The translations under genes were made by a program, and so were the position numbers. The notes under the pieces were generated by a model. It was not told the DNA's origin, did not search any database, and saw nothing but the letters and a program-made list of their open reading frames with translations. A DNA stretch of 46,897 nucleotides, taken from Planktothrix paucivesiculata PCC 9631. GTDB taxonomy: Bacteria > Cyanobacteriota > Cyanobacteriia > Cyanobacteriales > Microcoleaceae. Location: the NCBI RefSeq assembly GCF_900009265.2, contig NZ_LR735017.1:38095-84991 (forward strand), written 5' to 3'. Positions within the stretch are counted from its first letter, which is position 1; each line of letters begins with the position of its first letter. Positions 1-46,897 of this stretch are shown here, piece by piece.

Positions 1-520
1 CTACCGCCCTGATGGCGCAGGGTTTTGCCTGTACCCGGGTCAAAGTCTGTGGAATCAAAATTTCCCGTGATGTAGACATTCCCGGCACTATCGGCGCTGA
101 TACCAGTGGTAAAGTCATCCTTACTTCCCCCCAAATTTTTTGCCCACAAGGGGTTGCCGCTGGTATCGAGTTTGGCAACAAAGATATCAGTACCGCCCTG
201 ATGGGGCAGGGTTTTGCCTGTACCCGGGTCAAAGTCTGTGGAATCAAAATTTCCCGTGATGTAGACATTCCCCGCACTATCGGTACTGATACCACTGGTA
301 AAGTCATCCTTACTCCCGCCCAAATTTTTTGCCCACACGGGGTTGCCGCTGGTATCGAGTTTGGCAACGAAGATGTCACTACGTCCCTGATTGGGCAGGT
401 TTGTGCCTGTACCCGGGTCAAAGTCTGTAGAATCAAAATTTCCCGTGATGTAGACATTCCCCGCACTATCGGTACTGATAGCACTGGTAAAGTCATCCTT
501 ACTTCCCCCCAAACTCTTTG
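1..520. repeat. 189-bp tandem repeat within the SBBP gene
   Basis: The sequence TACCGCCCTGAT recurs at 2 and 191, and a diverged copy (TACGTCCCTGAT) lies at 380, giving a period of 189 bases. Long blocks between the copies are identical or differ by a few bases. The unit is in phase with the 63-residue protein repeat. Confidence 0.9.
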
Positions 521-548
521 CCCAAATATAATTATTATTTTCTGGCAT
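1..548 (-). CDS. SBBP (beta-propeller) repeat protein, 3' end outside window
   Basis: The minus strand is open from an ATG at 548 to the window edge, giving about 182 residues of an incomplete protein. It begins MPENNNYIWAKSLGGSKDDF and is built of a 63-residue unit repeated with a period of exactly 189 bases. Each unit carries the SBBP-type motif: WAKNLGG, then DSAGNVYITGNF, then a DFDPGTG segment and DIFVAKLDTSGN. SBBP repeats are known to form beta-propeller blades in secreted or surface proteins. No signal peptide is visible at this start. An AGGA ribosome-binding sequence lies about 8 bases before the ATG. Neighbouring units are nearly identical in DNA, which suggests recent duplication or gene conversion. 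The function is unknown and the true length cannot be seen. Confidence 0.85.
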   Translation of the reverse strand, partial: MPENNNYIWAKSLGGSKDDFTSAISTDSAGNVYITGNFDSTDFDPGTGTNLPNQGRSDIFVAKLDTSGNPVWAKNLGGSKDDFTSGISTDSAGNVYITGNFDSTDFDPGTGKTLPHQGGTDIFVAKLDTSGNPLWAKNLGGSKDDFTTGISADSAGNVYITGNFDSTDFDPGTGKTLRHQGG

Positions 549-916
549 CGTTTTTTTCCTACTAATTTATGATATTCCTTAAGCCGTTTTAAATGCTTAA
601 TTTCAGTTGATTTAATAAAATATTTATATGAATGCAATCACGCTTTTAACTCAACGCACTTTCCATCGGTTTGACCTAATCTCCCAACCCCTTGATAGTG
701 GCTGGAGAACAGGTCAAAAGCATATTTTCCTAATGACAAAACAGCCCTGCCTATCTAGGAGAATAATGTAGAGATAGCTGGTAGATACGGATAAGCTTGT
801 TAGCAGCAGAAAGATCGTTATAGCAACAATAATAACAAATTTTTTCCGCTTTGTGTTTAATTGATGAAAAGGGCTGGAGCTACTGGCAACGGGGGAAACT
901 GGCACGACCCAAACCT
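549..916. other. Intergenic region between the CHAT gene and the SBBP gene
   Basis: This gap of 368 bases lies between two minus-strand genes and should hold the promoter of the SBBP gene. It contains a short inverted repeat, CTATCT/AGATAG, near 750-776. A minus-strand open frame here (714-923) begins with TTG inside the preceding gene and has no ribosome-binding site, so I do not call it. Nothing else is recognised. Confidence 0.5.
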
Positions 917-3900
917 TCACCAAGGACTGCCTATTAAGTTAAAACTTGCCCAATAGTAAGGGTGAACTAAGGAAAAATTATCTAAATTTCCGAGTTCTGG
1001 AGGCAGGGAAATTGCTATATTTTCGTCCGATAGCAATAAACGATTAGACTCAAATTTTGCTGTCCCTCGTATTAAGCTAATTTGTGCTTTTTGTAAAGCT
1101 TCTGCTTTGGTTGTGGTTTTGCTTAAATGGTGGTAAAACTCCGTCATTAATGCTAAAGTTCCCGCATCACTAATATACCATAAACTCGCCAAGACTGACT
1201 TCGCTCCAGATGCGATCGCTAATCCGGCAAACCCTAATTCTGCTTGATTATCCCCAATGGCAGTTCGACAGGCAGAAAGTGTTAATAAATCTGCTGTTGG
1301 GCTACTCCATCCCATTTGCCCCATTTGATCTAAAGTTAATTTTGTATCCCATAATTGAATAAAAGAATTGCGAGGACTACCCGACCGAAAATCCGCATGG
1401 GTGGCTAAATGGATAATAGCAGAAGGTTGGGCTTGATATTGTCGTTTGAGATTTTCTAAAGTAAACTGTTCATTCAAGAAATATTCTCCTTGGGCACGTT
1501 GTTCGGCAATGGTTTTGACTTCAGTGGGAACACTGGGTAACAAGTTTTGTTCTGCAAAAATCGAAGCCCCCATTGCTAAAACCTCCGCTTGAGAAATTGA
1601 ACGATAGCGAGTATCTAAAGAGCTAAAACTCGGAACTTTACTCAAGGCATATTTTTCAATTAAAAATTGGTTACCATCATGAAGTGCCGCCAGGGGAAGG
1701 GATTTTAGTCCCGTATCTAAACTTAACATTAAAATATCAATTTGATTTTTCTTTAAAGTTTCCTGAATTGGTGCAATCATCCATTGATAAAGTTGTTGTG
1801 CAGATTGTAAATAACTGGTTGTATTCTGTTGGCGAAGGGATGTAATTTCACTAACAAATTCTGTTGTTTGGGCAAACAATTTTTCTGGAATTGCCTCTGG
1901 AATACTTTTCTGAACCACGGTATTTTCTAAAACCACGATTAATTCTAATTGCTTGTCGCGAGAATATATATAAATAACGGCTGTTTTTTTACCAGTTTTA
2001 GCCTGAATTTTTCTCAATTCTCCCTGGATTTCTGGTACAGTTAATGGTTTGCTGGAAGCGGGTTTTTCTAAATAATTAGTATATTCTAAATTAGCTAATT
2101 CTTCTAGTTTAACAACTGCTCCTTCTACATCACCAGAATCAAAACTTTGATTAATTCCTAAACGAAGATTATCAATAGAAGTTTCTATAATACTGGGATT
2201 ATTTACAGTTACCTTTTCAATGGTAACTTGATTATTCTCATTCGTTCTAACAGTGAGTTGATCTTTATTTTCGGGTAATTGATTCTGTATTCTCACATCA
2301 ATGGACGAGTCAATATTCAATACTTGCTCATTCTGAGTCACTCCTATATTTGGAACGTCCAAATCTGATTCTATCAAAACAGTAGGAGGGGTTTGCAAAA
2401 GTATTTCAGATTGTTGCCTCACACCTTGGATAATACCTCTAGGAATTGGTGTGGGAATATTAGTTGGAATGGGCGTGGGAATATTCGTGGGAATTGGTGT
2501 GGGAATATTCGTGGGAATTGGTGTGGGAATATTAGTTGGAATTGGTGTGGGAATATTAGTTGGAATTGGTGTGGGAATATTAGTTGGAATTGGGGTGGGA
2601 ATATTCGTGGGAATTGGGGTGGGAATATTCGTGGGAATTGGGGTGGGAATATTCGTGGGAATTGGGGTGGGAATATTCGTCGGAATTGGGGTGGGAATAT
2701 TCGTCGGAATTGGGGTAGGAATATTCGTCGGAATTGGTGTGGGAATATTAGTTGGAATCGGGGTGGGTTCTGCTGTAGGCTGTGGTGTGGGTTCTGCTGT
2801 AGGCTGTGGTGTAGGCTCTGCTGTAGGCTGTGGTGTAGGCTCTGATGTGGGTTCGGGAGGGGCTGTATAATTGGTACTAATTATAATATTTCCTTGGGTA
2901 AAATTTGCGGGAGGTACGGGAACAATAAAACCTGATTGTAAGGTTTCCGAACCTGTTTTAATAGCCCCAGCAGTTCCATTTTTACTAGCATCTCCAATAC
3001 TAAAAGGAGTCTCAACACCGCCTCTATGTTGAATCAGAATATTGCCATCACCATTTCCCCCCCCCGATGAAATACTAACATTAATTCCAGTTGAATCCGT
3101 AAAGTTTCCTTGAACTCGAAATAAATTTTCTGTGGCGATAGAAATATTACCTCCATCTGAAATTAGAGTTCCAGATATCGTAATATTTCCGATTCCTTCC
3201 AATTCAATATTTCCTCCAGAGGTAGCGATAGAATCAACAACAATTTCTCCGGGGGATTGTAGGATAACAGGCCCCCCTGCGGTGGTAATATTGCCGACAG
3301 AGATATTATTCCCCAGGTTTTGAGTAGAATTAATAAAAAAGGTATCGTTAATTGTTGTATTTTCCTGGAAAGTTGGGGAATTAGTTAATGTTTGTCCTGA
3401 ACGTAATATTAAACTCGGATTACTCCTTAAAATTTCGGCATCAATATCGCTGGTATTTACCTCAGTATCCGCTTGAGTAATATTAATATCTCCTCCCTGA
3501 ATTGAACCTTGAGCTTCTATTTTTAAGGAGGCTCCGCTATAATCTCCAAAAATCACATTTCCATCAGCATAAATAATCGGGTCATAGAAACTAAAAAAGG
3601 TTCCGCCCGTTCCCGATAAATTTAATATTTGGAAGTTTCCCTCGGCTGCAAAATGAGCATCTCCCGAAATTAATCCATCACTAATTAAGGTTAAATTCCC
3701 TCCTGCTTGTAGGGGAATTTCTGGAAAATTCATGGCTAATATATCAATATTTTGATTCCCTTGAATCGTAATATTTCCCCCAGCAAAGGCTTGAAAAGGG
3801 GTTTGACCATCCCGAATAGTAACGGTATTTCCAGCCAATAAATTTAAGTTTTCTGTGGTGGAAAGTTGACTTTCAATTAAGGTTAAATTATGATTAGCAT

Positions 3901-4822
3901 TAAAAAAAGCGTTATCGGCAATTGTAACAGTATTTAATAAAACAATATCCCCGGATTGTACGGGTTTTCCTTGACTTAAAACAATTTCTCCAGCTTGATT
4001 AATAGTAATATTTGTAGCTTCTTTTAAACCTGAACCCGTTAATAATTCTGGTAGAGATAAGGGCGGAATTACTGAATTTTCACTCTGACTTGAAGGAATA
4101 ATTTCTAAACTGAGTAGATAACCCGCTTGACTCATTCTAACTAAGTTTTCCCCGGGTACGGTTTGAACTAAAATTGTGCCACCTTGTAGGGAACCTTGAT
4201 TAATAATAGTTCCGGCTAGTAAGGTTAATTGTTGTTCTGTACCGACTTTTAATTCAGCTAAATTAATTACACTTCCAGGTTGAGAAGCATTAAAGACAAA
4301 GGCGTTAGGATTGCCCACAAGCTGACTCCAATCAGCATCTCCGACGGCATTAAACCAACTCGAATTAAAGCCAATACCATCGGCGGTTGTGGCTAAAAAA
4401 GACGCCGGAACATCTAAGCGGGCATGGGAACCAAAAATCATCCCCGCCGGATTCATTAAAAATAGATTAGAGTTGCCGCCCGTAACTTGAATTAATCCAT
4501 CAATAAAAGATGGACTTCCCCCATTAATTCGCCCTAAAATATTTTGAATATTGGGGGTAGAAATAAAATTAATAATTTGATTTTGGGGAACATTAAACTG
4601 TTGAAAACTATGGAATAAATTTGCCCCATCCCCCGATACTTTTCCCCCAGTAATATTAATCTGAACTGGGGAACTCCCTGGGACTGTTACGGGTGTAACA
4701 AAGGTTCCTGTATGATCATTTGCAGGAATAACGGATTGAGCTTTAACCAGAGAAGATCCTATCATCAACCCGGGACTGCTCAACAAGACAGAAATGAGAA
4801 AGGATGGGGATATTTTGGTCAT
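917..4822 (-). CDS. Secreted TPS-domain (filamentous haemagglutinin N-terminal) CHAT-protease fusion protein
   Basis: The 1301-residue protein starts with a signal peptide ([18 protein letters not shown]...VKAQS). A TPS secretion domain follows at residues ~30-270, with the NPAGMIFG variant of the family's NPNG motif. Next come beta-helix-like repeats rich in GGNITI/GNI segments, and a Pro/Thr linker with TPQPTAEP and 13 copies of TPIPTNIP. The C-terminal third is a CHAT (caspase-HetF-associated) peptidase domain with His1142 in HLATHADF and Cys1185 in [10 protein letters not shown], the expected catalytic dyad. The family architecture suggests export through a TpsB-type outer membrane pore, but none is encoded here. 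I chose the ATG at 4822; the frame also allows TTG at 4831. It starts 5 bases after the stop of the upstream cyclotransferase-like gene, so they are probably co-transcribed. The substrate is unknown. Confidence 0.88.
2444..2764. repeat. 24-bp tandem repeat (13 copies) coding the TPIPTNIP linker
   Basis: Read on the plus strand the unit is close to GGAATTGGTGTGGGAATATT plus four variable bases. Thirteen GAATATT cores occur at 24-base spacing. Variant copies are grouped (TAGTTGG, CGTGGG, CGTCGG types), as expected from slippage expansion. Four related 24-bp units coding TPQPTAEP-type repeats follow at about 2765-2860. There are no unique spacers, so this is not a CRISPR array. Confidence 0.92.
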
Positions 4823-4827
4823 AGGAA

Positions 4828-5226
4828 TCAACTGATTGGATTTGATTCTTTATACGCAGCCCAACCGCCAAAAGCAGAAATATCTGGCCATCGATAGTGT
4901 TCGACTAATTCCCGGGGATAGAGCATGGCGGTTAGGACTTCCCCATCTTCTAACTTGATATCCCCTGGATACATATTTGGAGGTTCGTTAATCAGTAAAT
5001 GTTCATACTGGGCCTGGGAAATTTCATAGACTTCTCCTGGGATAGAAATTCCGCCTTCTCCTATTTCATAAATCGCCGGATGCCAACCATTATCCGCCGC
5101 GTGTAAGCGATATAGGGGTAAGGTTTTAGCAGATTTAATCAATTTTGCTTCCCCTAAATTTTTATGATCTGGTTGACCCTGGAGGGCTGAACCACAAATA
5201 AAGATGCGTTTAGTTTTATCTGTCAT
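4828..5226 (-). CDS. Gamma-glutamylcyclotransferase-like (BtrG/allophanate-hydrolase C-terminal type) protein
   Basis: The 132-residue protein has the compact fold signature of the gamma-glutamylcyclotransferase superfamily: an N-terminal strand ending in CGSALQGQ (residues 11-17), and a central [18 protein letters not shown] segment (52-69). Close relatives form the C-terminal domain of allophanate hydrolases, and stand-alone versions are common in cyanobacteria. A divergent amidohydrolase that may act on ureido compounds lies next to it, which fits nitrogen metabolism, but the substrate cannot be read from the sequence. It ends 5 bases before the CHAT gene, which suggests translational coupling with that gene. 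Start ATG at 5226. Confidence 0.72.
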
Positions 5227-5484
5227 ATTTTTATATAGAAGGGAATGAGGAATTACGAATTACGAATTACGAATTACGAATGGGTTAGACAAGATTTCAC
5301 CCTCATCAGTTGGTGTCCCAATTGCCAGGGGCGATCGCTTATAAATTTATAGTGGTTTTTGAGATTGTAGAGTACACTTTATACAGTATTTTGGCACAGA
5401 AATCAAGAGAATTGTGGAGAGAATAAAAAATAGAGGTTAAAAAAGATTAAATTTTGATTTATTAGTTTTCAGGAGAATCAAATT
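5227..5484. promoter_or_regulatory. Divergent intergenic region with promoters for both flanking genes
   Basis: The 258 bases separate two divergently transcribed genes, so promoters for both should be here. The region holds a heptamer tandem repeat at 5250-5281 and a HIP1 octamer near 5330. AGGAG at 5471-5475 is the ribosome-binding site for the amidohydrolase at 5485. No clear -10/-35 pair or regulator box stands out. Confidence 0.5.
5250..5281. repeat. STRR-type heptamer repeat (GAATTAC x4.6)
   Basis: GAATTAC starts at 5250, 5257, 5264 and 5271 and ends with a partial GAAT at 5278-5281. Short tandemly repeated heptamers of this kind are characteristic of cyanobacterial intergenic DNA. Confidence 0.92.
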
Positions 5485-6777
5485 ATGGTTATGATTACCC
5501 AAATTCGTATTAATAGCGATCGCCTACACCATCGAATTAATACTTTAGCCCAAATCGGTCAACAGCCTTCAGGAAGTATTTGTCGTCTCGCCTTTTCCCC
5601 GGAAGATCTACAGGCGCGTGCTACCGTCAAACAGTGGATGCTAGAGGCGGGAATGACCGTCAGAACCGATCCGGCTGGAAATCTCATCGGCCGATATCCG
5701 GGCAAAAGTCCCACGGCTCCGGCTTTAGCGACGGGTTCCCATATCGACACCGTACCCACGGGCGGACGCTATGATGGAGCTTTGGGCGTATTAGCTGGCA
5801 TAGAAGTAGCACACACTTTAAAAGACCATGATCTACAACTCCACCATCCCCTAGAAGTGATAGTCTTTAACGACGAAGAAAGTACCATGATCGGTGCTCA
5901 GGCGATCGCAGGGACGGTGTTACTCAATGCTCCAGATCGTTATCAATCGAAGGCGGGAGAGTCGATTCAAGACTGTTTAGCCCGGGTTGGGGGAAACTGG
6001 GATAACCTAGCAACGGCAGCACGCTCACGGGCCGATCTGGTGGCGTTTGTGGAACTGCACGTTGAACAGGGGGCGATATTAGAGCAAAATGGAGTTTCTA
6101 TTGGAATTGTGCAGGGAGTGGTGGGCATGGAGCGCCTAAAAATTACGATTATGGGAAAAGCTAACCACGCTGGAACAACGCCCATGGAAATGCGACAGGA
6201 TGCCCTAGTCGCGGCGGCAGAATTAATTTTATCCGTGCAACAAATAGCGTTAAAAATGCCTTCCCAACCCGTAGCAACCGTAGGATATCTTAATGTCTTA
6301 CCCAATGCAGTTAATATTATTCCCGGACAGGTAGAACTTTCTGTAGATATGCGAGATTTATCCCAAAATTGTTTAGAAGAAATGTTAGCACAATTGCAGG
6401 ATAAAATAATAGCGATCGCTAATTCAACTCATACCCAAATTTCCATAACTCCCTTACTCAGTGTTAAACCCACCTTAGCAGCTTCTGAAGTTCAATCCAC
6501 AATTGAATCTGTTTGTCAACAGTTAGAATTAAATTATGATTATCTTCCCAGTCGTGCCGGACATGATGCCTTAGAAATCGGCAGAATTACCAATATGGGC
6601 ATGATTTTTGTCCCCTCAAAAGGAGGCTTTAGTCATTCCGAAGCCGAATATACCTCCCCCGAACAGTGTACCCAAGGAGCCAATGTATTATTCCAAACTT
6701 TATCGGCATTGGATCAAAAATACAAAACCTTTTTAGGAGATATTAGTAAAGAACAAACAAAGCCTAAACTCAATTAA
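5485..6777 (+). CDS. M20-family Zn-dependent amidohydrolase (allantoate amidohydrolase / N-carbamoyl-L-amino-acid hydrolase type)
   Basis: The 430-residue protein has the full set of hydantoinase/carbamoylase family motifs. GSHIDTVPTGGRYDG carries metal ligands His86 and Asp97, and NDEES carries Glu131-Glu132 (ligand and general base). A third histidine lies in ELHVEQG, and a final one in GFSHSEAEYTS near the C-terminus. Family members hydrolyse N-carbamoyl amino acids, allantoate or ureidoglycolate to release ammonia and CO2; sequence alone does not separate these substrates. AGGAG lies 9 bases before the ATG at 5485; an in-frame ATG at 5491 is an alternative. It is divergent from the cyclotransferase-like gene, with no other purine-degradation genes in view. 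Confidence 0.88.
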   Translation: MVMITQIRINSDRLHHRINTLAQIGQQPSGSICRLAFSPEDLQARATVKQWMLEAGMTVRTDPAGNLIGRYPGKSPTAPALATGSHIDTVPTGGRYDGALGVLAGIEVAHTLKDHDLQLHHPLEVIVFNDEESTMIGAQAIAGTVLLNAPDRYQSKAGESIQDCLARVGGNWDNLATAARSRADLVAFVELHVEQGAILEQNGVSIGIVQGVVGMERLKITIMGKANHAGTTPMEMRQDALVAAAELILSVQQIALKMPSQPVATVGYLNVLPNAVNIIPGQVELSVDMRDLSQNCLEEMLAQLQDKIIAIANSTHTQISITPLLSVKPTLAASEVQSTIESVCQQLELNYDYLPSRAGHDALEIGRITNMGMIFVPSKGGFSHSEAEYTSPEQCTQGANVLFQTLSALDQKYKTFLGDISKEQTKPKLN

Positions 6778-6790
6778 TTGATCTAATCAA

Positions 6791-7465
6791 TTAGACGGCT
6801 TCTCGAAATTCAAATTGATCACACCAGCCATGAAAATCTAGGTGAGGAAAAGGCGGTTCTATATCCAGGGGAGTCAGTCGAATAATATAACTAACTAGGA
6901 TTAAATTTCCATTTTCATCATAGCCTTCTTCCTCCAAATCATCATCTTCATTAAAATCTTTAGAATGTTTGAGAGAGGATAAATGTTGATAGGCGGTCAG
7001 GCTCGATTGATAAGCATAAATTTCGACCAAATATTCTGCGGGTGGAACATCAAACACTTGAAAGATTTCATAATTTTCTTGAGGCGGATTACCTGAAATT
7101 GCATGGGCTAAATCTTCAGCATAACCTCCTCCACAAAGCACAACAAACTTGCCACAGGGAATGTTTAATTTCCAAGCCAACCGACCCAGCCATTGATCTT
7201 CTTCTTCCTGTGTTAAGTTACCCACAACTATCAGAGTGGCTCTATCAAGAGCGCAGTCACCGTCAAAACCAACGGGAATACAAATTCCTTGCCTCAAAAG
7301 TGGTTCAATTTCTTGGGCAGTGCCATTGAGTAAAATATTGGATAGTTGAGTTGGTTCTAGGTTGCTACCTCCTAAACTGGCGGAAGTGAGCAAATAATCA
7401 TGACCATCACAGAAAAAATTAGGCGAAATGGGAATCCGAATATTAGATTGTTTAGACTGATTCAT
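6791..7465 (-). CDS. Conserved hypothetical protein, acidic
   Basis: This 224-residue protein has no signal peptide or membrane segment. It is acidic, with an Asp/Glu-rich stretch (DFNEDDDLEEEGYDENG) near residue 175. A GDCALDRATLIVVGN segment and a glycine-rich LCGGGYAEDLAHAISG segment occur in the middle. I do not recognise a family. The start is the ATG at 7465, with GTGAGG just upstream as a weak ribosome-binding site; a GTG at 7474 is also in frame. It converges on the amidohydrolase, whose stop is 13 bases away. Codon use resembles its neighbours, so it is probably a real cytoplasmic protein. Confidence 0.7.
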   Translation of the reverse strand: MNQSKQSNIRIPISPNFFCDGHDYLLTSASLGGSNLEPTQLSNILLNGTAQEIEPLLRQGICIPVGFDGDCALDRATLIVVGNLTQEEEDQWLGRLAWKLNIPCGKFVVLCGGGYAEDLAHAISGNPPQENYEIFQVFDVPPAEYLVEIYAYQSSLTAYQHLSSLKHSKDFNEDDDLEEEGYDENGNLILVSYIIRLTPLDIEPPFPHLDFHGWCDQFEFREAV

Positions 7466-7574
7466 GAGCCTCACGGGTTATGATGAATAGATACCCTGAA
7501 AATCAATTTTAAACCATTATGGAACTGATCGGAAACCCTTAAATATAGATTACTAATCATGAGGAAGATAGGAC

Positions 7575-7600
7575 AAAACCCGCTCAGGCGGGTTAATTTT
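7575..7600 (-). terminator. Rho-independent terminator of the Rieske gene
   Basis: AACCCGC (7577-7583) and GCGGGTT (7588-7594) form a perfect 7-bp stem with a 4-base loop. On the minus strand the stem runs directly into GGGTTTTG. It lies about 30 bases beyond the stop codon of the Rieske protein gene. Confidence 0.75.
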
Positions 7601-7625
7601 AGGGTTCTGTCAACCGCTAATACAA

Positions 7626-9077
7626 TTAATCATTATGAGCGTGTTCAAACTCATAAATATAGAATAAACGACTAAATTTTTTCAAGAAATATCCAGAGGT
7701 TGCAAAAGCGATCGCCGATCCCAATAATACCCAAAATCCCATAGGAGGCATTGCCATTAATTGATGAACCGTCCGAGCATCAACCATGACCGCCAACCCA
7801 AAACAAAGGATAGCAGCCATATTAGAAAAAACCGTTAATCTGTTAATATTTTTTAGGGCATTTTGACAGACTTGACAGTTTTGGGTGTGCATCGTCCAAA
7901 CATCAAATAGTTGTTGTTTATTTAAGTCGGCGGGGGGAAGGTTTGAATTACAGTTTTCTGGCCAAGGAATACCTCCTGCTGCCCGTTTTTCTAACCATTG
8001 ACGGAACGTAATCACCATTTTATCTTGAGGATTCGGGATAAAAACTTCCTCTAACCAACGTTTATCTTTTCGTTTAGCTAAAGTTTTTTCCTGGTAGTGC
8101 AAAAACACTAAATCTTGGTGCATAAACAACGAAGCTAAGACATGATTTAACCAAGTCGGCATCGATAAGGCAAAGAACCCCAACCCGGCAGGTTTTTTAC
8201 CCTGTTTACTTTTAATTAAAACCTGACAGCCAAAGTTACGACACCATCCCGGACGAGTGGGAGTTGCATACAACGCCAAGATCATTTTTCCTCCATCTAT
8301 ATTGGTAGAAAAAATTCTCATGTGGCAGGGGGGTTGAAAATCATGAACCGCTTCTTGGAGACTAGATGCCGTCGGTTTAATTTCAAAAGCAAATCCGTCT
8401 TGAGTTGATATTTTCCGCCGGGAAATCATGTCATAATATTTGGCATCTTTGTAGCGATTCCCAACAATTCCATGATGGGAAACCGGAACATGGGCGGGGT
8501 CGGAAACGTTCTCCATAAAGAAATCCCAACCGTAGGGAATATCACGAAAACCCCAAGGTAACTTGACAATTTGATCAGAGTTTTCCTCTAATTCAGGAAC
8601 TAGACGAGGGGCTCTTAACTGACTCTCCTGTTGCGCTTGGGAACCAGATTCTCCCCAAACCCATAATAAACCCTGACGTTCTTGGGTGGGATAAACAACG
8701 GCGCAGGATTTGGGATTGGAACAATGTTTGGCTTCGGTTTCTGCATCTTGAGACTGGGGAATGCTAACACAATGTCCCTCGCTATTGAACCGCCAAGCAT
8801 GATAGGCGCACAGAAGTGTGCCATCGGACTCGACTCGACCTTCGGATAAGGGGACAAGGCGATGGGGACAAGCATCGGCAAAACACCGCCATTGACCTGA
8901 ACCATCCCGCCATAGGACAATATCTTCACCTAACAATTGCATGGCATGGGGACGAGTTGGGTCAAGAAACTCGACCACGGCGACGGGATACCATTGTTTT
9001 GTCCATTGAAATTGTTCGGTTTCGGTTTCGGGAAATTCAGCAAGGGTGGTGTTCAAGTCTTGTTGTAGGGAGGTCAT
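7626..9077 (-). CDS. Rieske 2Fe-2S oxygenase of the pheophorbide a oxygenase (PaO/Lls1/Tic55) family
   Basis: The 483-residue protein has an N-terminal Rieske domain with Cys70, His72, Cys90 and His93 (CPHRLVP and CAYHAW). A mononuclear iron motif follows in MENVSDPAHVPVSHHG (two His, one Asp). A PaO-type C-terminal domain then carries a CxxC pair (NCQVCQ) and two hydrophobic helices near the end, so the protein is probably anchored to a membrane. Plant members open the chlorophyll macrocycle, oxidise chlorophyll intermediates or act at the chloroplast envelope; the role of cyanobacterial copies is not settled. The start is the ATG at 9077; the upstream frame reaches only a TTG at 9101. A terminator follows the gene. 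It is divergent from the aldo/keto reductase. Confidence 0.9.
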   Translation of the reverse strand: MTSLQQDLNTTLAEFPETETEQFQWTKQWYPVAVVEFLDPTRPHAMQLLGEDIVLWRDGSGQWRCFADACPHRLVPLSEGRVESDGTLLCAYHAWRFNSEGHCVSIPQSQDAETEAKHCSNPKSCAVVYPTQERQGLLWVWGESGSQAQQESQLRAPRLVPELEENSDQIVKLPWGFRDIPYGWDFFMENVSDPAHVPVSHHGIVGNRYKDAKYYDMISRRKISTQDGFAFEIKPTASSLQEAVHDFQPPCHMRIFSTNIDGGKMILALYATPTRPGWCRNFGCQVLIKSKQGKKPAGLGFFALSMPTWLNHVLASLFMHQDLVFLHYQEKTLAKRKDKRWLEEVFIPNPQDKMVITFRQWLEKRAAGGIPWPENCNSNLPPADLNKQQLFDVWTMHTQNCQVCQNALKNINRLTVFSNMAAILCFGLAVMVDARTVHQLMAMPPMGFWVLLGSAIAFATSGYFLKKFSRLFYIYEFEHAHND

Positions 9078-9150
9078 AAATTTTCTACTCGTTGAACTCA
9101 AATAGTCTAACCCCTCTTAATATAAACATTATTTAGAAAAATCAAAACCA

Positions 9151-10131
9151 ATGGAAAGCCGTCAAAAATTAGATCTTCCTGCAATGGGATGCGGAACCTG
9201 GGCCTGGGGAAATCGCCTCTTATGGGGTTATGATCCTAGTATGGATACACAGTTACAACAAGTATTTAATTTGTGTGTCAGTCGGGGTGTCACCTTATTT
9301 GATACGGGAGATTCCTACGGTACAGGGAAATTAAATGGACGCAGTGAATCGCTTTTAGGACAGTTTTCTCAAGAATATCAAGGAATAAATCAAGAGCAAA
9401 TTTGTATCGCCACAAAATTAGCCCCCTATCCCTGGCGATTAACTCGCAAATCGATGATTAATGCCTGTGAAAATTCAGCCAAACGGTTAGGAAAAAATGT
9501 CGATTTAGTTCAAATGCACTGGTCTACAGCTAATTACGCTCCTTGGCAAGAAGGGAATTTATTAGATGGTTTGGGAGATTTATATGAACAGGGATTAGTT
9601 AAGGGAGTGGGGTTATCAAATTATGGGCCAAAACGGTTAAAAAAAGTTTATCAAAAATTAGCAGATCGGGGGATTCCGATTTCAACTTTACAGGTACAAT
9701 ATTCTTTATTATCTACTTATCCTGTAACCGAATTAGGGTTAAAAAAAGTTTGTGATGAATTAGGAATTAAATTAATTGCCTATAGTCCGTTAGGGTTAGG
9801 ATTATTAACCGGAAAGTTCTCGGAAAATACTCCTTTACCTAAAGGGATTCGGGGGGGATTATTTAAAAAATTATTACCCGGAATTCAACCGATTTTAGGT
9901 TGTTTGAAAGAAATTGCCGATTTTCGGTCTAAAACTTTAACCCAAGTTGCTTTAAATTGGTGTATTTGTAAAGGTACAATTCCGATTCCTGGGGCAAAAA
10001 ACCTAGAGCAAGCTAAAGATAATTTAGGGGCGTTGGGGTGGTATTTGGACTCAGGAGAAGTTGCAGCGTTAGATAATGCTGTGATGCGTTCTAATCAACA
10101 AATGGTACAGAATATTTTCCAGACTTCTTGA
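9151..10131 (+). CDS. Aldo/keto reductase
   Basis: The 326-residue protein is a complete NADPH-dependent (beta/alpha)8 reductase. The catalytic tetrad is visible: Asp51 and Tyr56 in FDTGDSYGTG, Lys89 in ATKLAPYPW and His123 in QMHW. The cofactor-binding C-terminal part (KGTIPIPGAKNLEQAKDN) is intact. The physiological substrate of this subgroup, which also occurs in plant chloroplasts, is not evident from the sequence. It is divergent from the Rieske oxygenase gene with a 73-base spacer, so the two may share a control region. Start ATG at 9151. Confidence 0.9.
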   Translation: MESRQKLDLPAMGCGTWAWGNRLLWGYDPSMDTQLQQVFNLCVSRGVTLFDTGDSYGTGKLNGRSESLLGQFSQEYQGINQEQICIATKLAPYPWRLTRKSMINACENSAKRLGKNVDLVQMHWSTANYAPWQEGNLLDGLGDLYEQGLVKGVGLSNYGPKRLKKVYQKLADRGIPISTLQVQYSLLSTYPVTELGLKKVCDELGIKLIAYSPLGLGLLTGKFSENTPLPKGIRGGLFKKLLPGIQPILGCLKEIADFRSKTLTQVALNWCICKGTIPIPGAKNLEQAKDNLGALGWYLDSGEVAALDNAVMRSNQQMVQNIFQTS

Positions 10132-10173
10132 TTTTTACAAATTTTATTATTAATGATAGCCAACTCTGAACAG

Positions 10174-10392
10174 TTAGCAATCATTACCTGTTTCTTCTCG
10201 TTGTTCCTGAATGAACTCATCGACTAAATTGGGTTCAGGGTATTGAGATTTTAAAATCCCTCGTAATTTTCCCTTTGGGCGTTGGGTTTCGGTTTCTTTT
10301 GCAAGTTCTAGCAACACTATCCGTTTTTGTTCTAGTGGTAATTGTTGGATCAGATCAATAATTTGTTCTATTGTTATAGTTAAGGTGGGCAT
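10174..10392 (-). CDS. Small protein, antitoxin-like (unassigned)
   Basis: The 72-residue protein reads MPTLTITIEQIIDLIQQLP at its start, then an amphipathic helix (EQKRIVLLELAKETE) and a polar tail rich in Glu and Gln. Small proteins of this shape are frequent in cyanobacteria and are often annotated as antitoxins of VapBC- or DUF2281-like systems. No toxin gene follows; the neighbour upstream on the same strand is a nuclease-like gene 75 bases away. The pairing with that gene is only an inference. The start ATG at 10392 has AGGA-like bases upstream. Confidence 0.6.
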   Translation of the reverse strand: MPTLTITIEQIIDLIQQLPLEQKRIVLLELAKETETQRPKGKLRGILKSQYPEPNLVDEFIQEQREETGNDC

Positions 10393-10467
10393 AAGGATTG
10401 TTTTTAAAGATTAAATTAAGATAGCGAATATTAGAATAATATGATATTTTTCAGTATAACACAAATA

Positions 10468-11547
10468 TTATCTAACAGACCAATCCTCTAAAGCCATCTG
10501 GATTATACTGTCTACCGAGGTAAAATCAGAAGCATCAACTGGTCTTAGTTTTTGACGAGATTTCATATATTTTCGATAATTGATATAATAATCTTGGAAA
10601 TTGTCGAAAATTTCATTAATACCAGTAATTTGAAAAGGATACTTAAGCTGAAAACCGCCCTCTAAGTGTAATATAGTATTAAAATCCAACAATTGAGTAA
10701 CCTGAACAAAATCTTCAGTTTGTATATCTATTTCATCTACTCCTTTAATCCATTTGGCTTGTCTAGGCTGAAATGCAACAGTCGGTAAACAAACATACAA
10801 TTGCAACTTACCTGATCCTATATTTTCTTCAGGAAAGTAATTAAAACCAGCACAGGTTTTATTAGTTAAAATTTGTTTTTTTGAATCAAATTTTGTAAAT
10901 AAAATTTCTTTGTAAGTTCGTCCTGTATAATTGACTTTTTCTTCAATTTTGATCTCTGAATTATAAGATAGTATTTTTTGAATGATTAATAAAACTCTTT
11001 CTCTAATTTCTGGTTTATCTAACAAATATCCCTGAATAAAGGAAGGTAAAGACTCAAATAATGAATCTTCTATGATTTCAATTGGAATTTTTGATAAAAC
11101 TCTATTGTCAAGTTTTTTTAAAAGCAAAAAATATTCTCCATTCTCATATTGTTTCAGTTCATGGGTTAATAATAAGCAATCAGGAATCATCTTTTGAGCA
11201 TAATCAATGGTTGAACTATTAAAGTGTGAAGCGATCGCAATTAAAAGAAATTTTTTACTAAAATCTACTCGTTCAAAATTAGGATCTTGATGAGATTCTT
11301 TTCTGAAAAAATCTTGATATCTTAATAGTTGATCTATACTCGTTTTTCCTTCTCCTTTTTTAAGCTCTAATATTGCCAGTCTACCTTCTGGGTTAACTCC
11401 TAATATATCAGAACGATTTTGTTTATTAATAAAATATTGTTTTTTAACTGGATCTAAATTAAGCAAGGGTTTGAGATGTAACCAGATAAATTCTTCGAGT
11501 AATGCTTCAGACTTGAGCAAAAATTTTCCCTTGGACTGTCTTAACAT
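10468..11547 (-). CDS. PD-(D/E)XK nuclease-like protein
   Basis: This 359-residue protein begins with a likely PD-(D/E)XK nuclease domain. Glu19/Glu20 sit in an N-terminal helix, Asp47 in RSDILGVNPEG, Glu61 and Lys63 in LAILELKKGEG, and Gln73 in the next helix (QLLRYQDF). That spacing is typical of NucS/DUF91- and restriction-type folds. The C-terminal two thirds have no motif I recognise. It is Lys/Ile/Asn-rich compared with neighbouring genes, which could mean transfer. It stands alone with no methyltransferase, so it may act in repair, defence or a toxin-like role. Start ATG at 11547. Confidence 0.68.
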   Translation of the reverse strand: MLRQSKGKFLLKSEALLEEFIWLHLKPLLNLDPVKKQYFINKQNRSDILGVNPEGRLAILELKKGEGKTSIDQLLRYQDFFRKESHQDPNFERVDFSKKFLLIAIASHFNSSTIDYAQKMIPDCLLLTHELKQYENGEYFLLLKKLDNRVLSKIPIEIIEDSLFESLPSFIQGYLLDKPEIRERVLLIIQKILSYNSEIKIEEKVNYTGRTYKEILFTKFDSKKQILTNKTCAGFNYFPEENIGSGKLQLYVCLPTVAFQPRQAKWIKGVDEIDIQTEDFVQVTQLLDFNTILHLEGGFQLKYPFQITGINEIFDNFQDYYINYRKYMKSRQKLRPVDASDFTSVDSIIQMALEDWSVR

Positions 11548-11840
11548 GATTTTTATAAAAATAGCCTATTTTATTATCAACCAAACTTGAAACTAACGCT
11601 ATATTAATATACCATTAATTTGTAGAGGCAGGTTCCGTAGGGTTCTTGACATCCTACCGTTAATCTTTGTAAACCCGTCCTCCTTTTTTCAAGAATTAAA
11701 TAAAAGGGCGGGTTTATATAGGTTGAGGATGGAATTTTAATATTTTTGTAGAACCCGCCCCTACACATTTATGTAAAAATATTAGAGAAAACGAATTGTG
11801 TTAGAATAGAATCAGAATAATGATAGGAAATTAACAATAA
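11548..11840. repeat. Intergenic repeat block with AACCCGCCC inverted repeats
   Basis: GGGCGGGTT at 11706-11714 and AACCCGCCC at 11752-11760 form a 9-bp perfect inverted repeat. They are flanked by diverged copies (GTAGAGGCAGGTTCCG near 11620 and a CCCGTCCTCC segment near 11675). The same element family occurs at 17850-18000. The region also carries the upstream region of the small peptide at 11841. No gene is seen. Confidence 0.7.
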
Positions 11841-11951
11841 ATGGAAAATACTGGGGTATTAGATGCGGTCATGGGGGGAATAGCGATCGCAATTTTAATT
11901 GGAGGATTAGTAATGCTATTTAAAGGCATTTCATCCATGCCCAAAAATTAG
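11841..11951 (+). CDS. 36-residue single-pass membrane peptide
   Basis: The ORF begins ATG GAA AAT at 11841 and ends TAG at 11949-11951. The peptide starts [13 protein letters not shown], continues with a hydrophobic stretch (residues 12-28, [13 protein letters not shown] type) and ends in a short positive tail (SMPKN). AGGAAA lies about 10 bases before the ATG. The size and layout resemble small subunits of thylakoid complexes, but I cannot match it to a named one. It is followed 47 bases later by the glyQ start, so the two may be co-transcribed. It is too short to exclude chance, although the membrane pattern and ribosome-binding site support it. Confidence 0.55.
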
Positions 11952-11998
11952 TGGTAAAATTGGTTAACGTAAAAACAATTAGATCAGAATTACATCCC

Positions 11999-12880
11999 GT
12001 GAATTTTCAATCAATTATTGCTACCCTGAATCAATTTTGGAGCGATCGCGGCTGTTTGATTGCCCAATCCTATGATACCGAAAAAGGGGCGGGAACCATG
12101 AACCCCCATACCTTTTTACGCGCCATTGGCCCGGAACCCTGGTCGGTCGCCTATGTCGAACCCTGTCGTCGTCCCACCGATGGCCGTTATGGAGAAAACC
12201 CCAACCGTTTTCAGCATTATTATCAATATCAAGTGTTAATTAAACCCTCACCTAATAATATTCAAGAGGTTTATTTAGACTCCTTGAGACTGTTAGGAAT
12301 TCACCCCGAAGATCATGATATTCGCTTTGTAGAAGATAACTGGGAATCTCCTACTTTGGGCGCTTGGGGTGTGGGTTGGGAAGTCTGGTTAGATGGGATG
12401 GAAATTACCCAATTTACCTATTTTCAACAATGCGGAAGTATTGATTGTCGTCCCGTTTCCATTGAGATTACCTATGGTTTAGAACGTCTAGCCATGTATC
12501 TACAAAATGTGGATGCAATGACTAAAATTTCTTGGACTGATAGCATTAATTATGGGGATGTGCACCTCCAGGGAGAAATAGAACAATGTACCTATAATTT
12601 TGAGGCTTCCAACCCAGAATTTTTGTTTACTTTGTTTGGACTTTATGAACAGGAAGCGGAACAATTAATCGAAAAAGGATTGGTTTTACCGAGTTTAGAT
12701 TATGTTCTCAAATGTTCCCATAGTTTCAATTTATTGGATGCTAGGGGAGTGATTGCGGTGACAGAAAGAACCCGTTATATTGGTCGAATTAGAAATTTAG
12801 CTAGACGGGTCGCCCAACGCTATTTAGAACAGCGAGAACAGTTAGGTTTCCCCTTAGAAAAAACCTCCCTAGCTAGATAA
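11999..12880 (+). CDS. glyQ: Glycyl-tRNA synthetase alpha subunit
   Basis: The 293-residue protein is the alpha chain of the heterotetrameric class II glycyl-tRNA synthetase, which charges tRNA-Gly together with GlyS. The sequence matches this very conserved family throughout: [18 protein letters not shown] at the start, [36 protein letters not shown], and [15 protein letters not shown] near the end. I chose the GTG at 11999 because the family begins at this point; the frame extends back to a GTG at 11951 that overlaps the stop of the 36-residue peptide. glyS is not in the window, and the separate location of the two subunit genes is usual in cyanobacteria. Confidence 0.95.
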
Positions 12881-12888
12881 ACAAGTAG

Positions 12889-12948
12889 GGTGCGTAAGCT
12901 CCACACACGCACCACTCCACTTAACAATATAGCATTTTTTAATGCTAT
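12889..12948. terminator. Two hairpins between convergent glyQ and dnaX
   Basis: GGTGCGT (12889-12895) pairs with ACGCACC (12907-12913). A second perfect stem, ATAGCATT/AATGCTAT (12929-12936 and 12941-12948), has a TTTT loop. The position just after glyQ and before the convergent dnaX stop suggests a two-way terminator. Confidence 0.6.
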
Positions 12949-12989
12949 GAGATACTGGGTATTTTGGAAGAAATCCCAAATACACGAAA

Positions 12990-15422
12990 TTAAAAATCAT
13001 CATAATTTTCTTCATCGTGATCATCAGTTTCTATGAAATTCTCATTTTCATTGATTTCAATAAAATCAGCTTTTTTGTCTGATAAAGTAGCGGTTTTAGC
13101 TGTGGGTTTTTCTTCTAATTCAATGATTTTTCCTTGAAAAAAATCGACTAACGTTTGAGATGCGATCGCTACCGCTTGAGTATCTGCTTGTTCAGGACTT
13201 ATAGGAAGTGTTTCTACTTTTTCAATCGGTTTAAATGAATGATTATTAATCGTTTCAATTTGATTCTGTTTATTAATATTCTGATTTGGAGATTCAGAAA
13301 TTTGTTGTTGTTCTTGAGTATTAATTACAGGAGTTTGTACAACTTCAGGCGAATAAACCCTAGGATTTTCAACGGGGGGATAGGTGGGCGACGGGGGAGT
13401 TACGTCTTGAATTTGATTAACAGAATTTCCGCCTCCGGTATCAAAATTAATTTTAACAAAATGACCAAAAACCTGCTGAAAGGCTTTTTCTAAACTGGAT
13501 AATTTTTGTTTAGTTTGTGCCATTTTTAAGAGGTTTGGAGAAGCTATTTTAATCACAGCAACTTCAGAATTACACTTAGTTAAATGTCCAGTTTGACGAA
13601 ACATTTGTTGTGTTGAATAGGGTTCAATATAAGCCAATACCTGTTGCCAAATTTGATCTAAATTAGCATCAGTAACAATAGGTGCTTCTGCGGGAGTTGC
13701 GGGAATTTCTGCTTTAACTTGCGGTTGGGTTTGCGGTTGAGGTTCTGCGGTATAGGTGGGTTGAGGAGTGGGGGAATAAACAGGGTTTTGAGGTGGGTGT
13801 GAAGGTTCTGAACGTTGCACAAAGGGAATGGTTTCGGGTTGAGGTTGAACCGTTCTTTGAGGAGTTTGGGTAACAGTAACAGTTTGAGTTATAACAGATT
13901 TTTGTAACGCTGCTGGAAGTAACCCTAATAATATAATTTCTAACCATAAACGCGGTTGAGTTGAATGTTTAATTTGAGCTTCACTTTCGCGTAAATGTTT
14001 CTGACCTGCTAATATAATTGTACTATCCCAACGGTGGGAAAATTGACACAGTTTTTCCCAAGTTGGTTGGGTCAAAGCGACTAAATCAGAACGAGTTGAT
14101 GCCGTTTTAGCGATTAATAAATCTCGATAAAATCCGGCTAAATTTTGCAGAACAATTAAAGGTTCCCGTCCTCGGTTTAAGAGGTTACGAATACAGTCTA
14201 AAATAATAGCCGTATCCCCGGAATCAATAGCTTCTAATAAACTGATTAAGTCCCGTTCAGGAACCGCCCCCACTAAATCCCAGACTTTTTCAACGGTAAT
14301 TTCACCGGATAATAAACTGAGTTGGTCAAGTAAACTTTCAGCATCCCTTAACCCCCCCTGAGCAATTTGAGCCACCATAAAAACCGCATCATCAGCAATA
14401 TTAATATTTTCCTGTTGAGCAATATATTTTAAATGTTTGATCATCGAATCTAAGGGTATTCGCCGAAAATCAAACCGTTGACATCGAGAAATAATAGTAG
14501 GTAAAACCCGTTGAGGGTCAGTGGTTGCTAATACAAATACGACTCGATCTGGAGGTTCTTCTAAGGTTTTTAAGAGGGCATTAAACGCGGCGGTACTTAA
14601 CATATGACAGTTATGAACTAAAAGTCCATTAGCGACAAAGTTATGATGATCTTCTACTTCAATATCATAAACTTTAGCGATTTCTCCGGCTTGAACAGAT
14701 ACGACTGTTTCTAAACTTGTATTCCATTGAGTAAATGAAGGTTCCACACCCACATTCACAGGGGATAATATCTTCATTCCTTCTCTGACGTTTTTTGCTT
14801 CTATCCATCCTGTTTCTGTTCTTAATAAATGATTACCTGTACATCTAATTTCGCAATTATTTGTTTTAATAATCAGGGTGGAACGTTCTCCTTGATCTAA
14901 CCATCGAAGAACTTTTTTATATTCCCAAATTCCTTTATCTTCGTTATAACTTAAAACTTCTTTTCCTTTCAATTGGGGATTATCAATTCGGATGAGTCCT
15001 TCACGGGTCTGAACTAAACTATCTCCAGTTAAACATTCATCTATAACATATACTTTATACCGACATTGAACCGGGGCAAATTGCGATCGCTCAATTAATT
15101 CTCTAATATTATCAACCCCGGTATTACTGGCGGCGTCAATTTCAATAACATCCAAGGTTGAGCCATTGGTAATCCCTTTACAAATATCACAAACCCCGCA
15201 AGGAGTGGCCGTCGGAGTGGCATTTGCCGAACAATTCAGAGATTTGGCCAAAATTCTGGCACTCGAAGTTTTTCCCGTTCCCCTTGGCCCGGTAAATAGG
15301 TAAGCCGGGGCGATGCGTTGAGACTCGATCGCATTAGTGAGGGTGGTGGCGATCGCCTCTTGTCCGACCAAATGGGCAAAGGTTTGGGGACGGTATTTGT
15401 GGTGTAGGGGTTCGTAACTCAC
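12990..15422 (-). CDS. dnaX: DNA polymerase III subunit gamma/tau with an in-frame mini-intein
   Basis: The 810-residue precursor contains a 668-residue DnaX and a 142-residue intein. DnaX is the clamp-loader ATPase of the replicase. Visible motifs are Walker A GPRGTGKTS (45-53), a zinc module with Cys64, Cys75, Cys78 and Cys81, and Walker B VYVIDE (124-129), which is interrupted by the intein immediately after the Glu. After the intein the extein resumes at Cys272 with CHMLSTAAFNALLKTLEEPP. Domain III and a long Pro/Gln-rich linker follow, then a C-terminal region ending in an acidic tail. Start ATG at 15422. The ATPase site is split by the intein, so activity needs splicing. Confidence 0.96.
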   Translation of the reverse strand: MSYEPLHHKYRPQTFAHLVGQEAIATTLTNAIESQRIAPAYLFTGPRGTGKTSSARILAKSLNCSANATPTATPCGVCDICKGITNGSTLDVIEIDAASNTGVDNIRELIERSQFAPVQCRYKVYVIDECLTGDSLVQTREGLIRIDNPQLKGKEVLSYNEDKGIWEYKKVLRWLDQGERSTLIIKTNNCEIRCTGNHLLRTETGWIEAKNVREGMKILSPVNVGVEPSFTQWNTSLETVVSVQAGEIAKVYDIEVEDHHNFVANGLLVHNCHMLSTAAFNALLKTLEEPPDRVVFVLATTDPQRVLPTIISRCQRFDFRRIPLDSMIKHLKYIAQQENINIADDAVFMVAQIAQGGLRDAESLLDQLSLLSGEITVEKVWDLVGAVPERDLISLLEAIDSGDTAIILDCIRNLLNRGREPLIVLQNLAGFYRDLLIAKTASTRSDLVALTQPTWEKLCQFSHRWDSTIILAGQKHLRESEAQIKHSTQPRLWLEIILLGLLPAALQKSVITQTVTVTQTPQRTVQPQPETIPFVQRSEPSHPPQNPVYSPTPQPTYTAEPQPQTQPQVKAEIPATPAEAPIVTDANLDQIWQQVLAYIEPYSTQQMFRQTGHLTKCNSEVAVIKIASPNLLKMAQTKQKLSSLEKAFQQVFGHFVKINFDTGGGNSVNQIQDVTPPSPTYPPVENPRVYSPEVVQTPVINTQEQQQISESPNQNINKQNQIETINNHSFKPIEKVETLPISPEQADTQAVAIASQTLVDFFQGKIIELEEKPTAKTATLSDKKADFIEINENENFIETDDHDEENYDDF
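14610..15035 (-). mobile_element. DnaX mini-intein (142 residues, no homing endonuclease)
   Basis: The intein begins with Cys1 (CLTGDSLVQT, block A) and has block B at CTGNHLL with Thr66 and His69. It ends in block F and G, KVYDIEVEDHHNFVANG...LLVHN, with His141-Asn142 followed by the Cys +1 of the extein. About 50 residues lie between block B and block F, with no LAGLIDADG motifs, so the endonuclease domain is absent. All residues needed for standard Cys-type splicing are present. The insertion point lies between the Walker B Glu and CHML of DnaX, a position used by other cyanobacterial DnaX inteins. Confidence 0.95.
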
Positions 15423-15481
15423 AACGCAATATTAAAGTTAAGGGAACAGGAAACCGTCTTAGCTAGAATAGCAGTAGAGGA

Positions 15482-15685
15482 TTAAAAATCAACCAGGGTG
15501 GTACTCTCGTACCGCAAAATCCAAGGACTCCAGTGATGTAGGGGGAAACTGTTGACACTCCTGTGGGGGATAGGATCAGTATCATGATAGTAATTGAACT
15601 GACCTGAACCATTTCCTGATTTTTTCCCAAATCCTAGACAAAGCAACGGAATTTTTGATAACTTGGAGTTAAATAGATTCATCAT
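15482..15685 (-). CDS. Possible small protein (67 residues), unassigned
   Basis: The ORF starts with two ATG codons at 15685 and 15682 and reads MMNLFNSKLSKIPLLCLGFG, then GSGQFNYYHDTDPIPHRS, ending HHWSPWILRYESTTLVDF. The aromatic, non-repetitive C-terminus and codon use look protein-like rather than random. No ribosome-binding site is visible and I cannot assign a family. The stop lies 59 bases upstream of the dnaX start codon on the same strand. It may be a real small cyanobacterial protein or a chance frame. Confidence 0.38.
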   Translation of the reverse strand: MMNLFNSKLSKIPLLCLGFGKKSGNGSGQFNYYHDTDPIPHRSVNSFPLHHWSPWILRYESTTLVDF

Positions 15686-15824
15686 GGCGAGATCGGTGGT
15701 TTATTTTTGTTTCTTTTAATAGCCGGGAATTGTATCAAATAGCAAAGGTATAAAATTTCTGAATAACATCAAATTAAAGGAGAATAACAAATAATTAAAA
15801 TAAATTTAATCTGATCGTTAGAAG

Positions 15825-15838
15825 AGTACGGATGTACC
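15825..15838. promoter_or_regulatory. LexA-like (SOS) box candidate
   Basis: AGTACGGATGTACC fits at every position the cyanobacterial LexA consensus RGTACNNNDGTWCB, as I remember it. It lies 100 bases upstream of the gene at 15938. No similar box was found by eye upstream of recA in this window. Binding is an inference from the motif. Confidence 0.45.
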
Positions 15839-15860
15839 ATTATCCTACTGTTTCCATTGT

Positions 15861-15879
15861 AACCGATCTTGGATCGGTT
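15861..15879. promoter_or_regulatory. Perfect 8-bp stem-loop upstream of gene 15938
   Basis: AACCGATC (15861-15868) and GATCGGTT (15872-15879) are exact inverted copies with a 3-base spacer. It may be an operator or an mRNA leader hairpin; it is not followed by a T-tract. Confidence 0.55.
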
Positions 15880-15937
15880 GTAACGGTTTTACCCCAAAGT
15901 TCGGGAAATTCAGTATACAGTTTAGTGATTATAACTT

Positions 15938-16807
15938 ATGTCTAATCAAATTATCCTAGTTCAGCCTTTACTAGCCGCAAAGCCCCCAAAACCCCCAGCT
16001 AAAAGCCCTCAACTGAGTACGGATCTAATCTGGATGGGGGCGACGGGTGTTTTGTTCGTTTTACTATTAGGAAGTATAATTTTTTTCAAAATCAAAACTA
16101 AGGCTTTAACTAAACAGGTAAACACAGAAATATTTAGGAATAAAGAGCTCCAGAAAAAATATAAATTGGCGGTGGGAACTATTGCCAAAATGGAGAAAAA
16201 TCCCGACTTAATTCACTCCCGGGAATTTAACTTAGATTACCTCAGAATGCGGATGGCGGAGGATGTTTTCCACTATGCCATTATCGTTCAAATTAAGATG
16301 AAAGTTAAACAACAAATTTCCATCGCCCTCCGCCCCACTCAAACCGCCGTGGGAGAACAAAGCAATGCTGGAACAGCCCGTCAAGTGGATTCTATCTTTG
16401 ATGTCGAATATGAAACGGGGATTGCTGGAGATTCCAAAAAACGGGTATTATTTCGGATTCAAGTGCGACTGATGAAGTTACCCACCCAATCGACATCTAC
16501 TACAATTAATGAAATTATTGATTGTTTAGAAACCTATTTAAGTCCTAGTGATGAACATGATAATTGGCAACCCACTATTCAAGGACGAATTGTTCATATT
16601 GAATGGGATCAAAAAGCTAAACCAACGCCTTTGTTGGTATTAGAACAATCGAATGAAGGAGTGAATGTGACATTCCGTACTACTCGACCTGCGGGGATCA
16701 AATCATCACCCCATGACACTCCCGTTGAAGAAACAACCCACAGCAAAACTCAAAGCAAAACTCAACGAAAAAAAAGCAGTAAATCAGAATCTACTAAATC
16801 TACTTAA
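15938..16807 (+). CDS. Membrane-anchored hypothetical protein
   Basis: This 289-residue protein has a proline-rich N-terminus and one membrane helix at residues ~30-50 (WMGATGVLFVLLLGSIIFF). A soluble domain covers ~60-255, followed by a disordered Ser/Lys/Thr-rich tail (SKTQSKTQRKKSSKSESTKS). I do not recognise the soluble domain; it is mixed alpha/beta with an FDVEYETGIAGDSKKRVLFRI strand pair. Codon use is like the neighbours. Its upstream region carries a LexA-like box, so a DNA-damage link is possible but unproven. It converges on pcyA with only one base between the stop codons. Confidence 0.75.
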   Translation: MSNQIILVQPLLAAKPPKPPAKSPQLSTDLIWMGATGVLFVLLLGSIIFFKIKTKALTKQVNTEIFRNKELQKKYKLAVGTIAKMEKNPDLIHSREFNLDYLRMRMAEDVFHYAIIVQIKMKVKQQISIALRPTQTAVGEQSNAGTARQVDSIFDVEYETGIAGDSKKRVLFRIQVRLMKLPTQSTSTTINEIIDCLETYLSPSDEHDNWQPTIQGRIVHIEWDQKAKPTPLLVLEQSNEGVNVTFRTTRPAGIKSSPHDTPVEETTHSKTQSKTQRKKSSKSESTKST

Positions 16808-16808
16808 G

Positions 16809-17549
16809 TTAGCTTTTAGCTAGATCAAATAAAACCGTTGTCATATAGTTATTAGCCCATTCTTCACCAAAGGCTTTTTCTAGGACACGGCGAGTTTTAT
16901 CGTTTTGTTGTTGTTGAGTACAATATCGTTCTTGACCAGCAATAATTTCTAATTTCTGTTCCTCGGAAATCGGGTTTTGAGCGATCGCATATTCACAATG
17001 AACTTTCAAATATTGCGTCACAATTTGCAAAAATTGAGTTTCTTCTTCCGGTGTTGTCGGTCGAATAAATAAACAAAATTCCGAAAAAATATCTCCCCAA
17101 GTGGGAATTTCCCGGGGTTGGGAAAACTGTTGTTGGGGTTGAGGTTGTAATTGCTGTTGATAGGGTAACGGTAAACTGCGGTCTAAATGGGTTGGGGATA
17201 AATCCACAATGGCGGCACTAATTTGGCCCCGTCCCCCCACTAAATCCGCCCCAAACATGGGGATATCATATTCCACCCTGGGAAACATCACGCAATGGAG
17301 AATGTCAAGGTTTTGGCCAACTTTTGCCAATTCTAAATGGAGTTTGCGAAAGTGTTGGGTTTGATAACACTTATTTTCAATGATCAGCTTTTCCCCTTCT
17401 AGGCGTCCCTCCACATATCCTAAATCTTCTGGTAAATGGTAGGGTTCCAAATCCAGATATTGATGCCAACTGGCCTCAATTTGATTAGCGAGTTGGCGGA
17501 TGAGGGAGTGCTGTTGTTCTCGGATCGAGGGGGTAGCAGTGTTCACCAT
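16809..17549 (-). CDS. pcyA: Phycocyanobilin:ferredoxin oxidoreductase
   Basis: The 246-residue enzyme reduces biliverdin IX-alpha to phycocyanobilin in two two-electron steps with ferredoxin, supplying the chromophore of phycobilisomes and phytochromes. The family core is clear: [23 protein letters not shown] holds His85 and Asp102. They are 17 residues apart, the spacing of the catalytic His88/Asp105 pair in Synechocystis PcyA. The length matches the family. A Gln-rich insert ([15 protein letters not shown]) near residue 135 is longer than usual. Start ATG at 17549. It is divergent from tatA. Confidence 0.96.
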
Positions 17550-17639
17550 GGAAGTATTTTAATCATTTCGGACTTATATTTTAAAATATCAGTTTAGGAT
17601 GAACATTAACTCATCTCTTTAGAAAAGTAGCTTAAAATT

Positions 17640-17834
17640 ATGTTTGGTTTAGGTTGGCCGGAAATTGCAATTATTTTAGTGGTGGCGGTGTTAATTTTTG
17701 GCCCTAAAAAAATTCCTGAAATTGGAAAAAGTTTAGGCCAAAGTCTCAAAGGGTTTAAAGATGGATTCTCCACCCCCCCAGATATTTCTGATTCAGTCTC
17801 GGAGGAGACAGAACAGAATTCCCACAAGTCCTAA
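17640..17834 (+). CDS. tatA: Sec-independent protein translocase TatA/E-type subunit
   Basis: The 64-residue protein forms the pore-building component of the twin-arginine export system in thylakoid or plasma membrane. One N-terminal membrane helix (residues ~5-21) is followed by the FGPKKIPEIG hinge and the amphipathic helix (GKSLGQSLKGFKDGF), both diagnostic of TatA. A short acidic tail ends the protein. It is monocistronic and divergent from pcyA with a 90-base spacer. The TatA/TatE/TatB distinction cannot be made with certainty, but the short length favours TatA/E. Confidence 0.92.
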   Translation: MFGLGWPEIAIILVVAVLIFGPKKIPEIGKSLGQSLKGFKDGFSTPPDISDSVSEETEQNSHKS

Positions 17835-17849
17835 TTTCTTCAAACCCCG

Positions 17850-18000
17850 TAGGGGCGGGTTCCGTACTAATATCCGTTTCCAACAACTGATCATTATAAA
17901 CCCGCCCAACCCCACAATAATATTGAATTAATCGTTGATTTGGGGTGATGTCTGGGCGGGTTTTGGTAGGTTGTTTGGGGGTAGCAAAGGTTAACCCGAA
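17850..18000. repeat. AACCCGCCC repeat block between tatA and cphA
   Basis: GGGCGGGTT occurs at 17853-17861 and 17954-17962, and its inverse AACCCGCCC at 17899-17907. Alternative hairpins can form, and the block lies between convergent genes, where it may act as a terminator. It is related to the block at 11620-11770. Confidence 0.75.
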
Positions 18001-18007
18001 CCCTCCC

Positions 18008-20713
18008 CTACAGTGTGATAGAAGATTTGATCACCGTCGAGGAATTAAGACTCGGAGAATGGGAGTTGTTATTAGACTCCTGAATGGGGTTGCGAACCTC
18101 AATTAATTTAATCGCGCGATTCACACTTTCGGGTAAAATCACCACCAGAGATCCTGCCACAGCCCGATCTAAAGCCGTATTTACCGCTTGAGTTTCATTC
18201 AGAATCGTTTCATAAACTACCCGAGGGTCGGGAATAGGGCCTAAAATCTGCTGAATCCCTTGGCTGATTAACTGCGCCGCCGAACCCCGTTCTCGGCCGC
18301 GGGTATCATCATCCTCCTTGACAATAATCTCATCAAAGATATCCGCCGCCAGTTGACCCAAGGTAACAAAATCCTCATCTCGGCGATCGCCCGGGCCACC
18401 AATCACCCCAATCCGATGCCCCGGCCAATTTTTCACAAATGCCCCTAACGCTATGTAACTAGCTGGGTTATGGGCATAATCAATCAGGGCGTGATAACTC
18501 CCCATATTAAATAAATTCATCCGTCCGGGGGTTTGGGAAGTCGAGGCGATAAAGGTTGACAAACCCGCCCGAATATGCTCTATTTTTACCCCTTGGGCAA
18601 AGGCTGCCAAACAAGCCGCCAAAGCATTAGCAATCATAAAGGGGGCCAGACCTTTCATCGTGATCGGAACATTCACCGCCTGTTCAATCCGCAGCGTCCA
18701 ATCCCCTTTTAAAATCGACAGATATCCGTTTTCATAGACCGCCGCTAATCCCCCGGATTCCGTGTGTTTCAGGACAATCTCATTATCGGGATTCATGGTG
18801 AAATAGGCGATTTGAGCTTTCACCCGTTCGGCCATTTGTACCACCAACGGATCATCAGCGTTTAACACCGCATAACCTTTCGGCATCACCACTTCAGCCA
18901 CCACGCTTTTCACCTTCGCCATTTGTTCCGGGGTATCAATATCCCCCAATCCCAAATGATCGGCCGACACATTCAAGACCACACCGACATCACAGGTATC
19001 AAAGCCTAACCCCGCCCGCAGGATACCACCCCGGGCACATTCAAGCACAGCAACCTCCACCATCGGATCTCGCAGAATCAGTTGGGCGCTTTGGGGCCCG
19101 GTATTGTCCCCGGGTTCGGCTAAATGATCCCCAATATAAATCCCGTCGGTGGTGGTATAGCCCACGGCCAACCCGGTTTGTTTAATGATGTGAGCTAACA
19201 AACGGGTAGTCGTGGTTTTACCATTCGTTCCCGTGACGGCCAAAATCGGGACGCGACTGGGTTGACCGGGGGAGAACAACATATCCATCACCGCCCCCGC
19301 CACATTCCGGGGTAAGCCTTCACTGGGGGCCACGTGCATTCGGAACCCCGGGGCGGCGTTTACTTCCACCACCACCCCATCGACTTCCCGCAGGGGTTGG
19401 GAAATATCCGGTGTCACCACATCAATTCCGGCAATATCTAAACCGATAATTTTAGCAATCCGAGCAAAGAGCCAGACATTATCCGGGTGAACTTCATCGG
19501 TGCGGTCAATGGCACTACCCCCCGTACTGAGGTTAGCCGTGGCCCGCAGAAAACAGATTTCTCCCGGGGGCATAATGGTGTCCAGGGTATGACCTTTCTC
19601 GGCAATCATGGATAGCACGGTTTTATCCACCACAATCCGAGTTAGGACATTATCATGGCCATCACCCCGCCGGGGATCACGGTTGGTTTTTTCGATTAAC
19701 TGTTCAATTGTTAATTTACCATCCCCGATCACATGAGCCGGAACCCGTTCGGCCACGGCCACCATTTTGCCGTTCACCACTAACACCCGATGATCTCGAC
19801 CGGTATAGAAGCGTTCCAAAATCACACTGCGGGTTTTAGAGGCATTACTGGCTTCCTCGTAGGCCATCACCGCCGTTTCCCATTTAGTAATATCCAGGGT
19901 AATTCCGCGGCCATGGTTGCCATCGAGGGGCTTAATGGCAATGGGATAACCTCCGACTTCCTCAATGGCATCTCGGAGTTCATCCAAATAGCGAATCACC
20001 GTCCCCCGGGGCACGGGAACCCCGGCATCTCGGAGAATTTGTTTTGTCCCTTCCTTATCACAAGCCAATTCAACGGCTAAGACTCCGGTTTGGTTGCTCA
20101 GGGTCGCTTGAATCCGTTTTTGATAGCAGCCATAGCCAAACTGAATCATAAACCGAGCATTCAGTTGTTGCCAGGGAATATCCCGGGCTTCGGCTTCTTT
20201 AATAATGGTTTCTGTACTGGGGCCCAGGGAGGCTTGAGCTTTTAATTCCTTGAGATCTTCAATATCTTGGATGAGTTCTTCGCTGGGATAGGTTCCCGTA
20301 TTGGCAATACTTTGGCACAAGCGGACAGCAGCCCGTCCGGCATAACGGCCGGCGTGTTCGTTATCATACTCAAAGGCCACCTGAAAAATCCCCGGACTGG
20401 AGGTTTCTCGGGTACGGCCAAATGCTACGGGCATTCCGGCTAACTGTTGCAACTCTAGGGCCACGTGCTCAATAATATGTCCCATTAAAGTTCCCCGTTC
20501 TACCCGACTGAGGAACCCGCCTCGGACGCCGGGTGAGCAGTGATGTTCAATTAAACTGGGGAGAACAGAAGTTAAGCCGTTATAGAAGCCTGGAATATCG
20601 CTGCTATAGCGTTCGGTTAATTCTTCTAAATCCAAACGCATCACAATCAGTTGATGGCGTCGGATACTCCAGTAGTTAGGGCCTCTTAAGGTTTGTATTT
20701 TAAGAATTTTCAT
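18008..20713 (-). CDS. cphA: Cyanophycin synthetase
   Basis: The 901-residue enzyme polymerises aspartate and arginine into multi-L-arginyl-poly-L-aspartate, a nitrogen reserve granule, using two ATP-dependent active sites. An N-terminal domain precedes an ATP-grasp domain (~215-480) with the KPLDGNHGRGITL loop (261-273). A Mur-ligase-like domain follows with P-loop GTNGKTTT (494-501) and a C-terminal region carrying YAHNPASY. The start is the ATG at 20713, because MKILKIQTLRGPNYWSIRR is the family N-terminus; the frame extends further upstream without support. It follows cphB on the same strand after 372 bases. The C-terminal tail (Ser/Asn-rich) is longer than in short CphA proteins. Confidence 0.97.
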   Translation of the reverse strand: MKILKIQTLRGPNYWSIRRHQLIVMRLDLEELTERYSSDIPGFYNGLTSVLPSLIEHHCSPGVRGGFLSRVERGTLMGHIIEHVALELQQLAGMPVAFGRTRETSSPGIFQVAFEYDNEHAGRYAGRAAVRLCQSIANTGTYPSEELIQDIEDLKELKAQASLGPSTETIIKEAEARDIPWQQLNARFMIQFGYGCYQKRIQATLSNQTGVLAVELACDKEGTKQILRDAGVPVPRGTVIRYLDELRDAIEEVGGYPIAIKPLDGNHGRGITLDITKWETAVMAYEEASNASKTRSVILERFYTGRDHRVLVVNGKMVAVAERVPAHVIGDGKLTIEQLIEKTNRDPRRGDGHDNVLTRIVVDKTVLSMIAEKGHTLDTIMPPGEICFLRATANLSTGGSAIDRTDEVHPDNVWLFARIAKIIGLDIAGIDVVTPDISQPLREVDGVVVEVNAAPGFRMHVAPSEGLPRNVAGAVMDMLFSPGQPSRVPILAVTGTNGKTTTTRLLAHIIKQTGLAVGYTTTDGIYIGDHLAEPGDNTGPQSAQLILRDPMVEVAVLECARGGILRAGLGFDTCDVGVVLNVSADHLGLGDIDTPEQMAKVKSVVAEVVMPKGYAVLNADDPLVVQMAERVKAQIAYFTMNPDNEIVLKHTESGGLAAVYENGYLSILKGDWTLRIEQAVNVPITMKGLAPFMIANALAACLAAFAQGVKIEHIRAGLSTFIASTSQTPGRMNLFNMGSYHALIDYAHNPASYIALGAFVKNWPGHRIGVIGGPGDRRDEDFVTLGQLAADIFDEIIVKEDDDTRGRERGSAAQLISQGIQQILGPIPDPRVVYETILNETQAVNTALDRAVAGSLVVILPESVNRAIKLIEVRNPIQESNNNSHSPSLNSSTVIKSSITL

Positions 20714-21085
20714 AGGGGTGTGAGTACATAATGCTCCGAATGGGCCCGGATGATAGTCCGCTTTATTCAATTTCAAGCTAAGGTGACTTGTAAACTGTTT
20801 GCAGTGAACAGTTTTTCACAACGATTGCCGTTTTGGAGATCGGAGCAGTGGGGATTTAAAACTTTCGAGACCTGGCCATTTTCCATCGCCCCTAATTGGG
20901 GTTCCCCATCTTCAAAATTAGAGGGGAAAACCTTGACATTGGCAAAATTCGCCGATCATATATAGCAGTCGCCAGACCTCTTAGGACAAAGAGTGGTGCT
21001 AAAAGCTAGACTTGTTTCTGTCTTTTCCTCCGGTGTTCCCTGTTCCGGTGTTCCGGTGTTCCGGTGTTCCCTGCTATATGTGAAT
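20714..21085. other. cphB-cphA spacer with short tandem repeats
   Basis: The spacer is unusually long for an operon (372 bases) and may contain an internal cphA promoter. It holds three copies of TTCCGGTG at 21043-21066, flanked by TTCCCTG on both sides. It also holds TATAGCAGT (20961-20969) and TTAGGACA (20981-20988), an interspersed element also found at 24302-24329. No gene is supported here. Confidence 0.65.
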
Positions 21086-21940
21086 TTACACACTGGGAGC
21101 AGAACTTGGACGACGGGAGTGGAAGTTATACTGATCACCATAGGATAGAATATGTACCCGTAAATTGAATACACTTAGGGGATCGGTGGCCCCAGCATTC
21201 ACCAAATTGGTATAGGACATTTCGTGGGTATCCACAATGGTTACGCATCCTTTTCCCACGACCCGCAGTAAACCTTGGGCTTCAAATAAGGCACAGGTAT
21301 CCTCATCAATGCCAATGCCCACTTTATCGGGGTGGGCTGCGACGGCACTCACTAACCGTGCCATGCGATTCCGGTTATGGAAGTGTTGATCGACAACTAA
21401 TTCCGGCACAATATCTAAGCCCGTTGCCATATCCACCAGGGAACGATTCGGAGATTCCCCACTGCCGCCTCCGGCAATCATGTGGTGGCCCATGACGGCG
21501 GCTCCAGCACTGGTTCCAGCTAAAGCCATGCGCCCCTGTCTGGCTCCTGTTCTAATTTTTTCCATCAGTAGAGTATCGGCTAATAAGCTATAAAGCCGCA
21601 ATTGATCCCCTCCGGTCATAAATACCCCGGTACAGGTCTCCAAGAAGGCGTGCCACTTGGGATCTTCACAATGATGGCGTTCGCGAATATCAAAGACTTC
21701 AATGGATGTGGCCCCCATTTCCTCAAAGATTTTTTGGTATCTCTCTCCTTGAACCGCGGGTTCGCGGGAGGCGGAAGGAATGATGGCAAGGTTGGCGTTG
21801 GAAGCACCAGCCCGGTGAACAAAGGTTTGCAGAATCTCACGTCCATGAACTTTGTCTTCTGCTCCACCAATAATCATGATAGAGGTTTTGGTTTGTTGGG
21901 GAATCATGTGTTCAAGGGCTTGAGATGTCAACTGCTGCAT
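21086..21940 (-). CDS. cphB: Cyanophycinase
   Basis: The 284-residue exopeptidase of family S51 degrades cyanophycin to beta-Asp-Arg dipeptides. The nucleophile is Ser144 in GTSAGAAVMG, and GGDQLRLY and DQHFHNRNRMARL are conserved parts of the active-site region. IIGGAEDK near the N-terminus starts the first strand. A strong ribosome-binding site (GAGGAG) lies about 8 bases before the ATG at 21940. It is the first gene of a cphB-cphA pair, the order known in many cyanobacteria. An NtcA-type palindrome lies 297 bases upstream of the start. Confidence 0.96.
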   Translation of the reverse strand: MQQLTSQALEHMIPQQTKTSIMIIGGAEDKVHGREILQTFVHRAGASNANLAIIPSASREPAVQGERYQKIFEEMGATSIEVFDIRERHHCEDPKWHAFLETCTGVFMTGGDQLRLYSLLADTLLMEKIRTGARQGRMALAGTSAGAAVMGHHMIAGGGSGESPNRSLVDMATGLDIVPELVVDQHFHNRNRMARLVSAVAAHPDKVGIGIDEDTCALFEAQGLLRVVGKGCVTIVDTHEMSYTNLVNAGATDPLSVFNLRVHILSYGDQYNFHSRRPSSAPSV

Positions 21941-22236
21941 AGTGTGTCTCCTCGAATCAATCTATACTGGGTTCAGCTACGGGAGTGATTAGGTTAGTCT
22001 TCCTGGTCTATGGGGTAGTTTTTGATTTCCCTGTGCAGACAGAAGTAACCTGATTCCCCACTCTCCCCTGTCTAAATTGGGGGTGGAGTCCTCTGATGAA
22101 AGGAGAAGGGTAATGGGTTTCTAGGGGTAGTCACCTCAAGGATCGGCCTTGGAGTCCCAATTATTCCATAGGTGAATTTCACACCGAACCCAATTCGGGT
22201 AGCAAAGCCAGGCTCAAAAAAAGCTGATCCATTTTA
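21941..22236 (-). promoter_or_regulatory. Inverted-repeat-rich leader region upstream of cphB
   Basis: Several short stems occur close together: CAAGG/CCTTG (22137-22151), GTGAA/TTCAC (22172-22182), and CCGAA/TTCGG (22184-22198). A CCCC/GGGG pair flanks TGTCTAAATT near 22065-22083, and GGAGTCC repeats at 22085 and 22151. The region would be transcribed as the 5' leader of cphB if the promoter lies near the NtcA-type site. No known riboswitch consensus was recognised. Confidence 0.4.
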
Positions 22237-22250
22237 GTATATTTTGATAC
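22237..22250. promoter_or_regulatory. NtcA-binding site candidate (GTA-N8-TAC)
   Basis: GTATATTTTGATAC is a perfect match to the NtcA consensus GTAN8TAC. It lies in the divergent region between cphB and trmD. NtcA is the global nitrogen regulator of cyanobacteria and is known to control cyanophycin genes in some of them. No -10 element at the ideal distance of about 22 bases is clear on either strand. Confidence 0.55.
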
Positions 22251-22355
22251 GAATTAACAAATATTTTAGTTTATGGACTATCATATACCATGGAATGTTT
22301 GTTACAAGTTTGAGCCTAAAAAAATTTTAAGCCTAAGTGATCAATTAATAATACT

Positions 22356-23060
22356 GTGCGTTTTGACATTATTACTCTATTCCCTGATTTTTTTAGTTCT
22401 CCCCTTAGCTCAGGTCTTCTGGGTAAAGCCCTGGGGAAAGAAATTGCCCATGTCCATTTAGTTAATCCCCGGGATTTCACCCAGGACAAACATCACCGGG
22501 TGGATGATGAACCTTTTGGCGGCGGTGTGGGGATGGTTTTAAAACCAGAACCGATTTATGCGGCGGTTGAGTCCTTGCCGCTATTACCCCGGCGGGAAGT
22601 GATTTTTTTGACGCCCCAAGGGGAACAAATGCACCAAGGGTTATTCCGAAATTTGGCGTTAAACTGTGATCAGATTGTCTTAATTTGCGGACATTATGAA
22701 GGCATTGATGAACGAATTATACCCTTAGTAACCCGGGAAGTTTCTTTGGGGGATTTTGTTCTAACCGGGGGAGAAATTCCGGCAATGGCACTTTTAAATG
22801 GAGTGGTGCGATTATTACCTGGAACTGTAGGAAAGGAGGAATCTCTCAAAGCTGAAAGTTTTGAACAGGGATTACTAGATTATCCCCACTATACTCGCCC
22901 GGCGGTGTTTAGAGGAATGCCCGTTCCTGATGTTTTATTATCAGGACATCATGGCAAAATTGAGGAATGGCGAAAACAACAACAACTTCAACGTACCCGT
23001 GAACGTCGCCCGGATTTGTGGCAAGATTGGATCAACGAACACCCGGAGGAACGGGTTTAA
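22356..23060 (+). CDS. trmD: tRNA (guanine-N1-)-methyltransferase
   Basis: The 234-residue SPOUT-class methyltransferase places N1-methyl on G37 of tRNAs with a G36G37 sequence, protecting the reading frame. The family N-terminus MRFDIITLFPDFF is encoded from a GTG at 22356, so the start is GTG. The knot region motifs ICGHYEGIDERI and SLGDFVLTGGEIPAM bind S-adenosylmethionine and tRNA, and HYTRPAVFRGMPVPDVLLSGHH is also conserved. It is monocistronic here, unlike the rpsP-rimM-trmD-rplS operon of many bacteria. Confidence 0.96.
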   Translation: MRFDIITLFPDFFSSPLSSGLLGKALGKEIAHVHLVNPRDFTQDKHHRVDDEPFGGGVGMVLKPEPIYAAVESLPLLPRREVIFLTPQGEQMHQGLFRNLALNCDQIVLICGHYEGIDERIIPLVTREVSLGDFVLTGGEIPAMALLNGVVRLLPGTVGKEESLKAESFEQGLLDYPHYTRPAVFRGMPVPDVLLSGHHGKIEEWRKQQQLQRTRERRPDLWQDWINEHPEERV

Positions 23061-23185
23061 TCTGCTCATATTTTGCCCTAGTTTGCCTTTCTAACCTATT
23101 AAACTGAAGCAGTCAACGTTTGGCTTTGATTCTAGCCTCTGGTCGCTAATCGTTAACCGCTAAGGTTTATTCGTTTTTAATCCCC

Positions 23186-23545
23186 ATGAATACTGATACC
23201 CCAGAAGAATTAATTCAAGCGATTGATTTGGCGTTGGGTCAAGGGAATTTTAATCAAGCTAAAACCCTTTCTGATCAAGCCAGTCAAGATTATCCGAATC
23301 ACGATAAAATTCAACGCTATGCTCGAATTTTATCCTCACCCAATATGCCTTTTTATCAACTCTCTCGCAAGCCTGATACTCCTTTAAATCTCGATTGGGT
23401 TCTCCGGCATCGCCAGCATTATCGAGGCAGATGGGTGGCTTTAGAAAAAGGTCATTTAATTGCGGATGCTAGTTCCCTTGATGAACTATTTAGTCAGGTG
23501 GGAAAGGAAAAAATGAAAGATTTATTTTATACCATTGTTTATTAA
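23186..23545 (+). CDS. Small hypothetical protein with helical N-terminus and DUF5678-like C-terminus
   Basis: The 119-residue protein has an N-terminal helical hairpin resembling one TPR unit (LIQAIDLALGQGNFNQAKTLSDQA). Its C-terminal segment (GRWVALEKGHLIADASSLDELFSQVGKE) resembles the DUF5678 pattern of a Trp-x-Ala strand followed by a helix. The function is unknown. It lies downstream of trmD on the same strand with a 125-base gap, so it probably has its own promoter. Start ATG at 23186. Confidence 0.72.
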   Translation: MNTDTPEELIQAIDLALGQGNFNQAKTLSDQASQDYPNHDKIQRYARILSSPNMPFYQLSRKPDTPLNLDWVLRHRQHYRGRWVALEKGHLIADASSLDELFSQVGKEKMKDLFYTIVY

Positions 23546-23600
23546 GGTTAAGCATAATTCTCTGGTCTGGGTATGGAGCAGATATTAGTTAAATAAATAA

Positions 23601-23704
23601 AGCATTTCCCCATGAGTTAAATTAGAAATGCTACTATTAATAGTAGGGTTTCAGTTTAGTGGTAAAGGAGGTTAAGTCTATCTTCTGGTAGAAGGTAAAC
23701 CCTA
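23601..23704 (+). promoter_or_regulatory. Hairpin-rich leader upstream of the KGG protein gene
   Basis: Three inverted repeats occur in 104 bases: AGCATTTC/GAAATGCT (23601-23608, 23625-23632), the palindrome CTACTATTAATAGTAG (23631-23646), and TAGGGTTT/AAACCCTA (23644-23651, 23697-23704). The last encloses CTTC/GAAG (23682-23694). A perfect Shine-Dalgarno-like AAAGGAGG near 23664 has no start codon after it. The role may be terminator plus leader, or a structured RNA. Confidence 0.45.
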
Positions 23705-23757
23705 ATCACTCCAGATACAGTATGTTTAGTCAATCAATAAAACATAAGGAGAAAATC

Positions 23758-24015
23758 ATGGCTACGGAAAAACGTGGATTTGCTTCAATGGATCAAGAAA
23801 AGCAACGGGAAATTGCGAGTAAGGGCGGTAAAGCGGCCCATGAGTCGGGACGCGCTCATGAATTTACTTCCGAAGAAGCCCGAGAAGCCGGACGCAAAGG
23901 CGGTAAGGCAGTCAGCCAAAATCGCGAACACATGGCGGCTATTGGACGCAAAGGTGGCAAGAATAGCCATAAAAAAGATAAAGAAAATGAAAACAATGCT
24001 GACGAAAATCCCTAA
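23758..24015 (+). CDS. KGG-motif general stress protein (YciG/Con-10-like)
   Basis: The 85-residue, very hydrophilic protein carries three KGG motifs in a typical arrangement: IASKGGKAAHESGRAHEF, EAGRKGGKAVSQNREHM, and AIGRKGGKNSHKK. The KGG domain marks stress-induced proteins such as bacterial YciG and fungal Con-10; the molecular role is not known. AAGGAG lies 7 bases before the ATG at 23758, which decides this start over the upstream ATG at 23722. The tail is acidic and Asn-rich (ENENNADENP). The leader upstream is rich in hairpins, so post-transcriptional control is possible. Confidence 0.88.
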   Translation: MATEKRGFASMDQEKQREIASKGGKAAHESGRAHEFTSEEAREAGRKGGKAVSQNREHMAAIGRKGGKNSHKKDKENENNADENP

Positions 24016-24620
24016 TCTCAGGGAAGGATGTTTTATTAAACTGTCATAAAATCCGAGTGTTTTAACAAAAAACTGTTTTTGTTGGCGATGGCTTGCACAA
24101 ATAAGGCTATTTATAGGATAAACCGCGTTTGTGCAAGCTCAACCCAGTTATTGATCCTGCGTTGGAGTTTGAAATTATCAGCCCTAACCTGAAATAGCAA
24201 AAAAATACTTGACATTTTCGGATGGCTTGATTAAAATTGGCTCACCTAGTTATAGGTTTGAGCGGAAAATTGACTTCTGTCTCATCTATCGGAATCAAAA
24301 ATATAGCAGTTGACAATCCAGTTAGGACATTAGTGATAGCTATAATCCTGAATTATGAGGTTTCTTTCTCGTGTCTTCTGTCTATTTCCCCTTGCTGTAT
24401 TGTTAATTCCGATACCTGAGACTTTAGCCAAACACAATCAAAACTAAGGCTTTTAATTCAATCGTTTAGACACTGCGCTGAAAGTGCTAGTTTTGGAGTT
24501 CTGTATTTGGACTCAGAAATGGCGAATAGGTCTTAATTCACATAAAAGGGTCTAAAAGGTTAGAATTCAAAACTTTATTAATCCTAGGTATTTAATTAAA
24601 AATAACACTAGAAATCAATC
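24016..24620. other. Long intergenic region with inverted repeats and a repeat element
   Basis: The 605 bases carry a perfect 11-bp inverted repeat, GCTTGCACAAA (24091-24101) and TTTGTGCAAGC (24128-24138). They also carry the TATAGCAGT-N11-TTAGGACA element at 24302-24329. A 60-codon frame at 24237-24419 starts with TTG, has no ribosome-binding site and is not called. The last ~100 bases before 24621 should hold the promoter of the NYN gene. Confidence 0.6.
24091..24138. repeat. 11-bp perfect inverted repeat with 26-base spacer
   Basis: GCTTGCACAAA and TTTGTGCAAGC are exact reverse complements. They lie about 75 bases beyond the KGG gene and could be a terminator without T-tract or the ends of a tiny insertion element. 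Confidence 0.7.
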
Positions 24621-25349
24621 ATGAAACCTTGTATCGCAATCTATGGGGATTTTCAGAATGTTCGTAACTCTCCTGAAGAAATTGAAATTTTAAATCCCTG
24701 GTTTGATCAACAAGGGAATATATTACATAAAAAATCCTATGCTTACTGGCGGCAAGAAAAGGAGCTATTTGAACAGGCTATTTTTAAGGCGGGTTTCAAA
24801 ACTATTAGTGTTTCATCAAGGGAAAAAAATGCCGTCGATAATGAGATTATTCAAGATTGCAAATATGATATAATGACAGACAAAATCATTAAAATTGTAA
24901 TTTTAATCACAGGAGATAAAGACTATTTGCCCTTGGTTAAACATTTACAAAAAGTGGAAATAAAAGTAATATTAATTCATGGTGCTAATGTTAGTCAAGC
25001 CTTGAAAAAAGCCGTGGATATAGCCTATAATATTAATGAATTAATCGACTCTGTTAATCTCGATAAAGCAACTCCAGAAACACTAGATTCTCCCGCTATG
25101 ATTCCTTACGAAGAAGCTAAAAAATGTTTAATTGAATTGATCAAAACGGTCAAAGAAAAAGGAGAAAAAGCTACTCTTGATGTCCTGGGTCGTCTAATCA
25201 AAAACCATCCTCGGCTTTTAGGCTACAAAAAATTCTCATACTACAAACCCGATGGAAAAATTTTTGCTAAATTTGGTAAATTTGTAGATGCGGTAATTCA
25301 GGAGGGAATTATTCAAAAAAATTGTAACGGAGAATTGATTTTAGTCTAA
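24621..25349 (+). CDS. NYN-domain (LabA/DUF88-like, PIN-fold) protein with LOTUS-like C-terminal domain
   Basis: The 242-residue protein has an N-terminal NYN domain (residues 1-150), a PIN-type fold often with ribonuclease activity. The acidic residues expected for metal binding are visible: Asp10 in IYGDFQN, Asp73 and Asp79 in VDNEIIQD, and Asp99 and Asp101 in ITGDKDYLPLV. The C-terminal part (~155-242, KATLDVLGRLIKNHPRLLGYKKFSYYKPDG...) looks like an OST-HTH/LOTUS RNA-binding domain. Cyanobacterial LabA-type proteins share this architecture and act in circadian output, but other family members are uncharacterised. It ends 32 bases before the rnc start and is probably co-transcribed with it. 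Confidence 0.82.
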   Translation: MKPCIAIYGDFQNVRNSPEEIEILNPWFDQQGNILHKKSYAYWRQEKELFEQAIFKAGFKTISVSSREKNAVDNEIIQDCKYDIMTDKIIKIVILITGDKDYLPLVKHLQKVEIKVILIHGANVSQALKKAVDIAYNINELIDSVNLDKATPETLDSPAMIPYEEAKKCLIELIKTVKEKGEKATLDVLGRLIKNHPRLLGYKKFSYYKPDGKIFAKFGKFVDAVIQEGIIQKNCNGELILV

Positions 25350-25381
25350 GTTGAGAAAAATTGCGATCGCCTGAATATAAT

Positions 25382-26086
25382 ATGACAAAAACCCAACTAC
25401 CAGAGATCAAAAATGAACCATTGCGACTACAAGCATTAACCCATCGCTCCTATTTGAATGAACATCCCAATGCCGGAGAAGACAATGAAAGATTAGAATT
25501 TTTAGGGGATGCAGTCCTAGGATTTTTAGTGGGAGAATTGCTATTTAAAAAACGCTATCCCGAAGATATGACTAAAATGAGTGAGGCAAATATGACCCGT
25601 TTACGGTCTGTGTTGGTTGATGAAAAACAACTGGCTAAATTTGCGGTGCAATTTCATTTAGGGGAATTATTACGGTTAGGAAAAGGGGCAATTAGAGACG
25701 GCGGACGAACCAACCCTTCCTTGCTGAGTGATGCCTTTGAAGCCTATATTGGAGCCTATTATTTAGATACCAATATTGATGTTGTCCGAGAGTTTATACA
25801 TCCGCTCTTTTCTGCTGTCGCCAATGAAATGGTCTTTCCCCAGTCAGAAACCACCCCTCAAACCTTAATTGATTGTAAAAACCGCTTTCAACAATGGGCG
25901 TTAGAAAAATCCGGTGAAAACCCCAAATATTATGTGGTGGGAGAATCTGGGCCAGATCATGCCAAGGAATTTGGGATTGAAGTTCGGGTTAGGGATAAGG
26001 TATATGGCTATGGGAAAGGAAGGCGAAAGCAGGATGCGGAAAAAAAAGCCGCCGAAGTGGCGCTGCAAAAGTTGGGTCTATTGTAG
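25382..26086 (+). CDS. rnc: Ribonuclease III
   Basis: The 234-residue double-strand-specific endoribonuclease processes rRNA and other structured RNAs. The signature ERLEFLGDAVL (37-47) has Glu40 and Asp43, and SDAFEAYIGAYYLD provides the second acidic pair. A dsRNA-binding domain at the C-terminus reads CKNRFQQWALEKSGENPKYYV and GKGRRKQDAEKKAAEVAL. I chose the ATG at 25382; the frame runs back to a TTG at 25361. It follows an NYN-domain RNase-like gene on the same strand. The stop codon lies within the first of two 21-base repeats. Confidence 0.95.
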   Translation: MTKTQLPEIKNEPLRLQALTHRSYLNEHPNAGEDNERLEFLGDAVLGFLVGELLFKKRYPEDMTKMSEANMTRLRSVLVDEKQLAKFAVQFHLGELLRLGKGAIRDGGRTNPSLLSDAFEAYIGAYYLDTNIDVVREFIHPLFSAVANEMVFPQSETTPQTLIDCKNRFQQWALEKSGENPKYYVVGESGPDHAKEFGIEVRVRDKVYGYGKGRRKQDAEKKAAEVALQKLGLL

Positions 26087-26160
26087 TGAGTCCTTTAGGA
26101 CTCTGGGCCCCGTAGTGAGTCCTTTAGGACTCTTAGCCCTAAAGGGCTTACTACATAGGG
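26083..26160. terminator. Repeated palindromes between convergent rnc and recA
   Basis: A 21-base unit containing the palindrome AGTCCTTTAGGACT occurs twice, at 26083-26103 and 26112-26132. It is followed by CCCTAAAGGG near 26136-26146. The hairpins lie between convergent genes and likely terminate transcription from both sides. The first copy overlaps the rnc stop codon. Confidence 0.7.
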
Positions 26161-27249
26161 TTATTCTTCTTCTGAACTGGCATCGAGATCCTCATCATCA
26201 TGGCTATCTACCTGGATGACAGAATTAGCTGAAACCACAGCCCCACTATCTAAAGCCCCTCTAACTTTTTGTTCAATTTCCTTTGCCAAGGTGGCATTTT
26301 CTTCTAAATAAATCAGGGTTTTATCCCGTCCCTGACCAATATTATCGCCGTTGTAACTATACCAAGCTCCTTTGCGTTTTAATACCCCGGTTTCTTCGGC
26401 TAAATCAATTAAACAGCCTAAAGTAGAAATGCCTTTTCCGAAAATAATATCAAATTCTGCAATACGGAAAGGAGGGGCAATTTTATTTTTAGCCACTTTA
26501 ACTTTAGCCCTAATTCCGTATTCATCCGTTCCCCGTTTTAAGGTTTGAATTCGACGAATATCTAAACGTACAGAGGCATAGAATTTTAAGGCATTACCTC
26601 CGGTTGTGGTTTCCGGGTTTCCATAGACAACACCAATTTTTTGACGCAATTGGTTGAGGAAAATCACGGTACAATTTGACTTACCAATATTTCCCGTAAT
26701 TTTGCGTAACGCCTGACTCATTAACCGAGCTTGTAAACCCATGTGGGCGTCCCCCATATCCCCTTCAATTTCGGCCCTGGGAACTAAGGCGGCCACGGAG
26801 TCAATTACAATAATATCAACGGCCACAGACCGCACTAACTGATCCACAATTTCTAAGCCCATTTCTCCCGTATCCGGTTGAGAAACGAGTAAATTTTCCG
26901 TATCCACCCCTAGGACGGCCGCATAGCTGGGATCTAGGGCGTGTTCTGCATCGACAAAGGCAGCTACTCCTCCGGCTTTTTGGACTTCGGCGATCGCGTG
27001 CAGGGCTAGGGTGGTTTTACCGGAACTTTCTGGCCCATAGATTTCAATCACCCGTCCCTTGGGTAAACCGCCTCCCAAGGCTAGGTCTAGGGTTAATGCA
27101 CCACTAGGAATGGTTTCCACTTTCATGCGGGTGGAATCCCCTAACCGAACAATGGCCCCTTTGCCAAAGCTACGCTCTATTTGGCTTAAAACTTGGGTTA
27201 GAGCTTTTTTCTTTTCAGAACTAGAATTATCTTTAGTATCTTTAGCCAT
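26161..27249 (-). CDS. recA: Recombinase A
   Basis: The 362-residue protein is the central strand-exchange and SOS co-protease. Walker A is GPESSGKTT (72-80), Walker [13 protein letters not shown], and loop 2 with [20 protein letters not shown] is intact. The start is the ATG at 27249 ([21 protein letters not shown]), which matches the family N-terminus; the open frame extends upstream to a GTG at 27294. The tail is acidic ([12 protein letters not shown]) as usual. No LexA-type box was seen by eye in the 27250-27513 region. Confidence 0.98.
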
Positions 27250-27513
27250 TCGCTGTAATTTTAAGTAACGGTTAATTGTCAACATCCTAGCCACCCTAGC
27301 CGCCAGTCTGCATAATTGGTATGGTAGCAGTTAGGCCGGGGTTCTGACTATTGTGGATCTCCCTTGCTATCGACGAGCTTAACAATTTTTTGCAGTTTGT
27401 CCGCCCAAGCTCTGAGGGAATTTCTTCCCATTATAAGGGGGGATTGATGTTTTCGTCAATATAAAAACAATAGTTCTGTCGTTTTTAACGGATTCAACTT
27501 ATATTAATCACCC

Positions 27514-28110
27514 ATGTCCTATCGATATATTTTATTTTATAAACCCTATGATGTCTTGAGTCAGTTTACCGATGATGATCCCACAAAGGCTATTCGTAAA
27601 ACCCTCAAAGATTTTATTGCTATTCCTTTAGTTTATTCTGTGGGAAGGTTAGATCGAGATAGTGAAGGATTGTTACTTTTAACTAATGATAATTTTGTGA
27701 AACATCGCTTAATTGATCCTAAATTTGCCCATCCTCGAACCTATTGGGTACAGGTGGAAAAAATACCGGATGAAACGGCATTACAACAGTTAACTCGGGG
27801 GGTACAATTATCAGATTATCGGACAAAACCCGCCCAGGTTAAACTACTTTCTACAGAACCCAGTTTACCTCCCCGTGAGCCTCCCATTCGGTTTCGGAAA
27901 ACCGTCCCGACGGCTTGGCTGGAATTAACCTTAACCGAAGGTCGTAACCGTCAAGTGCGGAAAATGACGGCGGCGGTCGGGTTTCCAACATTGCGTTTGG
28001 TGAGAGTTGCGATCGCCCATTTAAGTTTAACAGGACTCGCGCCCGGTGAATGGCGAGATTTAACCGAAGTTGAATTAAAACAGTTAAGACAAATCTTAGG
28101 AAATTATTAA
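27514..28110 (+). CDS. Pseudouridine synthase, RluE/RsuA family
   Basis: The 198-residue enzyme isomerises uridine to pseudouridine in rRNA. The catalytic aspartate is Asp47 in SVGRLDRDSEGLLLLTND. The KPYDVLSQF start and the EGRNRQVRKMTAAVGFPTLRLVR motif are typical of the RsuA/RluB/RluE branch. No S4 RNA-binding domain precedes it, which favours RluE (23S rRNA U2457 in E. coli), although the target is inferred. It is divergent from recA and converges on pyrB with 17 bases between the stops. Confidence 0.92.
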   Translation: MSYRYILFYKPYDVLSQFTDDDPTKAIRKTLKDFIAIPLVYSVGRLDRDSEGLLLLTNDNFVKHRLIDPKFAHPRTYWVQVEKIPDETALQQLTRGVQLSDYRTKPAQVKLLSTEPSLPPREPPIRFRKTVPTAWLELTLTEGRNRQVRKMTAAVGFPTLRLVRVAIAHLSLTGLAPGEWRDLTEVELKQLRQILGNY

Positions 28111-28127
28111 TCAAAACTCCATAATAA

Positions 28128-29120
28128 TTAATTGGGTTTTCCCCCTCCAATTAAATATAAAAGTGCCATTCTAACTGCAATTCCACTGGTCACTTGTTGA
28201 GAAATTAAACTCAATTCTGGATCATCCATTAATTCCGAACTTAATTCTACTCCTCGATTTACTGGCCCTGGATGCAATATTTTAACATGAGGTTTACAGA
28301 CTTTTAAGCGTTCGTGGGTCAGACCAAATAATTGATGATATTCTCGTAAACTGGGTAATAAATGGGCGGTCATGCGTTCTTTTTGTAAGCGCAAAGTCAT
28401 GACAAAATCAGCATTTTCCAAAGCCTCGTCTAAATTCCAATGTAAAAACAGTTTTCCGGGGCGATTTTTGCCAAATTCCGCAAATAATTCTGGAAGTAAA
28501 GTTGGGGGGGCGGCTAAGTGTAATTCCGCTTGGGTGGCGGTTAAACTCCAAATATTAGAACGGGCGACCCGAGAATGTAAAATATCTCCAACAATGGCGA
28601 TTTTTTTGCCATTTAATTGTTCAATTTGAGGGTGATCCGGGTCAAGAATTCGGCAAATGGTAAATAAATCTAAGAGTGCTTGGGAGGGGTGTTCGTGTTG
28701 ACCATCGCCCGCATTTAAAACCGCTACTTTGGCATTTAAACGATCTAATTCGGCGGCGATCGCAAAGGGAACTCCCGCCTCCTTATGGCGAATTACCATC
28801 ATATCCGTCCCCATAGCTAAATAGGTTTTAGCGGTATCGAGAATGGTTTCTCCTTTAGTTAGAGAAGAAGTCCCCGGTGCGAAATTTAAAGTATCTGCTG
28901 ATAGTCGTTTGGCGGCCAGTTCAAAACTGTTACGAGTTCGAGTTGAGGGTTCAAAAAATAAATTAGCGACCACTTGACCTTGGAGGGCGGGGACTTTTTT
29001 GGTGCGGCGTCCTAATACTTCTCGAAAGCTAGTGGCGGTTTGTAAAATGGTATTATATTCCGTCGCCGTAAAATCAGCTAGGGATAAAATGTGGCGGCGA
29101 GTCCAGGGAGCAGTAACCAT
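28128..29120 (-). CDS. pyrB: Aspartate carbamoyltransferase catalytic subunit
   Basis: The 330-residue enzyme makes carbamoyl aspartate in pyrimidine synthesis. The carbamoyl phosphate loop [23 protein letters not shown], and the aspartate-binding [11 protein letters not shown] are all present. The first ATG at 29120 gives the usual N-terminus ([18 protein letters not shown]). A pyrI regulatory gene is not seen, as expected in cyanobacteria. It is divergent from the lipoprotein gene at 29288. Confidence 0.97.
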
Positions 29121-29287
29121 TGTAAAATAATTAGAGGTTAGAGAATTTTAGAATCAGAATTTGAGGTTGAAAATCATCGGAATTTTGATCCAAAGTTTAA
29201 TCATACTGGGTAATCTTTCAAAACGGAATAGAAACCTCAAGGCTTGAACAATAAACTAACAGTTATTTTTAGAATACCCTTTGAACC

Positions 29288-29812
29288 ATGAACAGTATCC
29301 AATCTTTTTTGACCGCTTGTATCCTTAGCGTTACTATTCTGAGCTTAAGTAGTTGTAGTACCCCTCCGGTAGAAACCGAAATCCCACAGTCACCGACGCC
29401 TGAAGCCACCGTTTCGCCTCAACCGACCCCTGAACCTCAAAAACAAACTCTCTCCCCGGCTGACACGGTTCCCGTGACCATTTATCAGGTGGATAGTCAA
29501 TGTTCTGAGTTAGTTCCGCGACAAATTACGCTTCCCAAAGAACAGGTTTTACAAAGGGCGATCGCCGAGGTTTTAGCACAACAAAGTAGTTCAGATTTCA
29601 GCTTGAATTATCGGGTAAATATTGAGCCAGACAAACAACTTGTGACTATTGATTTTCGCGTTCCTACCACTGCGGATCGGACGTTTAATTCCTTATCCAG
29701 TTGTGAGCAATTAGCCCTATTTGGTAGTTTGCGTAAAACAATTACCAGTAATCCTAATTGGGAAATTAATGAGGTAATTTTTACTGAACGGGGAGAAGAA
29801 ATTACCTTATAA
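29288..29812 (+). CDS. Lipoprotein with GerMN-like domain
   Basis: The 174-residue protein has a lipoprotein signal peptide with lipobox LSSC (Cys near residue 23), then a Pro/Thr/Gln-rich linker (PTPEATVSPQPTPEPQ). A C-terminal domain (VPVTIYQVDSQCSELVPRQ... to NEVIFTERGEEITL) resembles the GerMN domain seen in cell-envelope lipoproteins such as LpqB and GerM. The role in cyanobacteria is unknown. It is convergent with the apiosidase-like gene; the stops are 14 bases apart. Confidence 0.8.
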   Translation: MNSIQSFLTACILSVTILSLSSCSTPPVETEIPQSPTPEATVSPQPTPEPQKQTLSPADTVPVTIYQVDSQCSELVPRQITLPKEQVLQRAIAEVLAQQSSSDFSLNYRVNIEPDKQLVTIDFRVPTTADRTFNSLSSCEQLALFGSLRKTITSNPNWEINEVIFTERGEEITL

Positions 29813-29826
29813 AATATTCCCTAAGA

Positions 29827-31725
29827 TTAATTTTTCTTGATTACAAATACCCAATCTTGTTGGGTTGGAGGTTGCAGAGGAATTGAGTCTTTTCCCGTAA
29901 AATCAGGTAGTTGAGAAAATTCACCCAAACGGGGGTTATACAGTTGGATACGATAAGAACCTGTTGTTTCTGGCGGTAAAGATAGGGAGAGGGGTTTATT
30001 CGTGTCTCGAACATAAACAATATACTGTTGATTTTCGTTGCCTAAAACATAATGGGTTCCCTCTCCTTTAAGCCGTTTTTCTAGGGGTTTAAATTTCCAC
30101 CAATCTAAACTTTTAAACAGTTTAGGAAGTTGCTGAATTTGAGCTTCCCAATCCTGATTTTTAGGGTCATTTACATTAAATGGCCCCGGATCACGAATTC
30201 CTCCAAAATAAGTAGTTCCCCATCCGGTGACAAAATAGCCTCCGGCCATCACAATATCCCAAGTCGCATGGCGAATTTCATCTAAGGTGGCACTATTGGG
30301 TTTATCAACTTTTCCATCCTCATTCTGATCCCGTAAATAATAGGCATATTCAGAATTAACGACGGGTTTATTGTACTTGAGACTACCCAAAACCCGTTGA
30401 TGTAAGTTGGTATAACTCTGTTGATAATCTCCAAAAGACATCCAATCTTCTTGAGCAAAATCAGCGACACTATAACTTGTTTCCCCCGGATGAATGCCAA
30501 TTAATCGTTGATGGGGGTCAAATTTAACCATTTCTTGGGCAATGGTTTGATATAGGGCTTTATTGCCATATTCATTCCATTCTCCGGCAACGGTAAATGC
30601 CACATTAAAGGCACTATAACGAGCCATAATATAACGGGCATATCGGAGTCGAGCGTCCTGATTTGGGAAGGCTTTCCAATCATGTTGTGAGCCGCGATCT
30701 TGCGACCAACTCAAGAACAACATGGGTGTGATTCCTTTTTTATTTAAGTATTTAATTCGAGCGTCAACCTCCTGCCAATAAACGGGATTTAAGGTTTCGG
30801 CTGATAGATTTTCAAAGGCTAATCCTCCTTCATTTTTCCCCCTAGATAGGAGGTTAGAATGGATATAGTTAAACCCCTGTTTTGCCCGTTTATCAATATA
30901 TTGTTTAACAGAATTTCGATCTACTTTTTCTTCTGAAATATGATTATATAATGTCCAATGGGTATCTCCAAATAACCAAAAAGGTGTCCCATCTTCATAG
31001 ATGAAATGAGCAGGATATTTAGGGTTAACTTTAATACCGCCTTTGCTTTGGGCTGCCAGGGCTTTAAACGATCCAGATTGATTATTTAATCCGGGATCAT
31101 TAGATTGAACTGACCATTTCCAATTTCCTGCCATATTAGGAGAAAATCTCAATTTCCAGGTTTTCCCACCATCCCAAAATAAAGGAATAATTTGAGTTTC
31201 ACCTTTTGGAGTGGTAAAAGTTGCCGTGGCTTCAACTTCAGTATAGGGATTTTGATAATTTCCTGTATGAATAAAACCCTGTTCAAAAAGACTTAAAGCC
31301 GGGATTTGCCGTTGAGCAACGCTATTAACTTGTACGGTTACTTGATCCTGACTAGAATACTCTGCACCCGTCGCGGTCAACTCTAAAACATAGGTTCCGG
31401 GTTGAGAAAACTCTGCTTTTGTATTAGGATTTGTGGCGTTAGTAAAGCTAACACTGCCCGGGCCAGTCATTTTTTTCCATTGGGTTTTTAGATCTTTTGA
31501 ATTTCCTAAATAGGTCACATTTCCATAGAGTTGGACGGAGTTTTTCGGTGAAATAAATTGGGGAAATCCAGCACTCACGACCGGGGAATAATTAACAGGT
31601 TCTGGGATAACTTCTGGCTGAGAATTGGCTTCTGGAGTTGGGCGACAACCGAGGATTAAACTGACTAAAGTAGCATTCAAAATTATCCATTTCAGGATTG
31701 AGGGATTTTTAAGATGATTACTCAT
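29827..31725 (-). CDS. Lipoprotein glycoside hydrolase, apiosidase-like (DUF5060-DUF4038, GH140-type), with PKD-like domain
   Basis: The 632-residue protein has a lipobox at LILGC (Cys27), then a PKD/Ig-like domain (~45-135). A DUF5060 beta-sandwich follows (~140-225, ATATFTTPKGETQIIPLFWDGG), and then a (beta/alpha)8 domain of the DUF4038/apiosidase type (FWLFGDTHWTLYNHI). Two conserved glutamates appear in AGEWNEYG and VVNSEYAYY, positions expected for general acid and nucleophile in this fold. The substrate is unknown; GH140 members cleave apiose from pectic chains. It is the last gene of the minus-strand glycan cluster. AAGGA lies upstream of the ATG at 31725. Confidence 0.8.
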   Translation of the reverse strand: MSNHLKNPSILKWIILNATLVSLILGCRPTPEANSQPEVIPEPVNYSPVVSAGFPQFISPKNSVQLYGNVTYLGNSKDLKTQWKKMTGPGSVSFTNATNPNTKAEFSQPGTYVLELTATGAEYSSQDQVTVQVNSVAQRQIPALSLFEQGFIHTGNYQNPYTEVEATATFTTPKGETQIIPLFWDGGKTWKLRFSPNMAGNWKWSVQSNDPGLNNQSGSFKALAAQSKGGIKVNPKYPAHFIYEDGTPFWLFGDTHWTLYNHISEEKVDRNSVKQYIDKRAKQGFNYIHSNLLSRGKNEGGLAFENLSAETLNPVYWQEVDARIKYLNKKGITPMLFLSWSQDRGSQHDWKAFPNQDARLRYARYIMARYSAFNVAFTVAGEWNEYGNKALYQTIAQEMVKFDPHQRLIGIHPGETSYSVADFAQEDWMSFGDYQQSYTNLHQRVLGSLKYNKPVVNSEYAYYLRDQNEDGKVDKPNSATLDEIRHATWDIVMAGGYFVTGWGTTYFGGIRDPGPFNVNDPKNQDWEAQIQQLPKLFKSLDWWKFKPLEKRLKGEGTHYVLGNENQQYIVYVRDTNKPLSLSLPPETTGSYRIQLYNPRLGEFSQLPDFTGKDSIPLQPPTQQDWVFVIKKN

Positions 31726-31749
31726 GATAGTTATTCCTTTTTTAGTAAC

Positions 31750-32925
31750 TCAAAGGTTTTTAAAGGGAATTAAGAAATAATTCAAAATCGGAGTGAATTG
31801 AAGCATTATTTTAGAGGGTACTTTAGATTCATCAAATCTCTTTAATAAATCACTGGCTAAATAAATCGTGATCAGGGTTGTCCCTAAAAATAAAGATTCC
31901 GTTAGCAGGTCGGCGAGAAGGTTAGGAGTGTGGGGGAGAATATAATTTTTTATTTGCGGAAATAGACGGGTAAAGGGTTGATGGGTGAGGTAAATATAAT
32001 ATGACCAAACCCCGATAATACTGACGGTTTTAAACAGCATCGGAATCTTTTTCTGGGTAAAATCAGCCAGATTAACAATCCAAAGAATTATTCCTAAAGC
32101 AATCACAAAATCTGTAAAAATCCATCCCCACAATCCGATATAAAGTAGAAATTGTCCCCCCATCCAAATCAAAAAACCCAACCATCCCATATAAGAATTA
32201 ATGATGATTTGATTAAAACGATTACTATTTTTAGCTAGGACTAATCCCGCTACCATTCCTAGGGTAAATTCCCCGATTCTAGCCAGAATAAAACCAAAAG
32301 GTGATCGTTCTTGAAAGAAGCCAAAAAACCAGTCTGGATAACGATGCAGGGCGTGAACTGTTCCATGGAAAATCCCTAGAAATTTATCGCTATGGGCAAT
32401 GGGAAGTCCATCTAAATAATAAATAGCAATGCCTCGATAAATAAATTCTATCCCCAAGGTGATCGATAAAATTATTAAATATCCCCGCCAGGTTGAATAT
32501 TTTTGGAATCGATTATATAATATGGGAAAGAGTAAATAAGCTCCGACAATAAAGGGAACATACCAAAAAGCTCCGGTGGCTCGTCCACGAAAATCCTCGA
32601 AAACATTAGTCAGAAGAAAACAATCTAAAATAGTTCTAATAACAGCAAATTTTAAATTAGTTAAGTAGGCTAATAAGGGAAAGGAAAAAAGCACCGCTAC
32701 CCAGTACACAGGAAGAACCCGTTTCATCCGGCGAGTAAACCAATCCACCCAGGAAATTTTTTGACCTTGTTTAGCACAGGAATAGGCTAAACCAAAACCA
32801 CTTAAAACAATAAAAACATGGACACCCTGCCATCCAAACCAACCGCCCCGATAATGTACTAAAACCACAAGGGCGATCGCTAATCCTTTACAGAAATCTG
32901 TTAGGTTTAAAACATTCGGTTTCAT
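31750..32925 (-). CDS. Membrane acyltransferase (acyltransferase-3 / OatA-like family)
   Basis: The 391-residue protein has about ten membrane segments and the family motifs. These are DFCKGLAIALVVLVHYRG with the conserved His24, the FIVLSGFGLAYS loop, and RRMKRVLPVYW. Members transfer acetyl or other acyl groups to surface sugars or lipids. It lies 24 bases upstream of the GH-like gene, and 36 bases separate it from the alpha/beta hydrolase gene, so it is part of the same operon. The acceptor is likely the glycan made by the cluster, which is an inference. Confidence 0.88.
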   Translation of the reverse strand: MKPNVLNLTDFCKGLAIALVVLVHYRGGWFGWQGVHVFIVLSGFGLAYSCAKQGQKISWVDWFTRRMKRVLPVYWVAVLFSFPLLAYLTNLKFAVIRTILDCFLLTNVFEDFRGRATGAFWYVPFIVGAYLLFPILYNRFQKYSTWRGYLIILSITLGIEFIYRGIAIYYLDGLPIAHSDKFLGIFHGTVHALHRYPDWFFGFFQERSPFGFILARIGEFTLGMVAGLVLAKNSNRFNQIIINSYMGWLGFLIWMGGQFLLYIGLWGWIFTDFVIALGIILWIVNLADFTQKKIPMLFKTVSIIGVWSYYIYLTHQPFTRLFPQIKNYILPHTPNLLADLLTESLFLGTTLITIYLASDLLKRFDESKVPSKIMLQFTPILNYFLIPFKNL

Positions 32926-32961
32926 CTTGAATTAGTCCTGTTATTAAAATCAAAACTATTT

Positions 32962-33912
32962 CTAATCATTGATTTTTAACCAATTATCGACATAATTAAC
33001 AAAGGTTGAAATTGCTGTACCTTTAGCAAATCCTTTATTGAGAATTAACCCAGTATTCAAATAGTGATTCGCCTGGGGAATTGTCCAATACTCAACCGGG
33101 GGAACCATTTTTTGCGATAAATCCCTTAAAAAGGCTAAATCTTCAGGGGGTTCCAATTCCGCATCTAGGATTAATAACGGAATATGCCCGGGTTGAGCAA
33201 AATCTTCCAAATAAGTTTCTATATCCAATGCTACCATCACCGGTTCCCAAAAACCAAATTCTAGGGGTTTGGGCAACTGCATATCTATTTGCCAACGAAA
33301 CATTAATTTTTCTTTTTCCCGAGCTTCTGGGCTTAAAAAACGCTCTCTCAAACGACGGGGTGGGGAGAATACCACCGCTTTGGAAATCCGAGAATCTTGA
33401 GCTTGGGCGGCCATGGTTACACCCGCCCCAAAAGAATGTCCTAAGACATAAATCTGATTATTTTGACTAGGAAAATTAGTGCTTAAATAATCAATAGCGG
33501 CGGTTACATCCTGAGCAAAATTAAAAGATTCTGTTGTATAGTTTTTGGGTTGTTCAGATTCTCCATGGGCGCGAAGATCAAAAGCAAAAATCCGATATCC
33601 TAGATCTTTAAACCCCTCAGCTAAGGCGGGAATAATCGGTAATTTTCTGCCAAAAACTGAAGACCCATGGAGTAGAATAATTGTTGGGGCAGTTTCGGAA
33701 TTTTCCGGCAAATATAAATCCCCTTTTAACTGTAATCCATCAGCTAGAAAAGATACGGTTTTTGAGGGTTGATAAGGAATAGATTGTAATTGTTTAAAAG
33801 AGGATTGTTTTAACAGATCGAGTTGATGATAACGGTATCTCAACAGATTGTATAAGGGTTTAACTTGGGGATAGGTTTGAGCGAGAAGGGGGTATAACTT
33901 GGGTTTTGCCAT
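32962..33912 (-). CDS. Alpha/beta hydrolase
   Basis: The 316-residue protein is a serine hydrolase. The nucleophile elbow GHSFGAG has Ser160. LHGSSVFGRK is the oxyanion-hole strand, and FDLRAHGESEQP is a typical loop. An Asp in LILDAELEPPEDLAFL and a His in PQANHYLNTG complete a plausible triad. The N-terminal ~50 residues are an extra helical segment. In the cluster it could remove or exchange acyl groups, but the substrate is unknown. Start ATG at 33912. Confidence 0.85.
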   Translation of the reverse strand: MAKPKLYPLLAQTYPQVKPLYNLLRYRYHQLDLLKQSSFKQLQSIPYQPSKTVSFLADGLQLKGDLYLPENSETAPTIILLHGSSVFGRKLPIIPALAEGFKDLGYRIFAFDLRAHGESEQPKNYTTESFNFAQDVTAAIDYLSTNFPSQNNQIYVLGHSFGAGVTMAAQAQDSRISKAVVFSPPRRLRERFLSPEAREKEKLMFRWQIDMQLPKPLEFGFWEPVMVALDIETYLEDFAQPGHIPLLILDAELEPPEDLAFLRDLSQKMVPPVEYWTIPQANHYLNTGLILNKGFAKGTAISTFVNYVDNWLKIND

Positions 33913-33932
33913 GATGATTTTAAAGGGGGATT

Positions 33933-34706
33933 TTAAAGGGTTTTCGTATCGGTTCTCATTTTAATAATTTTAGCAGGAACACCCGCAGCGATCGCATAAT
34001 CAGGTAAATCTTTGGTTACGACTGCCCCGGCTCCAATAATACAGCCTTTGCCGATTTTAACCCCATCTAAAACAACGGCACTCGCTCCCAACCAAACATC
34101 ATCTTGAATCGTAATTTTTCCCCGGGTAAAAACTCCCTGTTCCATCATGGGAATATCCAAACGGTCTGTAATATATCGCCCGCCTCCAATATAACAATTT
34201 CCAGCAATTAAAACCGAATTACCAATGGAAATTCCCCCGCTAGAAGATAGAATGGTATTACAGCCTAAATCGGTTTTTTTACCAATAGAAATTCCGCCAA
34301 TTTTCCCTTGAATTACACAATTTCGAGAAATAATCACATCATCATCTAAAAATATGCCCGCCTCTCCCGCCCCACTGGCATCGATTAAAACATAATCATC
34401 AATAGCAACTCGGTTTCCTAAAGTTACTTTTTTAGGATGACGTAATACAATCCCTTTGCCTAAAATTATCCCTGCACCTGTGCTTTTGAATAACCCTTTA
34501 TAAGCAGATTTCCGAGTAACATATCCTAAAGCACCGGATAAATTACCAAAGAAAAAATTAGCTAATTCATATTGAATAAAATGCCCTAAATTATCTGTTC
34601 CTAATGCTTTGGTTTGATAACGTTTTAACAAAGAAGACTCAGCTTGATTGAGTTGTTCAGACAGAGAAACTTTGTTAATAATTTGGCGATTTTCAGTTTC
34701 ATTCAT
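33933..34706 (-). CDS. Hexapeptide-repeat acyltransferase (WbbJ-like)
   Basis: The 257-residue protein has a long left-handed beta-helix of hexapeptide repeats (VTLGNRVAIDDYVLIDASG, GGISIGKKTDLGCNTILSS, VWLGASAVVLDGVKIGKG) and ends in AAGVPAKIIKMR. These enzymes usually move acetyl groups from acetyl-CoA to sugars. An N-terminal ~70-residue helical domain precedes the helix. It lies between the alpha/beta hydrolase (20 bases) and the epimerase (47 bases) on the same strand, consistent with a surface-glycan operon. Confidence 0.87.
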   Translation of the reverse strand: MNETENRQIINKVSLSEQLNQAESSLLKRYQTKALGTDNLGHFIQYELANFFFGNLSGALGYVTRKSAYKGLFKSTGAGIILGKGIVLRHPKKVTLGNRVAIDDYVLIDASGAGEAGIFLDDDVIISRNCVIQGKIGGISIGKKTDLGCNTILSSSGGISIGNSVLIAGNCYIGGGRYITDRLDIPMMEQGVFTRGKITIQDDVWLGASAVVLDGVKIGKGCIIGAGAVVTKDLPDYAIAAGVPAKIIKMRTDTKTL

Positions 34707-34753
34707 AAATTTAAAGGTGGGCTATGCCCACCTAAATAAAGGGTTTAAAATAG

Positions 34754-35761
34754 TTAGGATTTGAGAGCGGATGACGCTTCTAATAACCCGGAATCTTTAT
34801 ACCAAAGGGCGGTTTTTTTCAAGCCTTCATCTAGGGGAACTTTGGGTTGATACCCTAATAATCTTTGAGCTTTAGAAATATCAAAAGCCCGGTCTTTAAT
34901 AAAGAAATCCACCCGACGGCGATAAATAGGCGGAGAAATTTTCAAAGGTAAACAAATCAGTTCGCATAAATAACCCGCCCACCACACGGGCCACACGGGA
35001 ATTTTAAACTTAGAAACGGGTTTATTATAGATATCAGCAATTTTTTGAACCAGTTGATTTAAGGTGACAAATTCATTGCCCCCAATGGTAAAGATTTCAC
35101 CGATAGCAGCTTCTTTTTCCCCGGCCAAGGCAATACCCGCCGCCAAATCTTCTACATAGGTCAAATGATAGAGAACTTCCCCACTACCGATCATTTTAAA
35201 CTTGCCCGAATAGATATATTTAAACAGTTTCAGAAACCGTAAATCTCCAGGGCCATAAATTCCCACGGGACGAACTACACAACCCGCTAAATTTTCCTTT
35301 TTGAAAAAATCTAATGCTAAAAGTTCTCCTTCCATCTTAGATTCTTGATAATAGTCTCCTGGTGAATAGGGGTCTTCTTCCTTTGCAGGCGGGTTTTTAA
35401 TTTCTCCTTGAACTCCCACGGTGCTGCAATGAACAAATCGTTTCACATTGGCTTTTTTTGCCGCTTCTAAAACCTTGCGAGTTCCTTTAACATTAACATC
35501 CCAAAAATATTCTCTGGGGACATTTTCGGCTCGATATAACGCCGCAATATGATAAACAATCTCTACCCCAGCCATCACCGAATCTTCTAGGGGGTTATCA
35601 TCAGCAATATCGGCAAAGGCATATTCAATAGGTAATCCTTCTAGGGTACTTTGATTGGAATTTTTACGGACTAATACCCGCACTTCATAGCCTTTATCGA
35701 GTAAGTGTTTGGTTAAATAACTGCCCGTAAATCCGTTAGCACCTGTCACTAAAACTTTCAT
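34754..35761 (-). CDS. NAD-dependent epimerase/dehydratase
   Basis: The 335-residue extended short-chain dehydrogenase has the nucleotide-binding TGANGFTG (6-13) at the N-terminus. The catalytic Tyr-x3-Lys is in PGDYYQESKMEGE, with the Ser/Thr partner in VHCSTVG. The family covers sugar-nucleotide epimerases and dihydroflavonol-reductase/HpnA-like enzymes, so the exact substrate is open. I chose the ATG at 35761 (MKVLVTGANG), which has GGAG about 9 bases upstream; the open frame runs back to 35776. It sits in the minus-strand cluster. Confidence 0.88.
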   Translation of the reverse strand: MKVLVTGANGFTGSYLTKHLLDKGYEVRVLVRKNSNQSTLEGLPIEYAFADIADDNPLEDSVMAGVEIVYHIAALYRAENVPREYFWDVNVKGTRKVLEAAKKANVKRFVHCSTVGVQGEIKNPPAKEEDPYSPGDYYQESKMEGELLALDFFKKENLAGCVVRPVGIYGPGDLRFLKLFKYIYSGKFKMIGSGEVLYHLTYVEDLAAGIALAGEKEAAIGEIFTIGGNEFVTLNQLVQKIADIYNKPVSKFKIPVWPVWWAGYLCELICLPLKISPPIYRRRVDFFIKDRAFDISKAQRLLGYQPKVPLDEGLKKTALWYKDSGLLEASSALKS

Positions 35762-35813
35762 AAAAACTTGCTCCAATTAATGATACGAAAAAATAGATTT
35801 TATGGCTCAAATT

Positions 35814-37343
35814 TTAGCTTTTAATGGTTAATTCCTCCATACCACAGGTCTGATAAAAACATTCTAAACGTTGAATTTCTTGTTTAGATTTTTGGTCATC
35901 CCAGTTAAACAGTTGACAAACCAAGGGAGCAATTTTTAAAGCTCGTTTGGGATTATCTCCTAAGCTAGTCCGACGCAAGATTAAATCATCTAAATGTTGT
36001 ACGGCTTCATTTTCAATGATATCTTGTAGTTCGGTTTTCCAGTCGGATAATTCGGGCTGGGGATACCAATGATAATCATACAATCCCTGGGGACGTTGGG
36101 CTTCTGGTGGGGCAGTTTCTGTTGGATTGACAGATGGAAAGTTAGGGAAAATTTGCTGAATTGTCTTTTCGGCCACCAGACGGGCTGTGGTAAATTTGAC
36201 CCCAGAAACACTATATAATCCTTTAATTCCTTGATTCAGGGTTTGATGATTTAAAATAACTTCCCTGACCGCCAGTTCATTACTATCAGGTTTTTCCCCA
36301 GGGAGTAAACCGGAAAACACCCGAATAATTTCGGTTTTACTTAAATTTAACCCCGGAATAGCGAGATTGAGATTATCAATAAATTCGCTAATTTCTGAGG
36401 GTTCAGGGTTAGGGTTAACTTTAATTTCTTTGAACCAGGGATTATGAATGGTTCCCGCTAAAAGTCGCCCTTTCCAGGGATGGAGAAAATAGGTTTGAGC
36501 ATTGGGTTTTTTGGGTTCTACGGCTAGGGCGAAATCCGATAAGGTTTCTCGATCAAATAGGATATTCCACGCGATAGATTTATAGAATAAATTAGGAACA
36601 TCTTGATCAAATTTAGCTGCTAATTCTCGACACCAAGGCCCAGCAGCATTCACAACAATTTTAGCTTGAAATTCCTGGGTTTCTCCGGTGATTTTATCTT
36701 CAGCTAGAACACCGGAAACCGTTTGATTGACCTTTAATATTTCTTTGGCTTCTACATAGTTTAAAGCCGTTGCGCCCAAGGAACAAGCCCAGCGTAGAAT
36801 CCCGATCACTAATCTTTGGGAATCGGGCATACAGGCATCATGCCAAATGGCTCCCCCGGTTAATCCTTGGGGATCTACAGTGGGAAAATGGGTTTTTACC
36901 TGTTCGGATTTAATCACTTCTCCGGGGGGTAAATGGCGGTCTGGACGAATACCCTGGTTACGATTAATTGATAGGGCATCGTTGAGTTTTAAAGCCGTAT
37001 AAAGAATCGGGGGGCGGCGGATTCCTTTGTTATATAAAGGCATTAAACAGGAGAGGGGTTTTACTAATTCTGGGAAGGTTTTTAGAAACCATTTGCGTTC
37101 CCCTACGGATTCATAAAACCGCTCTAAATCGAGGTTTTGTAAATAGCGAAATCCCCCGTGGACAATGCGGAGACTATTATAACTGGTGGCTCCCCCAAAA
37201 TCAGCTTTTTCTATTAATAGCGATCGCAAATTTCGCCGGGAGGCTTCTAAGGAAAGCATTACCCCATAAATTCCTCCTCCGATAATAATTACATCATAGG
37301 AAGATTGGGCGGCGGTGGCTGGATTTCGGTTAATTTTGGTCAT
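35814..37343 (-). CDS. FAD-dependent glycerol-3-phosphate dehydrogenase family protein (GlpD-like)
   Basis: The 509-residue flavoprotein has the FAD-binding GGGIYG (22-27), the GlpD signature SYNSLRIVHGGFRYLQ, and GPWCRELAAKF in the middle. Its C-terminal part keeps a GlpD-like helical domain. GlpD enzymes oxidise glycerol-3-phosphate to dihydroxyacetone phosphate. Its place between an AsnB-type and an epimerase gene suggests a role in glycan or glycerol-linked polymer synthesis rather than glycerol catabolism, which is an inference. Start ATG at 37343. Confidence 0.86.
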   Translation of the reverse strand: MTKINRNPATAAQSSYDVIIIGGGIYGVMLSLEASRRNLRSLLIEKADFGGATSYNSLRIVHGGFRYLQNLDLERFYESVGERKWFLKTFPELVKPLSCLMPLYNKGIRRPPILYTALKLNDALSINRNQGIRPDRHLPPGEVIKSEQVKTHFPTVDPQGLTGGAIWHDACMPDSQRLVIGILRWACSLGATALNYVEAKEILKVNQTVSGVLAEDKITGETQEFQAKIVVNAAGPWCRELAAKFDQDVPNLFYKSIAWNILFDRETLSDFALAVEPKKPNAQTYFLHPWKGRLLAGTIHNPWFKEIKVNPNPEPSEISEFIDNLNLAIPGLNLSKTEIIRVFSGLLPGEKPDSNELAVREVILNHQTLNQGIKGLYSVSGVKFTTARLVAEKTIQQIFPNFPSVNPTETAPPEAQRPQGLYDYHWYPQPELSDWKTELQDIIENEAVQHLDDLILRRTSLGDNPKRALKIAPLVCQLFNWDDQKSKQEIQRLECFYQTCGMEELTIKS

Positions 37344-37390
37344 GGCTAATAGAGGGTTTACGACTAAATTTCAATAAAAACTAGATAAGT

Positions 37391-39268
37391 TTATTCTCCT
37401 TTGAACCAACGTTTATACCAACTTTGAAACACAATTAATGACCATAAAATATGGCTATGGTTAGCTGTTCCGGCTAGATGTTCTTCCTTCAGTCGCTTAA
37501 TAGTATTGACCTGGAAAATTCCCTGCTCTCGAATGGCTTGATCGCTGAGTAATTCTTCCATTAACGGCCGAAATTCATTACACAGCCAGTTTTTAATCGG
37601 AATACTAAATCCTTCTTTTGGTCGATATACACATTCCGGGGGAACATAACGGGCAGCGATGGATTTTAACAGAACTTTTGTTTCACCATTTGCTAATTTT
37701 AACCGATCGGGAATTTGAAAGGCTAATTCGACCAAATCAGGGTCAAGATAGGGAACTCTTGACTCTAGGGAAACGGCCATAGACATTCGATCCACTTTCA
37801 CTAAAATGTCATCGCTTAAATAGCTTTTGACATCGACATACATACTCCGGTTTTGGGGTTGACGATCGCCTGCTTTATTGAATAAATCAATAATATGGGA
37901 TGCCGAGGATGTGACTAATTCTTGATTTGCTTCGGGGGTAAATAATTGCGATCGCACGGCATCTCCGGCAAAAATTCGCCAACGGGCATGGGATAAATCC
38001 ACCGGATTTTCTAACCCTTCAATGAACCTTTTACCCTTATTAACTAAGCCTTTTTTCTCCGGGCGAGGGCGCAAAGAATTAATTAAAGGTTCGACTAAAT
38101 TCTTTCGGAAAATAGCCGGAATTTTATAATATTGTTCGGCTTTTTCATTAGCTAAATAGGTTTCATAGCCTCCAAATAGTTCATCGCCCCCATCGCCACT
38201 CAAGGAAACCGTTACATATTTTCGAGCTAATTGGGAGACTAAAAACGTAGGAAAAATTGAAAAATCCCCAATGGGATCATCTAGGAAATACATTAAATGC
38301 TCAAATAATTCTACCACGTTGGGCTTAATCACTTCATTGATATGTTCAACCCCTAAATGGGAGGCAACTTTTTCCGACCATTTCAACTCATTGTAGGAGG
38401 GATCATCAAAGCCAATACTATAGGTTTGTGCCTTCCCCATTAAAGCAACGGTCAGGGAAGAATCGACACCTCCTGATAGAAATGCACCCAAAGGAACATC
38501 ACTCACCAGTTGCATGGTTACGGATTTTCTGAGTTGAGCTTCAACTTTATCAGCCCATTCTTGATCGGATAATTCTATTTCACCCGTAGCCGGAATATCC
38601 CAATAGGTTTGGGGCTGACATTGGGGATTTTCTAAGTCAATTTCTAACATTTGTCCGGGTTCTAATTGCCGGATTTCTTTAAATAGGGTAGCTTTACCCG
38701 GAACATATTCCCAGGCTAAATATTCCCCTAACGCATCAAGATCTAAGGTCTTTTTAACCAGTCCACTAGCGAGAATGGCTTTAATTTCCGAACCCCAAAC
38801 TAAATAGTTTTGATCAAAGGAATAATAGAGAGGTTTAATTCCTAAATGATCTCGCACTAAATACAGTTTTTTCTTAACCGTATCATGGAGGGCGATCGCA
38901 AACATTCCATTTAGGTATTTAGGAAAGTCTAGCCCATATTCTTCGTAAGCATAAACAATTACTTCCGTATCGGTTTTTGTGGCGAAAGTATAGCCTTTGG
39001 CTTCGAGTTCACTACGGAGTTCTCGAAAGTTATAAATTTCCCCATTAAAAACCGTTAAAATCGTGCGATCTTGATTAAAAATCGGTTGTCGTCCGCCACT
39101 TAAATCGATGATTGATAATCGTCGCATTCCCAATGCAACCCCGTCTTGAACGTGCATTCCATCTTGGTCTGGCCCCCGATGGAAGATGCTATCACACATG
39201 GTTTTTAACTGTTCCAAGGTGGGATGAGGTGAGCCATTCAAAGCCGCGACGCCTGTTATTCCACACAT
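37391..39268 (-). CDS. asnB: Asparagine synthetase B-type glutamine amidotransferase
   Basis: The 625-residue protein has an N-terminal glutaminase domain with Cys2 (MCGITGV), FNGEIYN and RGPDQDG. A C-terminal synthetase domain follows with the PP-loop SGGVDSS (265-271). It is complete and of normal length. Classic AsnB makes asparagine from aspartate; paralogues inside polysaccharide clusters are thought to amidate uronic acids or act on peptides. The context here (glycosyltransferase, acyltransferases) favours the second role, but this is an inference. Start ATG at 39268. Confidence 0.9.
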   Translation of the reverse strand: MCGITGVAALNGSPHPTLEQLKTMCDSIFHRGPDQDGMHVQDGVALGMRRLSIIDLSGGRQPIFNQDRTILTVFNGEIYNFRELRSELEAKGYTFATKTDTEVIVYAYEEYGLDFPKYLNGMFAIALHDTVKKKLYLVRDHLGIKPLYYSFDQNYLVWGSEIKAILASGLVKKTLDLDALGEYLAWEYVPGKATLFKEIRQLEPGQMLEIDLENPQCQPQTYWDIPATGEIELSDQEWADKVEAQLRKSVTMQLVSDVPLGAFLSGGVDSSLTVALMGKAQTYSIGFDDPSYNELKWSEKVASHLGVEHINEVIKPNVVELFEHLMYFLDDPIGDFSIFPTFLVSQLARKYVTVSLSGDGGDELFGGYETYLANEKAEQYYKIPAIFRKNLVEPLINSLRPRPEKKGLVNKGKRFIEGLENPVDLSHARWRIFAGDAVRSQLFTPEANQELVTSSASHIIDLFNKAGDRQPQNRSMYVDVKSYLSDDILVKVDRMSMAVSLESRVPYLDPDLVELAFQIPDRLKLANGETKVLLKSIAARYVPPECVYRPKEGFSIPIKNWLCNEFRPLMEELLSDQAIREQGIFQVNTIKRLKEEHLAGTANHSHILWSLIVFQSWYKRWFKGE

Positions 39269-39373
39269 CGAATTTAATCCCCCAACGGAAGGTGTTTAAA
39301 ACTTAGGAATTAGCCCCTAAGTTGGTTCTATTTTAATTAAAAAAAATGGCTTCGGCAAGTTTTTGAGTCAGAA

Positions 39374-39487
39374 AAAACCGGGTTTCTTAACATTTAATCT
39401 GGATTTCAACCCTAAAATCATGAGAAACCGGGTTTCTTAACATTTAATCGGGATTTCCAACCTAAAATCATGAGAAACCCGGTTTCT
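39374..39487. repeat. 50-bp direct repeats built on GAAACCGGGTTTC palindromes
   Basis: GGTTTCTTAA occurs at 39381 and 39431, and the palindrome returns in inverted form at 39474-39487, giving a 50-base period. The two full units differ at a few positions. The palindromes can pair with each other and lie between the glycosyltransferase C-half gene and asnB. This GAAACCGGGTTTCT element looks like a dispersed cyanobacterial repeat. Confidence 0.85.
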
Positions 39488-39494
39488 GGTCTGG

Positions 39495-40166
39495 TTAGCT
39501 TGATTTCAAATTCAAGGAATTAGAAGACTGATTTTGAGAGGACTCTGAACCTGGAGACCTTTTAATGGGAGTGCTAGTCACAAACTCCAATAAATTAATC
39601 ATTTTTTGGGTATAAACTTCACGAGAATATTTTTCTTGATACAGCAGTTGAGCATTTTTAGCTTTTTGTTGGGCTTCAGTTTCATTGCTTAATGCTTCGA
39701 TAATTCCCCGGGCTAAATCTTCCGGTTCGGGCTCCACTAAGAAAGCTACATTATCATCTAAAACCTGGGTATGGGAATAGATTCGAGTCGCTACTAAGGG
39801 AACCCCACTGGCTAATTGTTGATAAACTTTTAGGGGGGTATTAGTGCCACTGCGACGGGGCGAAACTTGAACTTTCGCGCGGTTAGCGTAATTTTGAGCT
39901 AAGGATTGTTCTACCCGACCGGTTAATAAACATTGTTGACTAATACCAGATTCTTCTGCCAAATTGGAGAAAAATTGAGTTTGTTCTGGACTGCCACCCA
40001 CGATTAATAAAAAGGCTTGGGGATCAGATTTAGCGACGGAAACAAAGGCTTGAATTAGAATATCAATCCCTTGATAGGATTCTAACGTTCCAGCATAAAC
40101 AACTAAATTTTTATCAAAAATACTTGCGGGAACTCCTGACTTTTTTTCTCCATTAGATTCACTCAT
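39495..40166 (-). CDS. GT-B glycosyltransferase, C-terminal (donor-binding) half
   Basis: The 223-residue protein is the C-terminal half of a GT4-family glycosyltransferase, which binds the nucleotide-sugar donor. It starts with MSESNGEKKSGVPASIFDKN, then the first strand VVYAGTLESYQGIDILIQAF, LLIVGGSP, and SPRRSGTNTPLKVYQQLASG with the family's Glu-less variant of the EX7E region. It ends in a Ser/Asn-rich tail. CAGGAG lies about 10 bases before the ATG at 40166, so it is translated on its own. The acceptor-binding half is the separate gene just upstream. The two would reconstitute one enzyme if they associate. Confidence 0.85.
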   Translation of the reverse strand: MSESNGEKKSGVPASIFDKNLVVYAGTLESYQGIDILIQAFVSVAKSDPQAFLLIVGGSPEQTQFFSNLAEESGISQQCLLTGRVEQSLAQNYANRAKVQVSPRRSGTNTPLKVYQQLASGVPLVATRIYSHTQVLDDNVAFLVEPEPEDLARGIIEALSNETEAQQKAKNAQLLYQEKYSREVYTQKMINLLEFVTSTPIKRSPGSESSQNQSSNSLNLKSS

Positions 40167-40222
40167 AGCACTTGATCTCCTGATAATTAACCTAACAATT
40201 TAGAGGGATAAATCTATAGAGT
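40167..40222. other. Linker break between the two glycosyltransferase halves
   Basis: The 56-base spacer contains the ribosome-binding site of the downstream half and a stop codon in that half's frame about 12 codons upstream of its ATG. The halves are in different frames, so a single point change would not rejoin them. Confidence 0.7.
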
Positions 40223-40816
40223 TTAAGTGGTTTTTTGAACTACTTTCACTTCATCAAAAATGGAATTTTCAATTAAGAAAACTTTTTGTTTGTCCCCAAT
40301 GATTCCTAGGGCATAGTTATATAAACTCGGACATATTGTAATGGTGGCATCTGAAGTATGCAAACAAGCATCTTCCATAGTTTTAAACAGATCAATTAAC
40401 CATTGAGAGGTGGTAAATCGAAAGTTTGTTAACTGTTCGGGAAGACTGGAGTGCATATCATAAATCAGACGAAATTTAAAAATCGGTTTAAACAACGCAC
40501 AAACAAAAATGGCTTCTTCATGGGCGTGAACAAAATCATAGCGATTTTTGAGCAATAAAGCGATCGTCCACAGGGTAATGAAAATATCTAAAAATAACTT
40601 CAGTTTTGAAGGGCCAATTTTAACATTACCGAACATGGGAAAGCTAGGAATTCTAATAATTCTTACCCCAGGAATGTCGATATCTTCACCTTCACCATAG
40701 GTAAGTAAATCAATATCTACCCCTAATTCAGCCGTAATTAATGTGCGGTAATACACACTAAAAGGTGTGCCGCGTGGGGTGTAAAAGGGTTGGGGAGAAA
40801 TCACTAATGCTTTCAT
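40223..40816 (-). CDS. GT-B glycosyltransferase, N-terminal (acceptor-binding) half
   Basis: The 197-residue protein is the N-terminal Rossmann-like domain of a GT4 glycosyltransferase: MKALVISPQPFYTPRGTPFS, FVHAHEEAIF, RLIYDMHSSLPEQL and ATITICPSLYNYALG. It ends soon after VFLIENSIFDEV, exactly where the linker to the donor-binding domain begins in complete GT4 enzymes. The partner half is encoded 56 bases downstream in another frame. Alone it should lack donor binding. It follows the PHP-like gene by 4 bases. Confidence 0.85.
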   Translation of the reverse strand: MKALVISPQPFYTPRGTPFSVYYRTLITAELGVDIDLLTYGEGEDIDIPGVRIIRIPSFPMFGNVKIGPSKLKLFLDIFITLWTIALLLKNRYDFVHAHEEAIFVCALFKPIFKFRLIYDMHSSLPEQLTNFRFTTSQWLIDLFKTMEDACLHTSDATITICPSLYNYALGIIGDKQKVFLIENSIFDEVKVVQKTT

Positions 40817-40820
40817 AATT

Positions 40821-41672
40821 TTATCCTTTTTTTCTCATGCGTTTAACCACTTGCATTGCAATTTGATTGCGAATAAAACGCAGGGGGGTTTCCTGGGTTC
40901 CATAGCTTTGCAATTGAGTATTAGGATCTAATAAAATTTGCTTAATACTGTAGCCTGGTTTGTTCGGATCAATAGTGCCTTGCAGGGCAAATCCAAAACT
41001 TCCAGGCCGCCAAGATTCGGAAGCAAAAGGTAGGGGATCGGTTCCGGGTAAAATTTTGAATCCCTTGGCTTGGGCTTGTTTAAAATAAATCGGTTGACTC
41101 CAAAAGGTGGGACGACCTCCGTTGTCACCCAGGAACAAAGGAAAGGATTCTTTTTGTTCTAATAAACGGTTAATAATTGTGCCCCGTTCCCCCATCCATT
41201 TCCCGAAACCCCAAGGAAGAACGGGAATACCGCCGTTAGAAATAACTTGTTGAATAGTGGTTTCAATGGGTAAACCTTCGGCAAATTCTTCGGCAGTTAA
41301 TAGGGCGAGAACTTCTAAATTTTCAGCCGTGACAATTTGACGACCCGCAAATATAAAAATACCCTGTCCCGTTGAATGTTTGGCGTAGACAGAGCAGTTT
41401 TCTTCCGTTTTAAACAGATTCCAATTTTTTAAACTTGGGTCAGAATTTTCGTCTTTCTGAGTCAAATGAATCAGTTTCTGGAAATAATGATCCTGGGAAG
41501 TTTCTGTTAAAAACATCAGGGCTGTTTCTGCTTGCGAATAACCGGATTTTTTAGCGGTGGCATTAAAATTTTTTAATGCTGCATCCAAAAATTCCTCTAG
41601 GTCATAGCAGTCATAAATATGAACGTGAGCGTCAGCCCAAATCCTTGAGTTTGGATGAGTTGAAGTTACCAT
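40821..41672 (-). CDS. PHP/amidohydrolase-like protein of the glycan cluster
   Basis: The 283-residue protein has an N-terminal WADAHVHIYDCYDLEEF motif that resembles the HxH metal site of PHP or amidohydrolase folds. Further candidate ligands are a His in NCSVYAKHSTG and conserved Gly/Asp segments (FLGDNGGRP, LPGTDPLPF). The family is not clear and the catalytic set is incomplete compared with classical PHP domains. It is the first gene of the minus-strand cluster and lies 4 bases upstream of the glycosyltransferase N-half gene. The start is the ATG at 41672. Confidence 0.65.
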   Translation of the reverse strand: MVTSTHPNSRIWADAHVHIYDCYDLEEFLDAALKNFNATAKKSGYSQAETALMFLTETSQDHYFQKLIHLTQKDENSDPSLKNWNLFKTEENCSVYAKHSTGQGIFIFAGRQIVTAENLEVLALLTAEEFAEGLPIETTIQQVISNGGIPVLPWGFGKWMGERGTIINRLLEQKESFPLFLGDNGGRPTFWSQPIYFKQAQAKGFKILPGTDPLPFASESWRPGSFGFALQGTIDPNKPGYSIKQILLDPNTQLQSYGTQETPLRFIRNQIAMQVVKRMRKKG

Positions 41673-41965
41673 AAATCAATATTTCAAAGTCCAATCCAGA
41701 TTGAATCTGCTAATAATATACCCTGTTTCCCTAGCTGCTTTATTTTAACGGTGTTTTTCTGTGGGCTTTTGTTATTTTGCAAGGATAAAGGGATGGGTGC
41801 TATCTGAGCTAGGTGTTGATTCTAACCTCTAGGCTTCGTAAAAGTCAGGGGGGTTTTGTGAAGAATTAAGACATCTTAGTTGTATTTATGTAAAGATTTT
41901 GTAAAGTTAGGACGCTCAGAGGCTTCTAAATCCTGTTCTCAGCAATTTGCCTATTCCTTGTATTC
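41673..41965. promoter_or_regulatory. Divergent control region of the glycan cluster and tilS
   Basis: The 293 bases must hold the promoter of the minus-strand cluster and that of tilS. An ATTTTAACGG-TGTTTTT segment near 41742-41758 and AT-rich stretches are seen. No regulator box was recognised. Confidence 0.4.
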
Positions 41966-42982
41966 ATGTCTAATCTTTCCCCGTGGACTTTCTTACATAC
42001 CCAACTCCATCGTACCCTGCGTTCTCGCCGAATTTTACCTGCATCTCAACGGTTATTAGTGGCGGTATCGGGGGGACAGGATTCTTTATGTTTAATTCAA
42101 TTATTATTAGATTTACAACCTAAATGGCATTGGCAAATTGCCATGGTTAATTGTGATCATCGTTGGCGTTCTGATTCTCAAGCTAATGCCGATTATATTG
42201 AACAATTAGCTAATTATTGGCAGATTCCCTTTTATCGAGAAACTGCTGCTATTATTCCCGCTACAGAAGCCGCCGCTAGGGAATGGCGTTATCAGGTTTT
42301 AACTGAAATTGCTCAAAGCCATAATTATGCCTATATTGTTACAGGTCATACCAAAAGCGATCGGGCGGAAACTCTACTTTATAATTTAATTCGAGGCAGT
42401 GGTTCCGATGGTTTACAAGCCTTAACTTGGCAACGTCCTCTGGATTCAAGATCAACAAATTCGATCACTTTAGTTCGTCCTTTATTAGACATTACTCGGG
42501 AACAAACCGGGAATTTTTGTCAAGAAAAAGCCCTAAAAATTTGGGTAGATAGTACCAATGATGATTTACACTATGCTCGCAACCGGATTCGTCACGAAGT
42601 TTTACCCTATTTACAAACCCATTTTAACCCCCAAGTCGAATCCCATCTGGCTCAAACCGCCGAATTATTGCGATCGGAAGTTAACTATTTAGAAGAAGTA
42701 ACAGAAACCCTATTTCAACAGGTTGTATTCTGGGAAAATGACAGTCAAAACCCATTAAAAATTAATCGTTTAGTCCTGCGCCAAACCCATGAAGCAATAA
42801 AACGTCGAGTTAGTCGAAAAGTCTTAGAAAAAGTAATGCAAAAATCTGCTAATTTTGAACAAATTGAAAAATTAACTGCTTTAATTGATGCCCCAAACCG
42901 GACTCAAACTGACCCTTTTCCTGGGGGGGCGATCGCAATTGTTGATGGAGAATGGATCGTTTTTAATTTTTTCTCTGAGTAG
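41966..42982 (+). CDS. tilS: tRNA(Ile)-lysidine synthetase
   Basis: The 338-residue enzyme converts C34 of tRNA-Ile(CAU) to lysidine, which changes decoding from AUG to AUA. The PP-loop is SGGQDS (35-40), followed by NCDHRWRSDS, VTGHTKSDRAETLLYNLIRG, and YARNRIRHEVLPYL. It is the shorter form without the second C-terminal substrate-binding domain, as common in cyanobacteria. Start ATG at 41966. Confidence 0.96.
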   Translation: MSNLSPWTFLHTQLHRTLRSRRILPASQRLLVAVSGGQDSLCLIQLLLDLQPKWHWQIAMVNCDHRWRSDSQANADYIEQLANYWQIPFYRETAAIIPATEAAAREWRYQVLTEIAQSHNYAYIVTGHTKSDRAETLLYNLIRGSGSDGLQALTWQRPLDSRSTNSITLVRPLLDITREQTGNFCQEKALKIWVDSTNDDLHYARNRIRHEVLPYLQTHFNPQVESHLAQTAELLRSEVNYLEEVTETLFQQVVFWENDSQNPLKINRLVLRQTHEAIKRRVSRKVLEKVMQKSANFEQIEKLTALIDAPNRTQTDPFPGGAIAIVDGEWIVFNFFSE

Positions 42983-43074
42983 TTTCTAATACAATTGTTA
43001 AGAAACTCTATCCTTTGAGAAACTCAACCCTACAATGCACAATAACACTATAGAGTTGACAAAGGAGCCTTCCT

Positions 43075-43608
43075 ATGGCCTATGTATGCCAGCTAGGGGC
43101 AGGTCAAAGCGTTTATTTAGAAAATCAGGGCGCACAAACTGTTGTCACCTTGATTAGCAGTGGCCCTGGACAACAGCAACAAGCCAGCAGCAGTTTTGCA
43201 ACGGGCGTTTGGACGTCACCTCCCCAGGTGTTTCAAACTCCCCACGGGATGGTACTCAAAGTGACATCCGAACAAGGCGAAAGAATGTTACAAATTCAAG
43301 GGAGTAGTGTTAGTTTCATGGGTGAAATTCCCTTGGCGACAGACTCTGAGCAACTAACGGTTCAAGAAGTCACCAGCTTACCTGTTTCGCCGAGAATAGA
43401 ACCGATGAAACCCATGGAACCGATGAAACCCATGAACCTAAAAATGGGGGATATGGAGATGAGCATGAACCCGATGTCCATGCGAATGGGCAATATGGAA
43501 CTGGGCACGGGTTCACCGGCGGCGGCTGCCAAGTCTTTTTGTAGTCAATGTGGAACATCGGTAAAACCGGAAGACCGATTTTGTTCTAATTGTGGCCATC
43601 AGTTGTAA
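43075..43608 (+). CDS. Methionine-rich protein with C-terminal zinc ribbon
   Basis: The 177-residue protein begins with a beta-rich domain (MAYVCQLGAGQSVYLENQGAQ), then a Met/Pro/Lys-rich segment of short repeats (EPMKPMEPMKPMNLKM, MEMSMNPMSMRMGNMEL). It ends in a zinc ribbon with four cysteines (FCSQCGTSVKPEDRFCSNCG). The function is unknown; Met-rich segments can bind copper, but this is only a possibility. AAAGGAG lies 8 bases before the ATG at 43075. A palindromic repeat follows the stop. Confidence 0.78.
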   Translation: MAYVCQLGAGQSVYLENQGAQTVVTLISSGPGQQQQASSSFATGVWTSPPQVFQTPHGMVLKVTSEQGERMLQIQGSSVSFMGEIPLATDSEQLTVQEVTSLPVSPRIEPMKPMEPMKPMNLKMGDMEMSMNPMSMRMGNMELGTGSPAAAAKSFCSQCGTSVKPEDRFCSNCGHQL

Positions 43609-43612
43609 GAAA

Positions 43613-43645
43613 ATGTAGAGACGTGCCACGGCGCGTCTCTATTGG
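43613..43645. repeat. 12-bp stem palindrome (GTAGAGACG type)
   Basis: TAGAGACGTGCC (43616-43627) pairs with GGCGCGTCTCTA (43630-43641) through a 2-base loop, with one G-T wobble. It lies just past the stop of the zinc-ribbon gene and belongs to the class of dispersed GTAGAGACG repeats of cyanobacteria. Confidence 0.85.
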
Positions 43646-43673
43646 TGAGCAGTTAACATTTTATCTCGAAAAA

Positions 43674-46600
43674 ATGTCTATTAAAGTTAGTCTTAACCAT
43701 CAGATTTCCTATCAGTTTGAACGTCCGGTGATTATTGGCCCTCAGACCATTGGCTTGCGTCCTGCTCCCCATTGTCGGACACCAATATTAAGTTATGCCC
43801 TGAATATTTTCCCCTGCGACTATCAACTAACCTGGTTACAGGATCATGATGGGAATTTTTTGGCTAAGGTTAACTTTCCCCAAACCAGCGATTATTTTAA
43901 AATTGAAGTAGATTTAATTGCCCAAATTCAACCAATTAATCCCTTTAATTTTTTAATTGAAAGCTACGCGACCAACTATCCTTTTGAATATGAACCGCGT
44001 CTAGCTAAAGAACTCAGTCCATTTTTAGAGATTACCGAATCGGGAGAATTACTAAAAAATTGGGTAGAAATTCATCGTCAACAGGATATTTATACTTCTA
44101 ATTTTTTACTAGATTTAAGCCAAAAACTATCCCAAGATATCGAATATCAAATCAGATTAGAACCTGGAATCCAAACCTGTGAAGAAACCCTAAAGAAAAA
44201 AATTGGTTCCTGTCGAGATACGGGATGGTTATTCGTACAAATTTTACGCCATTATGGATTAGCCGCTCGATTTGTTTCAGGATATTTAATCCAACTAACT
44301 AATGATATTCCCCCCCTAGATGGAGCACCGGGGCCAGTTTATGACAATGGGGATTTACACGCCTGGGCGGAGGTTTATCTTCCGGGTGCGGGTTGGATTG
44401 GACTTGACCCCACCTCGGGTTTAATGACTGCTGAAGGTCATATTCCTTTAGTTTGTGTGGCTGACCCCCAGGATGCGTCGCCAGTCCAGGGAACTATTGA
44501 ACCCTGCGAGTCAAAACTAGACTTTTCGGTAACGGTTTCTCGTTATCACGAAATCCCAAGAGTGACAAAACCTTATACCAAAGAACAATGGCAAAAAATT
44601 AATGATTTAGGGGAAATTGTTGAAGATAATTTACAGCGTTTAAATGTGGGTTTGACCATGGGGGGAGAACCCACTTTTGTTTCAATTGATGATTTTGAAT
44701 CTTCCCAATGGCGGGTAACGGCATTAGGAGAAGAAAAGCGCAAAATTGCCGGGCAATTGCTGAACAGATTAGAAGCTAAATTTGCTCAAAAAGGTGGACT
44801 ACTCCATTATGGGTTAGGAAAATCCTATCCCGGCGAATCCTTGCCCCGATGGGCTTTAGGGTGTTATTGGAGAAAAGACGGAATCCCCCTATGGCAAAAT
44901 CCCGACCTCTATGCTTGCGAGGATCAAGATGGTAATTATACCTCAAAAAATGCTGAGATTTTTATTGAATATTTAGTTAGAAATTTAGGTGTTAAATCCG
45001 ATTGTATTATTTCAGCCTATGAACCCAATTCTAATATTATAGCTGGATATACATTACCGATTTTATCCATTACTAAAGGAGAAAATATTTATTGGAGTAG
45101 TTGCCAGTGGCGACTTCCTAACCCGAATAAAATAGAACTTTTAACCGGAAGTTCTCCCATAGGATTTCGTCTGCCTTTAAGTTCTTTAAATTGGCAAAAT
45201 GATCCACTAGAACAGGAAGCCATTCTTCCCCTAACCCATGCCCCGATTATTTCCAGTTTTAAGCCATTAGAATCTGCAATTAATTCGATTCGGGTGGCTT
45301 TAAGTGTGGAAGTTAGACAGGGAAAAATTTACGTTTTTCTACCTCCAATTTCTTCCCCTAGAAGTTTTGTTGATTTAGTTACAGCGATTGAAAATACCAC
45401 CGCCCAACTCAAATATTCAGTCCTAATAGAAGGATATACGCCCCCAGTTAATACAGGAATAATCGGATTTCAAATTACCCCAGACCCGGGAGTAATTGAA
45501 GTTAATATTCATCCCGCCTCTAACTGGCAAGAATTAGTCGAAATTACCACTATTTTATATGAAGAAGCCAGATTATCCCGTTTAGGAACGGAAAAATATT
45601 TATTAGATGGACGACGAATTCCCACCGGGGGAGGAGCCCATGTTACCCTAGGTGGAAAAACGGTTTATGATAGTCCCTTATTACGTCGTCCCGATTTATT
45701 AAGAAGTTTAATTACCTATTGGCAAAATCACCCGTGTTTATCGTTTTTGTTCTGTGATTTATTTGTTGGGCCAACGAGTCAATCTCCCCGCGTGGATGAA
45801 GCTAGACACGAAAGTTTATATGAGTTAGAAATTGCCTTTCAACAGTTAAAACCTGAAGCTCCTCTTCCACCTCAATTAGTGGATAGATTATTAAGAAATT
45901 TATTAATTGATATTACCGGAAATACCCATAGGTCGGCTTTTTGTATTGATAAATTGTACCCGATTGAAAACCCGAGAAATCAATTAGGATTATTAGAATT
46001 TAGGGCTTTTGCCATGCCTCCCCATCCCCAGATGAACCTCTTACAAATGTTATTAATTCGGGCGTTAGTGGCTTGGTTTTGGGAAAAACCCTACACCCAT
46101 TCCTTAATTCGTTGGGGTACGACTCTCCATGATCGATTTATGTTACCCCATTATTTAGGAGAGGATTTAAAAACCATTATTGAGGACTTAAAAACCGTTG
46201 GTTATCACTTTGATTTTGCTTGGTTTGCTCCTTTTTTTGAATTTCGGTTTCCCCGCTATGGAGAAATTATTAAAGAGGGGGTAGAATTAGAACTGCGTCA
46301 TGGAATTGAACCTTGGCACGTTTTAGGAGAAGAAACCACATCGGGAAACACGGCGCGTTATGTGGATTCCTCCATGGAACGGGTACAAATTTTATTAAAA
46401 AATGCCCGAGGAAATTCTGCTAATATTGATAGTTATTCGGCTCGATATATTGTTACCTGTCAGGGTCGTCCCGTACCCTTAAAATCCACGGGAAATCCGG
46501 GGGAATATGTAGGGGCGGTCAGGTTTCGGGCGCGACGCTATACCTCTTTATTACATCCTTCGATTGCTCCCCATGATCCCTTGATTTTTGATATTGTTGA

Positions 46601-46817
46601 TACTTGGTCAGACCGTTCCATTGGGGGTTGTACCTATTTTGTCAGTCCTCCGAATGGCAAAACCTATCAACAATTTCCGATTAATCATCGAGAAGCAGAA
46701 GGTCGAATGTTAGAACGATTTGTCGCCATGGGTCACACATCTGGATTGATTAAAGTTGCGCCTTTAAAATTAAATCCTGAATACCCTTTAACTTTAGATT
46801 TGCGCCAAATTCCCTAA
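43674..46817 (+). CDS. Transglutaminase-like / DUF2126 protein
   Basis: The 1047-residue protein starts with a transglutaminase N-terminal domain (MSIKVSLNHQISYQFERPV). A transglutaminase-like core (~130-290) follows with the triad Cys180 (GSCRDTGW), His229 (DLHAWAEVYL) and Asp245 (LDPTSG). The rest is DUF2126 (LTMGGEPTFVSIDDFESSQW, RRIPTGGGAHVTLGG, LLEFRAFAMPPHPQMNL), of unknown activity. Such proteins are usually encoded near alpha-E/ATP-grasp genes for peptide-like products; none is visible downstream in this window. I chose the ATG at 43674 because the frame further upstream passes through a palindromic repeat. Confidence 0.93.
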   Translation: MSIKVSLNHQISYQFERPVIIGPQTIGLRPAPHCRTPILSYALNIFPCDYQLTWLQDHDGNFLAKVNFPQTSDYFKIEVDLIAQIQPINPFNFLIESYATNYPFEYEPRLAKELSPFLEITESGELLKNWVEIHRQQDIYTSNFLLDLSQKLSQDIEYQIRLEPGIQTCEETLKKKIGSCRDTGWLFVQILRHYGLAARFVSGYLIQLTNDIPPLDGAPGPVYDNGDLHAWAEVYLPGAGWIGLDPTSGLMTAEGHIPLVCVADPQDASPVQGTIEPCESKLDFSVTVSRYHEIPRVTKPYTKEQWQKINDLGEIVEDNLQRLNVGLTMGGEPTFVSIDDFESSQWRVTALGEEKRKIAGQLLNRLEAKFAQKGGLLHYGLGKSYPGESLPRWALGCYWRKDGIPLWQNPDLYACEDQDGNYTSKNAEIFIEYLVRNLGVKSDCIISAYEPNSNIIAGYTLPILSITKGENIYWSSCQWRLPNPNKIELLTGSSPIGFRLPLSSLNWQNDPLEQEAILPLTHAPIISSFKPLESAINSIRVALSVEVRQGKIYVFLPPISSPRSFVDLVTAIENTTAQLKYSVLIEGYTPPVNTGIIGFQITPDPGVIEVNIHPASNWQELVEITTILYEEARLSRLGTEKYLLDGRRIPTGGGAHVTLGGKTVYDSPLLRRPDLLRSLITYWQNHPCLSFLFCDLFVGPTSQSPRVDEARHESLYELEIAFQQLKPEAPLPPQLVDRLLRNLLIDITGNTHRSAFCIDKLYPIENPRNQLGLLEFRAFAMPPHPQMNLLQMLLIRALVAWFWEKPYTHSLIRWGTTLHDRFMLPHYLGEDLKTIIEDLKTVGYHFDFAWFAPFFEFRFPRYGEIIKEGVELELRHGIEPWHVLGEETTSGNTARYVDSSMERVQILLKNARGNSANIDSYSARYIVTCQGRPVPLKSTGNPGEYVGAVRFRARRYTSLLHPSIAPHDPLIFDIVDTWSDRSIGGCTYFVSPPNGKTYQQFPINHREAEGRMLERFVAMGHTSGLIKVAPLKLNPEYPLTLDLRQIP

Positions 46818-46897
46818 CATTTCTAGGACTTACGCAGAATACCCAATTATACACCATCTGTAGGGGCGAACGGCCGTTCGCCCCTACTAGATATGGT
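46818..46897. repeat. End-of-window repeat with a 28-bp perfect palindrome
   Basis: A perfect 28-base palindrome spans 46860-46887 and reads GTAGGGGCGAACG on its left arm. The sequence GGACTTACGCA at 46827-46837, just before it, resembles repeat or element ends common in cyanobacterial genomes. No gene is seen. Confidence 0.85.

Follow-up and report, generated by a model that had tools for sequence, protein, structure and literature searches.

Does a glycosyltransferase gene that breaks off at its middle and resumes in a second reading frame represent a damaged gene, or two genes for the subunits of one enzyme? The question is raised by a locus in a 46,897-nt stretch of DNA from Planktothrix paucivesiculata PCC 9631 (NZ_LR735017.1, positions 38,095-84,991 of the forward strand; GCF_900009265.2), hereafter the window, whose source is a filamentous cyanobacterium with a genome of 6.15 Mb (G000). 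Two adjacent open reading frames lie there on the minus strand: an N-terminal half gene at 40223..40816 (197 aa; ATG at 40816, TAA at 40225-40223) and a C-terminal half gene at 39495..40166 (223 aa; ATG at 40166-40164, stop ending at 39495), separated by a spacer of 56 bp (40167..40222, minus strand) that varies in length and sequence among relatives. A first-pass annotation had proposed that these genes encode the N- and C-terminal halves of one GT4/GT-B enzyme, and the open reading frames and Pfam matches bear this out. The N-half matched PF13439 (E = 1.4e-9, 38.7 bits) and PF13579 (E = 1.9e-8, 35.3 bits), the C-half matched PF00534 (E = 7.4e-26, 91.2 bits) and PF13692 (E = 4.2e-21, 76.1 bits), each exceeding its curated cut-off, and these N- and C-domain models place both halves with the GT4 or group 1 glycosyl transferases. 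By analogy, the N-half would supply the acceptor-side Rossmann domain and the C-half the nucleotide-sugar side. PF00534 matches 30 places in the genome, and the window locus is the sole one in an open frame shorter than 350 codons (234; next shortest 357).

The break had been placed between the blocks IENSIFDEV and VVYAGTLE, and this is where it lies: the N-half ends 7 residues beyond the former and the C-half starts 21 residues ahead of the latter. The downstream half also has, as had been claimed, a ribosome-binding site of its own, the Shine-Dalgarno sequence AGGAG at 40177..40181 (minus strand; CTCCT on the plus strand), 10 nt upstream of the C-half ATG. That the halves lie in different frames with an intervening stop holds for the window but not as a general trait, as the halves share a frame, with stops between them, in G008 and G002. 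This shared frame would suit synthesis of a single chain through stop read-through or programmed frameshifting; however, in the window the C frame is closed by a stop between the N-half stop and the C-half ATG, and the two halves do not keep a constant frame relation from genome to genome (192 or 186 nt between fixed anchors, against 194 nt), and we regard production of a single chain as extremely improbable. A split-intein gene pair was likewise rejected, the N-half having a tail of only 7 residues and no intein domain being found at E <= 0.001.

In aligned fused relatives, a linker that varies in both length and sequence separates an IENS- or PDIS-type block from a Y-x-G-T/N-L/F-E block, and the cut falls within this inter-domain linker. 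The full-length structure model was made for a fused relative, L069, rather than for the window pair. With a 52-row alignment, AlphaFold gave a pLDDT of 93.8 and a pTM of 0.91, and the sole stretch below 50 comprised residues 198-206; on the same numbering, counted on alignments, the window N-half stops near residue 197 and the C-half starts a few residues further on. Modelled by itself, the C-half gave a confidently predicted domain (pLDDT 92.8). Foldseek matched the L069 model to MshA, BshA, PimA and HepE among solved structures; over the 50 matches listed, identity ranged from 12 to 21%. The L069 model, its Foldseek matches and the C-half model agree on a GT4 enzyme of GT-B fold with two Rossmann domains.

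The same arrangement was found beyond the window. Five of the ten genus genomes (G000-G009) carry the adjacent split pair (G000, G002, G005, G007 and G008); all five keep the TAA, the AGGAG and the ATG, while the spacer (48-56 nt) and the frame vary. The G005 assembly is 73% complete and has ambiguous bases within both halves, with the junction intact. A cyanobacterium of another family, G210, whose alignment row equals the one from 'Filamentous cyanobacterium CCP2', has the gene order PHP, N, C, AsnB as in the window, with its own, longer spacer; AGGAG is absent before its C-half, where several candidate starts occur. Both halves are under purifying selection: among four genus species (G005 left out, and comparisons with G210 excluded as mostly saturated), pairwise dN/dS was 0.03-0.07 for the N-half and 0.18-0.22 for the C-half, with 0.14-0.23 for the upstream PHP-like gene. 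Within the genus the C domain evolves faster than the N domain (ratio 1.9-3.2), but fused window-type pairs also show ratios of 1.0-2.9, and because these ranges overlap, the idea that fission relaxed selection on the C-half is unsupported.

These observations bear on the reading of the locus as a sequencing error, or as a recent frameshift or pseudogene of a single gene. Fused relatives are common outside cyanobacteria and decay does occur in a second subfamily (the G026 remnant described below), both of which would fit such an origin; against it stand the purifying selection on both halves, the conserved AGGAG and ATG within the genus spacer of 48-56 bp and, decisively, the recurrence of the arrangement in five genus genomes and in G210, independent assemblies that refute it, so that its probability is close to nil. 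An intact single ORF in close relatives had been named as the finding that would speak against a two-subunit enzyme. G003 and G006 do carry single-ORF genes at the chromosomal site of the window pair, but their domains are 30-32% (N) and 39-42% (C) identical to the window's; they belong to another subfamily and are therefore not an intact allele of the pair. The comparison with related genomes recommended in the first-pass annotation thus yielded conserved separate genes with the same break, in half of the genus genomes and in G210. Together with the purifying selection and a tree in which the split forms a clade nested among fused genes, this conservation supports the two-subunit reading over a simple frameshift.

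Whether the two products still form one active enzyme is a further question, on which the GT4 EX7E motif bears. In this region the subfamily reads SPR..G.N.P.K, and the first motif position is Thr in the window-type split sequences. The second Glu is replaced by Gln in the four genus sequences (C-half Q116 in KVYQQLASG; window 39819-39821, minus strand), and donor chemistry may therefore differ. G210 has Glu at this position; of 54 fused window-type sequences, 29 have Glu and 18 have Ser, and Ser occurs in all 11 second-subfamily split sequences; the remaining motif residues are kept in both halves. The Gln could mark a pair that assembles as a regulatory or inactive pseudo-enzyme, but the strong constraint on the N-half and the variability of the same position in fused relatives make this quite improbable. 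Somewhat less remote, though still unlikely, is that the halves no longer constitute one enzyme, with one or both acting separately or with a different partner. The faster evolution of the C-half in the genus and the Glu-to-Gln change at the donor-site position would be in keeping with separate roles; the retained motif residues in both halves argue against them, as do the position of C directly after N in 23 of 23 split sequences collected (some representing the same genome twice) and the correlation of N with C distances (r = 0.974 for 5 window-type split sequences and 0.955 for 10 second-subfamily ones, with 0.817 for 58 fused sequences).

Named genomes were scanned with an N-domain alignment of 13 rows, which identified 247 relatives, and the best 80 of the 247 loci were examined. 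One of them (L121) lacks a C part and could not be scored; among the other 79, 8 were split and 71 fused. All 8 split loci come from records titled as cyanobacteria and none of the 71 fused loci does, so that among the best 80 of 247 loci fission is restricted to cyanobacteria, with phyla taken from record titles, several of them metagenome bins, and with no phylum named in the titles of fused L133 and L139. Five fused loci (L093, L100, L117, L126 and L128) run off a contig end, and L100 was scored as fused although it has no C match at the threshold used for collecting sequences. The nearest fused sequences among the best 80 of 247, from records titled as Nitrospirota-, Ignavibacteria-, Proteobacteria- and Desulfobacterota-like, are up to 73% (N domain) and 62% (C domain) identical to the window's, with values of 73% and 60% for L069. 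The earlier statement that natural bipartite GT-B enzymes are rare needs qualifying, as splits of this kind were counted in 17 genomes and two subfamilies, cyanobacteria throughout.

The second subfamily has N domains 27-35% identical to the window's; in the cyanobacterial loci examined, a gene for a GlpD-like FAD oxidoreductase follows the glycosyltransferase. This subfamily is split at the same linker in 11 cyanobacterial genomes (G058, G102, G136, G213, G220, G266, G271, G276, G278, G292 and G396); fused copies occur in G417, in G157 and, within the window's own family, in 9 of 61 genomes. Of 388 genomes drawn from the class, 16 matched at E <= 1e-20, comprising 13 split copies, 2 fused copies and 1 distant copy in a long frame. 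Some split copies are embedded in long contigs, of 4.5 Mb in G271 and of 8.2 Mb in Leptolyngbya sp. PCC 7375, and a Shine-Dalgarno-like tetramer precedes a plausible C-half start in 4 of the 11 genomes (G276, G396, G213 and G292). One locus, L038 (G026:C713), is an interrupted remnant of the single-chain type, in which the end of the N domain and the C domain lie in two pieces with a TAA between them. In G005, a second-subfamily copy beside TilS (G005:C206, L024) contains internal runs of N that hide its split or fused state; the presence of this copy as well in G005 possibly reflects mixed strains in the assembly.

An IQ-TREE tree was built from 75 of 105 collected sequences, 25 named and 5 identical ones being omitted; L124 is represented by the second relative in its locus. 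The five window-type split sequences form one clade (100/99), nested among fused sequences from records of other phyla, and a branch supported at 100/98 parts this clade from the second subfamily. The split or fused state requires four changes on the tree, at least three of which are forced by the starred branches, and a single change sufficed in 0 of 200 bootstrap trees. One origin for all splits, with all split sequences held together, was rejected (AU p = 2.6e-79), which argues for at least two independent fissions. The ancestral enzyme would accordingly be placed as a single chain, the form it still has in records of many other phyla. Within the second subfamily, the fused sequence of G157 lies inside the split clade, joined to its neighbour G102 at 100/97. 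A single clade of second-subfamily splits without G157 was rejected (p = 1.2e-4) and one with G157 inside was not (p = 0.43), and G157 for this reason probably represents a re-fusion. A second such event could underlie the fused clade in the window's family, but the branch on which this depends has weak support (86/38). Trees of the N domain and of the C domain each recovered the window-type split as one group; for the second-subfamily splits, the N tree required 3 changes and the C tree 5. Over both subfamilies, the C-domain tree alone required 6 changes, against 4 in the N-domain and joint trees, and the number of events is therefore unsure. Among the fused sequences, L170 (G460) differs from L015 by 27% in the N domain and by only 13% in the C domain, unlike other close fused pairs, possibly owing to domain exchange or to an alignment artefact.

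The genes around the pair, all on the minus strand, suggest a pathway context. Ending 4 bp before the N-half, a gene of 283 aa at 40821..41672 encodes what we take, from an ADAHVHIYD motif, to be a PHP-like metal-dependent hydrolase; it has no Pfam match. Beyond the C-half follow an asparagine-synthase-like amidotransferase at 37391..39268, which exceeds the TIGR01536 cut-off and has its best match, below cut-off, to the XrtA/PEP-CTERM system model TIGR03108; an FAD-dependent oxidoreductase resembling glycerol-3-phosphate dehydrogenase at 35814..37343 (G3P models below cut-off); an NAD-dependent epimerase/dehydratase at 34754..35776, HpnA-like below cut-off; and a hexapeptide-repeat acyltransferase at 33933..34706. 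Among the best 80 of 247 loci, many of which end at contig ends, relatives were found near the glycosyltransferase in 42 (hydrolase), 38 (amidotransferase), 46 (oxidoreductase), 52 (epimerase) and 10 (acyltransferase), and similar neighbours recur around both split and fused forms. The cassette looks like a single glycan pathway. At the genus site beside TilS (window 29827-41672; loci L177-L180), one of two alternative cassettes is present: PHP, split glycosyltransferase, AsnB, FAD oxidoreductase and epimerase in the window, G008 and G002, or the second-subfamily set of single-chain glycosyltransferase, FAD oxidoreductase, PHP and epimerase in G006 and G003. The locus is polymorphic and probably serves the making of a glycan. 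Near-palindromic short repeats resembling gaaaccgggtttct lie between the C-half and AsnB (window ~39370-39495). Elsewhere in the window, the gene for DnaX (DNA polymerase III tau/gamma; 12990-15422, minus strand) contains an in-frame intein (PF14890 Intein_splicing, E = 5.5e-11, residues 151-271), and an ORF at 917-4831 (minus strand) encodes a large protein with a tandem PTPIPTNI repeat, presumably a secreted protein of filamentous-haemagglutinin/CHAT type.

We consider it likely, at a probability of roughly 0.8, that the window pair is a bipartite GT4-type glycosyltransferase of GT-B fold made of two docking chains. In cyanobacteria, an ancestral single-chain enzyme would have been severed within the disordered linker between its domains, leaving separate adjacent genes, each with its own start and probably co-transcribed, the C-half being translated, in the genus, from a good ribosome-binding site of its own. 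The N and C subunits would fold on their own and dock non-covalently, rebuilding the active-site cleft, and the docked pair would then add one sugar within a pathway that includes the PHP-like hydrolase, the AsnB-like amidotransferase, the G3P-dehydrogenase-like FAD enzyme, the epimerase and the acyltransferase. More tentative, and in our view rather doubtful, is the idea that cyanobacteria repeatedly selected the two-chain form, two subfamilies at equivalent places in similar cassettes, which alternate at one chromosomal site in the genus, having been cut independently at the same linker. If true, separate donor and acceptor subunits would provide something that a single chain does not, such as control of stoichiometry, regulation or exchange of partners. 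At least two independent fissions would amount to a natural replicate, and a GT4 split with fairly close single-chain homologues such as L069 would allow the effects of fission on stability, specificity and regulation to be compared side by side.

As a kind, the split GT-B enzyme is already known, with natural cases documented in the MurG-like Alg13/Alg14-EpsE/EpsF group. The window pair resembles Alg13/Alg14, EpsE/EpsF and rhizobial PssD/PssE in consisting of two adjacent genes, each for one Rossmann half of one GT-B enzyme. Those systems are MurG-like, whereas the window halves match GT4/group 1 models; MurG-like domains, which we take to be those named Alg14 (N) and Glyco_tran_28 (C), were not found in the window halves, where only GT4/group 1 models matched at E <= 0.001. 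The listings of a literature search showed no description of a GT4 enzyme that is split, or of such fission recurring within a single phylum. MshA, BshA, PimA, HepE and sucrose-phosphate synthase are alike in fold and sequence profile, but each is one polypeptide. In the portion of the source available, pssD and pssE are said to encode 'halves' of one glycosyltransferase (PMC9961541). An engineered split of the plant enzymes UGT74B1 and UGT74C1, a precedent for the docking proposed here, was likewise cut in the linker, although artificially; the accessible part of that report describes co-expressed domains of which two of four pairs were readily purified as dimers, a chimeric dimer being active, and cites Alg13/Alg14 as the natural example (PMC10937113). 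Alg13/Alg14 and EpsE/EpsF are described, in the part available of a further source, as natural GT-B enzymes that are mostly split, with later re-fusions, and a single split event is inferred there for their clade (PMC8993221), in contrast to the at least two independent splits to which the trees point here.
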